From: Ariolimax columbianus
Taxonomy: Eukaryota > Mollusca > Gastropoda > Stylommatophora > Arionidae
Direction: 5' to 3'
Assembly: GCA_036924085.1 (NCBI GenBank)
Contig: JAVGWX010000012.1
Location: 253,001 to 317,000, forward strand
DNA length: 64,000 bases
The notes below the pieces were generated by a model. That model made no database searches. It saw only the letters and a list, made by a program, of their open reading frames with translations, and was not told the origin of the DNA. How positions within the stretch are numbered: the first letter of the stretch is position 1; the number at the start of each line of letters is the position of its first letter. Shown one piece after another: positions 1 through 64,000 of this stretch. A program made the position numbers and the translations under genes.

Positions 1-49
1 ATTTGACGTAAACTAAAGACACAATGCATGCTGAATAGTTTCTGTGCCT

Positions 50-628
50 GCGAGGATATGCGGCTTGGAACTGATTCTATCAAAAACATGAATTCGTACA
101 TCTACTTGGACCAAGAAATGACAATCTCCTAGGACATGCATAGGGAGATCTCACGAAGTTTCGCTGCGTGGTGGTTCAGCTTCAACCGTATCAAGACCGT
201 ACTTGAACAGATGAAAAACAAGAAAGTGAGAGCTCACACCTTCAACAGCCTGGTCATTCCAGCCGTGGTGTAGGGCTGTGAAGTGTGGTACCTACGAAAA
301 AGTGACATTGCGCGGCTCCAAGCAATGGAGGGTAGAACACGGTCACTACCAGACCACATCCACAACACCACCATCAGGAGTCAAACCTGCTTCAATGACG
401 TCGTAGATACGGCGTTGCTAAGAAAGTAGAGGTGGGCAGGCCATGTGGAACGCACGCCTGACAATAGATGGACACGTAAAGTGACATCATGGTGGCCCTA
501 CACCAATGAGATGGTGATATTGCCTGCAACAAAACCTTGATCCAGCATGGTACTTAAAGGCAAAGGACAGAGATGAGTTTAGACGACATTTGGCTCCCTG
601 GCATAGGGCACATAATGTGCCTGAATGA
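50..628 (+). pseudogene. LINE reverse transcriptase C-terminal fragment
   Basis: In one frame: SYIYLDQEMTIS, then HREISRSFAAWWFSFNRIK, NKKVRAHTFNSLVIPAVV, GCEVWYLRKSDIARLQAMEG, DHIHNTTIRSQTCFNDVVD and RWAGHVERTPDNRWTRKV. A second frame near the end reads DEFRRHLAPWHRAHNVPE before a stop at 626-628. This is the thumb and tail typical of an animal endonuclease-RT LINE (YLGQE, IRNETIR, RWAGHVAR). At least three in-frame stops interrupt it. No RT core precedes it in the window, so it is a dead 5'-truncated copy. Confidence 0.75.
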
Positions 629-984
629 ACACCCGGATTACAGTATTACATTTAAAATCCAAATTGTCTTCATTAAAAATGTAACTTAGCCACCAGGTAC
701 ATACAACAATTACTCAATGACACTAAACAATTGAACTCGATGACACTAAACAATTGAATTGACTACATAAACAATACACGAAGGACAGTCATCAAGTAAC
801 AGCAGATTCCTTATCAAGTACATGGAAGAGTTTGTACAATGGAAAATCATATTTCAGGACACAAAATGGCTCTTTAGCAATACTACCTGCAGGGATTACG
901 ACAATCAAAGGAGTTGTAGTCCCTTTATCAGTCATGTCTGACCATAGGTTGATGTGACCTCCGAGTAGCAACTATCTATTGAGT
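629..984. other. Unassigned intergenic/intronic sequence
   Basis: No gene or transposon domain recognised. A short near-repeat of tgacactaaacaattgaa occurs twice at about 718-760. The right end may be decayed LINE, since the minus-strand LINE starts near 985. Confidence 0.4.
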
Positions 985-2960
985 TTTTGCTTTCCCTTTC
1001 CACGTTGTCTCTTCGCTGTGGGGTTAAATGCTTTACCACATCGACGAAAGCGTCATAAAAAGGCTTGTTCTGCTGGCGTGATTTGTCTTATAGCTGTCGT
1101 AGAGAGAAGATGATGTCGATTGTTGATGGTCTCTTTCCTACTCTGGCATAGCAACAAGTGTAGCAGTGTCAAGAGTGCATTTTTACAATGCTTGATCAGA
1201 TCAGGTGGGATACCGCTTTTCTAGCCAGGGCCAAGTTATCAATGGCTGTCTTGGGATCTAAAGATGGTTCGACGTACAACTCCTCCATTCTAGGATAGCC
1301 TTGAACAGCATCAAGAGCTGTGGGAGTGACTGTATGTGACATGAGCAGAGCTCAGCGTAATGGTCTACCCATCGCTGACTGTATGTGACATGAGCAGAGC
1401 TCAGCGTAATGGTCTACCCATCGCTGACTGTATGTGACATGAGCAGAGCTCAGCGTAATGGTCTACCCATCGCTGACTGTATGTGACATGAGCAGAGCTC
1501 AGCGTAATGGTCTACCCATCGCTGACTGTATGTGACATGAGCAGAGCTCAGCGTAATGGTCTACCCATCGCTGACTGTATGTGACATGAGCAGAACTCAG
1601 AGTAATGGTCTACCCATCGCTGACTGTACTGTGACATTAGCAGAGCTCAGCGTAATGGTCTACCCATCGCTGACTGTATGTGACATGAGCAGAGCTCAGC
1701 GTAATGGTCTACCCATCGCTGACTGTATGTGACATGAGCAGAGCTCAGCGTAATGGTCTACCCATCGCTGACTGTATGTGACATGAGCAGAGCTCAGCGT
1801 AATGGTCTACCCATCGCTGACTGTATGTGACATGAGCAGAACTCAGAGTAATGGTCTACCCATCGCTGACTGTACTGTGACATTAGCAGAGCTCAGCGTA
1901 ATGGTCTACCCATCGCTCCGTCTGCCTTACTTTGTCAGAAGTTATTTTCTCGCCACTATTCGATTTGAGCTGTGCTGTCTTCCTGTGCATGGAACCAATA
2001 GCTTTTTTATTATACAATTCTCTGATATTGCCTATTTCTGCTGCAGTCTGGATATTTTCACTGAGGTGGGACCAGTATTCATTTACACAGCGGCGATCTG
2101 TTTGCTGAACTTGGCTCCTGGCAGATTTTAGGGATTGCAGAGTAACTGCATTTGGAAGGTACTTGTAGTTAAGAAGAGCGCTTCCATTAGGGGTGTCATA
2201 TCATTTTTGTTGGCTTCAAACCAATCATTGGATTTTGCAGTGCTTCTTCCAAAAACAGCAAGCGCAGGGTTGTAGATGTTGGATCGAAGTTGTTTCTGTA
2301 GCCATGGTGCTACTTTGTGGAATTCTTATTGTTTCCTCGAAGGAGTCGTTCAAGCGAATGATCAGTGCAGATTCGGACATTGTGCTTGTGTCAATGTTTA
2401 CCTTTGTGTCTCGTGTGACACAACTTTCTTGGTCACAATTTTATTTTAGACCAAACCAGCGCATGGTCTGTGTCACAGTCTGCGCGATGGTAGGAGTGCG
2501 TGAGGAGAACAGAAGAGACCTTCTCACAGGAATCAGATAAAGCGGATGCCAGTGCTTGGATAGTGGGTGCATCCATGAGACCTTATTTTGGAATTTGGTC
2601 TGAAAATAGGAGTTGGTCACACAGAGTCTATAGCAGACACAGAACTCTAAAAGCACTGAAGTAGAACACGTTCCTGACTCGACATGCTTCTGAAGACGGC
2701 TGATATATTCTCTTAAAAGGCATCTTTGGCTTCAGTGGTGGAACACAAGATAGGAGCATGGGCACTGACAAGTGTGATGGGGCCGACAGTAGTATGGAGA
2801 CGGAGCAGGCGCTCTGAACTATTTTCTCCTGGTTCAACATGCATCTTAGGGATTTTTTCCACTGCAAAGCCAACTCAATATTCTCTTTTTTCATTGGGCG
2901 CTTTCGCTTGCCCGTAGAATATGTAATCAGACAATCAAAGAGCCTATAGAATACAACATG
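985..2960 (-). pseudogene. Endonuclease-RT LINE fragment (the type often annotated craniofacial development protein 2-like)
   Basis: Read on the minus strand from 2960 down: VGPITLVSAHAPILCSTTEA (APE endonuclease), then NKVSWMHPLSKHWHPLYL, then the linker QTDRRCVNEYWSHLSENIQT, then QRWVDHYAELC and PTALDAVQGYPRMEELYVEP, then IPPDLIKHCKNALL and STIDIIFSLRQL (RT start). Many frameshifts and stops; dead. At RWVDHYAEL the reading frame has expanded into a 49-bp tandem array (1328-1916). The order endonuclease, linker, RT is as in intact elements, so it was one insertion. Confidence 0.78.
1328..1916. repeat. 49-bp minisatellite inside a LINE ORF, about 12 copies
   Basis: The unit runs from one atcgctgactgtatgtgaca to the next 49 bp later (1371, 1420 and so on). 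On the minus strand the unit reads SAMGRPLRSAHVTYS or RWVDHYAELCSCH depending on frame, and the latter is the LINE linker sequence on either side of the array. Variant units with gtactgtgacatt recur at about 1624 and 1870, which suggests a higher-order repeat of about 245 bp. Confidence 0.92.
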
Positions 2961-3194
2961 GTCGACCCATTTACACTGTGAAAGAAATCTAAAGAAGAAG
3001 GAAGGTTCAGTATGTAGACAGTTGTCAGAGATGAGTGTATGAATGGGCAGAAAGATTTCAAAACGTCATTGATGAACAACAGCATGTGAGAGAATAGCAA
3101 GTGGGGCAAACTGACACAATGAAACAGCACATAGACCAGCTAGTCCGTGGCCACAGGCCAGTCACTATTTAAAAAATAGGTTTAAACAAGTCAC

Positions 3195-3790
3195 GTCACT
3201 GCACACAGACTTCTTCATGATGACATCGTTTATGGGAATATAGGGAAGTGTGTAGCAGATGGGTCCCAAGGGAGCTGTCCATGATGACCTCCGTTATAGG
3301 GAAGTGTGTAGCAGATGGGTCCCAAGGGAGCTGTCTAATGATCACAAGCGTGCTTGGAAGGCGATTTGTCAGGAGCATTTGGATCGTCATGCTCGTGGAG
3401 TGACATGCCAGTGAACAAGTAGAAGCCCACAATCCAAACGCCGGAGACTACTCTCAAAAAGAGTTTTGCCGCTGCATAACAACACCGGCCCAGATATGGC
3501 TGCGCATACAGTGGGTACAGTTGGTGCTATGATATTTGAGATCTTGAAGCATACAGTCCTGGCTTGGCGCCATCAGACTTTCACTTGTTTGAAGCCTTGG
3601 AAAGACATTTGTGGAGTCAGAGATTTGTAGATGATAATGAGGTAATAGAGGCAGCGCAAAATTGGTTAAGGTCACACCAAAATATTTTTTATAGACGGCA
3701 TCCACAAGCTAGTAGACAAAGTCTGTTGCCAGGCACGGGGACAAGATCAAATAATAAAACCAAACAAATATATAGTTCACACTCTTGTAA
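3195..3790 (+). pseudogene. Mariner-like transposase fragment (central and C-terminal part)
   Basis: Frames give LLHDDIVYG, LHDDLRYREVCSRWVPREL, SNDHKRAWKAICQEHLDRHA and, further on, [16 protein letters not shown] with a YRRHPQA-like decayed end. LGYRKVCSRWVPR, HKRAR..EHLDRHA and [10 protein letters not shown] are hallmarks of mariner transposases. Several frameshifts and stops. A 56-bp internal tandem duplication (starts 3241 and 3297) repeats the CSRWVPREL segment. The N-terminal HTH is not present. Confidence 0.8.
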
Positions 3791-3896
3791 AAATGTTATT
3801 ATTAAAATTGCTGTTAATTGACTGTCCCTAGTAACTTGAATACATTAACAAAATTGTTTAAAGTTATAGTGGACTTATAAAATCAAAATAAACTCC

Positions 3897-6458
3897 ACAG
3901 CCCACATTTAACCCAGACATTGACAGCCTACATTTAGCCCAGACACTGACAGCTCACATACTGAAAGCCTACATTTAGCCCAGACAATGACAGCCCACAT
4001 TTAGTCCAGACACTGATAGCCCACATTTAGCCCAGACACTGACAGCCCACATTTAGCCCAGACACGGACAGCCCACATTTAGCCCAGACACTGACAGCTC
4101 ACATTTAGCCCAGACACCATGTGACAGCCCAGATTTAGCCCAGATACTGACAGTTCACATTTAACTCAGACACCAAGTGACAGCCCACATTTAGCCGACA
4201 CTGACAGCCCATATTTAGTCCAGACACTGACAGCCCACACTTAGCCCACACACCAAGTGACAGTTCACCCAGACACTGACATCCCACATTTAACACAGAC
4301 ACCAAGTGACAGCCCACCCAGACACTAACAGCCCACATTTGGCACAGACACAGACAGCCCACACACTAACAGCCCACATTTAGCCCAGACACTGACAGCC
4401 CACATTTAGCCCAGACACTGACAGCCCACATTTAGCCAAGACACCGACAGCCCACATTTAGCCCAGACACTGACAGCCCACATTTAGCCCAGACACTGAC
4501 AGCCCATATTTAGCCCAGACACCGACAGCTCACATTTAGCCTAGACACCAAGTGACAGCCCACATTTAGCCCTCATACTGACAGCCCACATTTAGCCCAG
4601 ACACAGACAGCTCCCATTTAGCCCAGACACCGGCAGCCCATATTTAGCCCAGACTTAGCCCAGACACCAAGTGACAGCTCACCCAGACACTGACAGCCCA
4701 CATTTTGCCCAGACACTGATAGCTCACATTTAGCCCAGACACCAAGTGACAGCCCACCCAGACACTGACAGCCCACATTTTGCCCACATACTGACATCCC
4801 ACATTTAGCCCAGACAGACAGCTCACATTTAGCCCAGACACTGACAGCCCACATACTGACAGCCCATATTTAGCCCAGACACTGACAGCCCACATTTAGT
4901 CCAGACACTGACAGCCCACATACTGACAGCCCATATTTAGCCCAGACACTGACAGTCCACATTTAGTCCAGACACTGACAGCCCATATTTAGCCCACATT
5001 TAGCCCAGACACTGACATCCCACATTTAGCCCAGACACTGACAGCCCACATTTAGCCCAGACACTGACAGCCCACATTTAGCCCAGACACCATGTGACAG
5101 CCCAGATACTGACAGTTCACATTTAGCTCAGACTCCAAGTGACAGCCCACCCAGACACCAAGTGACAGCCCACATTTAGCCCAGACACTGACAGCCCATA
5201 TTTAGCCCAGACACTGACAGCCCACACTTAGCCCACACACCAAGTGACAGCTCACCCAGACACTGACATCCCACATTTAGCACAGACACCAAGTGACAGC
5301 CTACCCAGATACTGACAGCCCACACACCAAGTGACAGCCCACACACCAAGTGACAGCCCACCCAGACACTGACAGCCTACATTTAGCCCAGAGACTGACA
5401 ACCCACATTTAGCCCAGACACTGACAACCCACATTTAGCCCACCCACCAAGTGACAGTTCACCTAGACACTGACATCCCATGTTTAGCCCACATTTAGCC
5501 CAGACACTGACATCCCACATTTAGCCCAGACACTGACAGCCCACATTTAGCCCAGACACTGACAGCCCACATTTAGCCCAGACACCATGTGACAGCCCAG
5601 ATACTGACAGTTCACATTTAGCTCAGACTCCAAGTGACAGCCCACCCAGACACCAAGTGACAGCCCACATTTAGCCCAGACACTGACAGCCCATATTTAG
5701 CCCAGACACTGACATCCCACATTTAGCACAGACACCAAGTGACAGCCTACCCAGATACTGACAGCCCACACACCAAGTGACAGCCCACACACCAAGTGAC
5801 AGCCCACCCAGACACTGACAGCCTACATTTAGCCCAGAGACTGACAACCCACATTTAGCCCAGACACTGACAACCCACATTTAGCCCACCCACCAAGTGA
5901 CAATTCACCTAGACACTGACATCCCATGTTTAGCCCACATTTAGCCCAGACACTGACATCCTACATTTAGCCCAGACACTGACAGCCCACATTTAGCCCA
6001 GACACCATGTGACAGCCCAGATTTAGCCCAGATACTGACAGCTCACATTTAGCTCAGACTCCAAGTGACAGCCCACCCAGACACCAAGTGACAGCCCACA
6101 TTTAGCCCAGACACTGACAGCCCACACTTAGCCCACACACCAAGTGACAGCTCACCCAGACACTGACATCCCACATTTAGCACAGACACCAAGTGACAGC
6201 CTACCCAGATACTGACAGCCCACACACCAAGTGACAGCCCACACACCAAGTGACAGCCCACCCAGACACTGACAGCCTACATTTAGCCCAGAGACTGACA
6301 ACCCACATTTAGCCCAGACACTGACAACCCACATTTAGCCCACCCACCAAGTGACAGTTCACCCAGACACTGACATCCCATGTTTAGCCCACCCACCAAG
6401 TGACAGTCCACCCAGACACTGACATCCCACATTTAGCCCAGACACCAAGTGATAGCCC
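3897..6458. repeat. 26-bp minisatellite with higher-order structure, 2.6 kb
   Basis: Core unit cagcccacatttagcccaga plus cactga, mixed with shorter ccaagtgacagcccaccc variants. Larger blocks repeat: the run ending cagacaccatgtgacagccc appears at about 5088, 5576 and 5998. The array ends about 13 bp from the exon 9 splice donor. Open frames in it (60-83 codons, minus strand) are repeat artefacts. Confidence 0.95.
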
Positions 6459-6471
6459 TCAATTGACTTAC

Positions 6472-6562
6472 TGTCAGACAGCTCGTGTATCCTGGGAGGC
6501 AAATCCTGAAAGTACTCGTGCCGTCTGGCACTAGTGGCTGAGATTCGCTGATATGGCTGCAT
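6472..6562 (-). CDS. Cdk14: Cdk14-like exon 9: [20 protein letters not shown]
   Basis: 91 bp: 30 codons plus one base, [20 protein letters not shown] then [10 protein letters not shown], against family CSPKNRLSAQAALSHEYFSD then LPPRLWELTD. Acceptor accatcacacag|ATG; donor GACA|gtaagt (phase 1). The coding sequence must continue (usually SSIF and a short tail), but I found no matching exon in 1-6471. The 26-bp array begins about 13 bp inside the next intron. Confidence 0.92.
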
Positions 6563-9500
6563 CTGTGTGATGGTAGAGGGCTAGTCAGGTTTTCCTATTA
6601 CAGGAAGGACCCATTTTACGACTTTTCATATTGACTAGCAGATGTGGGTAGAACATCTGCCCGCCATTCAAAGTGAACAATTTGAAATAAAGGAAAACCA
6701 GCAGATTAAAAGTGCTGGGTAAGCACCTTGGGAAGTCAATCTTCCCACACCTTGGGAAGTCAATCTTCCCACACCTTGGGAAGTCAATCTTCCCACACCT
6801 TGGGAAGTCAATCTTCCCACACCTTGGGAAGTCAATCTTCCCACACCTTGGGAAGTCAATCTTCCCACACCTTGGGAAGTCAATCTTCCCACACCTTGGG
6901 AAGTCAATCTTCCCACACCTTGGGAAGTCAATCTTCCCACACCTTGTGAAGTCAATCTTCCCACACCTTGGGAAGTCAATCTTCCCACACCTTGGGAAGT
7001 CAATCTTCCCACACCTTGGGAAGTCAATCTTCCCACACCTTGGGAAGTCAATCTTCCCACACCTTGGGAAGTCAATCTTCCCACACCTTGTTGAATGCTT
7101 TTGTTAGGTCCACAAATATTGCCATGACTTTTTCCTTGTTTTGGAATGCGTCTTCCACCTCCTGTGCCAGGTAGACTAGCTGGTCTTCTATCCTTTGATA
7201 TTTCCTATATGTGTACTGTGAGTTGTCGTACTGTGAGTTGTCATCGATGGCGAAGGACAGGCCATACATTACGGAAACCAGTGGATAACATTACCAGACA
7301 AGCTCTGTTCTAGAATCTACAGAGCACGAGAAGTAGAGGAAGACCAAGACACTCATGGAGGAGGGAACTGGAAGCAAATGTAAAGGCAGCTAACACGACG
7401 TGGACAGAATTGGCTCAGGTGGCTCATGATAGGAAGATCGTGAGCATTTGTTGAGGGAGGACATATGCTCCACAGGGAGCTGACAGGTTTTTCATTGATT
7501 GATTGATTGATTGATTGATTGATAGGTGTTGTTATGTTCCAAATACTTCTTGTTTGGTATTCGTAGATTGCAGATCTGCTCCGGTTCAAAAACCCGCCTG
7601 ATCTTCAGCAATGATGTTCTGGGCTTGAGGTTTCAGTCCGTTAAGAATGATTCTGAGCAAGACTTTGCTAGGGTGGCTAATGAGGCTGATTGTTCTGTAG
7701 TTTTTGACAAAGTTTTAGGTTTCCTGACTTTAGGTATCGGCAAAGGTAAATTGCTTTTTCTGGCTCGCCCCGACACTTGTGATTGTATAGTTCTGAGCAG
7801 TATTCTGAGTAGAAGAGTGAGTGATGCAAATCTTCCTCCTATCATAGCTCCGAAAGCTTGTATTATCTCCAGGCGTTTCAATTTGTCAAGGTCGAATATT
7901 ACTCCAGTTGCCTTCTTGTTCATGACTTTCCTTAGACTAACACATAGTCGCCATCAGTACGTCATGGTCACTTTCTATATCTGCCTCGAGAAAGCTTCTT
8001 GTCCGAATGATAGTAATGCTTGACCTGAATCGTTTTGGAACTAACATGTAGTCTATTTGGCTCTCCACATGCGCTGTGCCATGTACAACATCTAGATGGC
8101 TCATTTGGCCTCAATGTGTTTGCCACTAGTAAAGTGTTGTAACATGCAAAGTCCAGGAGTCTCAGTCCTTGATCATTTGTCTCCTTGTTTCCACATGGCC
8201 AGCAGGTTCCTCACCAATCTCCCACTGCTTCTTCTCCAATTTTGGCGTTCCAGTCACCTTGTACAACCAGTATGTCTTTCTTTGGTGTTTCATTTACCAG
8301 TTCCTGAAACTCTTCGTAGAATCTGTTTGACATTCTTCATAATCTGAAGTTGGTGGGTAGCACTGTATCACAGTGATGTTGCCTTGAGTGGCAGAGATAT
8401 AGATCTTGGTCAGCAATCCAACACACATCTAGCAGTGCTAGCTCAGAAAGTGAAAAAAGCAGAAAAATAGACCCAAAAAAAACTTGCTCAGAGGATCAAG
8501 ACTGATAGTAAAAGCTTTTCTTAAGTTAGAAATAAACAAAGAACAAAAGACAAGATAGACCCTCTCATAGACAGTACAGAGAAAAATAATAAGTGAGAAT
8601 AGGAAGGCAGCTTTTCTACTCAATCAGTACTTTGCCACAGTCTACACAAAAGAGGACTGCTCCAAGATCCCGGAGCAAATAGTTATTTTTTTCAAAGAGA
8701 CATGGATACAGCGGGATTAAGATCAATCTGTATTACAGAGGAAATGGGTTTTTTTAAATTGGAGGGGTTTAAAGTGGATAAATATCCAGGTCAAGATGGT
8801 ATTCATCCAAAATTGCTGTTTGAAATTAGAGACCAACTAGCAAAACCATTAGTTATATTATGTTCTCAATCACTTACAAAAGGGATTGTTCCACGGGATT
8901 GGAAAGATGCAGGAGTGATCCCCTTTTTAAAAAATGGTAAAAAAATAATATCCAGCAAATTATAGACCGGTGAGTTTAACGAGCATAGTCTGTAAATTGT
9001 TAGTCAATAATCAAAGAAAACATTGTAATGTATTTAAACAAGTTTAATCTAATCAGAAATAGTCAGCATGGGTTTACTAGAGGGAGATCATGCTTAACAA
9101 ATCTATTAGAATTCATGGAGGAGGTTATCAAAATGATTGATAAAGGGGAGCCAGTGGATGTTATTTATCTAGACTTTGCAAAGGCCTTTGATAGAGTACC
9201 TCATCAAAGATTATTTCAAAAGTTAAAATCACATGGAATAGGTGGGGAAGTTGTCAAATAGATTGAAAATTGGTTAACGGGAAGAAGGCAGAGGGTGGGC
9301 ATAAATAAGGAGTACTCTGAGTGGTGTGAAGTGAAAAGTGGAGTGCCACAGGGCTCTATTTTGGGACTAATTTTGTTCTTGGTATATATAAATGTTTTGG
9401 ACAATGATATGGGATCCATGATTGCAAAATTTGTGGATGCCATAAAACTATGCAGTAGTGTCTCATCTAAAGCAGAAGTGGATATATTGAGGTCGGATTT

Positions 9501-12500
9501 AGATAAAATTTGAGAATGGTCTGTCAGCTGGCAAATGGAGTTTAATGTAGATAAATGTACAGTCATCCACATGGGTAGATCCAATATGGAACATAATTAC
9601 AGAATGGGAAAGAACAATATTAGAATTATAGAAAAGGAAAGGGACCTAGGGGTTATAATAGATCATACAGGTAAGGTGTGAGAGCAAGTCCAGGTAACAG
9701 TGAAAAAGGCAAATGCAATGTTAGGTATGATAAAAAGAAATATTAAACATAGGAGTAAAGAAGTGATCGTCAAACTGTATAAAGCATCAGTTAGACCTAG
9801 ATTGGAGTACTGTGTACAGGTGTGGAGTCCTTATCATAGAGGGGATATAAACATGCTGGAAAGAATACAAAAGAGAGCGACAAAGCTGATAGTGGGATTC
9901 CAGAATTACAGTTATGAGGAACGACTCAGAAGAACTGGCCTACAGTGTCTAGAAAAGAGAAGAATTCGAGGTGACTTAATACAGGTTCATAAGATGATCA
10001 GAGGAATGGATAAATTAGACTATAACAAGTTTTTCAAAATACAACTACCTACAATAACAAGAGGGCATAGCTACAAATTAACCATAAAGAAAGGTCCAGA
10101 TTAGATATTAGGAAATATCTTTTTAGTCAGAGAGTGTTGAATGCTTGGAATGCATTGCCCCAGGAAGTAGTGGAGGCAGGGACAATTAATGCATTTAAGA
10201 ATAAACTGGATGGGCACAGCTTTTAGAGCAAGGTAATGTAAATGAAACTGGTTGTATACAGACTCAGCAGGGTCTTCTAACCCAGTATAAAGATGTTAAG
10301 TTAAGTTATTTGTCCATCTGGTGTATCCTCTTGGATATTCCCGCATGGATTCAGTGTTACAACATTCAGTGTTCTAACATTCTTCTTCTTCTTCTTCAAA
10401 CACTGTCAGACGTCAACCTGTATTTTTTCGAAAAAAGCAGCGATCATCCTGAGGCTGTCGACACTGCCATAGAGCTTGTCTAGTGTTGCCACTGGTGATG
10501 GCCACATGTGCTTTCTCTGGTCCTCGTATGTCGGGCAGTTTTGCAGCAGATGTTCAGCGGTCATTTTCCCGGTACCACAAGTGCATTTGTCAGTACCACC
10601 TATCTTCAGTTTATTGAATAGATGGTACCTCAGTCTGTTGTGGCATGTGCACAGTCTGAAGACCACGACCTGCTCTCTTCTGTTCAACTGGTAATAGGCA
10701 TCATTTTTTGTGTTGCCAGTATGTTCTGTTTCCCATTTGGCCATGTATCTGGCCTTAATAAGCCTTTTGGACTCTTCGTAGGTCACACTAGAATCTATTT
10801 GTGGTAGTCTTGCACGTTCTTTTGCCAGTCTGTCTGCCTCCTCGTTGCCTTGGATGTTACAGTGGGATGGAACCCACTGTACCACTACTCTTTTTGGTGC
10901 GGTCTGCTGGCATAGTTGACAGTGTACTGCTCTTAAATCATTAAGTTCAGTATTTTTCTGACTTTTTAGTGCTGTGACTACGACCATGGCATCTGTAAAT
11001 AGGACGTTCTAACATTCAATGTTCTAACATTCAGTGTTCTAACATTCAATGTTCTAGCATTCAGTGTTCTAACATTCAGTGTTCTAGCATTCAGTGTTCT
11101 AAGACAAAATTGTCCTTTCTGAGTATGATGGCATCATCAGTTGCACACTTGTCACCTCCGGACAAAGCCGGCAGATTCTGGTTGAGTTTTGGGCCGCTGC
11201 AAGATGGGCGATGCCCATCTCCTCTTCAAAACTTGTGCAATCGAGTATATGGACAGGTGATTCACCTGTTGTGTGGTGCTAGTCTCCCTTTGGTTATAAT
11301 TGGATGCCAGAACAGCACCTAGCTGTATACTCTTTTTTATATTCAACTTCCAAGAGTTCTTTTACGTGCTCAGCGTGTACATGATACCTCCAGGTTTAAC
11401 GCCCATTTCAGATACGACTAAGTGCCCTGAGACCAGGGGATACTGCCCAGTTTTTCTTGGTTGGTTTCTTGCTGGACTAGTGGCAAACCTCTCAGCGACA
11501 TCCATACTTCAAATTAGATCAGAAGTCAAACAAGAAGCACACAAAAAATGAGAAATAACATTGGCAGAAAATGACTTGTTAAGAGAAAGCGAGAGACAGA
11601 GATTAGAGAGATAGAGAGAAAGAGAGAAGTACAGAAAGGGGGTAGAGAGGGAGAAGGGAGGGAAGATATAGAGGTAGAGGGGAGTGCGAGAAAGAGAGAT
11701 AGATAAAAGAGCAAGAAAGAGACACAGAGAGAGAGAGAAGACTGTTAGAGAAGAAAGAAAGAAAAGGAGGACAGGACATACCTGTAAGAAACAAACTGCC
11801 AAATCTTCAGCATGTGGAACAAAGGAGAGTTTTGGCACACAACAGACCAATGACTGGCGTGGATACATCTCCAGTTTCTCTGTAGAGAGATACGAAATCC
11901 AGACAGCATGAAGATAACCCATGTACCATCAGTCAGCATGAAGACAACACATGTACCATCAGACAGCATGAAGACAGCCCATGTACCATCAGTCAGCATG
12001 AAGACAACACATGTACCATCAGTCAGCATGAAGACAACACATGTACCATCAGACAGCATGAAGACAACACATGTACCATCAGACAGCATGAAGACAACAC
12101 ATGTACCATCAGACAGCATGAAGACAACACATGTACCATCAGACAGCACATGTAACAGACTACCTAACTACCATTAATTTTGTCCACAACCAAGCACTGA
12201 ATCCCCCATGTTGGTTGTCGCTTCAGAAAATCTCATTACTCTTTAAAAAAAACACAAGTCTGGTCCATGCACAGCTGCCAGCTGTTGGCCAGCTACTTCA
12301 AGTGAATTGGGAGGGTATAAACCAGCTTTACAGTTAACAAACATTTATAAGTAGGTCAGATACTGTGCTAGGACAAAAACATTTATACGTAGGTCAGATA
12401 TTGTGCTAGGACAAAAAACATTAATACGTAGGTCAGATATTGTGCTAGGACAAAAAACATTTATACGTAGGTTAGATACTGTGCTAGGACAAAAAACATT

Positions 12501-15500
12501 TATACGTAGGTTAGATACTGTGCTAGGACAAAAAACATTTATACGTAGGTCAGATATAGTGCTAGGACAAAAAACATTTATACGTAGGTCAGATATTGTG
12601 CTAGGACAAAAAACATTTATACGTAGGTCACATACTGTGCTAGGACAAAAAACATTTATACGTAGGTTAGATACTGTGCTAGGACAAAAAACATTTATAC
12701 GTAGGTCAGATATAGTGCTAGGACAAAAAACATTTATACGTAGGTCAGATATTGTGCTAGGACAAAAAACATTTATACGTAGGTCACATACTGTGCTAGG
12801 ACAAAAAACATTTATACTTAGGTCAGATATTGTGCTAGAACAAAAAACATTTATACGTAGGTCAGATATAGTGCTAGGACAAAAAACATTTATACGTAGG
12901 TCAGATATAGTGCTAGGACAAAAAACATTTATACGTAGGTCACATACTGTGCTAGGACATGAACAAGAGTAAATCATACGCTGACCTAAACACCATCAGT
13001 TAGAAGAAACAAGACAAATGTGAGTTACCAGATGACAGAGGAAGAGAGGAATTCATTAAATAGAGATTTTAACACATACATGAGTATGAGAAGGTGTCCA
13101 TCTGGATTGAGCATCATGACTCAACAAAGCTTAATGAGCACATCATGACTCAACAAAAATTAGACAGCACATCATGACTCAACAAAGCTTAGAGAACACA
13201 TCATGACTCAACAAAAATTAGACAGCACATCATGACTCAACAAAGCTTAGAGAACACATCATGACTCAACAAAAATTAGACAGCACATCATGACTCAACA
13301 AAGCTTAGAGAACACATCATGACTCAACAAAAATTAGACAGCACATCATGACTCAACAAAGCTTAGAGAACACATCATGACTCAACAAAAATTAGACAGC
13401 ACATCATGACTCAACAAAGCTTAGAGAACACATCATGACTCAACAAAAATTAGACAGCACATCATGACTCAACAAATCTTAGAGAGCACATCATGAATCA
13501 AGAAAGCTCAGACAGCACATTATGACTCAATAAAGCAGTGACCTCAGCACTAAAATGGATATCTGAGACTTCTATAACAAGGGCAGTCATCGTGACAGAC
13601 GCGCAAGTCGTACTTCAGAAAGTACAAAGGGGATGACTTAGGTACGAGTGGATAGCTGCTGTTGAGGCCTCAAACCTCCAGGCGTTGACATGGATCTACT
13701 GTCCTGCTCATGCCGGGGTTCAGGGCAATGAAAGAGCTGACATCATGGCTTCACAAGCTCCCATCATGGGCACGTTAGTGATGGATAGAAGTGACATTTT
13801 TAAATCAATCAACGACCGCCTGCTGTATGAGGACACCGCAATAGATGAAGCACCAATCCACAGACTGCAAAGTTTCCACATTAAACGAGGTTCGAGCGGA
13901 GTATGGCGCATGAGAGGACGAAGCAGGAGAGCGTACAACCAGTGAGCTCCAGGGACCATCAGCATCCATACCCTACGCCATTTGCTGAAAGACTGCGCAC
14001 CTATGGGTATGCCTGGAGTGCAGTGACGTCGATTCTTAGAAACAGAAACAGGGAAGTGAAATCACATATGAGGAAAACCCTAGATATCTTGGTAAAGCTA
14101 GACAGAAGGCTCACCTGGAAGCCAGACATGAACACCATAGAACAGAGAGCAACAAGAAAGCCCTCCTTAATGAAGAAGTTGGCAGGCACAAACTGGGGAG
14201 CAAACAGTCGCATTCTCCCACACGTCTGTACAGGGACAGTCAGGCCAGTTCTGGAATACGGCATGTCAGTCTGGGACATTTTGGGTTTCCACGGCTAAAA
14301 AGGGTCTATAAAAGAGATTCGGGAGACAGCGTTTATGGGATGGTTATCCCATCATACACTGAGAGCCTTGCACTTCGCTCACAGGTGCCAATGATGGATA
14401 CCCTGTAAACAATAAGAGAGATAGATCTGATCACTTGCGAGTGAGAAGATTTTGTCTTGGTACAATAAGGATTCTGTGTGATCAGGGAACTGTGATCCCA
14501 AAGGCTCATGGTACGAAGAGGGAGGTGCATCATAAAAGCCCTCAGAGAACGCATTTGTTCAGTACAGGTGCAACATAGGCATCAGAAGAACACGTTCCAA
14601 ATGCTTGAGAACTGGTAACTGGTATAAGAGTAAGTACTAGCTGGAGTCTCCTTCCAGAGGATAGATGGGTTGATGAAGACAGTGGTGGAGAGAATGGATG
14701 GGTGGATAAATGGATGGGTGGGTGGATGAAGGGAGACAGTGGTGGAGAGGATGGATGGGTGGATAAATGGATGGGTGGGTGGATGCAGGCAGACAGTGGT
14801 GGAGAAGATGAATGGGTGGATAAATGGATGGGTGGGTGGATGAAGGGAGACAGTGGTGGAGAGGATGGATGGGTGGATAAATGGATGGGTGGGTGGATGA
14901 AGGGAGACAGTGGTGGAGAGGATGGATGGGTGGATAAATGAATGGGTGGGTGGATGCAGGGAGACAGTGGTGGAGAAGATGAATGGGTGGATAAATGGAT
15001 GGGTGGGTGGATGAAGGGAGACAGTGGTGGAGAGGATGGATGGGTGGATGGAGACAGTGGTGGAGAGGACGAATGGGTGGATGGATGGATAGATGAGTAG
15101 GTGGATGAATGGGTGGATGGATGGTGGAGAGCAGAATTGACATCTTTACTAAGACAACTGTCATTTAATGGAGGATGAGGGGGATGTATACAAAATGAAA
15201 ATGCAGTGCATTAATAAGAAGTGACATTTCGTATCAAGGTGTTCACGACGGAGAGCTTGCGTGGGTCCTGGCCAAGTGGTAAAACTTGCAAGGGAAGCCA
15301 CGGGGAAGACAATTATGGTGAATGAGATAACAGGTCAATCTTAAGAATGACACGACCAATTTCAGTGGCGGTATGGGAGTGACCTGAAAGAAGAATACTG
15401 AGAGCTATAATGATGAAAGAGAGAAAGGAATTTAGAGGAAGGCATGATGACATCCGGGTGAGATAAAGGAAAGGGAAAGGAATTTAGAGGAAGACACTGT

Positions 15501-18500
15501 GACATATGTCACCGCTGAGGAGGAGGCTCGAATACTAGGAGTTAACGTCTCTCTCTCCTACCGAAATGTGCAAATATCGCAGTCAAGCTGTAAACTAGCG
15601 ACACTAATGCATTTCATTCTCTGGACTACATCCTGCTACTTGCATGGTCCTGTTCAGGGTTTGGTAGACGGAGATTGAGAATAAACGCAGAAGAATGTCT
15701 CTCTATATTTATATAGTTTGTATCCCTGCCTTCTGGACACAATGAGACACAAAAGGTTTGAATAGACACAAGTGCCTTATATACAAACAGATGATGGTAT
15801 AATCTGTATGTCTGTGTACAAGCAGATGATGGTATAATCTGTATGTCTGTGTACAAGCAGATGATGGTATAATCTGTATGTCTGTGTACAAGCAGATGAT
15901 GGTATAATCTGTATGTCTGTGTACAAACAGATGATGGTATAATCTGTATGTCTGTGTACAAGCAGATGATGGTATAATCTGTATGTCTGTGTACAAACAG
16001 ATGATGGTATAATCTGTATGTCTGTGTACAAGCAAATGATGGTATAATCTGTATGTCTGTGTACAAACAGATGATGGTATAATCTGTATGTCTGTGTACA
16101 AGCAGATGATGGTATAATCTGTATGTCTGTGTACAAACAGATGATGGTATAATCTGTATGTCTGTGTACAAGCAGATGATGGTATAATCTGTATGTGTGT
16201 GTACAAGCAGATGATGGTATAATCTGTATGTCTGTGTACAAGCAGATGATGGTATAATCTGTATGTGTGTGTACAAGCAGAAGATAGTATAATCGGTATG
16301 TGTGTGTACAAGCAGATGATGGTATAATCTGTATGTGTGTGTACAAGCAGAAGATAGTATAATCGGTATGTGTGTGTACAAGCAGATGATGGTATAATCT
16401 GTATGTGTGTGTACAAGCAGATGATGGTATAATCTGTATGTGTGTGTACAAGCAGATGATGGTATAATCTGTATGTGTGTGTACAAGCAGAAGATAGTAT
16501 AATCGGTATGTGTGTGTACAAGCAGATGATGGTATAATCTGTATGTGTGTGTACAAGCAGATGATGGTATAATCTGTATGTGTGTGTACAAGCAGATGAT
16601 GGTATAATCTGTATGTGTGTGTACAAGCAGAAGATAGTATAATCGGTATGTGTGTGTACAAGCAGATGATGGTATAATCTGTATGTGTGTGTACAAGCAG
16701 ATGATGGTATAATCTGTATGTGTGTGTACAAACAGATGATGGTATAATCTGTATGTGTGTGTACAAACAGATGATGGTATAATCTGTATGTGTGTGTACA
16801 AGCAGATGATGGTACAGAAAGCAGCACTGTTGTGGCTGTAATGGCTGCACTCAGATTCCACTCAAACAAAGCAAACAGTGAGTGAAAAAGCTAGGTCACA
16901 TATACGAGACGGACCAAACTGCAACAAGTGAACATACGCATAATGACGTCACTTCTGGTGTAAACATCACATACCAACCATCAAGTTTGCAAGATTTCAT
17001 TATCCTCTGACTCATAGTTTCATCAGCAGACCGTTAAAAACATGGCGGGTGTGATGCGGAATCCATCCAAAGTTGATCAGCGAGCAGTAGTTCAGTTTCT
17101 AACAGCTGAAGGATTTCAACCAGTTGACATTCATCGCAGAATGCAGGCAGTGTATGGTGACAAAAGTGTGTCGAAGACAACGGTAAAGAACTGGGCAGCG
17201 ATGTTTAAAGAAGGACGTGAGTAAACGCAACAATATGCGCCTGACCTGGTCTCGGAAGATCTTTCGTTAACTCATTAACTCACATCCTTCTCGTTGCCCG
17301 TTCTTCACTGTTGTCTACGACAGACTTTTGTCACCATACACTGCCTGTATTCTGCGATGAATGTCAACTGGTCGACATCCTTCAGCTGTTAGAAACTGAA
17401 CCACCGCTCGCTGATCAACTTTGGAAGGATTCCGCATCACACCCGCCATGTTTTCAACGGTCTGCAATTGAAACTATGAGTCGGATAAAAATAAAATTTT
17501 GCAAACTTGATAGTTGGTATGTGCTGTTTACACCAGAAGTGACATCATGCGTATCATATGTATGTTCGGATGCAGCAAGCCCTAACATCGCTGGAAGAGT
17601 GGGCGAACTCATGGCTGGTCAAAATAAACGAGGAGAAAACCACATGCACAATATTCTCGCTTTCAATAAAACCCCAAAATACCAAATTAAGTTTAAATGG
17701 CAAATTCCTGCAGCCAAACGACAACCCAACCTATCTGGGAGTCACATTTGATCGGCGCATGACATGAAAAAGTCAGATCGAGAGAAACCAAATGAGAGCC
17801 AGAGAAAGAATGGCAATCATGAGGAAACTTGCTGGCACAAGCTGGGGAGCAGACGAAGGCATACTAAAGAAACTGTACACTGGAAGAGTGAGACCAGTTC
17901 TCGAGTATGGCATTGCGGCATGGACAACAGCAGCAAAGGCGAACTTCGCTAAAGTTAGCAAACTTCAAAACCAAGCCATGAGAGTTATAACAGGTGGTAT
18001 GAAGTCAACGCCAATTGTAGAACTTGAAAAGATTACAAAACTGCAATCCATGACCGATAGAAGAGACTGCAGAGCCCAGCTGCAGTCAGAGAAACTCCGA
18101 AGACTGACTGACCATCCAATGCACCAGAGACTAAACAATTTGGGAAATGGGAAACTAAAGCGGAGAAACTTTGCAGAAATAGCCAAAGCAAAGATGCACG
18201 AAGACCCCATAAACGCACTAACAACACCAAAACCCATCACTACTGTACGAAAACCTACCTGGAGGCAGGATATATTTCCAGAGGTGGTGGAAAATATACC
18301 AGGTATTGGAAACAAAAACTGCCAGACTGAAAAAGAAAGGAGAGATACTACCCTAAGCTTTATATCGAAAAGCTACCCAAGCATGGACTGGACCCATGCA
18401 TACACCGACGGTTCTGTAACAAACACTACACAGAACGGAGGAGCAGGAGCATTCCTGAACCTACCAAATGGCAGACAAATAACACTGTCATTCGCTACTG

Positions 18501-21500
18501 GTAAGTACACAAGCAATTTCAGACCGGAGGCAGAGGCACTGAGGGCAGCAGTGGAAGAAATGGGGACACACAAAGAAAATGAAAGCCATATAGTCCTGCT
18601 TACAGATGCTCTCGCCGTAGTCACAGCGCTAAAAAGCCAGAAAAACACTGAGCTGAATGACTTAAGAGCAGCACTCTGCAAACTGTGCCAGCAGTCCGCA
18701 CCAAAAAGGGTAGTGGTACAGTGGGTCCCATCACACTGCAACATCCAAGGCAACGAGGAGGCAGACAGACTGGCAAAAGAAGGTGCAAGACTACCACAAA
18801 CAGATACTAGTATGACGTACGAAGAGTCAAAACGGCTTATCAAAGCCAGATACATGACCAAATGGGAAACCGAACATACTGGTTACACCAAAAACGATGC
18901 CTATTACCAGTTGAACCGAAGAGAGCAGGTCGTTGTCTTCAGACTTCGCACTGGCCACAATAGACTGAGGTACTACCTATTCAACAAATTGAAGATAGGT
19001 AGTACCGACGAATGCCCGTGCGGTACCGGTAAAATGACAGCTGAACATCTGCTGCAGAACTGCCCGACATACGAGGATCAGAGAGAGCAGATGTGGCCAT
19101 CACCAGTGGAACTGCAAGACAAGCTCTATGGCAGCGGCGACAGCCTCAGGATGACCGCCGCTTTTTTCGAAAAAATAATGGTTACTGTCTGACTGCGTAC
19201 GAAGAAGAAGAAGAAGAAGAAGAAGATATGTATGTTCATCTGTTGCAGTTTGGTCTGGTTTCATTTGAACACGCCTATTATATATATCTTGCACACAAGC
19301 ATGCACACACACACACTTACACCAATGTGTAATTACTGTGATAGTTCTACCCTTCTGATGATGACACATGAGTTGGTGGGCAGAGTTAAATGACTGGATT
19401 GTCCAGTTTTAGAGTCATGTACATTTAGAGCTGATGTTGCAAACAACTAGAGCCAGAATACTCACTGAGATCATAATTAACAAGCTTGGTCACTCCTTCC
19501 CAGCTACGCTCTGTGGGTGTGCCAAGGACTTTGAAGATCTGGTTCAGCTGGTCAAAGGCATCCTTCATTCCAGGAAATGTAGCTTGTCCAGAGATCATCT
19601 CCGTAAATATACAGCCAACACCCCTGTGTGACCACCCAAAGAAGATACATGTCATTATGGACCCCAATGTAATAACCTTCATCATCATAGACCCTAGTGT
19701 GATAACTTCCATCATCATAGACCCCAGTGTAATAACTTACATCACTATAGACCCCAGAATGATAACTTCTATCATCATAGACCCCAGTGTGATAATGTCC
19801 ATCAACGTAGACCCCAGTGTGATAACTTCCATCATCATAGACCCCAGTGTGACAACCTAAATCCCAACTTCCATCATCATAGACCCCAGTGTGATAACCT
19901 CTATCATCATAGACTACAGTGTGATAACCTCCATCATCATAGACCCCAGAGTGATAACCTCCATCATCATAGACCCCAGTGTGATAAAGTCCATTATCAT
20001 AGACACCAGTGTGATAAACTCCATCCCAACCTCCATCATCATAAACCCCAGTGTGATAACTTCCATCCCATAGACCCCAGTGTGATAACCTCAATCCCAA
20101 CCTCCATCATCATAAACCCCAGTGTGATAACTTACATCCCATAGACCCCAGTGTGATAACCTCCATCCCAACCTCCATCATCATAAACCCCAGTGTGATA
20201 ACTTCCATCCCATAGACCCCAGTGTGATAACCTCAATCCCAACCTCCATCATCATAGACCCCAGTGTGATAACCTCCATCATCATAGATCCCAGTGTGAT
20301 AACCTCCATCATCATAGATCCCAGTGTGATAACCTCAATCCCAACTTCCATCATCATAAACCCCAGTGTGATAACTTCCATCCCATAGACCCCAGTGTGA
20401 TAACCTCCATCCCAACCTCCATCATCATAAAACCCAGTGTGATAACTTCCATCCCATAGACCCCAGTGTGATAACCTCAATCCCAACCTCCATCATCATA
20501 GACCCCAGTGTGATAACCTCCATCATCATAGATCCCAGTGTGATAACCTCCATCCCGACCTCCATCATCATAGATCCCAGTGTGATAACCTCCATCCCAA
20601 CCTCCATCATCATAGACGCCAGTGTGATAACCTCCATCCCAACTTTCATCGTCATAGTCTCCAGTGTGAAAACTTCCATCATCAAAGATCCCAGTGTGAT
20701 AACATCCATCCCAACCTACATCATCATAGACCCCAGTGTGATAACCTCCATCCCAACCTCCATCATCAAAGACCCCAGTGTGAAAACCTACATCATCATA
20801 GACCCCAGTGTGATAACCTCCATCATCATAGACCCCAGTGTGATAACCTCCATCCCAACCTCCATCATCAAAGACCCCAGTGTGAAAACCTACATCATCA
20901 TAGACCCCAGTGTGATAACCTCCATCATCATAGACCCCAGCGTAATTACCTCCATCATCATAGAACCCAGTGTGATAACCTCCATCCCAACCTCCATCAT
21001 CATAGACCCCAGTGTGATAACCTCCATCCCAACCTTCATCATCATAGACCCCAGTGTGATAACTTCCATCATTATAGACCCCAGTGTGATAACCTCCATC
21101 GTCATAGACACCAGTTTGATAACCTCCATCCCAATTTCATCATCATAGACCCCAGTGTGATAACCTCCATCATCATAGACTCCAGTGTGATAACCTCCAT
21201 CATCATAGACCCGAGTGTGATAACCTCCATCATCATAGACCCCAGTGTGATAACCTCCATCATCATAGACCCCAGTGTGATAACCTCAATCATCGTAGAC
21301 CCCAGTGTGATAACCTTCATCCCAACTTTCATTATCATAGACTCCAGTGTGAAAACTTCCATCATCATAGACCCCAGTGTGATAACCTCCATCCCAACCT
21401 CCATCATCATAGACCATAGTGTGATAACCTCCATCATCATAGACCCCAGTGTGATATCTGCCATCATCATTGACCCCAGTGTGATAACCTCCATCATCAA

Positions 21501-24500
21501 AGACCCCAGTGTGATAACCTCCATCATCATACACCCCAGTGTGATAACCTCCATCCCAACCTCCATCATCATAAACCCCAATATGATAACCTCCATCATC
21601 ATAGACCCCAGTGTGATAACTTCCATCATCATAGACCCCAGTGATAACCTCATCATCATAGACCCCAGTGTGATAACCTCCATTCAAACCTCCATCATCA
21701 TAGACCCCAGTGTGATAACCTCCATCATCATAGACCCCAGTGTGATAACCTCCATTCCAACCTCCATCATCATAGACACCAGTGTGATAACCTCCATCCC
21801 AACCTTCATCATCATAGACCCCAGTGTGATAACTTCCATCATTATAGACCCCAGTGTGATAACCTCAATCGTCATAGACCCCAGTGTGATAACCTCCATC
21901 CCAACCTCCATCATTATAGACCCCAGTGTGATAACCTCCATCGTCATAGACCCCAGTGTGATAACCTCCATTCAAACCTCCATCATCATAGACCCCAGTG
22001 TGATAACCTCCACAATCATAGACCCCAGTGTGATAACCTCCATTCCAACCTCCATCATCATAGACACCAGTGTGATAACCTCCATCCCAACCTCCATCAT
22101 CATAGACACCAGTGTGATAACCTCCATCCCAACCTTCATCATCATAGACCCCAGTGTGATAACCTCCATCATCATAGACTCCAGTGTGATAACCTCCATC
22201 ATCATAGACCTCAGTTTGATAACCTCCATCCCAATTTCATCATCATAGACCCCAGTGTGATAACATCCATTATCATAGACCCCAGTGTGATAACCTCCAT
22301 CCCAACCTCCATCATCATAAACCCCAGTGTGATAACTTCCATCCCATAGACCCCAGTGTGATAACTTCCATCATATACCCCCGAGTGTGATAACTTCCAT
22401 CCCAACTTACATCACCATAGACCCCCGTGTCATAACTTCCACCCCAACTTCCATCATCACAGACCCCAGTGTGATAACTTCCATCATCATAGACACCAGT
22501 GTGATAACCTCAATCCCAACTTCCATCATCATAGACCCCAGTGTAATAACCTCCATCATCATAGACTCCAGTGTGATAACCTCCATCATCATAGACCCCA
22601 GTGTGATAACCTCCATCCTAACCTCCATCATCATAGACCCCAGTGTGATAACCTCCATCATCATAGACCCCAGTGTGATAACCTCCATCCCAACCTCCAT
22701 CATCATAAACCCCAATATGATAACCTCCATCATCATAGACCCCAGTGTGATAACTTCCATCATCATAGACCCCAGTGATAACCTCATCATCATAGACCCC
22801 AGTGTGATAACCTCCATTTAAACCTCCATCATCATTGACCCCAGTGTGATAACCTCCATCATCATAGACCCCAGTGTAATAACCTCCATTCCAACCTCCA
22901 TCATCATAGACCCCAGTGTGATAACCTCCATCCCAACCTTCATCATCATAGACCCCAGTGTGATAACTTCCATCATTATAGACCCCAGTGTGATAACCTC
23001 CATCGTCATAGACCCCAGTGTGATAACCTCCATCCCAACCTCCATCATTATAAGCCCCAGTGTGATAACCTCCATCATCATAAACTCCAGTGTGATAACC
23101 TCCATCCCAACCTTTATCATTATAAACCCCAGTGTGATAACCTCCATCATCATAAACTCCAGTGTGATAACCTCCATCACCAAAGACCCCAGTGTGATAA
23201 CCTCCATCCCAACCTCCATCATCATAAACCCCAGTGTGTTAACCTCCATCCCAACCTTCATCATCATAAACCCCAGTGTGATAACCTCCATCATCATAGA
23301 CCTCAGTTTGATAACCTCCATCCCAATTTCATCATCATAGACCCCAGTGTGATAACGTCCATTATCATAGACCCCAGTGTGATAACCTCCATCCCAACCT
23401 CCATCATCATAAACCCCAGTGTGATAACTTCCATCCCAACTTCCATCATCATAGACCCCAGTGTGATAACTTCCATCATTTACCCCCAAGTGTGATAACT
23501 TCCATCCCAACTTACATCACCATAGACCCCAGTGTGATAAATTCCATCATCATAGACACCAGTGTGATAACCTCAATCCCAACTTCCATCCTCATAGACC
23601 CCAGTGTGATAACCTCCATCATCATAGACTCCAGTGTGATAACCTCCATCATCATAGACCCCAGTGTGATAACCTCCATCATCATAGACCCCAGTGTGAT
23701 AACCTCCATCATCATAGACCCCAGTGTGATAACCTCAATCATCATAGACTCCAGTGTGATAACCTCCATCCCAACTTTCATTATCATAGACTCCAGTGTG
23801 AAAACTTCCATCATCATAGACCCCAGTGTGATAACCTCCATCCCAACCTCCATCATCATACACTAGTGTGATAACCTCCATCATCATAGACACCAGTGTC
23901 ATAACCTCCATCATTATAGACCCCAGTTTAATTACCTCCATCATCATAGACCCCAGTGTAATAACCTCCATCCCAACCTCCATCATCATAGACCCCAGTG
24001 TGATAACCTCCATCCCAGCCTCCATCATCATAGACCCCAGTGTAATAACCTCCATCATCATAGACCCCAGTGTGTGAACCTCCATCCCAACCTCCACCAT
24101 CATAGACCCCAGTGTGATAACCTCCATCCCAGCCTCCATCATCATAGACCTCAGTGTAATAACCTCCATCATCATAGACCCCAGTGTGATAGCCTCCATC
24201 CCAACCTCCATCATCATAGACCCCAGTGTGATAACCTCCATCTCAACCTCCATCATCATAGACCCCAGTGTGATAACCTCCATCATCAAAGACCCCAGTG
24301 TGAAAACCTACATCATCATAGACCCCAGTGTGATAACCTCCATCATCATAGACCCCAGTGTGATAACCTCCATCTCAACCTCCATCATCATAGACCCCAG
24401 TGTGATAACCTCCATCATCATAGACCCCAGTGTGATAACTTCCATCATTATAGACCCCAGTGTGATAACCTCAATCGTCATAGACCCCAGTGTGATAACC

Positions 24501-27500
24501 TCCATCCCAACCTCCATCATTATAGACCCCAGTGTGATAACCTCCATCGTCATAGACCCCAGTGTGATAACCTCCATTCAAACCTCCATCATCATAGACC
24601 CCAGTGTGATAACCTCCACAATCATAGACCCCAGTGTGATAACCTCCATTCCAACCTCCATCATCATAGACACCAGTGTGATAACCTCCATCCCAACCTC
24701 CATCATCATAGACACCAGTGTGATAACCTCCATCCCAACCTTCATCATCATAGACCCCAGTGTGATAACCTCCATCATCATAGACTCCAGTGTGATAACC
24801 TCCATCATCATAGACCTCAGTTTGATAACCTCCATCCCAATTTCATCATCATAGACCCCAGTGTGATAACATCCATTATCATAGACCCCAGTGTGATAAC
24901 CTCCATCCCAACCTCCATCATCATAAACCCCAGTGTGATAACTTCCATCCCATAGACCCCAGTGTGATAACTTCCATCATATACCCCCGAGTGTGATAAC
25001 TTCCATCCCAACTTACATCACCATAGACCCCCGTGTCATAACTTCCACCCCAACTTCCATCATCATAGACCCCAGTGTGATAACTTCCATCATCATAGAC
25101 ACCAGTGTGATAACCTCAATCCCAACTTCCATCATCATAGACCCCAGTGTAATAACCTCCATCATCATAGACTCCAGTGTGATAACCTCCATCATCATAG
25201 ACCCCAGTGTGATAACCTCCATCCTAACCTCCATCATCATAGACCCCAGTGTGATAACCTCCATCATCATAGACCCCAGTGTGATAACCTCCATCCCAAC
25301 CTCCATCATCATAAACCCCAATATGATAACCTCCATCATCATAGACCCCAGTGTGATAACTTCCATCATCATAGACCCCAGTGATAACCTCATCATCATA
25401 GACCCCAGTGTGATAACCTCCATTTAAACCTCCATCATCATTGACCCCAGTGTGATAACCTCCATCATCATAGACCCCAGTGTAATAACCTCCATTCCAA
25501 CCTCCATCATCATAGACCCCAGTGTGATAACCTTCATCATCATAGACCCCAGTGTGATAACTTCCATCATTATAGACCCCAGTGTGATAACCTCCATCGT
25601 CATAGACCCCAGTGTGATAACCTCCATCCCAACCTCCATCATTATAAGCCCCAGTGTGATAACCTCCATCATCATAAACTCCAGTGTGATAACCTCCATC
25701 CCAACCTTTATCATTATAAACCCCAGTGTGATAACCTCCATCATCATAAACTCCAGTGTGATAACCTCCATCACCAAAGACCCCAGTGTGATAACCTCCA
25801 TCCCAACCTCCATCATCATAAACCCCAGTGTGTTAACCTCCATCCCAACCTTCATCATCATAAACCCCAGTGTGATAACCTCCATCATCATAGACCTCAG
25901 TTTGATAACCTCCATCCCAATTTCATCATCATAGACCCCAGTGTGATAACGTCCATTATCATAGACCCCAGTGTGATAACCTCCATCCCAACCTCCATCA
26001 TCATAAACCCCAGTGTGATAACTTCCATCCCAACTTCCATCATCATAGACCCCAGTGTGATAACTTCCATCATTTACCCCCAAGTGTGATAACTTCCATC
26101 CCAACTTACATCACCATAGACCCCAGTGTGATAAATTCCATCATCATAGACACCAGTGTGATAACCTCAATCCCAACTTCCATCCTCATAGACCCCAGTG
26201 TGATAACCTCCATCATCATAGACTCCAGTGTGATAACCTCCATCATCATAGACCCCAGTGTGATAACCTCCATCATCATAGACCCCAGTGTGATAACCTC
26301 CATCATCATAGACCCCAGTGTGATAACCTCAATCATCATAGACTCCAGTGTGATAACCTCCATCCCAACTTTCATTATCATAGACTCCAGTGTGAAAACT
26401 TCCATCATCATAGACCCCAGTGTGATAACCTCCATCCCAACCTCCATCATCATACACTAGTGTGATAACCTCCATCATCATAGACACCAGTGTCATAACC
26501 TCCATCATTATAGACCCCAGTTTAATTACCTCCATCATCATAGACCCCAGTGTAATAACCTCCATCCCAACCTCCATCATCATAGACCCCAGTGTGATAA
26601 CCTCTATCATCATAGACCCCAGTGTGATAACCTCCATCATCATAGACCCCAGTGTGATAACCTATATCATCATAGAAATCAGTGTGATAACCTCCATCCC
26701 AACCTCCATGATCATAGAACCCAGTGTGATAACCTCTATCATCATAGACCCCAGTGTGAAAACCTCCATTTTCATAGACCCCAGTGTGATAACTTTCATC
26801 ATCATTGACCCAAGTGTGATAACCTCCATCATCATGGACCCCAGAGTGATAACCTCCATCCCAACCTCCATCATCATAAATTCCAGTGTGATATCTTCCA
26901 TCATCATAGATCCCATTGTGACAACCTCCATCATCATAGACCCCAGTGTGATAACCTCCATTATCATAGACCCCAGTGTGATAACCTCCATCCCAACCTC
27001 CATCATCATAGACCACAGCGTAATAACCTCCATCATCATATACCCCAGTGTAATAACCTCCATCATCATAGACCCCAGTGTGATAACCTCCATCCCAACC
27101 TCCATCATCATAAACCCCAGTGTGATAACCTTTATCCCAACCTCCATCATCATAGACCCCAGTGTGATAACCTCCATCATCATAGACCTCAGAGTTATAA
27201 CCTCCATTCCAACCTCCATCATCATAGACCCCAGTGTGATAACCTCCATCATCATAAACCGCAGTGTGATAGCCTCCGTCCCAACCTCCATCATCATAGA
27301 CCCCAGTGTGATAACCTCCATCATCATAGACCCCAGTGTGATAACCTCCATACCAACCTCAATCATCATAGACCCCAGTGTGATAGCCTCCATCCCAACC
27401 TCCATCATCATAGACCCCAGTATGATAACCTTCATCATCATAGACCCCAGTGTGATAACCTCCATCATCATAGACCCCAGTGTGATAACCTCCATCATCA

Positions 27501-30500
27501 TAGACCCCAGTGTGATATTCTCCATCCCAACCTCCATCATCATAGACCCCAGTGTGATAACCTCCATCCCAACTTCCATCATCATAGACCCCAGTGTGTT
27601 AACCTCCATTCCAACCTCAATCATAATAGACCCCAGTGTGATAACCTCCATCATCATAGACCCCAGTGTGATAACCTCCATCTCAGCCTCCATCATCATA
27701 GACACCAGTGTGATAACCTCCATCATCATAGACCCCAATGTGATAACCTCCATCATCATAGACCCCAGTGTGATAACTTCCATCATCATAGACCCCAATG
27801 TGATAACTTCCATCATCATAGACCCCAGTGTGATAACTTCCATCCCAACCTCCATCATCATAGACCACAGTGTGATAACCTCCATCATCATAAACCCCAG
27901 TGAGATAACCTCCATCCAAACCTCCATCATCGTAGACCCTAGTGTGATAACCACCATCATCATAGACCCCAGTGTGATAACCTACATCTTAACCACCATC
28001 ATAGACCCCAGTGTGATAACCTCCATCCCAACCTCCATCATCATAGACCCCAGTGTGATAACCTCCATCCCAGCCTCCATCATCATAGACCCCAGTGTAA
28101 TAACCTCCATCATCATAGACCCCAGTGTGTGAACCTCCATCCCAACCTCCACCATCATAGACCCCAGTGTGATAACCTCCATCCCAGCCTCCATCATCAT
28201 AGACCTCAGTGTAATAACCTCCATCATCATAGACCCCAGTGTGATAGCCTCCATCCCAACCTCCATCATCATAGACCCCAGTGTGATAACCTCCATCTCA
28301 ACCTCCATCATCATAGACCCCAGTGTGATAACCTCCATCATCATAGACCCCAGTGTGATAACCTCCATCATCATAGACCTCAGTGTGATAACCTCCATCA
28401 TCATAGACCCCAGTGTGATAACCTCCATCATCATAGACCCCAGTGTTATAACCTCCATCATCATAGACCTCAGTGTGATAACCTCCATCATCATAGACCC
28501 CAGTTTGATAACCTCCATCCCAACCTTTATCATCATAGACCCCAGTGTGATAACCTCCATCTCAACCTCCATCATCATAGACCCCAGTGTGATAACCTCC
28601 ATCATCATAGACCCCAGTGTTATAACCTCCATCATCATAGACCTCAGTGTGATAACCTCCATCATCATAGACCCCAGTTTGATAACCTCCATCCCAACCT
28701 TTATCATCATAGACCTCAGTGTGATAACCTCCATCATCATAGACCCCAGTTTGATAACCTCCATCCCAACCTTTATCATCATAAACCCCAGTGTGATAAT
28801 CTCCATCATCATAGACCCCAGTTTGATAACCTCCATTCCAACCTCCATCATCATACACCCCAGTTTGATAGCCTCCATCCCAACCTCCATCATCATAGAC
28901 CCCAGTGTGATAATCTCCATCATCATAGACCCCAGTGTGATAACCTCCATCCCAACCTCCATCATCATAGACACCAGTGTGATAACCTCCATCCCAACCT
29001 CCATCATCATAGACCCCAGTTTGATAACCTCCATCCCAACCTTTATCATCATAGACCCCTGTGTGATAACCTCCATCGCAACCTCCATCATCATAGACCC
29101 CAGTGTGATAACCTCCATTCCAACCTCCATCATCATACACCCCAGTTTGATAGCCTCCATCCCAACCTCCATCATCATAGACCCCAGTGTGATAACCTCA
29201 TCATCATAGACCCCAGTGTGATAACCTCATCATCATAGACCCCAGTGTGATAAGCTCCATCATCATAGACCTCAGTGTGATAACTTCCATCATCATAGAC
29301 CCCAGTGTGATAACTTCCATCCCAACCTCCATCATCATAGACCACAGTGTGATAACCTCCATCATCATAGACCCCAGTGTGATAACCTCCATCCAAACCT
29401 CCATCATCGTAGACCCCAGTGTGATAACCGCCATCATCATAGACCCCAGTGTGATAACCTACATCCCAACCACCATCATAGACCCCAGTGTGATAACCTA
29501 CATCCCAACCTCCATCACCATAGACCCCAGTGTGATAACCTCCATTCCAACCTCCATCATCCTAGACCCCAGTGTGATAACCTCCATCCCAACAACCATC
29601 ATCATAGATCCCAGTGTGATAACCTACATCCCAACCTCCATCGTCATAGACCCCAGTGTGATAACCTCTATTCCAACCTTTATCATCATAGACCCCAGTG
29701 TGATAACCTCCATCCCAACCTCCATCATCATAGACCCCAGTGTGATAACCTCATCATCATAGACCCCAGTGTGATAACCTCCATTCCAACCTCCATCATC
29801 ATACACCCCAGTGTGATAGCCTCCATCCCAACCTCCATCATCATAGACCCCAGTGTGATAACCTCCATCATCATAGACCCCAATGTGATAACCTCCATCA
29901 TCATAGACCCCAGTGTGATAACCTCCATCATCATAGACCCCCGTGTGATAACCTCTATCATCATAGACCCCAGTGTGATAACCTCCTTCCTCATAGACCC
30001 CAGTGTGATAACCTCCATCATCATAGACCCCAGTGTGATAACTTCCATCATCATAGACCCCAATGTGATAACCTCCATCATCATAGACCCCAGTGTGATA
30101 ACTTCCATCATCATAGACCCCAATGTGATAACCTCCATCATCATAGACCCCAGTGTGATAACTTCCATCATCATAGACCCCAGTGTGATAACCTCCATCA
30201 TCATAGACCCCAGTCTGATAACCTCCATCATCATAGACCCCAGTGTGATAACCTCCATCATCATAGACCCCAGTGTGATAACCTCTATCATCATAGACCC
30301 CAGTGTGATAACCTCCTTCCTCATAGACCCCAGTGTGATAACCTCCATCATCATAGACCCCAGTGTGATAACTTCCATCATCATAGACCCCAATGTGATA
30401 ACCTCCATCATCATAGACCCCAGTGTGATAACTTCCATCATCATAGACCCCAATGTGATAACCTCCATCATCATAGACCCTAATGTGATAGCTTCCATCA

Positions 30501-33500
30501 TCATAGACCCCAGTGTGATAACCTCCATCCCAAATTCCATCATCATAGATCCCAGTGTGATAACTTCCATCATCATAGACCCCAATGTGATAACCTCCAT
30601 CATCATAGACCCTAATGTGATAGCTTCCATCATCATAGACCCCAGTGTGATAACCTCCATCCCAACCTCCATCATCATAGACCCCAGTGTGATAACCTCC
30701 ATCATCATAGACCCCAGTGTGATAACCTCCATCCTCATAGACCCCAGTGCGATAACCTCCATCATCATAGACCCCAATGTGATAACTTCCATCATCATAG
30801 ACCCCAGTGTGATAACCTCCATCCCAAATTCCATCATCATAGATCCCAGTGTGATAACCTTCACAAACACAGAGGTAACGATATGATTAGGTGAATGGAT
30901 TAGATACTTTTATGTGTGAACTAAATCCATAGAGAAGTGTGGATTAGTTGTGATTTATTCCATGAAAACCATAACTGATAACAAGAGCACAATAACACCA
31001 TTTGGTAGAGCCTTGCCTTCAATAAACTTTTGTTTCAACATAGTCACCTCCATTGGCTAAACATTTTCTCCAGCGATGAACAAGAGCATTTAGGCCATGC
31101 TCGTAAAAATCTGAATCAGTGGATGTGACCCACTGTTTCACAGCTGCTATGACGCCGTTGCTAGGAAAATGTTGTCCACGCAGTCCATCTTTCATTGGCC
31201 CAAACAGATGGAAGTCGGAAGGGGCCAACTCCAGACTATACAATGGGTGTGGTAGGACAGTCCAGACAAGACCGACAATGTGTTCAACAGTCTTCCAACT
31301 GGTATGGGGCATCGCGTTATCATAAAAGACAGGTTGTCTTCTCTGACCTGACCCTGGAAGCCTCCAGCTTAGTCAGCGTTGCAGCAGTTAAGAGCCGATG
31401 GTTTGTCCAGGTCCCAGGAAATCAAGAAGTACCCCTTTCCTATCCCAAAAGACCTTTTTCCTCGAATGGGAATTCTAATGTCGCCACGTTTAGACTCAGG
31501 ATTGTAGTGATGATGCAATACAGGAAACTTTTACCTTCATCCTCGTAATGGTTCAAAAGATCATGACAAACTTCCACGGGATGTTCTTTCTGTTCCTGTA
31601 TGAGCATTCGTGGAACCCACCTGGCGCAAACTTTATGATATTCCAACGTTACCACCATCGTTTCCAATACATTGAAGCCGATATTCAGCTCTGTAGATAG
31701 TTCACTAGTCATAATCCTACGATTTGCCCAGATGAGCTGATTGAGACATGCTTCATTGCGTGGTATGACAGCTGTGCATAGCCATCCGGAACGTGGCTTT
31801 ACCTTCATGTCGCTTTCACCACTGCTGAAACGCACTGCTTCATTGTGCTAACATCCACTGCTTTGTCTCCATAAACGTTAAGCAAGCGCCGATTAATGTT
31901 AAATGGTGCAACTTTTTCCGAATGGAGGAATTCAATAATGCACCTCTGTTTACAACGCACTTCCATGACGGATGCCATTTTGCCGGACTGCTCCTCTCCT
32001 GTCACCTGTCGAACTGAAACAAAATGTTACAGATACTGGCGGCAAGGATCAAACTTTACTGTGTAGCAGGGTAGGCTTACTTAGTTAGTTATCTAAAGAG
32101 TTACAACATAGACGGTATGACGTTATACTTCAATCACAGAAAACACTCAAACTATCATTAACCATTGAGCCAAAATAATATCATTTATTTACATGAATCA
32201 CTATTTCACAACATCAACAAGTGAAAAGAACTACTAACTAAATAAACATCATAAACTAAACTAACACAGAGGATTCAAGCACTAGCTTTTGATGTCACCT
32301 CCAAACTATTCTACCCAGGTTGTAAGTCTCATATTTAAAATGACATAAATCCTAAACTTAGTCTAATTCAATTGTATTACAAATCAGTGGTTAACTTTCT
32401 AACTCGTTGTCTCCTGCCGTCTTCCGGGTTATTTATGTTGGTGATGATCTGCCGTCCTATGTCAGTGTTGACTGCTTTAGGCTGTCAAGCGTACAAACAT
32501 GAGTTAACAAATGAGTTCCCAAAGGAGACTAGAGACTTTGGGACCCCTTTTTGCCACCAATTTCACAAAACTAGAAACTGCGATCGCAGAAGGGCCACTA
32601 TTCCTCAAACAGACACCAATGCAATGGTCCTGGAGAACAGTCTGACTTCCATGCAGATCAAGCTTAATTTGAACCCAGACAAATCTTCTCACTCGCATGT
32701 TATCAGATCTCTTTCTCTTATTGCTTACAGAATGTCCATCATTCGCACCTTTGACCATGAGTGCAAGGCTCTAGGTGTATGATTGGATAACCACCGCATA
32801 AACTTTCATTGAATCTCCAAAATTTGTCTCTACATTGTCTTTCATAGACTCTTTTCTTAGCTCTATTAACAAAAATGGCTGTAAAGTCGTCCTGCCCAGT
32901 TGGCTGGTTAGCCAACCATCTAATTTGGTCCCACCCATCTAGTATTTTATTGGCTGCAACATCCATAAGTCACTGTCATTCTAAATGTGATGGCCTGACA
33001 TGCGAGTCCTTATTGTCAACCTAACCCCCATCACTTGTGCCTGGTACCAGAATGATCAGTCTGACACCTACTTCCAATCTAGACAAGTTTTCCTCCTATA
33101 TTAACCTCTCGCTTTCTTATTGACTTAGTTTCGACACCGACAACTGACCCTGAGCTGACCTTGTCTCACTAACTATTTTCTCAGGCAACTTTGGCATATT
33201 AGAGTACTCAGTCGCCATCTCTCATTTCCTAAGCACCCATGCTCCATGAGGAACTGTTACACTGTTACAACTGACCTACTGTCCAAATCCACTTCTGATA
33301 TCGTGGGATTTCATAATAAAATAGGAGGCTTTATTTTGAGAGCGCCTCTCGTACATACAAGCATTAGTTGTGTACAAACTACATACGAACATTAGTTGTG
33401 TACAAACTACATACAAACATTAGTTGTGTACTAACTACATACAAACATTAGTTGTGTACAAACTACACACAAACATTAGTTGTGTACAAACTACACACAA

Positions 33501-36500
33501 ACATTAGTTGTGGACTAACTACACACAAACATTAGTTGTGTACTAACTACATACAAGTGTGACAGTTCCAGTTCCCTGTGGAGCATTGGCGTTTAGGGCA
33601 GGGGAGATGGGGCTGGTGATGGTATTCTCTGGGAATCAAAAGTTGCCTGAATGTTGTTGGATGAGCAAGGGTCAAACCAATCCTTCTCGCAGTTCGAAGT
33701 GAGAGGTAAATATTCACGGTAGAGGGGAAAATTTGGCTAGTTTGAGGATGGGTGTCAGACTGACCATTCTGGTACCAGACCAAACTGGATAAGGGTTATT
33801 TGTCAACAAATACTCCCATGGCAGGCCGTCACATTTCAAGTGACAGTTACTTGTAAATATGGCAGCCAATAAGATGTTAGATTGGGTGGGATCAATTTCA
33901 ATTGATAGCTAACCAGCCAACTGGGATGGACCACTGGTCAGCCACGTTTGTTTCTTGAGTCTATAAAGGACAATGTAGAGATAGATGTGGCAGACTGGAG
34001 AGAGAGAGTTTACGGGGTGGTTATCCCATCATACACCTCGAGCCTCACAGTTCACGCTCAATAGGTGTGCATAAAAGACACCCTGTGAACAGTACGAGAT
34101 CTGACTACGTGCGAGTGTTCTGACCTGTCTGAGTACAAGATATGATCAGACGTGAGTGTGCGTGCAGACTTGTCTGAGCACGAGGTTTGATTACATTTGA
34201 GTGTGCAGACTTGTATGAGTACGAGATCTGATCACATGTGAGTGCGCAGATCGTGTGAGTAAAGATCTGATCACATGTGAGTATGCAGCAGAGGACAACA
34301 AGTTAGCTAGAACCACTAAGTTGTATCTAGTTAATGTTAAAGCTTATGAATTGTATTATTGCAGATATAGGCTTAGAATCTGGCTACATTAACTACGGAG
34401 GAAACATCAGCAGCTAATTGCTTGAACCCTGTGTGTTCGATTAATATATTACTATTTAGTTTAGGCTTTTTGTTTTCTGATGTTGATATTATGTAACAAT
34501 TATTCATGCATTAAATGCTATTATTTGTCTGAATATTAAGGATAGTTAGTGTTTTCTTTGTTGAAGTGCAACATCATTTAGTCTATGTTGTAAGTCAGTC
34601 AACTCTTAGATAACTACTCAGTTTAAAGACGACCCTGCTACATATATATTATTGGTCCTCATGACCAGGATATCGAATAAGCCTAACATTCTACACAAAG
34701 ATTAGTTGTGTACTAAGTACATAGACACATGAATTGTGTACTAATCTAACACAAGTGAATGAAAGCTTGGAGACAAGTATGAATCAATGGTAGAAACAAG
34801 AAAGTCATGTGTGCAGAAGGGAGGAAAGACAAGTTACAAACGACAGGTGTTACAACAGCTGGTATGACTGACTGATCAAATGTCAAACGAATGAAGTTAC
34901 AAACAACATGTGTAACAAACAACAACTGGTACGACTGACTGACCACATGTCAAACGAATGAAGTTACAAACAACATGTGTAACAAACAACAACTGGTACG
35001 ACTGACTGACCACATGTCCAAAGAAGTAGAATATTCAGTAGAGCCCAGGAGTACATCAGGTGGTCGGTACCACAATGTGACGACCTCGTGTGAGTAGGTG
35101 TGGCTGGGGATACTCTTAGCTCGGGCCAGGCCTGCAAGACAAGAGTGTTTGTTCATCAACTGAGGGACATAATCATGTTAGTTCAACCTTAGATAAAATA
35201 TCCTGTTTGTGTAGGAGGTTGTTAGCCAGCATATATACAGACGAGAAGCACAAAGAATACAAGCCAGAAAATGACAGCATAGACAAACTTGGCAGAGATG
35301 GGCAGACAAAGATCTTCACTCAGAACAGGACATTCAAGACTGGAGGGCCCCCTACACAGAATGAGTATCAGAGATACCTCCACGTGCGATTGCTGAGCAC
35401 CCAAACAAACACCAGAACATATCCTGCAGGACTGTACCACTTATTAAGACCAAATAGAGGTAATCCGGTCCAGGAGAGCAACTATGTTAGAAAATCGGGG
35501 GCGGGGGCTGCAATGACCTGACATTTTAGGGTGGGGGGGGGGGTGGGGGGGCCCCTGAAAAGGTCATATAGTGATGTCTTGCAGTAACTTTCCTCACATC
35601 TCAAGCGTGCTGATGAAGGTGAACCAGGGTCCTCCAGGCGGTTGTGCTATGCTTGGCTTTATTTGCATGTCACTCACTCACTACTATGAGGCATTTATCC
35701 CCCACTTTGTTAGTCAGGCTGCCATGAAAACAGTCCGTTTTCAGGGAGGCCTGCATGGACGGGAGGTGGAGGTTTTGGCCAGCATGTTTTACCTGACCCT
35801 GATTAACATTTCCGATCAGTATGTTTTACCTGACCCTGATTAATATTTCCAATCAGTATGTTTTACCTGACCCTGATTCATATTTCCGATCAGTATGTTT
35901 TACCTGACCCTGATTAACATTTCCGATCAGTACGTTTTACCTGACCCTGATTAATATTTCCGATCAGTATGTTTTACCTGACCCTGATTAACATTTCCGA
36001 TCAGTATGTTTTGCGTGACAGGGTAGTGTTAGAAAGTAAGGATAAAGGTCTCCGCTTAAATAACAAAATCTCAGAAGAATCAAATAGCACCTGAATGCAA
36101 GATCCAGGATGATGGGGTGATAGTAAAACATTGACGACGATTGAAATATCTGAGTACCTTGGAAGATCTGGTAGAGAAATCAAAATGAGAACAGCCCAGG
36201 CAAAGAGAATATTTTAAAAAATTAAAGCCATTCTGTACAACAGGTTCTTGTGGATGGAGGTGAGGAAGATGTTTCTTCAGGGTATGTAATACCAGTGCTG
36301 TAATATGGCAGCAGGTGATTAAGGGAGATTGCAGAAATGTGGTTGTAAGAAGAAAACTAAGAATCCCATGGATAGACAGACAGACAGACTAATGAGTGTG
36401 TTCAAGGCAAGATCAATGAGCGGCCTCCACCATGGAAACAGCTGTACTAGTCTAGTCTGAGCAAGGGTTAAGGTTAGTAGTGGCAAGCAAACCCAGCTAC

Positions 36501-39500
36501 AATTAAAGAACTAACCGAAATCTGCCAGTTTGAGCTCGCCATGTTCACTGATCAGCAAATTCTGTGGCTTCAGGTCCCTGTAGTCAACAAAAGGACATTT
36601 TTGTGACATGTTTCAACAAGACATTTTTGTGTCAATAAGAGGTCATTTATGTGCCAACAAAAGGACATTTATGTGTCAACAAAAGGTCATTTATGTGACA
36701 TGTTTCAACAAGACATTTTTGTGTCAACAAGACATTTTTGTGTAACTAGAGGATATTTATGTGTCAACAAGAGGTCATTTATGTGTCAACAAGAGGTCAT
36801 TTATGTGTCAACAAGAGGACATTTTTGTGTCAACAAGAGGACATTTATGTGACATGTTTCAGCAAGACATTTTTGTGTCAACAAGAGGACATTTATGTGT
36901 CAACAAGAGGGCATTTATGTGACATGTTTCAACAAGACGTTTTTGTGTCAACAAGAGGGCATTTATGTGACATGTTTCAACAAGACATTTTTGTGTCAAC
37001 AAGAGGAAATTTATGTGTCAACAAGAGGACATTTATGTGTCAACAAGATGGCATTTATGTGTCAAGAAGAGGACATTTATGTGTCAACAAGAGGTCATTT
37101 ATGTCAACAAGATATTTTGGTGTCAACAAGAGGGCATTAATGTGACATGTTTCAACAAGATATTTTGGTGTCAACAAGAGGGCATTAATGTGACATGTGT
37201 CAACAAGACATTTTTGTGTCAACAAGAGGGCATTTATGTGACATGTTTCAACAAGACATTTTGGTGTCAACAAGAGGACATTAATGTGACATGTTTCAAC
37301 AAGATATTTTTGTGTCAACAAGAGGACATTAATGTGACATGTGTCAACAAGATATTTTTGTGTCAACAAGAGGACATTAATGTGACATGTGTCAACAAGA
37401 GGATAAATATGTGACAAGTGCCAACAAGACATTATATGACACCTGTCAACAGCAGGACATTTCTGTGACATATGTCAACAAGAAGACTTTTGTAACATGT
37501 GTAAATAAGAGGACATTTTTGTGACATGTGCCAACAGGAAGACATTTATGTGTCAACAAGAGGACATTTATGGATGAATGGATTGATGAATGTCAAGATT
37601 GTTGTTGACCGCTCACGATGACTAACTTTACTCTTTTGTGCGATGGCGGACTCTAGTAGCTTTCCTCCCATCCTGAACTGATGAAGGTGGACCGGGTCCT
37701 CCAGGTTGCATCTGCATGATGCTCACTACTACAAGGATCATATTGATCCTCACCTCGTTAGCCAGATTGAAACAGTCTGTTTCCAGGAATAGATGCATGG
37801 AAGTGAGATGGTGTCTTGGTCAATATATCTCCCTGATCCTAACATGGTCTGATCAGTATTATTTGCCTGGCCAGATGTTAAGTCTCCTCTCCTTGAATGT
37901 ACAGACAAATAAGTGGATGTCAATGGATGTTTATATGAATGGATGGACACAACTCTCATGACTCACCTATGTAAAATGCGACGCTGGTGGCAGTATGCCA
38001 GACCTCGGAGTAGCTGGTACAAAAACAGCTGGGGACACAAGATGAAGCTATTAGGCACACTTATTTGTGTGAGAGATGTGTGAATTAATTTTAGGTACAC
38101 AAGATTGATGCACGTGTGGATATAAGAGCTATGTGGATATAAGAGCTGTTGAATATGTGTGGTGTGTGGATATGAGCTGTTGGATATGTTTGGTGTGCGG
38201 ATATAAGAGCTGTTGGATATAAGAGCTGTTGGATATGGGAGCTGTTGGATATAAGAGCTGTGTGGATATAAGAGCTGTTGGATATAAGAGCTGTTGGATA
38301 TAAGAGCTGTATGGATATAAGAGCTGTTGAATATGTGTGGTGTGTTGATATAAGAACTGTTGGATATAAAAGCTATTGGATATAAGAGCTGTGTGGATAT
38401 AAGAGCTGTTGGATATAAGAGCTGTTGGATATAAGAGCTGTATGGATATAAGAGCTGTTGAATATGTGTGGTGTGTGGATATAAGAGCTGTTGGATATAA
38501 GAGCTGTTAGATATAAGAGCTGTTGTATATAAGAGCTGTTGGATATGTGTGGTGTGTTGATATAAGAACTGTTGGATATAAAAGCTATTGGATATAAGAG
38601 CTGTGTGGATATAAGAGCTGTTGGATATAAGAGCTGTTGGATATGTGTGGTGTGTGGATATAAGAGCTGTTGAATATAATAGCTGTTGGATATAAGAGCT
38701 GTGTGTATATAAGAGCTGTTGGATATGTATGGTGTGTGGATATAAGAGCTGTTGGATATAAGAGCTGTTGGATATAAGAGATGTTGGATATAAGAGATGT
38801 TGGATATGTGTGGTGTGTGGATATAAGAGCTGTTGAATATAATAGCTGTTGGATATAAGAGCTGTTGGATATGTATGGTGTGTGGATATAAGAGCTGTTG
38901 GATATGTATGGTGTGTGGATATAAGAGCTGTTGAATATAATAGCTGTTAGATATAAGAGCTGTTGGATATAAGAGATGTTGGATATGTGTGGTGTGTGGA
39001 TATAAGAGCTCTTGGATATGTGTGGTGTATGAATATAAAAGCTGTTGGATATAAGAGCTGTTGGATATGTGTGCTGTGTGGATATAAGAGCTGTTGGATA
39101 TGTGTAGGGTGTGGATATAAGATCTGTTGGATATATGAGCTGCTGGATATAGGAGCTGTTGGATATGTATGGTGTGTGGATATAAGAGCTGTTGGATATA
39201 AGAGCTGTTGGATATAAGAGCTGTGTTGATATAAGAGCTGTTGGATATGTGTGGTGTGTGGATATAAGAGCTATTGGATATAAGAGCTGTTGGATATAAG
39301 AGCTGTTGGATATGTGTGGTGTGTGGATGTAATCATAGTCTCCTGATACATGTGTGTACACAAACCCCATTAATAATACACATCTGTATACAAACCATGT
39401 TAACTTTACATGTGTCTAAGCAAACCAGATATAGATGTATGTAGGCAAACCAGGTAGAGATGTATGTAGGCAAACCAGGTAGAGATGTGTGTAGGCAAAC

Positions 39501-42500
39501 CAGGTAGGGGTGTATTTAGGCAAACCAAGTAGAGATGTGTGTAGGCAAACCAGGTAGAGGTGTATGTAGGCAAACCAGGTAGAGATGTATGTAGACAAAC
39601 CAGGTAGAGATGTGTGTAGGCAAACCAGGTAGGGGTGTATGTAGGCAAACCAAGTAGAGATGTGTGTAGGCAAACCAGGTAGAGGTGTGTGTAGACAAAC
39701 CCCAGATATGTATGTAGATGACAAAGGAAACAGTCATGTGGTAGTATTGGCAGGTACAAATAATGTAAAGAGAGATGGTACAGAAATAATTATGGATAAA
39801 TATAAAAGTCTTATGAGAACACTTAAGGGAAAAAAGTTTAGAAAGGTCACAATGATGGGCATTTTAGACAGAGCAGATGGGTCAGACTATCTAGATAGCA
39901 AAATAATAGGTATCAACCTTAGGTTACAGGTGATGTGTGCGGACATGGGAATGGAATTTATTGATGTTAAAGTAGACAAAAGTAAAATGTTAGATAGTGG
40001 AGGTTTACATCTAAATGAGATAGGACAGCATGTTGTAGCAAAGTATATGTTCTATCATTGTGTTAGAAATTTAAACTAGTAAGGCCTATGAAGTATGAGA
40101 CTAAAGATAGGCCTTCAATAGGGTGCTATAGAGGATGTAGTCAAAGGGGAGAGTTCGTGTCAGGGAAGTGTGAAATACATAGTAGAAAAGCAAACACTAA
40201 AATGATAAAGCAGAAGCAAAAAGAGGAAAACCAACAACATTACAAACTAAAATGTTTTTATGCAAATGTGAGAAGCATAGTCAATAAAAGAGAAGAATTG
40301 GAACTGTATGTAGAAGAAGAAAAACCAGATATAATAGGGTTAACAGAATCATGGACATTTGAGGAGATTGCAGATAGTGAACCTGAAATAGAGGGATATA
40401 CAATGTTAAGGAAAGATAGGATAATTGGAGACAAGACTAAGGGAGGTGGCGTTTTATTATACTGTATAAATTCTGTTAATATAACGATCAAAGATTATTT
40501 ATCATGTGGTAACAAAAATGAAAGTGTATGGGGAGAAATAGAAAGTGGGGGTGAAAAAACAGTGATTTGAGTGTGCTATAGATATCCATCAAGTCAAAAA
40601 GAGGAAGATGAGGAGCTGATTAGTAGCATAGCAAAGGCAAGTGAAGGGAAATTATTATTAATGGGAGATTTCAACTTTCCAGAAATAAAATGGGATATGG
40701 CAGAAGCACTTGTAGAGTCAAAACCTTTTGTTAAGTGCATAACTGACAATTTTTTAATTCAACATGTAGAAGCAGCCACCAGAGGCAAAAACATACTCGA
40801 CCTAGTTTTTACCACAGAGGAAAATATGATTGAAAACGTTACCGTTGGGGAACTGTTTGGCTCAAGTGACCATCAAATCATCCGTTGGGATCTTATTGCA
40901 GGGAAAGAAGTAAACATAAACACGCGAACATATGACTACTCTAAGGAAGATGTTAAGAGGATGAAAGAGGCAGCGAACCACATAATCTGGAAAGATATTC
41001 TTGTAGGAACAGATGTTGAACAGGAGTGGGAAAGTTTTAAAACAGTTCTAGAAACGCTAAAAGAGGAATGTGTTCCATGTAGGGAGGTAAACCCCAAGCG
41101 TAAAAAGTGGATAACTAGATTTGTAGTGAAATGTAGAAGAGCAAAAAATAAAGCATGGAAAAAATATATAGAGGCAGGTAAATCAAAAGAAACATATGTA
41201 AAATATTTGGACAAGCAGAACATATCTCAGAAAGCGAATAAAACAGCAAAAATAGACTTTGAAAAAAAACTTGCTCAGAGGATCAAGACTGACAGTAAAA
41301 GCTTCTTCTCTTATGTTAGGAATAAACAAAGAACGAAAGACAAAGTAGGCCCTCTCATAGACAGTACAGGGAAAATAATAAGTGAGAATAGGGAGGCTAC
41401 TAATCTGCTCAATCAGTACTTTGGCACAGTCTTCACAAAGGAGGACTGCTCCGAGATCCCAGAGCCTATAGATATTTTTCAAAGAGACATGGATACAGCG
41501 GGATTAAGATCAATCTGTATTACAGAGGAAATGGTTTTTTAAAAATTGGAGGGGTTGAAAGTGAATAAATGTCCAGGTCAAGATGGTATTCACCCAAAAT
41601 TGCTGTATGAAATTAGAGACCAACTAGCAAAACCATTGGCTATATTATGTTCTCAATCACTTACAAAAGGGATTGTTCCACGGGATTGGAAAGATGCAGG
41701 AGTGATCCCCTTATTCAAAAAAGGCAAAAAATCAGATCCGGCAAATTATAGACCGGTGAGTTTAACGAGCATAGTCTGTAAATTGTTAGAGTCAATAATC
41801 AAAGAAAACATTGTAATGCATTTAGACAAATTTAATCTAATTAGAAATAGTCAGCATGGGTTTACTAGAGGGAGATCATGCTTAACAAATCTATTAGAAT
41901 TCATGGAGGAGGTTACTAAAATCATAAATAAAGGGGAGCCAGTGGATGTTATTTATCTAGACTTTGCAAAGGCCTTTGATAGAGTACCTCATCAAAGATT
42001 ATTTCGAAAGTTAAAATCACATGGAATAGGTGGGGAAGTTGCCAAATGGATTGAAAATTGGTTAACGGGAAGAAGGCAGAGGGTGGGCATAAATAAGGAG
42101 TACTCTGAGTGGAGTGCAGTGAAAAGTGGTGTGCCACAGGGCTCAGTTTTGGGACCAATTTTGTTCTTGATATATATAAATGATTTGGACATTGATATGA
42201 GATCCATGATTGCAAAATTTGCTGATGACACAAAACTATGCAGTAGTGTCTCATCTAAAGCGGAAGTGGATATATTGATGTCAATATTTTTTTAGTCAGA
42301 GAGTGGTGTCTGCTTGGAATGCATTGCCAGGGGAGGTAGTGGAGGCAGGGATAGTTAATGCATTTAAGAATAAACTGGATGCGCATAGCTTTTAGAGCAA
42401 GGTGATGTAAATGTAACTGGTTGTATACAGACTCTGCAGGGTCTTCTAAACCAGTATAAAGACGTTAAGTTAAGTTAAGTTATGTGTGTAGACAAACCAG

Positions 42501-45500
42501 GTAGAGATGTGTGTAGACAAACCAGGTAGATATGTGTGTAGACAAACCAGGTAGAGATGTGTGTAGACAAACCCTAGAGATGTGTGTAGACAAACCCCAG
42601 AGATGTGTGTAGACAAACCATAGAGATGTGTGTAGACAAACCCCAGAGATGTGTGTAGACAAACCAGGTAGAGATGTGTTCAGACAAACCAGATAGAGAT
42701 GTGTGTAGACAAACCAGGTAGAGATGTGTTCAGACAAACCCTAGAGATGTGTAAAGAGAAACGCTAACCTTGACATTGAAAGTGTTGAGACCTCCAGGGT
42801 GTTTCTCCAAGTATTGACTCAGGTCTGTGTGCTATGGATGGAAGATCAAATAGTCCACTTACTGACAGTGATGGTTATATAAGAAACTCTAGCGACAGAT
42901 GCCATTCTTGTGGCTCCATATCAAGCATAAGACCACCCACACAATTGACACCTGAAGGTGTGATTGGCTATACCAAAACAATTTCTGCAATCTTTCAGTG
43001 GCGTTGGTGGTTTCTATAGCAATTTCTTTTTAATAATGAGCTTGCTAGCCCAATGCACAATCCTTTTTAGTTACCTTTCACAACATGCATGGCGGGGAGT
43101 TGGTTGGGAGTGATAATTTCCTTTCATTCTTGGAACACACAGAAAAATAGAACGTAATCTCAACTGGTCATCAGCATCATTCCCATCGCCAACAGCAGCA
43201 TCAAGATGGTGTATCTTCTGCAAGCTTGAATCATTTCTGGGCAATCTGACTCAGCTCACATTTCTGGACAATCTGACTCCCAGCTCACATTTCTGGCCAA
43301 TCTGACTCCCAGCTCACATTTCTGGCCAATCTGACTCCCAGCTCACATTTCTGGGCAATCTGACTCAGCTCACATTTCTGGACAATCTGACTCCCAGCTC
43401 ACATTTCTGGACAATCTGACTCCCAGCTCACATTTCTTGGCAATCTGACTCCCAGCTCACATTTCTGGACAATCTAACTCCCAGCTGACATTTCTGGGCA
43501 AGCTGACTCCCAGCTGACATTTCTGGACAATCTGACTCAGCTCACAATTCTGGACAATGACTCCCAGCTCACATTTCTGGGCAATCTGACTCCCAGATCA
43601 CATTTCAGGACAATCTGACTCTCAGCTCACATTTCTGGACAATGTGACTCCCAGCTCACATTTCTGGATAATCTGACTCCCAGCTCACATTTCTGGATAA
43701 TCTGACTCAGCTCACATTTCTGGACAATCTGACAGCTCACAATTCTGGGCAATCTGACTCACAGCTCACATTTCTGGACAATCTGACTCCCAGCTCCCAT
43801 TTCTGGATAATCTGACTCCCAGCTCACATTTCTGGATAATCTGACTCAGCTCACATTTCTGGACAATCTGACAGCTCACAATTCTGGGCAATCTGACTCA
43901 CAGCTCACATTTCTGGACAATCTGACTCCCAGCTCCCATTTCTGGACAATCTGACTCCCAGCTCACATTTTTGGATAATCTGACTCCCAGCTCACATTTC
44001 TGGACAATCTGACTCCCAGCTCACATTTCTGGACAATCTGACTCCCAGCTCACATTTCTGTACAATCTGACTCCCAGCTCACATTTCTGGACTTGATATC
44101 TGTCCCACTGCATGGTATCTGTCCCACTCTGCATGATATGTGTCTCAATCTGAATGATATCTGTCCCAATCTGCAAGATATGTGTCCTAATCTGCATGAT
44201 ATCAATCCCACTCTGCATCCCAATCTGCATATTTGTCCCAATCTGCATGCTATGTGTCCCAATCTGCATATCTGTATCAATCTGCATATCTGTCCCACTG
44301 CATGATATCTGTCCCACTCTGCATGATATCTGTCTCATTCTGCAAATATGTCCCAATCTGCATGATATCTATCCCACTCTGCATGATATGTGTCCCAATC
44401 TGAATGATATCTGTCCCACTCTGCATGATATCTGTCCCAATCTGCATATGTGTCACAATCTCCATGATATCTGTCCCAATCTGCATGATATATGTCCCAC
44501 TGCATGATATCTGTCCCACTCTGCATGATATCTGTCCCAATCTGCATATCTGTCCCAATCTGCATGATATTTGTCCCAATCTGCATATGTGTTCCAATCT
44601 GCATGATATCTGTCCTAATCTGCATATATGTCCCACTCTGCATGATATCTGTCCCACTCTGCGTGATATCTGCCCAAATCTGCATGATATCTGTCCTACT
44701 CTGCATGATATCTGTCCCAATCTGCATGATATATGTCCCAATCTGCATATCTGTCCCAATCTGCATGATATATGTCTCTCTGCATGATATCTGTCCCACT
44801 CTGCATGATATCTGTCCCAATCTGCATATCTGTCCCAATCTGCATATCTGTCCCAATCTGCATATCTGTCCCAATCTGCATATCTGTCCCAATTTGCATA
44901 TCTGTCCCAATCTGCATATCTGTCCCAATCTGCATATCTGTCCCAATCTGCATATCTGTCCCAATCTGCATATCTGTCCCAATCTGCATATCTGTCCCAA
45001 TCTGCATATCTGTCCCAATCTGCATATCTGTCCCAATCTGCATGATATATGTCTCTCTGCATGATATCTGTCCCACTCTGCATGATATCTGTCCCAATCT
45101 GCATATGTCCCAATCTGCATATCTGTCCCAATCTGCATGATATATGTCTCTCTGCATGATATATGTCTCTCTACATGATATATGTCCCAATTTGCATTAT
45201 ATCTGTCCCACGCTGCATGATACTTGTCCCACTCTGCATGATACTTGTCCCACTCTGCATGATACTTGTCCCACTCTGCATGATACTTGTCCCACTCTGC
45301 ATGATACTTGTCCCACTCTGCATGATACTTGTCCCACTCTGCATGATACTTGTCCCACTCTGCATGATACTTGTCCCACTCTGCATGATACTTGTCCCAC
45401 TCTGCATGATACTTGTCCCACTCTGCATGATACTTGCTTCTTATGCATTCTCTGGCCAAGTGCATCCCCTTTTTGCCTGCCTTTTTTAGGTTTGTCTTCC

Positions 45501-48500
45501 TTGATCTTGGTTGACTCCAGCCTTCCAGGAAGGCAGCAGGTAGTGATTACCGTTAGGAGTTGCTACTTTTAGATGACCTGCCCTCCCGGGTTCTTGAGTT
45601 CCATCTGTCTGAACTTTAGGTAGAGTTTACCTCTCCTAATTGGTATGTTTACCTGGACTCTTGAGTTCCATCTGACTGAACTTTAGGTAGAGTTTACCTC
45701 TCCTAATTGGTATGTTTACCTGGACTCTTGAGTTCCATCTGACTGAACTTTAGGTAGAGTTTACCTCTCCTAATTGGTATGTTTACCTGGACTCTTGAGT
45801 TCCATCTGACTAAACCTTAGGTAGAGTTTACCTCTCCTAATTGGTATGTTTACCTGGACTCTTGAGTTCCATCTGACTGGCTGCTGACATTCTTAGTCTG
45901 GCCACTCTGCAATGACCTACATGCTTGAGTGACCTTAACATGAACAAAGGAAACCCACTGGTATCATGTAGAGAGATCTGATACTAACCACACATTCAGC
46001 AATAAAGGTCAAGCCCTACTAACCACACATTCAGCAATAAAGGTCAAGCCCTACTAACCACACATTCAGCAATAAAGGTCAAGCCCTGATACTAACCACA
46101 CATTCAGCAATAAAGGTCAAGCCCTACTAACCACACATTCAGCAATAAAGGTCACAATGATACTAACCACACATTCAGCAATAAAGGTCAAGCCCTACTA
46201 ACCACACATTCAGCAATAAAGGTCAAGCCCTACTAACCACATATTCAGCAATAAAGGTCAAGCCCTACTAACCACATATTCAGCAATAAAGGTCAAGCCC
46301 TGATACTAACCCCACATTCAGCAATAAAGGTCAAGCCCTACTAACCACACATTCAGCAAATAAAGGTCAAGCCCTACTAACCACACATTCAGCAATAAAG
46401 GTCAAGCCCTACTAACCACATATTCAGCAATAAAGGTCAAGCCTTGATACTAACCACACATTCAACAATAAAGGTCAAGCCCTACTAACCACATATTCAG
46501 CAATTAAGGTCAAGCCTTGATACTAACCACATATTCAGCAATAAAGGTCAAGCCCTACTAACCACATATTCAGCAATAAAGGTCAAGCCCTACTAACCAC
46601 ATATTCAGCAATAAAGGTCAAGCCCTACTAACCACATATTCAGCAATAAAGGTCAAGCCCTACTAACCACACATTCAGCAATAAAGGTTAAGCCCTGATA
46701 CTAACCACACATTCAGCAATAAAGGTCAAGCCCTGATACTAACCACATATTCAAAGACAAAGGTCAAAGTCTCCCTGGTGTGTATAATGTCATGCAGTGT
46801 GACAATGTTGGCATGACGCAAGCCTTTCAGAAGTGATGCTATTGACAGAAAAGGAAACATTATTGGATGGGAGGGGCATTCAGGTGTAATGTTTTCAGTT
46901 GATATTAAACTTTGACACATAGTGGTCCACCCAACTTTGACACACACACAGTGGTCCACCCAACTTTGACACACACAGTGGTCCACCCAACTTTGACACA
47001 CACAGTGGTCCACCCAACTTTGACACACACAGTGGTCCACTCAACTTTGACACACACAGTGGTCCACTCAACTTTGACACACACAGTGGTCCACCCAACT
47101 TTGACACACACACAGTGGTCCACACAACTTTGACACACACAGTGGTCCACCCAACTTTGACACACACACAGTGGTCCACACAACTTTGACACACACAGTG
47201 GTCCACCCAACTTTGACACACACACAGTGGTCCACACAACTTTGACACACACAGTGGTCCACCCAACTTTGACACACACAGTGGTCCACTCAACTTTGAC
47301 ACACACAGTGGTCCACCCAACTTTGACACACACACAGTGGTCCACACAACTTTGACACACACAGTGGTCCACCCAACTTTGACCCACACAGTGGTCCTCA
47401 CAACTTTGACACACACAGTGGTCCACCCAACTTTGACACACACAGTGGTCCACCCAACTTTGACACACACAGTGATCTACACAACTATGACAAACACAGT
47501 GGTCCACACAAATATGTCACAGACCCAAACAACTATGACACACATGTCCATACAACTATGACACAGGTCCACACAACTATCACACATACAGGTCCACACA
47601 ACTATCACACACATGTCCACACAACTATGACACAGGTCCACACAAATATGACACAGGTCCATACAACTATGACACACAGGTCCACACAACCATGACACAG
47701 GTCCACACAACTATGACACAGGTCCACACAACTATGACACAGGTCCACACAACTATGACACACACAGGTTCACATAACTATGACACAAAGGTCCACAATA
47801 CTATGACACACACATGTCCACACAACTATGACACACACAGGTTATCAAAATCCGACCTCAATATATCCACTTCTGCTTTAGATAAGACACTAATGCATAG
47901 TTTTGTGTCATCAGCAAAAACCGAGCCTTGTGGCATTCCACTGTTTACTATTCACCACTCAAGAGTACTCCTTATTTATGCGCACTCTCTGCCTTCTTCC
48001 GGTTAAACAATTTTCAATCCATTTGACAACTTTCTCACCTATTCCATGTGACTTAAACTTTCTAAATAATCTTTGATGAGGTACTCTATCAAATTCCTTA
48101 GCAAAATCAAGATAAATAACAAAATGTGTCAAGTGAAAGAAACAACAACCAAGAGTTGTGTCAAGTGAAAGAAACAACAACCAAGAGTTGTGTCAAGTGA
48201 AAGAAACAACAACCAAGAGTTGTGTCAAGTGAAAGAAACAACAACAAAGAGTTGTGTCAAGTGAAAGAAACAACAACCAAGAGTTGTGTCAAGTGAAAGA
48301 AACAACAACAAAGAGTTGTGTCAAGTGAAAGAAACAACAACCAAGAGTTGTGTCAAGTGAAAGAAACAACAACCAAGAGTTGTGTCAAGTGAAAGAAACA
48401 ACAACAAAGAGTTGTGTCAAGTGAAAGAAACAAATATGACCACGTGTTGTGTCAAGTGAAAGAAACAACAACCAAGAGTTGTGTCAAGTGAAAGAAACAA

Positions 48501-51500
48501 CAACAACCAAGAGTTGTGTCAAGTGAAAGAAACAACAACCAAGAGTTGTGTCAAGTGAAAGAAACAACAACAACCAAGTGTTGTGTCAAGTGAAAGAAAC
48601 AAATATGACCAAGTGTTGTGCCAAGTGAAAGAAACAACAACCAAGAGTTGTGTCAAGTGAAAGAAACAACAACCAAGTGTTGTGTCAAGTGAAAGAAACA
48701 ACAACCAAGAGTTGTGTCAAGTGAAAGAAACAATAACAACCAAGAGTTGTGTCAAGTGAAAGAAACAACAACCAAGTGTTGTGCCAAGTGAAAGAAACAA
48801 CAACCAAGAGTTGTGCCAAGTGAAGGAAATAACATCAACCAAGAGTTGTGTCAAGTGAAAGAAATAACATCAACCAAGAGTTGTGTCAAGTGAAAGAAAT
48901 AACATCAACCAAGAGTTGTGCCAAGTGAAAGAAATAACATCAACCAAGAGTTGTGTCAAGTGAAAGAAATAACATCAACCAAGAGTTGTGTCAAGTGAAA
49001 GAAATAACATCAACCAAGAGTTGTGCCAAGTGAAAGAAATAACATCAACCAAGAGTTGTGTCAAGTGAAAGAAATAACAACAAAGAGTTGTGTCAAGTGA
49101 AAGAAACAACAACCAAGTGTTGTGTCAAGTGAAAGAAATAACATCAACCAAGAGTTGTGTCAAGTGAAAGAAATAACATCAACCAAGAGTTGTGTCAAGT
49201 GAAAGAAACAACATTAGCCAAGCACAAAAAGTGGATAACTAGATTTGTAGTTAAATGTAGAAGAGCTAAAAATAAAGCATGGAAAATATATATAGACGCA
49301 GGTAAATAGAAAGAAACATTTTAAATATTTGGACAAGCAAAACATAGCTCAGAAAGTGAATAAAACAGCAAAAATAGTTTAACAGATCTTAGCTGTAGAG
49401 ACAATATATAGGTAGGAGCTTAGACAACCATTTATTTCTTTTATCTTCATCGGATTTGAGTCCCGCCAGAATTTGAGCAACCAAATCGAACCACGGCGTA
49501 AGAGTCAGGCCAGGTGTCAACACCTGGGACAATAGTGGTAGACTTGCTGCCGCTGTGTCGTCTGGAAACCACGCGAAAAGGGGGGGTAATGGCAAGCAGA
49601 TGGACAAAAACGCGCTCCATTTTGGAAAACACGTGATCTGGGGGATGGAGATTGAATGTAAAAACCCGACAAAAAGACGCGAGAATCATTACTTGAGAAG
49701 AGATTCTAAAGTGATGCTCAGTTGAGAGCAGGCGGAGAGAGAAAAGACTTCACTTTAGATCATTACCTGAGAACACTTTTGAGAGAGACGGTGAGTGAGA
49801 GCAGGCAGCGGAGAGAATAAACTTGACTTCAGAGACAGAGAGTGAACACTTCACAGATGAAAGAACCACAGAGAGAGAACATTTGACTTCAGAGATTACA
49901 TGAGATAGACACAGAGAGAGAACATTTGACTTCAGAGATGACATGAGATAGACACAGAGAGAGAACATTTGACTTCAGAGATGACATGAGATAGACACAC
50001 ATAAAGAACATTTCACTTCGATCATTACTTGAGAATACATTCGAAAGAGACGCTCATTGGAGGGCAGGCGATGGAAATATGCAGTTGAGGCAGATTTGAG
50101 TTGAGAACCACCAAGAGAGAACATTTCACTTCAGAAATAGAGACAGAACATTTCACTTCAGAGACAGAGGTACTTTGGAAAGAGGGCAGGCGACGAAGAT
50201 ATGCAGTTGAGGCAGATTTGAGTTGATATTTAGGCGACGGAGAGAGGCAGTTGAGATAGACAAGCAGCAAGCAAGGTAACTACTCTCATATTATGTAGTG
50301 GTCGTATTTACAAGTGCTCAGTAGCTTATAGAGACAGTTTTCCAGTCATCCCATTCATCATAGTGATGCAGAGAAAGAATTTAAGTTGTTAGAGAGTTTG
50401 TAGTTACTGGGATAAATAATATGTTGTATTGTGTTTAGATTTAGTGTTACTTGAATTTGTTTAAGAGTGAAATAGAATAGAGCCGACCCCTTTACCGTTT
50501 GCGACAGAGCTCCATCAAATCAACCGGCTCTGGTACAGTACTTCCAAAAAAAAACTGCTAATAGGATCGTAAAAACTTCTTTCCATGTTAGAAATAAACA
50601 AATAATGAAAGACAAGGTAGGCCCTCTCATAGATAGCACAGGTAAAATAATAAGAGAACACAGGGAGGCAGCTAATCTACTAAATCAATACTTTGGCACA
50701 GTATTCACACATGAAGATTGCTCCAAGATACCAGAGCCTATAGATATTTTCAAATGTGAAATGGATATAGTGGGATTTAAATCAATCTGTATTACGGAGA
50801 AATAATAGTTTTTTTAAAAATTGGAGGGATTAAAAGTGGATAAATGTCCAGGTCAAGATGGTATCCATCCAAAATTGCTGTTTGAAATTAGAAACCAACT
50901 AGCAAAACCATTGTATTTTTCAAAACACAACCACCAACAAGAACAAGAGTGCACAGATTCAAATTAACTAAAGAAAAGGTCCAGATTAGAAATTAGGAAA
51001 TTTTCTTTAGTAAGAGAGTGGTGAATGATTGGAATGCATTGCCCCAGGAGGTAGTGGAGGCAGAGACAGTAAATGCAATTAAGAATAGATTGGATGCTCA
51101 TAGCTTTTAGAGCAGAATAATATAAATGTACCTGGCTGTATACAGACTCTGATAAGTCTTCTAAACCAGTATAAAAACGTTAAGTTCAGTTGTAAGTGTT
51201 GTGTCAAGTGAAACAACAACAGAGTTCAGTCACTGCCGTGTGTTCGTCCTACTTGTAACGAGAGACTTTAGTCACTGCCGTGTGTTTGTCCTACTTGTAA
51301 CGAGAGACTTCAGTCACTGCCGTGTGTTTGTCCTACTTGTAACGAGAGACTTCAGGCACTGCAGTGAGTTCGTCCTACTTATAACGAGAGACTTCAGTCA
51401 CTGCCATGTGTTCGTCCTACTTGTAACGAGAAACTTTAGTCACTGCAGTGAGTTCGTCCTACTTATAACGAGAGATTTCAGTCACTGCAGTGAGTTCGTC

Positions 51501-53870
51501 TTACTTATAACGAGAGACTTTGTGTTCAGTCACTGCAGTGTGTTCGTTATACTTATGAGAGACTTCAGCCACTGCAGTGTGTTCGTCCTACTTATAACGA
51601 GAGACTGTATTCAGTCACTGCAGTGTGTTCGTCCTACTTATAACGAGAGACTTTGTGTCCAGTCACTGCAGTGTGTTCGTCCTACTTATAACGAGACTTT
51701 GTGTTCAGTCACTTCACAGTGTTCGTCCATCTTATAATGAAAGACTTCAGTCACTGCAGTGTGATTGTCCTACTTATGACATGCCAGAAGTTTAATGATA
51801 GGGTGTAGGAAAAGTAGATGAGGGAGAAAGGGTCCAGGCAACCCTGATGTGGATGTGCAGCAGACAAGACCAGATTAGCATACACTACAACAGGGTAATA
51901 ACCAGTGTTTCTGTGACCTGGCTGAGCAGATAGGGAGCACTGCTGTAACAGTTCCAGCCAGAGCATGGGCGTTAACGGCAGGGGTGATAGGGTCGGCAAA
52001 GCTGAGAACTAAGGTACCTGAATGTGTGGCGAGGTCATTCAACATCTCGACACTAAGTTGACAAAGGAATACAGGGGATTGAAGTGAAGAATGTGTCTGG
52101 TACAGGTAGGAGTTAGGACCTAACCACTCTGGTGTTCCGATTTGGGTAGTGGGGGGTTAGTAACAGACAAAGGCCATCAGGTCTTGCTGCAACATTTTAG
52201 AGTGACAGGAATTTAGAGTGATTCGTTCCAATAACAACTAAGTGGAGGTAGATCCAAACTGGAGTGATGGCTCAGCCAGACAACCCACAGAAGGCCATTA
52301 GACAGCCCTGACACTGCTTGAGATTATATAATATTAGGCAAAGTGTAACTCAAGCAGAGCAGGCTGGCCATGGAGAGAGAGAGAGAGACTAAGCATTTAG
52401 CTAGGAGACTGTTAAGCTCACTGACTTTCTAGAAGAGCGATTGTTAGCCTGCTACTAGTTTAGCAGGCTGTTTTACGAATGTGTCAGAGATGGAATGAAT
52501 TGCAAGGTGACTGAACCAGCATACACTTTTGAATCTTCGCCAGTCGCTCTATAAGGTGTGTGGTGGGCTCCTTGTGACTAGAAGAGATCTGAATGTGTGT
52601 GTGCAGAACACCAAGGGAACAATGTATCTTCCGGAGTATGTGTATACACAGATCGATTGAGTGTGTGATCACATGTGAGTATACGTTGAACAGATTGAAT
52701 GTGTAATGTCAAGATCACCTACCTGAAGAGATCTGAGTGTGAGTGAATGCACAGAATACGATCATGAAGACGAGTTTGTGAGAGTGTGCAGATGAGGGGA
52801 GGAGAGGGTAGCGGCTAAAACTGGGTTATGTAGTTACATAAATAACATCAACAGCAATTGCTTGTATGTTCTGTTATAGTTAAATATATATATTATAATT
52901 ATTTAGTTAAGATGTATTTTCTGTTATAGTTAAATATATATATTATAATTATTTAGTTAAGATGTATTTTCTGTTATAGTTAAATATATATATTATAATT
53001 ATTTAGTTAAGATGTATTTTCTGTTATAGTTAAATATATATATTATAATTATTTAGTTAAGATGTATTTTCTGTTATAGTTAAATATATTTATTATAATT
53101 ATTTAGTTAAGATGTATTTTCTGTTATAGTTAAATATATATATTATAATTATTTAGTTAAGATGTATTTTCTGTTATAGTTAAATGTATATATTATAATT
53201 ATTTAGTTAAGATGTATTTTCTGTTATAGTTAAATATATATATTATAATTATTTAGTTAAGATGTATTTTCTGTTATAGTAATTATAATTATTTAGTCAA
53301 GATGTATTTTCTGTTATAGTTAAATATATATATTATAATTATTTAGTTAAGATGTATTTTCTGTTAAAGTTAAATATATATATTATAATTATTTAGTTAA
53401 GATGTATTTTCTGTTATAGTTAAATATATATATTATAATTATTTAGTTAAGATGTATTTCAATGGTTGTTTGTAAATATATTGTTTGTTTTAATGAGTTG
53501 TTATTAAATATGAAGATGGTTGCTGGAGAATGTTGCTGTGTTATTTGCTGTATGTGGTCGTGAATGTGTTGGATGCATGTGGTAACATTGTAGATAGAAA
53601 AACCCCAGTGAAATCTGTACTCTACTTAACTCTGGCTGTAGTGAGAACTGATAGTGACCTGACACAAACACGACACAAACACAACAACACTGACAAACCT
53701 TCCCTGATGGCAGTAAAGGGTGCTCCCTCCTCTTCTTGCAGCCTGATCTCTTTGAGAGCTACCACCTGGTTAGTCAGACTACTGAACCCCTTGAACACTG
53801 TGGCATAAGAGCCTTCACCCAACTGTTCCAGCTTGCTGTAGGAGTCAGCTCTGCCAAATGGTGACGGACC
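6472..53870 (-). CDS. Cdk14: PFTAIRE-type cyclin-dependent kinase (CDK14/Eip63E family), partial gene, 9 exons
   Basis: Join of exons 53699-53870, 46744-46838, 42769-42831, 37967-38028, 36516-36577, 35011-35131, 19466-19623, 11782-11879 and 6472-6562: 922 bp, 307 complete codons, all phases compatible and no internal stop. In the joined protein the glycine loop GEGSYATV is at about 18-25, the ATP lysine (VALK) at 40, the family-defining PFTAIRE cyclin-binding helix at 51-57, HRDLKPQN at 130-137, DFG at 150-152 and WYRPPD at 172-177. WYRPPD instead of the usual APE, and the [12 protein letters not shown] context, place it in the CDK14/15/Eip63E group rather than the PCTAIRE kinases. Family members are Ser/Thr kinases that act with cyclin Y, in Wnt co-receptor phosphorylation and the cell cycle. 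All catalytic residues seen are intact, so this looks like a functional gene. The N-terminal region and the final C-terminal exon or exons are missing from the window. Introns run from 1.4 to 15.4 kb and are filled with repeats. Confidence 0.93.
6563..6723. other. Intron sequence upstream of exon 9
   Basis: Contains the exon 9 acceptor (accatcacacag) and a short unique stretch. No other feature recognised. Confidence 0.5.
6724..7092. repeat. 24-bp palindromic minisatellite, about 15 copies
   Basis: Unit caccttgggaagtcaatctt plus ccca; nearly perfect copies, with one cttgtg variant near 6940. The core gggaag...cttccc is an inverted repeat, so each unit can fold. On the minus strand it continues the LINE RT codons AFNKVWED directly, so it grew out of that reading frame. 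Confidence 0.95.
7085..7275 (-). pseudogene. LINE reverse transcriptase motif A fragment
   Basis: The minus-strand frame reads [20 protein letters not shown] then [20 protein letters not shown] and [19 protein letters not shown] is RT motif A of an I/Nimb-type or related LINE. A 15-bp tandem duplication ([10 protein letters not shown]) lies near 7215-7245. Downstream codons are replaced by the 24-bp array. Confidence 0.8.
7300..7526 (+). pseudogene. RTE-like LINE 3' end with (TTGA)n tail
   Basis: The frame reads [20 protein letters not shown] then [17 protein letters not shown] and stops. The RGRPR..WRRE..A...TW...AHDR pattern is the usual C-terminus of RTE-type polyproteins. It is followed closely by (ttgatt/ttga)n at about 7495-7526, a typical short-repeat 3' tail. 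Only the last 70 or so codons remain. Confidence 0.72.
7545..8440 (-). pseudogene. LINE endonuclease plus start of RT, decayed
   Basis: Minus-strand frames give [17 protein letters not shown] (APE), [17 protein letters not shown] decayed codons, [18 protein letters not shown] and [12 protein letters not shown] (the RNQIDYI region), then [20 protein letters not shown] and [12 protein letters not shown] (RT block). This is the invertebrate LINE whose intact protein reads NYRPISLISHASKI...AEEQAGFR. Multiple frameshifts. Different family and orientation from its neighbours, so this is a mosaic locus. Confidence 0.75.
8445..10305 (+). pseudogene. CR1-like non-LTR retrotransposon, copy 1 (RT and 3' end)
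   Basis: 5'-truncated CR1-type element. Its frames contain [17 protein letters not shown] RT start (here [15 protein letters not shown]), [45 protein letters not shown], then the usual FADDTKL decayed to KFVDAIKL. The thumb reads [20 protein letters not shown] and [20 protein letters not shown]. The 3' end is gtcttctaacccagtataaa followed by a short ttaagtt tail, as in the other copies. Stops and frameshifts throughout. The catalytic second and third Asp are altered (VDAI for ADDT). Confidence 0.9.
10320..10382. repeat. Left part of a 15-bp minisatellite
   Basis: Units of gttctaacattcagt. The same repeat continues at 11004-11105; an I-like LINE fragment splits the array. Confidence 0.75.
10383..11003 (-). 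pseudogene. I/Nimb-like LINE 3' fragment (RNase H end and zinc motif)
   Basis: An open minus-strand frame (10406-10987) reads [87 protein letters not shown]. It is closely similar to the C-terminal third of the element at 17563-19225, including the final RNase H Asp (NEEAD) and the CxC..H..C motif. A (GAA)n tail at 10381-10397 marks the 3' end. 5'-truncated just before the third RNase H Asp. It looks young: no stop inside, about 90% similar by eye. Confidence 0.88.
11004..11105. repeat. Right part of the 15-bp minisatellite
   Basis: About six units of gttctaacattcaat/agt; continuation of 10320-10382 on the other side of the LINE insertion. Confidence 0.85.
11106..11574. other. Unassigned intron sequence
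   Basis: No domain recognised. A minus-strand frame (11152-11346) reads [18 protein letters not shown] but matches no family I know; it may be a decayed repeat. Confidence 0.4.
11575..11772. repeat. Polypurine (GA-rich) tract next to the exon 8 donor
   Basis: Runs of gagagaaagagag with very few pyrimidines. In the direction of the kinase transcript it is a long polypyrimidine tract that starts a few bases after the exon 8 donor. Confidence 0.85.
11782..11879 (-). CDS. Cdk14: Cdk14-like exon 8: HAEDLA segment
   Basis: 98 bp: 2 bases plus 32 codons ending [18 protein letters not shown]. The family has NKLSYVNHAEDLASKLLQ. The first half ([14 protein letters not shown]) is less conserved, as in other members. 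Acceptor ctctctacag|AGAAAC; donor CAG|gtatgt (phase 0). Frames on both sides agree. The acceptor is slightly less certain than the others because the 5' half is poorly conserved. Confidence 0.85.
11909..12150. repeat. 30-bp minisatellite upstream of the exon 8 acceptor, 8 copies
   Basis: Unit agcatgaagacaacacatgt plus accatcagac. It ends about 30 bp from the exon 8 acceptor, and the last partial unit (catgctgtctg in transcript sense) runs into the pyrimidine tract. Confidence 0.93.
12343..12960. repeat. 39-bp minisatellite, about 16 copies
   Basis: Unit acaaaaaacatttatacgta plus ggtcagatattgtgctagg. 39 bp is 13 codons, so long open frames appear on both strands (189 and 210 codons); I do not treat these as genes. 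Variants (gttagatactg, gtcacatactg) are distributed in repeating blocks. Confidence 0.95.
13117..13545. repeat. 29-bp minisatellite alternating as a 58-bp dimer
   Basis: Two unit types alternate: cacatcatgactcaacaaag plus cttagagaa, and cacatcatgactcaacaaaa plus attagacag. The dimer is strict across about six rounds, then decays after 13470. Confidence 0.93.
13546..14018 (+). pseudogene. LINE RNase H domain and C-terminal fragment
   Basis: The frame reads [20 protein letters not shown], stop, [33 protein letters not shown] and, in another frame, [15 protein letters not shown] (third Asp) and NERAD (fourth Asp) with [13 protein letters not shown] are RNase H hallmarks of I-type LINEs; [10 protein letters not shown] resembles the final zinc-like motif. 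One nonsense (TGA after VQRG) and frameshifts. Confidence 0.75.
14019..14290 (+). pseudogene. LINE RT thumb fragment, out of normal order
   Basis: The frame reads [38 protein letters not shown] and [15 protein letters not shown], which corresponds to 17740-17930 of the I/Nimb-like element. In an intact element this lies before the RNase H domain; here it follows it. It is either a second insertion or a rearrangement. Confidence 0.75.
14291..14640 (+). mobile_element. Fragment of LTR-like repeat family A
   Basis: gtctataaaagagattcggg, gggatggttatcccatcata and gataccctgtaaacaataag match the middle of the element at 33558-34696 in order, including the TATA-like box. 5' and 3' ends are missing. 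Confidence 0.65.
14690..15125. repeat. 57-bp minisatellite, about 7 copies
   Basis: Unit gatggatgggtggataaatg, gatgggtgggtggatgaagg, gagacagtggtggagag. It is itself built of ggatgggt-like short repeats. Stop-free in two frames because 57 is a multiple of three. Confidence 0.93.
15126..15785. other. Unassigned intron sequence
   Basis: No gene or transposon domain recognised. A gagaaaggaatttagaggaa motif occurs twice (about 15420 and 15475). Confidence 0.4.
15786..16815. repeat. 36-bp minisatellite, about 28 copies, open in all three minus frames
   Basis: Unit agcagatgatggtataatct plus gtatgtctgtgtacaa. Left copies carry gtctgtgtac, right copies gtgtgtgtac. A marked variant (agaagatagtataatcgg) recurs in the right half at about 16278, 16350, 16490 and 16630. 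All three minus frames stay open for 357-411 codons only because the unit is 12 codons long. Confidence 0.95.
16920..17563. mobile_element. Fold-back mariner-like element: two inverted 5' ends
   Basis: The left arm (16920-17222, plus) and right arm (17284-17563, minus) are about 90% similar by eye over some 290 bp. Both start with tgtcacttctggtgtaaac (left: cgtcac) and both contain the transposase start [20 protein letters not shown] with the HTH residues after it. About 60 bp lies between. The transposase catalytic part is absent from both arms. Shape: terminal repeat, ORF start, spacer, inverted ORF start, terminal repeat. Confidence 0.85.
17042..17224 (+). pseudogene. Mariner transposase N-terminal HTH fragment (left arm)
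   Basis: 60 codons from [23 protein letters not shown], then [20 protein letters not shown] and [16 protein letters not shown], the paired-like HTH of mariner/Tc1 transposases (RxxIxFL, G..IH.RL..VYG, V..W...F). It stops where the inverted spacer begins. The right arm carries the same start at about 17447, reading leftwards. Confidence 0.85.
17563..19225 (+). mobile_element. I/Nimb-like LINE: RT thumb, RNase H, zinc motif, (GAA)n tail
   Basis: 5'-truncated. The RT end (17563-17765) reads [20 protein letters not shown] and [12 protein letters not shown], then a TGA in place of the expected Trp and a one-base shift. The main frame (17792-19192, 466 codons) continues the thumb ([17 protein letters not shown]). 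RNase H follows with its four acidic residues in order: [36 protein letters not shown]. Then comes [18 protein letters not shown] (CxC..H..C). The 3' end is gtacgaagaagaagaa. The RNase H and tail are undamaged, so the insertion is fairly recent. It joins the fold-back mariner directly at 17563. Confidence 0.9.
19226..19465. other. Intron after exon 7
   Basis: Contains the exon 7 donor and a short (CA)n run near 19305. Nothing else recognised. Confidence 0.45.
19466..19623 (-). CDS. Cdk14: Cdk14-like exon 7: C-lobe GVGCIFTEM...FPGMKD
   Basis: 158 bp: one base, 52 codons, one base. It encodes [20 protein letters not shown], a [13 protein letters not shown] segment and [13 protein letters not shown] (alphaF to alphaG). 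Acceptor ggtcacacag|GGGTG; consensus donor CTCA|gtgagt. It is 15.4 kb from exon 6, and the 11.2-kb array begins only a few tens of bases upstream of the acceptor. Confidence 0.94.
21841..26580. repeat. Large tandem duplication inside the 11.2-kb array (2.6-kb spacing)
   Basis: Marker variants recur in the same order in two blocks of about 2.1 kb. Examples: catatacccccgagtgtgat at about 22372 and 24978, and gataaattccatcatcatag at about 23538 and 26132. The offset is 2606 bp at the left and 2594 at the right, because one copy lacks one 12-bp insert near 25530. Divergence is very low. Confidence 0.88.
24000..28325. repeat. Second duplication inside the array (about 4.06-kb spacing)
   Basis: A block of about 270 bp marked by cccagtgtgtgaacctccat and aacctccaccatcat occurs at about 24065 and again at about 28120, with the flanking variants in the same order. 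Confidence 0.8.
31009..32010 (-). pseudogene. Mariner-like transposase, nearly full length, decayed
   Basis: Read leftwards from about 32005: [20 protein letters not shown] with [16 protein letters not shown] (HTH), then [38 protein letters not shown], the [13 protein letters not shown] region, [56 protein letters not shown] and a stop. This order (HTH, CARWVPR, DNAx[16 protein letters not shown]...GDYVE) is mariner. Frameshifts near 31835, 31500 and 31320 make it inactive. It lies in the intron between exons 6 and 7. Confidence 0.88.
32045..33261 (-). mobile_element. LTR-like repeat family A, copy A' (minus)
   Basis: Starts TGTAACAGTTCC (reading leftwards from 33261) and ends near taacattttg at about 32030-32045, like the other copies. 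Shares with copy A, in order: the ggtaccag segment, ccaactgg, the TATA-like region, gtgacatcaaaagctagtgc near 32290, and ccctgctaca. About 1.2 kb. No protein-coding domain. Confidence 0.72.
33340..33557. repeat. 28-bp minisatellite, about 7 copies
   Basis: Unit gttgtgtacaaactacatac plus aaacatta. It lies between the two head-to-head LTR-like copies, and remnants (gattagttgtgtactaagta) reappear at about 34700-34745 beyond copy A, so copy A probably inserted into it. Confidence 0.9.
33558..34696 (+). mobile_element. LTR-like repeat family A, copy A (plus), 1.1 kb
   Basis: Starts TGTGACAGTTCCAG and ends near cctaacattct. Flanks acaag and acaaag could be a target duplication but are not exact. 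A TATA-like box (gtctataaaggac) lies mid-element at about 33960, conserved in copies B, C and D (tatataat, tataaaat). A TG start, a mid-element TATA and no coding domain fit a solo LTR, but no internal retrotransposon region was seen, so the class is an inference. Confidence 0.68.
34855..35010. repeat. 67-bp repeat carrying the exon 6 donor
   Basis: gaccacatgt starts at 35008 (authentic exon 6 end and donor) and 34941; gatcaaatgt starts at 34874. The unit in transcript sense is tttgacatgtggtcagtcag plus about 47 bp. The first repeat keeps the GT of the donor; the second has AT. Confidence 0.9.
35011..35131 (-). CDS. Cdk14: Cdk14-like exon 6: activation segment and WYRPPD
   Basis: 121 bp: 2 bases, 39 codons, 2 bases. 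It encodes [18 protein letters not shown], then [18 protein letters not shown] and SLDMW, which is nearly identical to fly and human family members. Acceptor cttgcag|GCCTGG; donor ATGTG|gtcagt, with Trp split across the intron. The end of the exon and its donor recur twice at 67-bp spacing in the intron (34941 and 34874). Confidence 0.95.
35215..35480 (+). pseudogene. LINE C-terminal fragment with zinc motif
   Basis: Frames give [25 protein letters not shown], stop, [13 protein letters not shown]. LRTGHxRL...M..SDTxxCxC..xxQTxEHILQxC is the end of I-type LINE ORFs. Too decayed to place in a family. Confidence 0.65.
35575..35830. repeat. Dispersed repeat R3, copy 1
   Basis: tgctgatgaaggtgaaccag, ggtcctccaggcgg, actcactactatgaggc, cagtccgttttcagg match 37670-37860 in order. 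No coding domain recognised. Confidence 0.6.
35779..36015. repeat. 37-bp minisatellite, about 6 copies
   Basis: Unit cagtatgttttacctgaccc plus tgattaacatttccgat; grew at the right end of repeat R3. Confidence 0.9.
36120..36450 (+). pseudogene. LINE RT C-terminal fragment
   Basis: The frame reads [23 protein letters not shown], stop, [20 protein letters not shown]. The pattern YLG...EIK.R...AK..F......L.......R...L is the RT thumb of RTE/Jockey-type LINEs. Decayed and short. Confidence 0.6.
36516..36577 (-). CDS. Cdk14: Cdk14-like exon 5: catalytic loop DLKPQNLL and LADF
   Basis: 62 bp: one base, 20 codons [20 protein letters not shown], one base. It carries the catalytic Asp and the Asn of DLKPQN and the metal-binding Asp of DFG, whose Gly is split with exon 6. 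Acceptor gttgactacag|GGACC; donor TTCG|gttagt. The acceptor's pyrimidine tract is itself one unit of the upstream array at 36583-37565. Confidence 0.93.
36583..37565. repeat. 22-bp minisatellite that includes the exon 5 acceptor tract
   Basis: Unit tgtcaacaagaggacattta plus tg, alternating with tgacatgtttcaacaagaca ttttt variants. In transcript sense the unit is aaatgtcctcttgttgacac; the exon 5 acceptor reads aaatgtccttttgttgacta followed by CAG, so the authentic 3' splice site is the last unit of the array. Confidence 0.93.
37610..37870. repeat. Dispersed repeat R3, copy 2
   Basis: Matches 35575-35830: aactgatgaaggtggaccgg, gtcctccagg, gctcactactacaagg, cagtctgtttccagg, ctgatcagtatt. Confidence 0.6.
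37967..38028 (-). CDS. Cdk14: Cdk14-like exon 4: alphaE and first half of the HRD motif
   Basis: 62 bp: 20 codons ([20 protein letters not shown]) plus AG, which completes Arg of HRD with the first G of exon 5. Acceptor gtcccccag-type tract ending ccccag|CTG; strong donor AG|gtgagt (phase 2). The family has LFLFQLLRGLSYIHQRYILHRD here, so the match is close. Confidence 0.92.
38110..39330. repeat. 16/17-bp minisatellite, 1.2 kb
   Basis: ggatataagagctgtt units mixed with ggatatgtgtggtgtgt units in recurring blocks. It lies in the intron between exons 3 and 4. Confidence 0.93.
39410..39714. repeat. 30-bp minisatellite, left part
   Basis: Unit gtgtgtaggcaaaccaggta plus gagatgtgtg-type spacer, about 10 copies. 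The same array continues at 42480-42755; a CR1 copy separates them. Confidence 0.92.
39715..40079 (+). pseudogene. CR1 ORF1, SGNH/GDSL-esterase-like domain (C-terminal part)
   Basis: An open frame to the stop at 40077-40079 reads [40 protein letters not shown] and [24 protein letters not shown] corresponds to the GxND block and GGLHLN to the DxxH block of SGNH hydrolases. Here the Asp position appears to be Gly (one base from GAT), so even this copy may not be catalytic. Esterase-type ORF1 proteins are known in several CR1 lineages, where they probably bind RNA or lipid. Confidence 0.72.
40088..42287 (+). pseudogene. CR1 ORF2: APE endonuclease and reverse transcriptase, with two stops
   Basis: One frame throughout. 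Endonuclease: [56 protein letters not shown] (about 40661), [10 protein letters not shown] (about 40862). [57 protein letters not shown] (motif A), [23 protein letters not shown] (motif C, about 42212). TGA at 40568-40570 and TAA at 41540-41542 are simple substitutions; otherwise the catalytic residues are all present. The thumb is lost to the internal deletion. Confidence 0.93.
42480..42755. repeat. 30-bp minisatellite, right part, next to the exon 3 donor
   Basis: Units gtgtgtagacaaaccaggta / gagat and variants ending caaaccctagagatgtg. It ends about 14 bp from the exon 3 donor. Confidence 0.92.
42769..42831 (-). CDS. Cdk14: Cdk14-like exon 3: HTDLSQY...HPGGL segment
   Basis: 63 bp, 21 codons: [21 protein letters not shown], which matches the family's HTDLCQYMDKHPGGL (alphaD region). 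I chose acceptor ccatag|CACACA because it gives phase 0 after exon 2 and restores the conserved HTDL. The alternative cacacag|ACC would lose the frame. The donor is AAG|gttagc. A 30-bp minisatellite starts about 14 bp into the intron. Confidence 0.9.
42832..43227. other. Unique intron sequence upstream of exon 3
   Basis: Contains the exon 3 acceptor. No repeat or domain recognised. Confidence 0.45.
43228..44092. repeat. 29-bp minisatellite (26-bp variants), about 30 copies
   Basis: Unit ctcacatttctggacaatct plus gactcccag; shorter units lack ccc. A block of about 120 bp repeats at 43690-43810 and 43810-43935. Confidence 0.93.
44098..45433. repeat. 18/21-bp minisatellite, 1.3 kb
   Basis: Units aatctgcatatctgtccc (18 bp, homogeneous at about 44820-45040) and actctgcatgatacttgtcc plus c (21 bp, homogeneous at about 45210-45433), mixed to the left. 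Long open frames on both strands follow from the 18/21-bp unit and are not genes. Confidence 0.94.
45590..45885. repeat. 67-bp tandem repeat, 4.3 copies
   Basis: cttgagttccatctgactga starts recur every 67 bp from about 45590; near identical. Confidence 0.93.
45979..46743. repeat. 35/39-bp minisatellite made of the exon 2 end and its splice donor, about 20 copies
   Basis: Unit actaaccacatattcagcaa plus taaaggtcaagccct, sometimes with a gat insert. In transcript sense: gacctttattgctgaatatg followed by tggttagt. Exon 2 ends gacctttgtctttgaatatg, tg|gttagt. The authentic donor is the first member of the series. Confidence 0.94.
46744..46838 (-). CDS. Cdk14: Cdk14-like exon 2: alphaC to hinge
   Basis: 95 bp: 2 bases plus 31 codons, [18 protein letters not shown] through TLTFVFEYV. 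These are the alphaC end, beta4, beta5 and the hinge of the N-lobe. The acceptor is tgtcaatag|CATCAC and the donor GTG|gttagt (phase 0). The last 30 or so exon bases with the donor are nearly the same sequence as the repeat unit of the array that follows at once in the intron (45979-46743). Confidence 0.93.
46905..47470. repeat. 27-bp minisatellite upstream of exon 2
   Basis: Unit acacacagtggtccacccaa plus ctttgac. It ends about 70 bp from the exon 2 acceptor. Confidence 0.93.
47471..47840. repeat. 21-bp related minisatellite
   Basis: Unit acaactatgacacaggtcca plus c, a diverged relative of the neighbouring 27-bp array. Confidence 0.88.
47841..48124 (-). pseudogene. CR1-like fragment, copy 3 (RT), internally deleted
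   Basis: Minus strand from 48124: [40 protein letters not shown], then a jump to [19 protein letters not shown] codons at 47850-47930. Both ends cut; flanked by unrelated arrays. Confidence 0.85.
48125..49215. repeat. 32-bp minisatellite, about 33 copies
   Basis: Unit tgtcaagtgaaagaaacaac plus aaccaagagttg. A remnant at 51191-51222 on the far side of a CR1 insertion shows the array was split. Confidence 0.94.
49216..51188 (+). mobile_element. CR1-like copy 4, split by another element
   Basis: 49216-49379 matches the linker between endonuclease and RT ([19 protein letters not shown]). The match resumes at 50545 with codons that follow directly in other copies ([17 protein letters not shown], then [14 protein letters not shown]) and ends with ttctaaaccagtataaaaac and ttaagttc. 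The 1.16 kb in between is LTR-like family F. The CR1 also has an internal deletion near 50912, joining the RT start to the 3' end. Confidence 0.87.
49380..50537 (-). mobile_element. LTR-like repeat family F, copy F1, nested in CR1
   Basis: Reading leftwards from 50537: TGTACCAGAGCCGG, tggagctctgtcgc, ggtaaaggggtcggctctat, then aagtaacactaaa, cataatatgagagtagttac, and at the end aaattctggcgggactca and aatggttgtctaagctcc. The same landmarks occur in the same order in copy F2 (58247-61663). Short internal near-repeats (gagaacatttgacttcagag) at about 49875-49980. Confidence 0.75.
51223..51780. repeat. 42-bp minisatellite, about 13 copies
   Basis: Unit ttcagtcactgcagtgtgtt, cgtcctacttataacgagag, ac. 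Stop-free because 42 bp is 14 codons. Confidence 0.93.
51944..53595 (+). mobile_element. LTR-like repeat family A, copy B (plus), with internal array
   Basis: Starts TGTAACAGTTCCAGCC and ends ggtaacattgtag. TATA-like box gagattatataatattagg at about 52320. Landmarks shared with copy C: cagggctgtc-type segment, gttcttatt..ggaacgaatc, aacatcaacagcaattgctt. Contains a 50-bp AT-rich array (52867-53455) that copy C lacks. Without the array it is about 1.1 kb. Confidence 0.75.
52867..53455. repeat. 50-bp AT-rich minisatellite inside copy B, about 12 copies
   Basis: Unit gatgtattttctgttatagt, taaatatatatattataatt, atttagttaa; nearly identical copies. Copy C has a single equivalent unit. Confidence 0.95.
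53699..53870 (-). CDS. Cdk14: Cdk14-like exon 1 of those seen: glycine loop, VALK lysine, PFTAIRE helix
   Basis: 172 bp: 57 codons plus one base. It encodes a short N-terminal extension ([16 protein letters not shown]), the glycine loop [10 protein letters not shown], the VALK lysine and the PFTAIRE helix. The acceptor is gagcacag before GGT (phase 0). The donor is GAAG|gtttgt (phase 1), completed by CA of the next exon to give Ala, as in REASLLK of the family. Upstream sequence in the window holds no further kinase exon I could recognise. The exon lies between two inverted copies of one LTR-like repeat (51944-53595 and 54238-55400). Confidence 0.93.
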
Positions 53871-53904
53871 CTGTGCTCAGACGATGACATAAATAATTAA
53901 AACA

Positions 53905-54237
53905 TATTTTAATTTGTTTTTGTTTTTTTGGTAAAGTGTTTTCCTATCTGTATTCTATTGGCAAAGGCCCGCCCCGTTCTACCCCAGACCACAGCCTTTT
54001 AGGTGATATCAGGACATATTAACCAGTGCTTGGATGTGTGTGTGTGTGTGCGTCTGTATGTACCTATGCTAGTTGGGGCACTCTCAGAGGTCAACCCAAC
54101 CAAAGTGCAATGGAAAGGTCCCACTCTGAGGGTACATGTGAAAGTTCTGTAAAAGTGTTATTGTTGAACAGAGTAAAATGAAACAAAGTGTGAGGTAATG
54201 TGCCAGCGTAAGGCGTTTCCACAGTAGTTAGCTATCT
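53905..54237. repeat. Dispersed repeat R2, copy 1
   Basis: ttggcaaaggcccgccccgt, gatatcaggacatattaacc, agtgcttggatgtgtgtgtg, tgtatgtacctatgctag, caaccaaagtgcaatggaa and ttagctatc recur in order at 57100-57450. It lies just upstream of exon 1 and abuts LTR-like copy C. Confidence 0.72.
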
Positions 54238-55400
54238 ATATCTAGAATGTTACTACATGCACCCATATCATTCGCGACACAACCACACTCAGCAAATAAC
54301 ACAGCAACACTCTCCAGCAACCATCTTCATATTTAATAATAACACATTCAAACAGACGATACATTTACAAACAACTAGTGAAATACATCTTAACTAAATA
54401 ATCATATATTATATATATATCAATGTAAATTACTTCGGAGGCTGTAAGCACAAGCTTTTGAATATTGCCCCCAACTAATACAACCCAGTTCTAGCCGTTA
54501 CACTCCTCTCCCCTTATCTGCACACTCAACACTCTCTCACAAACTCGTCTTCATGAATGTATTCTGTGCATTCACTCACATTCAGATCCCTTCAGGCAGG
54601 TGATCTTGACATTACACATTCAATCTGTTCAACGTATTCTTACATGTGATCACACACTCAATCGATCTGCGTATACACATACTCCAGAACATACATTGTT
54701 CCCTCGATTTCCTGCACACACACACCACACACACATTCATATCTCTTCTAGTCACAGGGTATCCAACACACACGTTATAGAGCGACTGCCCAAGACTCAA
54801 AGGCGTATGCTGGTTCAGTCACCCTGCAACTCATGCCATCTCTCACACATTCGTAAAACAGCCTGCTAACTAGTAGCAGTAGCAGCCTATCAATCGCTCT
54901 TCTAGAAAGTCGGTGAGCTAAATTCTCATTCCTTTCCAACCAATCTCCTAGCTAAACTCAGTCTCTCTCTCTCTCTCCATGGCTAGTCTGCTTGAGTTAA
55001 ACTTTGCCTAGTATTATATACTCAAGCAGTATCAGGGCTGTCCAATGGCCTTCTGTGGGTTATCTGACTCAGCCATCACTCTAGTTTGGATCTATCTCCA
55101 ACTAGTTGTTATTGGAACGAATCACTCTGAATTCCTGTCCCCCTAAAATGTTGCAACAGGACCTGATGGCCTCTATCTGTCACTAACCCCCCACTACCCA
55201 AATCGGAACACCAAAGTGGTCAGCTCCTAACCCCTACCTGTACCAGACACATCCTTCCCCTCAAACCCCACCCCCCATCCGTTTTCCTTTGTCGACTTAG
55301 TGTGAGTGATCTTAGCACACATTCAGGCACCTTTATTCCCAGATTTGCCAGCCTCATCACCCCTCCCCGTAACGCCCATGCTCTGGCTAGAACTGTTACA
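54238..55400 (-). mobile_element. LTR-like repeat family A, copy C (minus)
   Basis: Reading leftwards from 55400: TGTAACAGTTCTAGCCAGAG, gtctggtacaggtaggggtt, the TATA-like gagtatataatactagg, then tgctggagagtgttgctgtg and gtaacattctag at 54240. About 1.16 kb, closely similar to copy B in the opposite orientation. Confidence 0.75.
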
Positions 55401-55506
55401 CTAAGAAGATTAATCAAGTTGGTCACGAGTTGCTATAAATATTACCATATACCAAGAGACATATCACAAGAATACCAGAAAACATGGTGAAGATATAGGC
55501 AGCCAA

Positions 55507-57099
55507 TGTGACAGTTCCAGCAGGAGCATGGGCGTTTAGGGCAGTGGAGATTCGGCTGGTGACTCTAGGAACAAAGGTGGCCTGAATGCATGCCAAGGTC
55601 AATCACAGTATCGACACTAGGTCGACAAAGAAAACGAGGGACTTAACTTAACTTAACGTCTTTATTCTGGTTTAGAAGACCCTGCAGAGTCTGTATACAA
55701 CCAGTTTCATTTACATTACCTTGCTCTAAAAGCTATGTGCATCCAATTTATTCTTAAATGCATTAACTGTCCCTGCCTCCCTTCCCTGGCAATGCATTCC
55801 AAGCATTCACCACTTTCTGACTAAAAAAATATTTCTTAATATCTAATCTGGACCTCTCTTTAGTCAACTTGTAGCTACGCCCTCTGGTTATTGTGGGCGG
55901 CGGTATTTTAAAAAAACTTGTAATAATCTAATTTACCCGTTCCTCTGAACATCTTATAAACCTGTATTAAGACACCACAAATTCTTCTCTCTTCTAGACA
56001 CTGTAGGCCGGTTTTTCAGAGTCTTTCCTCATAACTGTAATTCTGGAATCCCACTATCATCTTTGTCGCTCTTTTTTGTATTCTTTCCAGCATGTTTATA
56101 TCTCATCTATGATAAGAACTCCATACCTGTACACAGTACTCCAATCTAGGTCTAACTAATGCTTTATACACTTTGACTATCACTTCCTAGCTCTTATGTT
56201 TAGGTGGAAGACTTTGTCTGGTACAGGGGTGGATGTTTGGAGCTGTGGTGTGGGTTCGGAGCTGACCACTCTGGCGTTCCGAATTGGCATAGACACAGCC
56301 TCGACCAGCTACGACATTTAGAGTGACAGGGATTTGGGGATAAGAGTCCAATAACAATTAGTTGGGGGTAGTTCTAAATGAGAGTGATGGCTAAGTCAGA
56401 CAACCAACAGAAGTACATTGGACAGCCATGTTATTGCTTGAAACTATAAAATACTCTGCAAGGATGAACTCAGGAGACTAGTTAAGAGGAGGCTGAGAGG
56501 CTGTCAGGAGTATGAGAGTGAGGGAATTTGCAGGGTGACTGTACCTTAATACACATCAAGTTGTGACCAGTCGCTCAATAGGTGTTTATGTTAGACGCCC
56601 TATGAAGAGTAAGAGATCTGAATGTGTGTTGTATGTGTAGGACACTTTGTGAACCAATTGTATGTGAATGCACAGATTGATTGATTGAAAGTGATCTGAC
56701 TATATGTCAATGCACAGATCAACTGAGTACGTGATCAAAAGTGAGTATGTGATCCGATTATAAGTGACGTGATCTAATTACATATGAATGCACAGATCGC
56801 CAGATCATACGTGAACCGATTTTATGTGAATGTACAGATCACCTGATTGAAAGTTATCTGATTATATGTGAACGCACAGAACAATTGAGTACATTATCCA
56901 ATCGAGTATGTAATCCGATCATGAGGACGAGTTTGTGATTGTGTGTTGAGTGCGCAGATAAAGGAGTGCAGCTGCGAGAGCTTGGGTTATGTAGGTTGGG
57001 GGAAACATCAAAAGCTAGTGCTTAAAAATCTCTGATTGTAGTTCTATATATTTTGATTATTTAGTTTAGATGTACTTTGCTTTTTGTGTTGATATTCAT
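55507..57099 (+). mobile_element. LTR-like repeat family A, copy D (plus), interrupted by CR1
   Basis: Starts TGTGACAGTTCCAGCAGGAG; continues gtatcgacactaggtcgaca, then a CR1 3' end (55640-56205), then gtctggtacaggggtggatg, the TATA-like aactataaaatactctgc and catcaaaagctagtgctt. The usual taacattct end was not found; the right end runs into repeat R2. Confidence 0.68.
55640..56205 (-). pseudogene. CR1-like 3' end, copy 5, nested in LTR-like copy D
   Basis: Begins (on plus) with cttaacttaacttaacgtct, the reverse of the CR1 tail, then agaccctgcagagtctgtat. Decayed codons of the RT C-terminus follow (RTxLQCLEERR, RGYKYAGKNTKKSDKDD region) back to about 56205. 5'-truncated. Confidence 0.85.
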
Positions 57100-57450
57100 G
57101 GAGTCCTATCATTTTTGTTGGATAGTTTTCCTTTTTTTTTGCTTAGATGTTTGCCTCACTAGTTTCTACTGGCAGAGGCGCGCCATTTTCCACCCCAGAC
57201 TCGTAGTCCATTGGGCGATATCAGGACGCATAAACCAGTGCTTGGATGCGTGTGTGCATCTGTATGTACCTATGCTAGGTTTGTGCGCCATCAGAAGCTA
57301 GCCCAACCAAAGTGCAATGGAAGGGCCTCACCATGAGAGGGCGTGTGTGAAAGTTGTGCAATTGTGTGACTATAGGACAATTTCAACACATGACAGGTCT
57401 TGTGAGATGAGACAGCCAGTTTGTAATAGACTCACCACTATTTAGCTATC
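57100..57450. repeat. Dispersed repeat R2, copy 2
   Basis: Same orientation as 53905-54237: ggcagaggcgcgcc, gatatcaggacgcataaacc, agtgcttggatgcg, tgtatgtacctatgctag, caaccaaagtgcaatggaag, tttagctatcc. Confidence 0.72.
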
Positions 57451-57710
57451 CTGGACATTGGGACCAATTATTATATTGACATGTAGTAGGTTTTCTCCCT
57501 TAGACAAATCAATTTCCCCCAGAATTACTTCCCCTTTCACAAAAATTTGTTCAACTTAAAAACTTATTTCTTCAGAATATAAAATAAAAACAATGAATGA
57601 ATTTAATTGCATAACTTGATGTGATCATAACAATGCAAAACTAGGCTATCATTTATCAAAGCTCAACTCAGAGACTGTTTGTTTTAGCAATTCTCCTCTG
57701 TTACAATCTT
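57451..57710. other. AT-rich unassigned sequence
   Basis: No domain or repeat recognised. Confidence 0.4.
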
Positions 57711-57772
57711 AACTTAACTTAACATCTTTATACTGGTTTAGAAGACCCTGCAGAGTCTGTGTACAGAGTCTA
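57711..57772 (-). mobile_element. Very short CR1 3' end, copy 6
   Basis: cttaacttaacttaacatct, ttatactggtttagaagacc, ctgcagagtctgtgtacag: only the last 60 or so bases of a CR1 insertion, in minus orientation, with its tail. Confidence 0.8.
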
Positions 57773-58246
57773 TTCCGAGGCTCGTAATCTCTTGATGAAT
57801 TCTAATATATTTGTTTCTCGCGCAAAGTGACTGTGACTTTCGATGTTCTGGAGTCTTTGTTCCTTCAGGTTTGATTGTGGAATAAAAAGGCTTCTCAAAT
57901 TCGTACTTTAGAGATATGCTCCCTGGTGTTTTGTCTACGTCTTTCTCGCTAGGGGGATATCGATGTTATTGTGACGGTGTGATTGTCAGGTATGTATGAA
58001 ATGCAGTGTCAGGTATTATGCGATAGTGTCAGGTGTGTATGAAAATGTCATGTATATATAACTTCCAATTTGGCCACTGACAATGGAAACATGTTTCGGC
58101 ACAGGTGTGAGACGGTTCAGAACATTTGCCAATGCTAACAGGCAGTGGTCGGGTGTTGTGAGGATGTTTTCATGTGTGCCCCAACGACCTGGTTACGGAA
58201 TGACCTGACCTGTGTGCATTAGTTTCTGAGATACAAGAACAAGAAG
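57773..58246. other. Unassigned sequence
   Basis: A short imperfect repeat of gtgtcaggtatgtatgaaa occurs at about 57985-58050. Nothing else recognised. Confidence 0.4.
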
Positions 58247-58284
58247 TGTAACAGAGCTGACCGATTTGCTGGAGCTCTGTCGCA

Positions 58285-59575
58285 GACGGAAAGGGGTCTG
58301 CTCTATTCTATCTCACTCTACACTCAGATGGTAAAGGGGTCTGCTCTATTCTATCTCATTCTACACTCAGACGGTAAAGGGGTCTGCTCTATTCTATCTC
58401 ACTCTACACTCAGACGGTAAAGGGGTCTGCTCTATTCTATCTCACTCTACACTCAGACGGTAAAGGACTCTGCTCTATTCTATCTCACTCTACACTCAGA
58501 CGGTAAAGGGGTCTGCTCTATTCTATCTCACTCTACACTCAGACGGTAAAGGACTCTGCTCTATTCTATCTCACTCTACACTCAGACGGTAAAGGGGTCT
58601 GCTCTATTCTATCTCACTCTACACTCAGACGGTAAAGGGGTCTGCTCTATTCTATCTCACTCTACACTCAGACGGTAAAGGACTCTGCTCTATTCTATCT
58701 CACTCTACACTCAGACGGTAAAGGGGTCTGCTCTATTCTATCTCACTCTACACTCAGACGGTAAAGGGGTCTGATCTATTCTATCTCACTCTACACTCAG
58801 ACGGTAAAGGGGTCTGCTCTATTCTATCTCACTCTACACTCAGACGGTAAAGGACTCTGCTCTATTCTATCTCACTCTACACTCAGACGGTAAAGGGGTC
58901 TGCTCTATTCTATCTCACTCTACACTCAGACGGTAAAGGGGTCTGCTCTATTCTATCTCACTCTACACTCAGACGGTAAAGGGGTCTGCTCTATTCTATC
59001 TCACTCTACACTCAGACGGTAAAGGGGTCTGCTCTATTCTATCTCACTCTACACTCAGACGGTAAAGGACTCTGCTCTATTTTATCTCACTCTACACTCA
59101 GACGGTAAAGGGGTCTGCTCTATTCTATCTCACTCTACACTCAGACGGTAAAGGGGTCTGATCTATTCTATCTCACTCTACACTCAGACGGTAAAGGGGT
59201 CTGCTCTATTCTATCTCACTCTACACTCAGACGGTAAAGGGGTCTGCTCTATTCTATCTCACTCTACACTCAGACGGTAAAGGACTGTTCTATTCTATCT
59301 CACTCTACACTCAGACGGTAAAGGGGTCTGCTCTATCCTATCTCACTCTACACTCAGACGGTAAAGGGGTCTGCTCTATTCTATCTCTCTACACTCAGAT
59401 GGTAAAGCAGTCTGCTCTATTCTATCTCACTCTACACTCAGACGGTAAACGGGTCTGCTCTATTCTATCTCACTCTACACTCAGACGGTAAAGGGGTCTG
59501 CTCTATTCTATCTCACTCTACACTCAGATGGTAAAGGGGTCTGCTCTAGACTATCTCACTCTACACTCACGCTAA
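58285..59575. repeat. 43-bp minisatellite, about 30 copies
   Basis: Unit gacggtaaaggggtctgctc, tattctatctcactctacac, tca. Two variants (aggggtctgctc and aggactctgctc) alternate in blocks. F1 carries one unit of the same sequence. Confidence 0.95.
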
Positions 59576-59929
59576 ACAAGTAACACTATTTAAATAAAAA
59601 CAAAAGTACAACAGATTCTTTATTACTACCAATTATACATTTCTAACAAATTAAATTCTCTCACACACTAGCTAAACACTCCTACGTCTAAACCTAACCT
59701 TATCAATACTGTTATTCATCAGTTCTCTCTCCTCTCCTAATCTGGCCTGCTGTGATCAAACTTTGTTGCGGATTACCGCTGATGGTTCGTATGTTATAAA
59801 TCCAGTTATGATGTCCGTGGTCCTGTTCCTCTTCGTCGGCGGCATATCAAAGTGGTATTGACATGACCAGGATAGACTGTGTCAAATATGATCCATGGGA
59901 TCACTGAAAGACTGCCTCTAGCTGCTACT

Positions 59930-60130
59930 GACAACTGTACTTACGAGATCAAGGTGATGTCGATGTGGTCATTGGGACAGCGTCAATATGATCAATGTAC
60001 GACTGACTCTATCCGCTACTGACGACTGTAATTACGAGATCAAGGTGATGTCGATGTGGTCATTGGGACAGCGTCAATATGATCAATGTACGACTGACTC
60101 TATCCGCTACTGACGACTGTAATCACGACC
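59930..60130. repeat. 111-bp tandem duplication
   Basis: acgagatcaaggtgatgtcg to ctactgacgactgtaattac occurs twice in near-identical form, with a more diverged third partial copy to the left (about 59850-59945). Confidence 0.85.
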
Positions 60131-60279
60131 AATACATAATATGAGGGTAGTTACCTTACTTGCTGCTAATACTGGAAGAGGTCCTACCTGTTCTTCCTCG
60201 CTCACTTTCTCTCTGACGCTGTTGTAATTTGGTGTGTGGTGTTCTCATCTCAGTTAAATCTCAATCTCATGTGTCTCTC

Positions 60280-61262
60280 ATTTGGTGTCTCTCATCTGGT
60301 GTGTCTCATCTGATGTCTCTCATCTGGTGTGTCTCATCTGGTGTCTCTTATCTGGTGTCTCTCATCTAGTGTGTCTCTCAGCTGATGTCTCTCATCTGGT
60401 GTCTCTTATCTGGTGTCTCTTATCTGGTGTCTCTTATCTGATGCCTCTCATCTGATGTGTCTCTCATCTGGTGTGTCTCACAACTGATGTGTCTCTCATC
60501 TGGTGTGTCTCACAACTGATGTGTCTCTCATCTGATGTGTCTCTCATCTGATGTGTCTCTCATCTGGTGTGTCTCTCATCTGGTGTGTCTCTCATCTGAT
60601 GTGTCTCTCATCTGGCGTGTCTCTCATCTGGTGTGTCTCACAACTGATGTGTCTCTCATCTGGTGTGTCTGTCATCTGGTGTGTCTCTCATCTGGTGTGT
60701 CTCACAACTGGTGTGTCTGTCATCTGGTGTGTCTCTCATCTGGTGTGTCTCACAACTGGTGTGTCTCTCATCTGGTGTGTCTGTCATCTGGTGTGTCTCT
60801 CATCTGGTGTGTCTCACAACTGGTGTGTCTCACAACTGGTGTGTCTGTCATCTGGTGTGTCTCTCATCTGGTGTGTCTCACAACTGATGTGTCTCTCAAC
60901 TGGTGTGTCTCTCATCTGGTGTGTCTGTCATCTGGTGTGTCTGTCATCTGGTGTGTCTCTCATCTGGTGTGTCTCACAACTGGTGTGTCTCACAACTGGT
61001 GTGTCTGTCATCTGGTGTGTCTCTCATCTGGTGTGTCTCACAACTGATGTGTCTCTCAACTGGTGTGTCTCTCATCTGGTGTGTCTGTCATCTGGTGTGT
61101 CTGTCATCTGGTGTGTCTCTCATCTGGTGTGTCTCACAACTGATGTGTCTCTCAACTGGTGTGTCTCTCATCTGGTGTGTCTCACAACTGGTGTGCCTCT
61201 CATCTGGTGTGCCTCTCATCTGGTGTGTCTCACAGCTGATGTGTCTCTCAACTGGTGTGATA
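60280..61262. repeat. 16-bp minisatellite, 1 kb
   Basis: Unit tgtctctcatctggtg with cacaactg and gtcatctg variants; a block of about 150 bp repeats in the right half. Three units make 48 bp, so frames of up to 239 codons stay open; not genes. Confidence 0.94.
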
Positions 61263-61663
61263 AGCTCTGAGACTTATATTGGATCTACATCCCCAGATCG
61301 TGCGATTTCCAAACATCGCACGTTTAGTCCGCATGCCTTCCATTTTCTCTCATCATGATCGCACAGTTTCTGCAAATCTACCTGTTCTATCTGGCTACCA
61401 CCGCTTTCTGTACACGTGTGCCTCGACACACGGCTGGCGTTTCCTATAACTTACGTAATTCTACCTAAGATTTCCTGCGTACTTTGAGACAAAAACATAT
61501 GTGGTTCGTTTCGGGTACTTAAATTCTGGCGGGACTCAGTTCAGCTGCACTGACTCAGTCCTTTTTGTTCAATCCAAAGAAAGAGAAAGAAAAATGGTTG
61601 TCTAAGCTCTTTCTATCTTCCTCCCAACTCTGTTCAATATTAAAATTGTCTAAGCTCCTTCTT

Positions 61664-64000
61664 TGCCACCAGAGGCAAAAACACACTCGACCTAGTTTTT
61701 TACTACAGAGGAAAATATGATTGAAAACGTTACCGTTGTGGAACTATTTGGCTCAAGTGACCATCAAATCATCCGTTGGGATCTAATTGCAGGGAAAGAA
61801 GTAAACATAAACATGCGAACATACGACTACTCTAAGACAGATATTAAGAGGATGAAAGAGGCAGCGAACCACATAATTTGGAAAGATATTGTCGTAGGAA
61901 CAGATGTTAAAAAGGAGTGGGAGAGTTTTAAAAGTTCTAGTAATGCTAAAAGAGGAATGTGTTCCATGTAGGGAGGTAAACCCCAAGCGTAAAAAGTGGA
62001 TAACTAAATTTGTAGTCAAATGTAGAAGAGCCAAAAATAAAGCATGGAAAAAATATATAGAGGCAGGTAAATCAAAAGAAACATTTAAAATATTTGGACA
62101 AGCAGAACATATCTCAAAAAGTGAATAAAAGCAAAAATAGATTTTTAAAAAAAACTTGCTCAGAGGATCAAGACTGACAGTAAAAGCTTCTTCTCTTATG
62201 TTAGAAATAAACAAAGAACGAAAGACAAAGTAGGCCCTATCATAGACAGTACAGAGAAAATAATAAGTGAGAATAGGAAGGCAGCTAATCTACTCAATCA
62301 GTACTTTGGCACAGTCTACATAAAAAAGGACTGCTCCAAGATCCCAGAGCCTATAGATATTTTTCAAAGAGACATGGATACAGCATGATTAAGATCAATC
62401 TGTATTACAGAGGAAATGGTTTTTAAAAAATTGGAGGGGTTTAAAGTGGATAAATGTCCAGGTCATGATGGTATTCATCCAAAAATGCTGTTTTAAATTA
62501 GAGACCAACTAGCAAAACCATTGGCTATATTATGTTCTCAATCACTTGCAAAAGGGATTGTTCCACGGGATTGGAAAGATGCAGGAGTGATCCCCTTATT
62601 CAAAAAAGGCCAAAAAATCAGATCCAGCGAATTATAGACCGGTGAGTTTAACGAGCATAGTCTGTAAATTGTTGGAGTCAATAATCAAAGAAAACATTGT
62701 AATGCATTTAGACAAATTTAATCTAATTAGAAATAGTCAGCATGGGTTTACTAGAGTTAGATCATGCTTAACAAATCTATTAGAATTCATGGAGGAGGTT
62801 ACTAAAATCATAGATAAAGGGGAGCCAGTGGACATTATTTATCTAGATTTTGCAAAGGCCTTTGATAGAGTACCTCATCAAAGATTATTTTGAAAGTTAA
62901 AATCACATGGAATAGGAGGGGAAGTTGCCAAATGGATTGAAAATTGGTTAACAGGAAGAAGGCAGAGGGTGGGCATAAATAAGGAGTACTCTGAGTGGTG
63001 TGAAGTGAAAAGTGGTGTGTCACAGGGCTCGGTTTTGGGATCAATTTTGTTCTTAGTATATATAAATGATTTGGACATTGATATGGGATTCATGATTGCA
63101 AAATTTGCTGATGACACAAAACTATGCAGTAGTGTCTCATCTAAAGGGCAAGTGGATATATTGATGTCGGATTTAGATAAAATTCGAGAATGGTCTGTAA
63201 GCTGGCAAATGGAGTTTAATGTAGATAAATGTATAGTCATCCACATGGGTAGATCCAATATGGAACATAATTACAGAATGGGAGAAAACAATATTAGAAA
63301 GATAAATAAGGAAAGGGACCTAGGGGTTATAATAGATCATACAGGAAACGTGAGTGAGCAAGTTAAGATAGCAGTGAAAAAGGCAAATGTAATGTTAAAT
63401 ATGATTTTAAAAAATATTAAACATAGGAGCAAGGAAGTGATAGGCAAACTGTATAAAGCTTTAGTTAGACCTAGATTGGAGTACCGTGTACAGGTGTGAA
63501 GTCCTTATCATAGATATGATATAAACATGCTGGAAAGAATACAAAAAAGAGCGACAAAGATGATAGTGGGATTCCGGAATTACAGTTATGAGGAAAGACT
63601 CCGAAAAACCGGCCTACAGTGTCTAGAAGAGAAGAATTCGTGGTGACTTAATACAGGTTTATAAGATGATCAGAGGAATGGATAAATTAGACTATAACAA
63701 GTTTTTTTTAAATACAGCCACTCACAATAACCAGAGGGCATAGCTACAAGCTGACTAAAGAGAGGTCCAGATTAGATATTAGGAAATATTTTTTTAGTCA
63801 TAGAGTGGTGTCTGCTTGGAATGCATTGTCAGGGGAGGTAGTGGAGGCAGGGACAGTTAATGCATTTAAGAATAAACTGGATGCGCATAGTTTTTAGAGC
63901 AAGGTGATGTAAATGTAACTGGATTATGCAGACTCTGCAGGGTCTTCTAAACCAGCATAAAGACGTTAAGTTAAGTTAAGTTCAGTTCAGTTAAGTAATA
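61664..64000 (+). mobile_element. CR1-like retrotransposon, copy 7, reaching the 3' tail
   Basis: Begins inside the endonuclease (TRGKNTLDLVF-like), with [10 protein letters not shown] at about 61755, the linker [22 protein letters not shown] blocks [42 protein letters not shown] (63100) and the thumb [40 protein letters not shown]. It ends with gtcttctaaaccagcataaa, gacg and (ttaag)n up to the window edge. Several frameshifts (about 61960, 62130, 62610) and stops (such as TGA at 62891). It keeps the region that copy 2 has lost, so the two together define the family. Confidence 0.92.

Follow-up and report, generated by a model that had tools for sequence, protein, structure and literature searches.

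Tandem copies of a coding exon end and its donor splice site in the CDK14 gene of the land snail Ariolimax columbianus, with border arrays at unrelated genes

Across the 64,000 nucleotides of A. columbianus DNA analysed here (the window), a coding exon of CDK14, exon B, was found to run into a minisatellite whose unit descends from the end of that exon together with its 5' splice site. The exon-border array noticed in a preliminary description of the sequence is thus real, and that account was incomplete in that the array is one of many such cases in this genome. What is new here is that border repetition goes beyond the oddity of one gene and can be given a rate per splice site.

The array after exon B of CDK14

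The gene on the minus strand around the array was identified from its translation, part of which reads as a CDK-like kinase, as gastropod CDK14 (a PFTAIRE kinase), and its exons were placed by tblastn (Table 1). When joined at GT..AG borders, the nine exons of the window gave a single open frame, 307 residues long, that holds the whole kinase domain (PF00069, positions 1-263 of 263) and, in exon A, the PFTAIRE motif. With the flanking sequence of the same contig, 13 coding exons joined and the frame closed with a stop codon; the first residues of CDK14 were not found in the window or in the flanking sequence of the contig. Among the best 120 of 7,990 proteins scored, the closest was from Bradybaena similaris (Stylommatophora; 97% identity), with CDK14-named molluscan proteins next, and membership of CDK14 was assigned on the motif, the kinase domain and the presence of an orthologue among these best matches. 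Exon B, numbered exon 2 in the preliminary description, is the fifth of the 13 coding exons placed.

Table 1. Features placed in the window. A slash marks the exon-intron border, here and in the text.
Feature	Position	Strand	Basis or remark
Border-derived minisatellite after exon B	45982-46767	-	Tandem Repeats Finder; first 24 bases exonic
Authentic 5' splice site of exon B, GTG/GTTAGT	46738-46743	-	First unit of the array; frame and homology, FEYV/HTDL junction
21 decoy donors, GTTAGT	45983-46705	-	First bases 46705 ... 45988
Border array at exon F, 67-bp unit, 2.6 copies	34852-35025	-	Last 15 exon F bases and donor
Coding exon A	53699-53870	-	Upstream of exon B, 6,860-nt intron between
Coding exon B, 95 nt	46744-46838	-	Source of array unit; in-frame splicing to neighbours
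Coding exon C	42769-42831	-	Joined to exon B across 3,912-nt intron
Coding exon D	37967-38028	-	
Coding exon E	36516-36577	-	
Coding exon F	35011-35131	-	End GACATGTG/GTCAGT
Coding exon G	19466-19623	-	
Coding exon G2	11782-11879	-	
Coding exon H	6472-6562	-	

Tandem Repeats Finder reported a 35-bp unit in 21.9 copies with 91% matches; the range of 45979-46838 first given for the array does contain it, but takes in the whole exon besides. Exon B ends in GAATATGTG/GTTAGT (in longer form, in gene orientation, TTGACCTTTGTCTTTGAATATGTG/GTTAGTATCAGGGC), and 21 units come after it, reading, in the same orientation, TTGACCTTTATTGCTGAAT(A or G)TGTG/GTTAGTA(TCA)GGGC. The first copy, on the exon side, carries the authentic donor, as had been proposed and as frame and homology bear out. 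No inserted 'tg' was present, and the units read AATATGTG or AATGTGTG, the two forms differing by an A/G variant at position -5 (8 A and 13 G among the 21 decoys). The interspersion of these variants, seen in a single haplotype, suggests array turnover. Units are spaced by 35 (13/21), 38 (6/21) or 36 (2/21) bases, which upholds the 35-base step of the preliminary description and replaces its 39-base step.

The claimed origin from a coding exon end and its 5' splice site was borne out by alignment. The unit matched 20 of the last 24 bases of exon B (19/24 for the G variant), with a chance of about 3e-9 when the register is fixed and each base matches at 25%, and the first 14 intron bases were identical to those of the next unit (14/14). 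Aligned with the last 45 exon bases, the array consensus scored above 500/500 shuffles in which only base composition was preserved, so that none of the shuffled units fitted the exon as well. Four exon-side differences are common to the units and missing from the real exon B, the TFVFEYV of which was present in 5/5 mollusc homologues read; exon B is therefore the source, and the units are its amplified, diverged copies. A DNA search of the genome for the same array elsewhere, in which very common words were skipped so that uniqueness is unproven, returned the array itself and four weaker places at 63-70% identity (L002-L005, L002 and L005 overlapping). These were rejected as relatives, having different units, with two chance occurrences of GTGGTTAGT in L002. 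The bases CAG occur both in exon B (CACCAGGGAGACTTTGACC) and in the intron right after the last unit (GTTAGTATCAGATCTC), a pair that would fit an initial duplication of ~42 bases, afterwards reduced to 38 and 35 bases.

Assembly of arrays is difficult, and either the array or its copy number might have been made in assembly. We give this very little credence, as single changes interspersed along the array distinguish its units, the genome (2.29 Gb) is assembled in 401 contigs, the longest reaching 180 Mb, and independent border arrays were found at other genes.

Decoy donors, the message and a proposed mechanism

Including the authentic site at 46743, there were 22 GTTAGT sites, so that the transcript would carry 21 decoys where about 20 had been estimated. 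The nine-base site GTG/GTTAGT was found in 21/22 (the authentic donor and 20/21 decoys), with GGG/GTTAGT in one decoy. By a simple estimate of the U1 duplex, the authentic donor and 20 decoys paired at -4.9 kcal/mol and the remaining decoy at -6.1, and hence 21/21 decoys were no weaker than the authentic donor when the units were scored. As GTTAGT is also the donor of exon E in the same gene, the weak-looking donor of exon B is ordinary in CDK14. The GT was intact in 21/21 decoy registers, and minor states in the decoys numbered 1 among 180 donor bases and 12 among 420 bases upstream (8 of them in one column). Selection to keep the decoys could also fit the intact state of all 21, though these counts are too small to decide it.

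Use of any of the decoys would lengthen exon B by 38 to 755 bases, which agrees with the stepwise lengthening of the exon proposed earlier but not with steps in the protein, as all 21 decoy isoforms reach one common stop (FEYVVSIRA, then stop) inside the first unit. The first donor is probably the sole one used. If decoys were used, they might lengthen exon B into a regulated 'poison' form, with the mRNA probably decayed and the length of the array tuning CDK14 output. The single stop shared by 21/21 decoys, their retained GT and their undiminished U1 pairing are as such an extension would have them; yet the stop falls within the first 38 intron bases, where any extension meets it, and therefore a poison effect needs no array. 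Homologous proteins, though from other species, have the normal FEYV junction, and comparable arrays in amphioxus are reported from RT-PCR to leave splicing undisturbed (PMC3087553). We regard regulation of this kind as unlikely.

The bases TAGGG stand directly after 14/21 decoys and are absent after the single authentic donor. UAGGG is a known motif of hnRNP A1, a protein that favours the upstream donor, and the array might accordingly be an evolved element that silences decoys or supports the authentic donor, the loss of 3 bases from 38- to 35-bp units having created the motif. This seems to us less likely still: one event spread through array turnover suffices to explain the motif, 7 decoys are without it, the role of hnRNP A1 is predicted from the motif, and the consensus units of other donor arrays shown have no TAGGG beside the donor.

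The reading that we prefer, and consider probable, is of a neutral and splice-blind minisatellite begun across the exon end, its donor copies being tolerated and acceptor copies mostly removed. Short direct repeats would have flanked a small tandem duplication that put the end of exon B and its donor into the intron; as the sequence shows, the copy then diverged (GTCTTT to ATTGCT), lost its kinase codons and was amplified to 21 units, the exon-side copy retaining the coding sequence. The donor nearest the exon would beat identical ones downstream, as published minigenes on other genes suggest, and the array would leave with the intron. The duplication steps and the neutrality of the array are what we infer. 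Use of the donor copy closest to the exon probably explains why the array is tolerated. With the nearest donor winning and the array removed with the intron, copies of donor borders would be nearly invisible to selection, whereas acceptor copies, lying upstream of the real acceptor, would compete with it and mostly be removed. On this reading, the same process has acted at other CDK14 donors and at the donors of unrelated genes in the genome.

Flanked by introns of 6.9 and 3.9 kb, exon B is expected to be recognised by exon definition. When minigenes offered two identical strong consensus donors under exon definition, splicing went exclusively to the upstream one, and among competing 3' sites the upstream one was preferred, less so under exon definition (PMC9225289); a difference between donors and acceptors would follow from this result because the real donor is the upstream copy and the real acceptor the downstream copy. 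The same paper holds counter-evidence, as with weakened identical donors the upstream one was still preferred in smaller exons only, larger exons being skipped, and in a survey without matching for strength the downstream donor was commoner; its abstract has exon definition favouring the sites closest across the exon, acceptors included. Such a closest-site rule for acceptors too predicts less asymmetry than our survey shows, and, in view of these counter-results and of the weak donor of exon B (about -4.9 kcal/mol), its tolerance remains a prediction.

Comparison with known border duplications

The preliminary description knew of no array with a coding exon-intron border as its unit, but amphioxus 'mirages', minisatellite-like tandem duplications of exon-intron borders, precede it (PMC3087553, PMC3902484). 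They are described for Adh3 and the globins BflGb6 and BflGb9 (PMC3087553), with troponin C and PGBD5 added later (PMC3902484), and have units of 10-72 bp in Adh3 and of ~150-160 bp in the globins (PMC3087553). As in the exon B array, the mirage unit spans the exon-intron boundary, splice signals are repeated and the real border is the exon-side copy. The exon B array has a border-spanning unit, repeated splice signals and unit lengths (35/36/38) within 10-160 bp, and the snail arrays are of the same kind as the amphioxus mirages. The host differs, a land snail against cephalochordates, a distinction taken as one of published range and not of definition. There are 21 decoys here as against 3-6 repeat units for BflGb6. 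Mirages, too, affect both 5' and 3' borders; in the snail about one in ten sampled donors and far fewer acceptors were affected. In the literature searched, most subscription papers being outside reach, no report was found of molluscan border arrays or of a rate per splice site.

Splice signals are likewise copied in the Rogers model of intron gain by AGGT-containing tandem duplication (potato RdRp, PMC4974935), although the exon B array enlarges an existing intron and makes no new one. It might nonetheless be on the way to intron gain or the creation of an exon, with a decoy unit in time turning into a new exon end: its architecture is as drawn in PMC3087553, such gain has been proposed for the amphioxus globins and for AGGT duplications, and human tandem repeats at exon-intron boundaries gave new introns (PMC2812944). 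We think this most improbable, as the intron was already there, the units have no acceptor and all decoy frames stop at once. The human internal tandem repeats in segmental duplications are also minisatellites of ~30 bp that alter gene structure at borders; they are exonic, and spliced out or retained (PMC2812944), whereas the snail units lie in the intron and derive from the border. Intronic minisatellites of the ordinary kind share the period, copy number and turnover of the exon B array, the unit of which differs in holding coding sequence and a splice site.

Border arrays elsewhere in CDK14 and in the genome

Tandem arrays, 32 after merging, cover 30,410 of the 64,000 bases of the window. 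At 7/18 CDK14 borders an array lay within 30 bases or less on the intron side, as against a mean of 0.86 under a placement null (0/2,000 as high). The array at exon F has two further registers, one retaining GTG/GTCAGT and the other without GT, and in a shuffle test on the exon part only, 8/500 shuffles equalled it, a weaker result than that for exon B.

Borders were then surveyed in two families unrelated to CDK14, using myosin head (69 matches) and kinesin (122 matches) loci in the snail's own assembly. For myosin, 50/69 matches were taken (the best 30 and 20 others chosen unseen from the list), 11/50 of which had a stop in the match frame; for kinesin, 60/122 matches, all stop-free, were taken by rank. 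A border was counted as repeated when its 16-base word recurred at least twice within 400 intron bases with no more than 3 mismatches. With 110 borders possible for either type, the calling score was reached by 100 donors and 103 acceptors, and the remainder were dropped.

Over all 110 exons the border word was repeated at 11/100 called donors, 2/103 acceptors and 13.1% of random intron positions (Fisher's test; donor versus acceptor 0.009, acceptors versus random 7e-5, donors versus random 0.33). The first batch of 90 exons gave 8/81 donors, 1/85 acceptors and 11.9% of random intron positions, with a repeated word at ~0.06% of exon-interior positions, and a replicate of 20 kinesin exons gave 3/19, 1/18 and 12.7%, which alone was not significant (P 0.60). 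Under six word definitions applied to the 110 exons, 10-11/100 donors and 2-4/103 acceptors were repeated (Fisher 0.009 to 0.063), with acceptors below random (1e-5 to 4e-4) and donors indistinguishable from it (0.17 to 0.33). These data, small in number and based on borders called automatically, support a modest donor-acceptor asymmetry; the donor scoring rule could have been pulled towards array copies. In CDK14 itself, 2/12 donors and 0 to 2/13 acceptors were repeated, against 38-40% of its intron positions (a random rate of 38-39% under the four definitions with exon bases in the word), and so its donors may also be under-represented.

Five of the 11 repeated donors were inspected closely (L009, L058, L062, L070, L078); of the others, L030, L053 and L091 are less certain, and L106, L113 and L115 stand as called automatically. 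Border-derived arrays lay at both ends of the myosin exon L009, at the donor of L058 and at the acceptor of L032, and at the donors of the kinesin exons L062, L070 and L078, with a 42-base stretch of the exon end of L062 recurring exactly inside the intron array. Border arrays are therefore not confined to CDK14, and they seem common in this snail genome. Decoy registers totalled 126, 102 of them with GT and 56 matching the strength of their respective authentic sites, a total that includes loose registers (4 at exon F against 2 in a stricter count, and 9 at L058 against 6). In kinesin L070 (C17:8051847-8052905), CAG/GTGAGT is followed by 15 downstream copies, 14/15 as strong as the authentic site, and this locus is a sharper test case than exon B. 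The idea that decoys are weakened where the authentic donor is strong was dropped, as L009 fits it (8/16 lost GT) and L070 does not (15/15 keep it).

At the myosin loci an array was present at 7/74 borders against 1.2% of array-free positions, and 17% of random intronic positions were inside arrays. The closeness of arrays to exon edges was no longer counted in favour of preferential seeding near splice sites, because blind seeding with exons kept clear gives the same. Genome-wide, AGGTAAGT three times at a spacing of 20-50 gave 3,386 + 3,477 matches against 2,867 + 3,277 for the backwards pattern; matches within one array overlap in these counts, and the 1.1-fold excess therefore shows no more than the lack of a strong preference for donors as seeds.

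That this genome amounts to a natural mutational scan, in which about one in ten donors has tandem self-copies, some of full strength (14/15 at L070), and acceptors are rarely repeated, we put forward tentatively, as a view held with slightly less than even confidence. Among the literature searched, these arrays extend the phenomenon from amphioxus into molluscs, and the survey suggests that it is frequent there, with a plain reason for its build-up if copies past a donor cost little. A natural series of identical donors after one exon would make the choice among equal 5' splice sites testable by ordinary RNA sequencing. If RNA showed only the first donor to be used, hundreds of long-intron genes would prove that nearness to the exon, and not strength, decides, and that duplications of donors and acceptors differ in fitness cost. 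Many of the strong-looking donors met in annotating such genomes would be decoys.

Further arrays were observed in and around the gene. Outside the window, a 29-bp, 22-copy array (L006:8818-9466; C12:251818-252466) begins within the final part of the last CDK14 coding exon, and its units each hold the last codons, the stop and CTCAG/GTAAAC, GTAAAC being a putative donor; CTCAGGTAAAC occurs 22 times in it, the first copy included, and AACACTCAAAA and AACACTTAAAA are candidate starting repeats. The other side of the same exon adjoins a 22-bp array with a unit ending in TAG like the real acceptor. Within the window, an 11-kb array of ~30-bp units (AACCTCCATCATCATAGACCCCAGTGTGAT) at 19652-30823 occupies the greater part of the intron preceding exon G, stopping 28 bases short of its acceptor, and an array at 36583-37572 ends 5 bases before exon E, the last unit providing the pyrimidine-rich tract of the acceptor (TGTCCTTTTGTTGAC). 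A 43-bp array of 30 copies with 95% matches (unit CAGACGGTAAAGGGGTCTGCTCTATTCTATCTCACTCTACACT) lies at 58283-59569, and a single string similar to its unit, in opposite orientation, lies near 50480-50500. Weak tblastn matches on the plus strand at ~8600-9200, 41500-42000 and 62400-62750 read like pieces of what we take to be one family of non-LTR retrotransposon reverse transcriptases.
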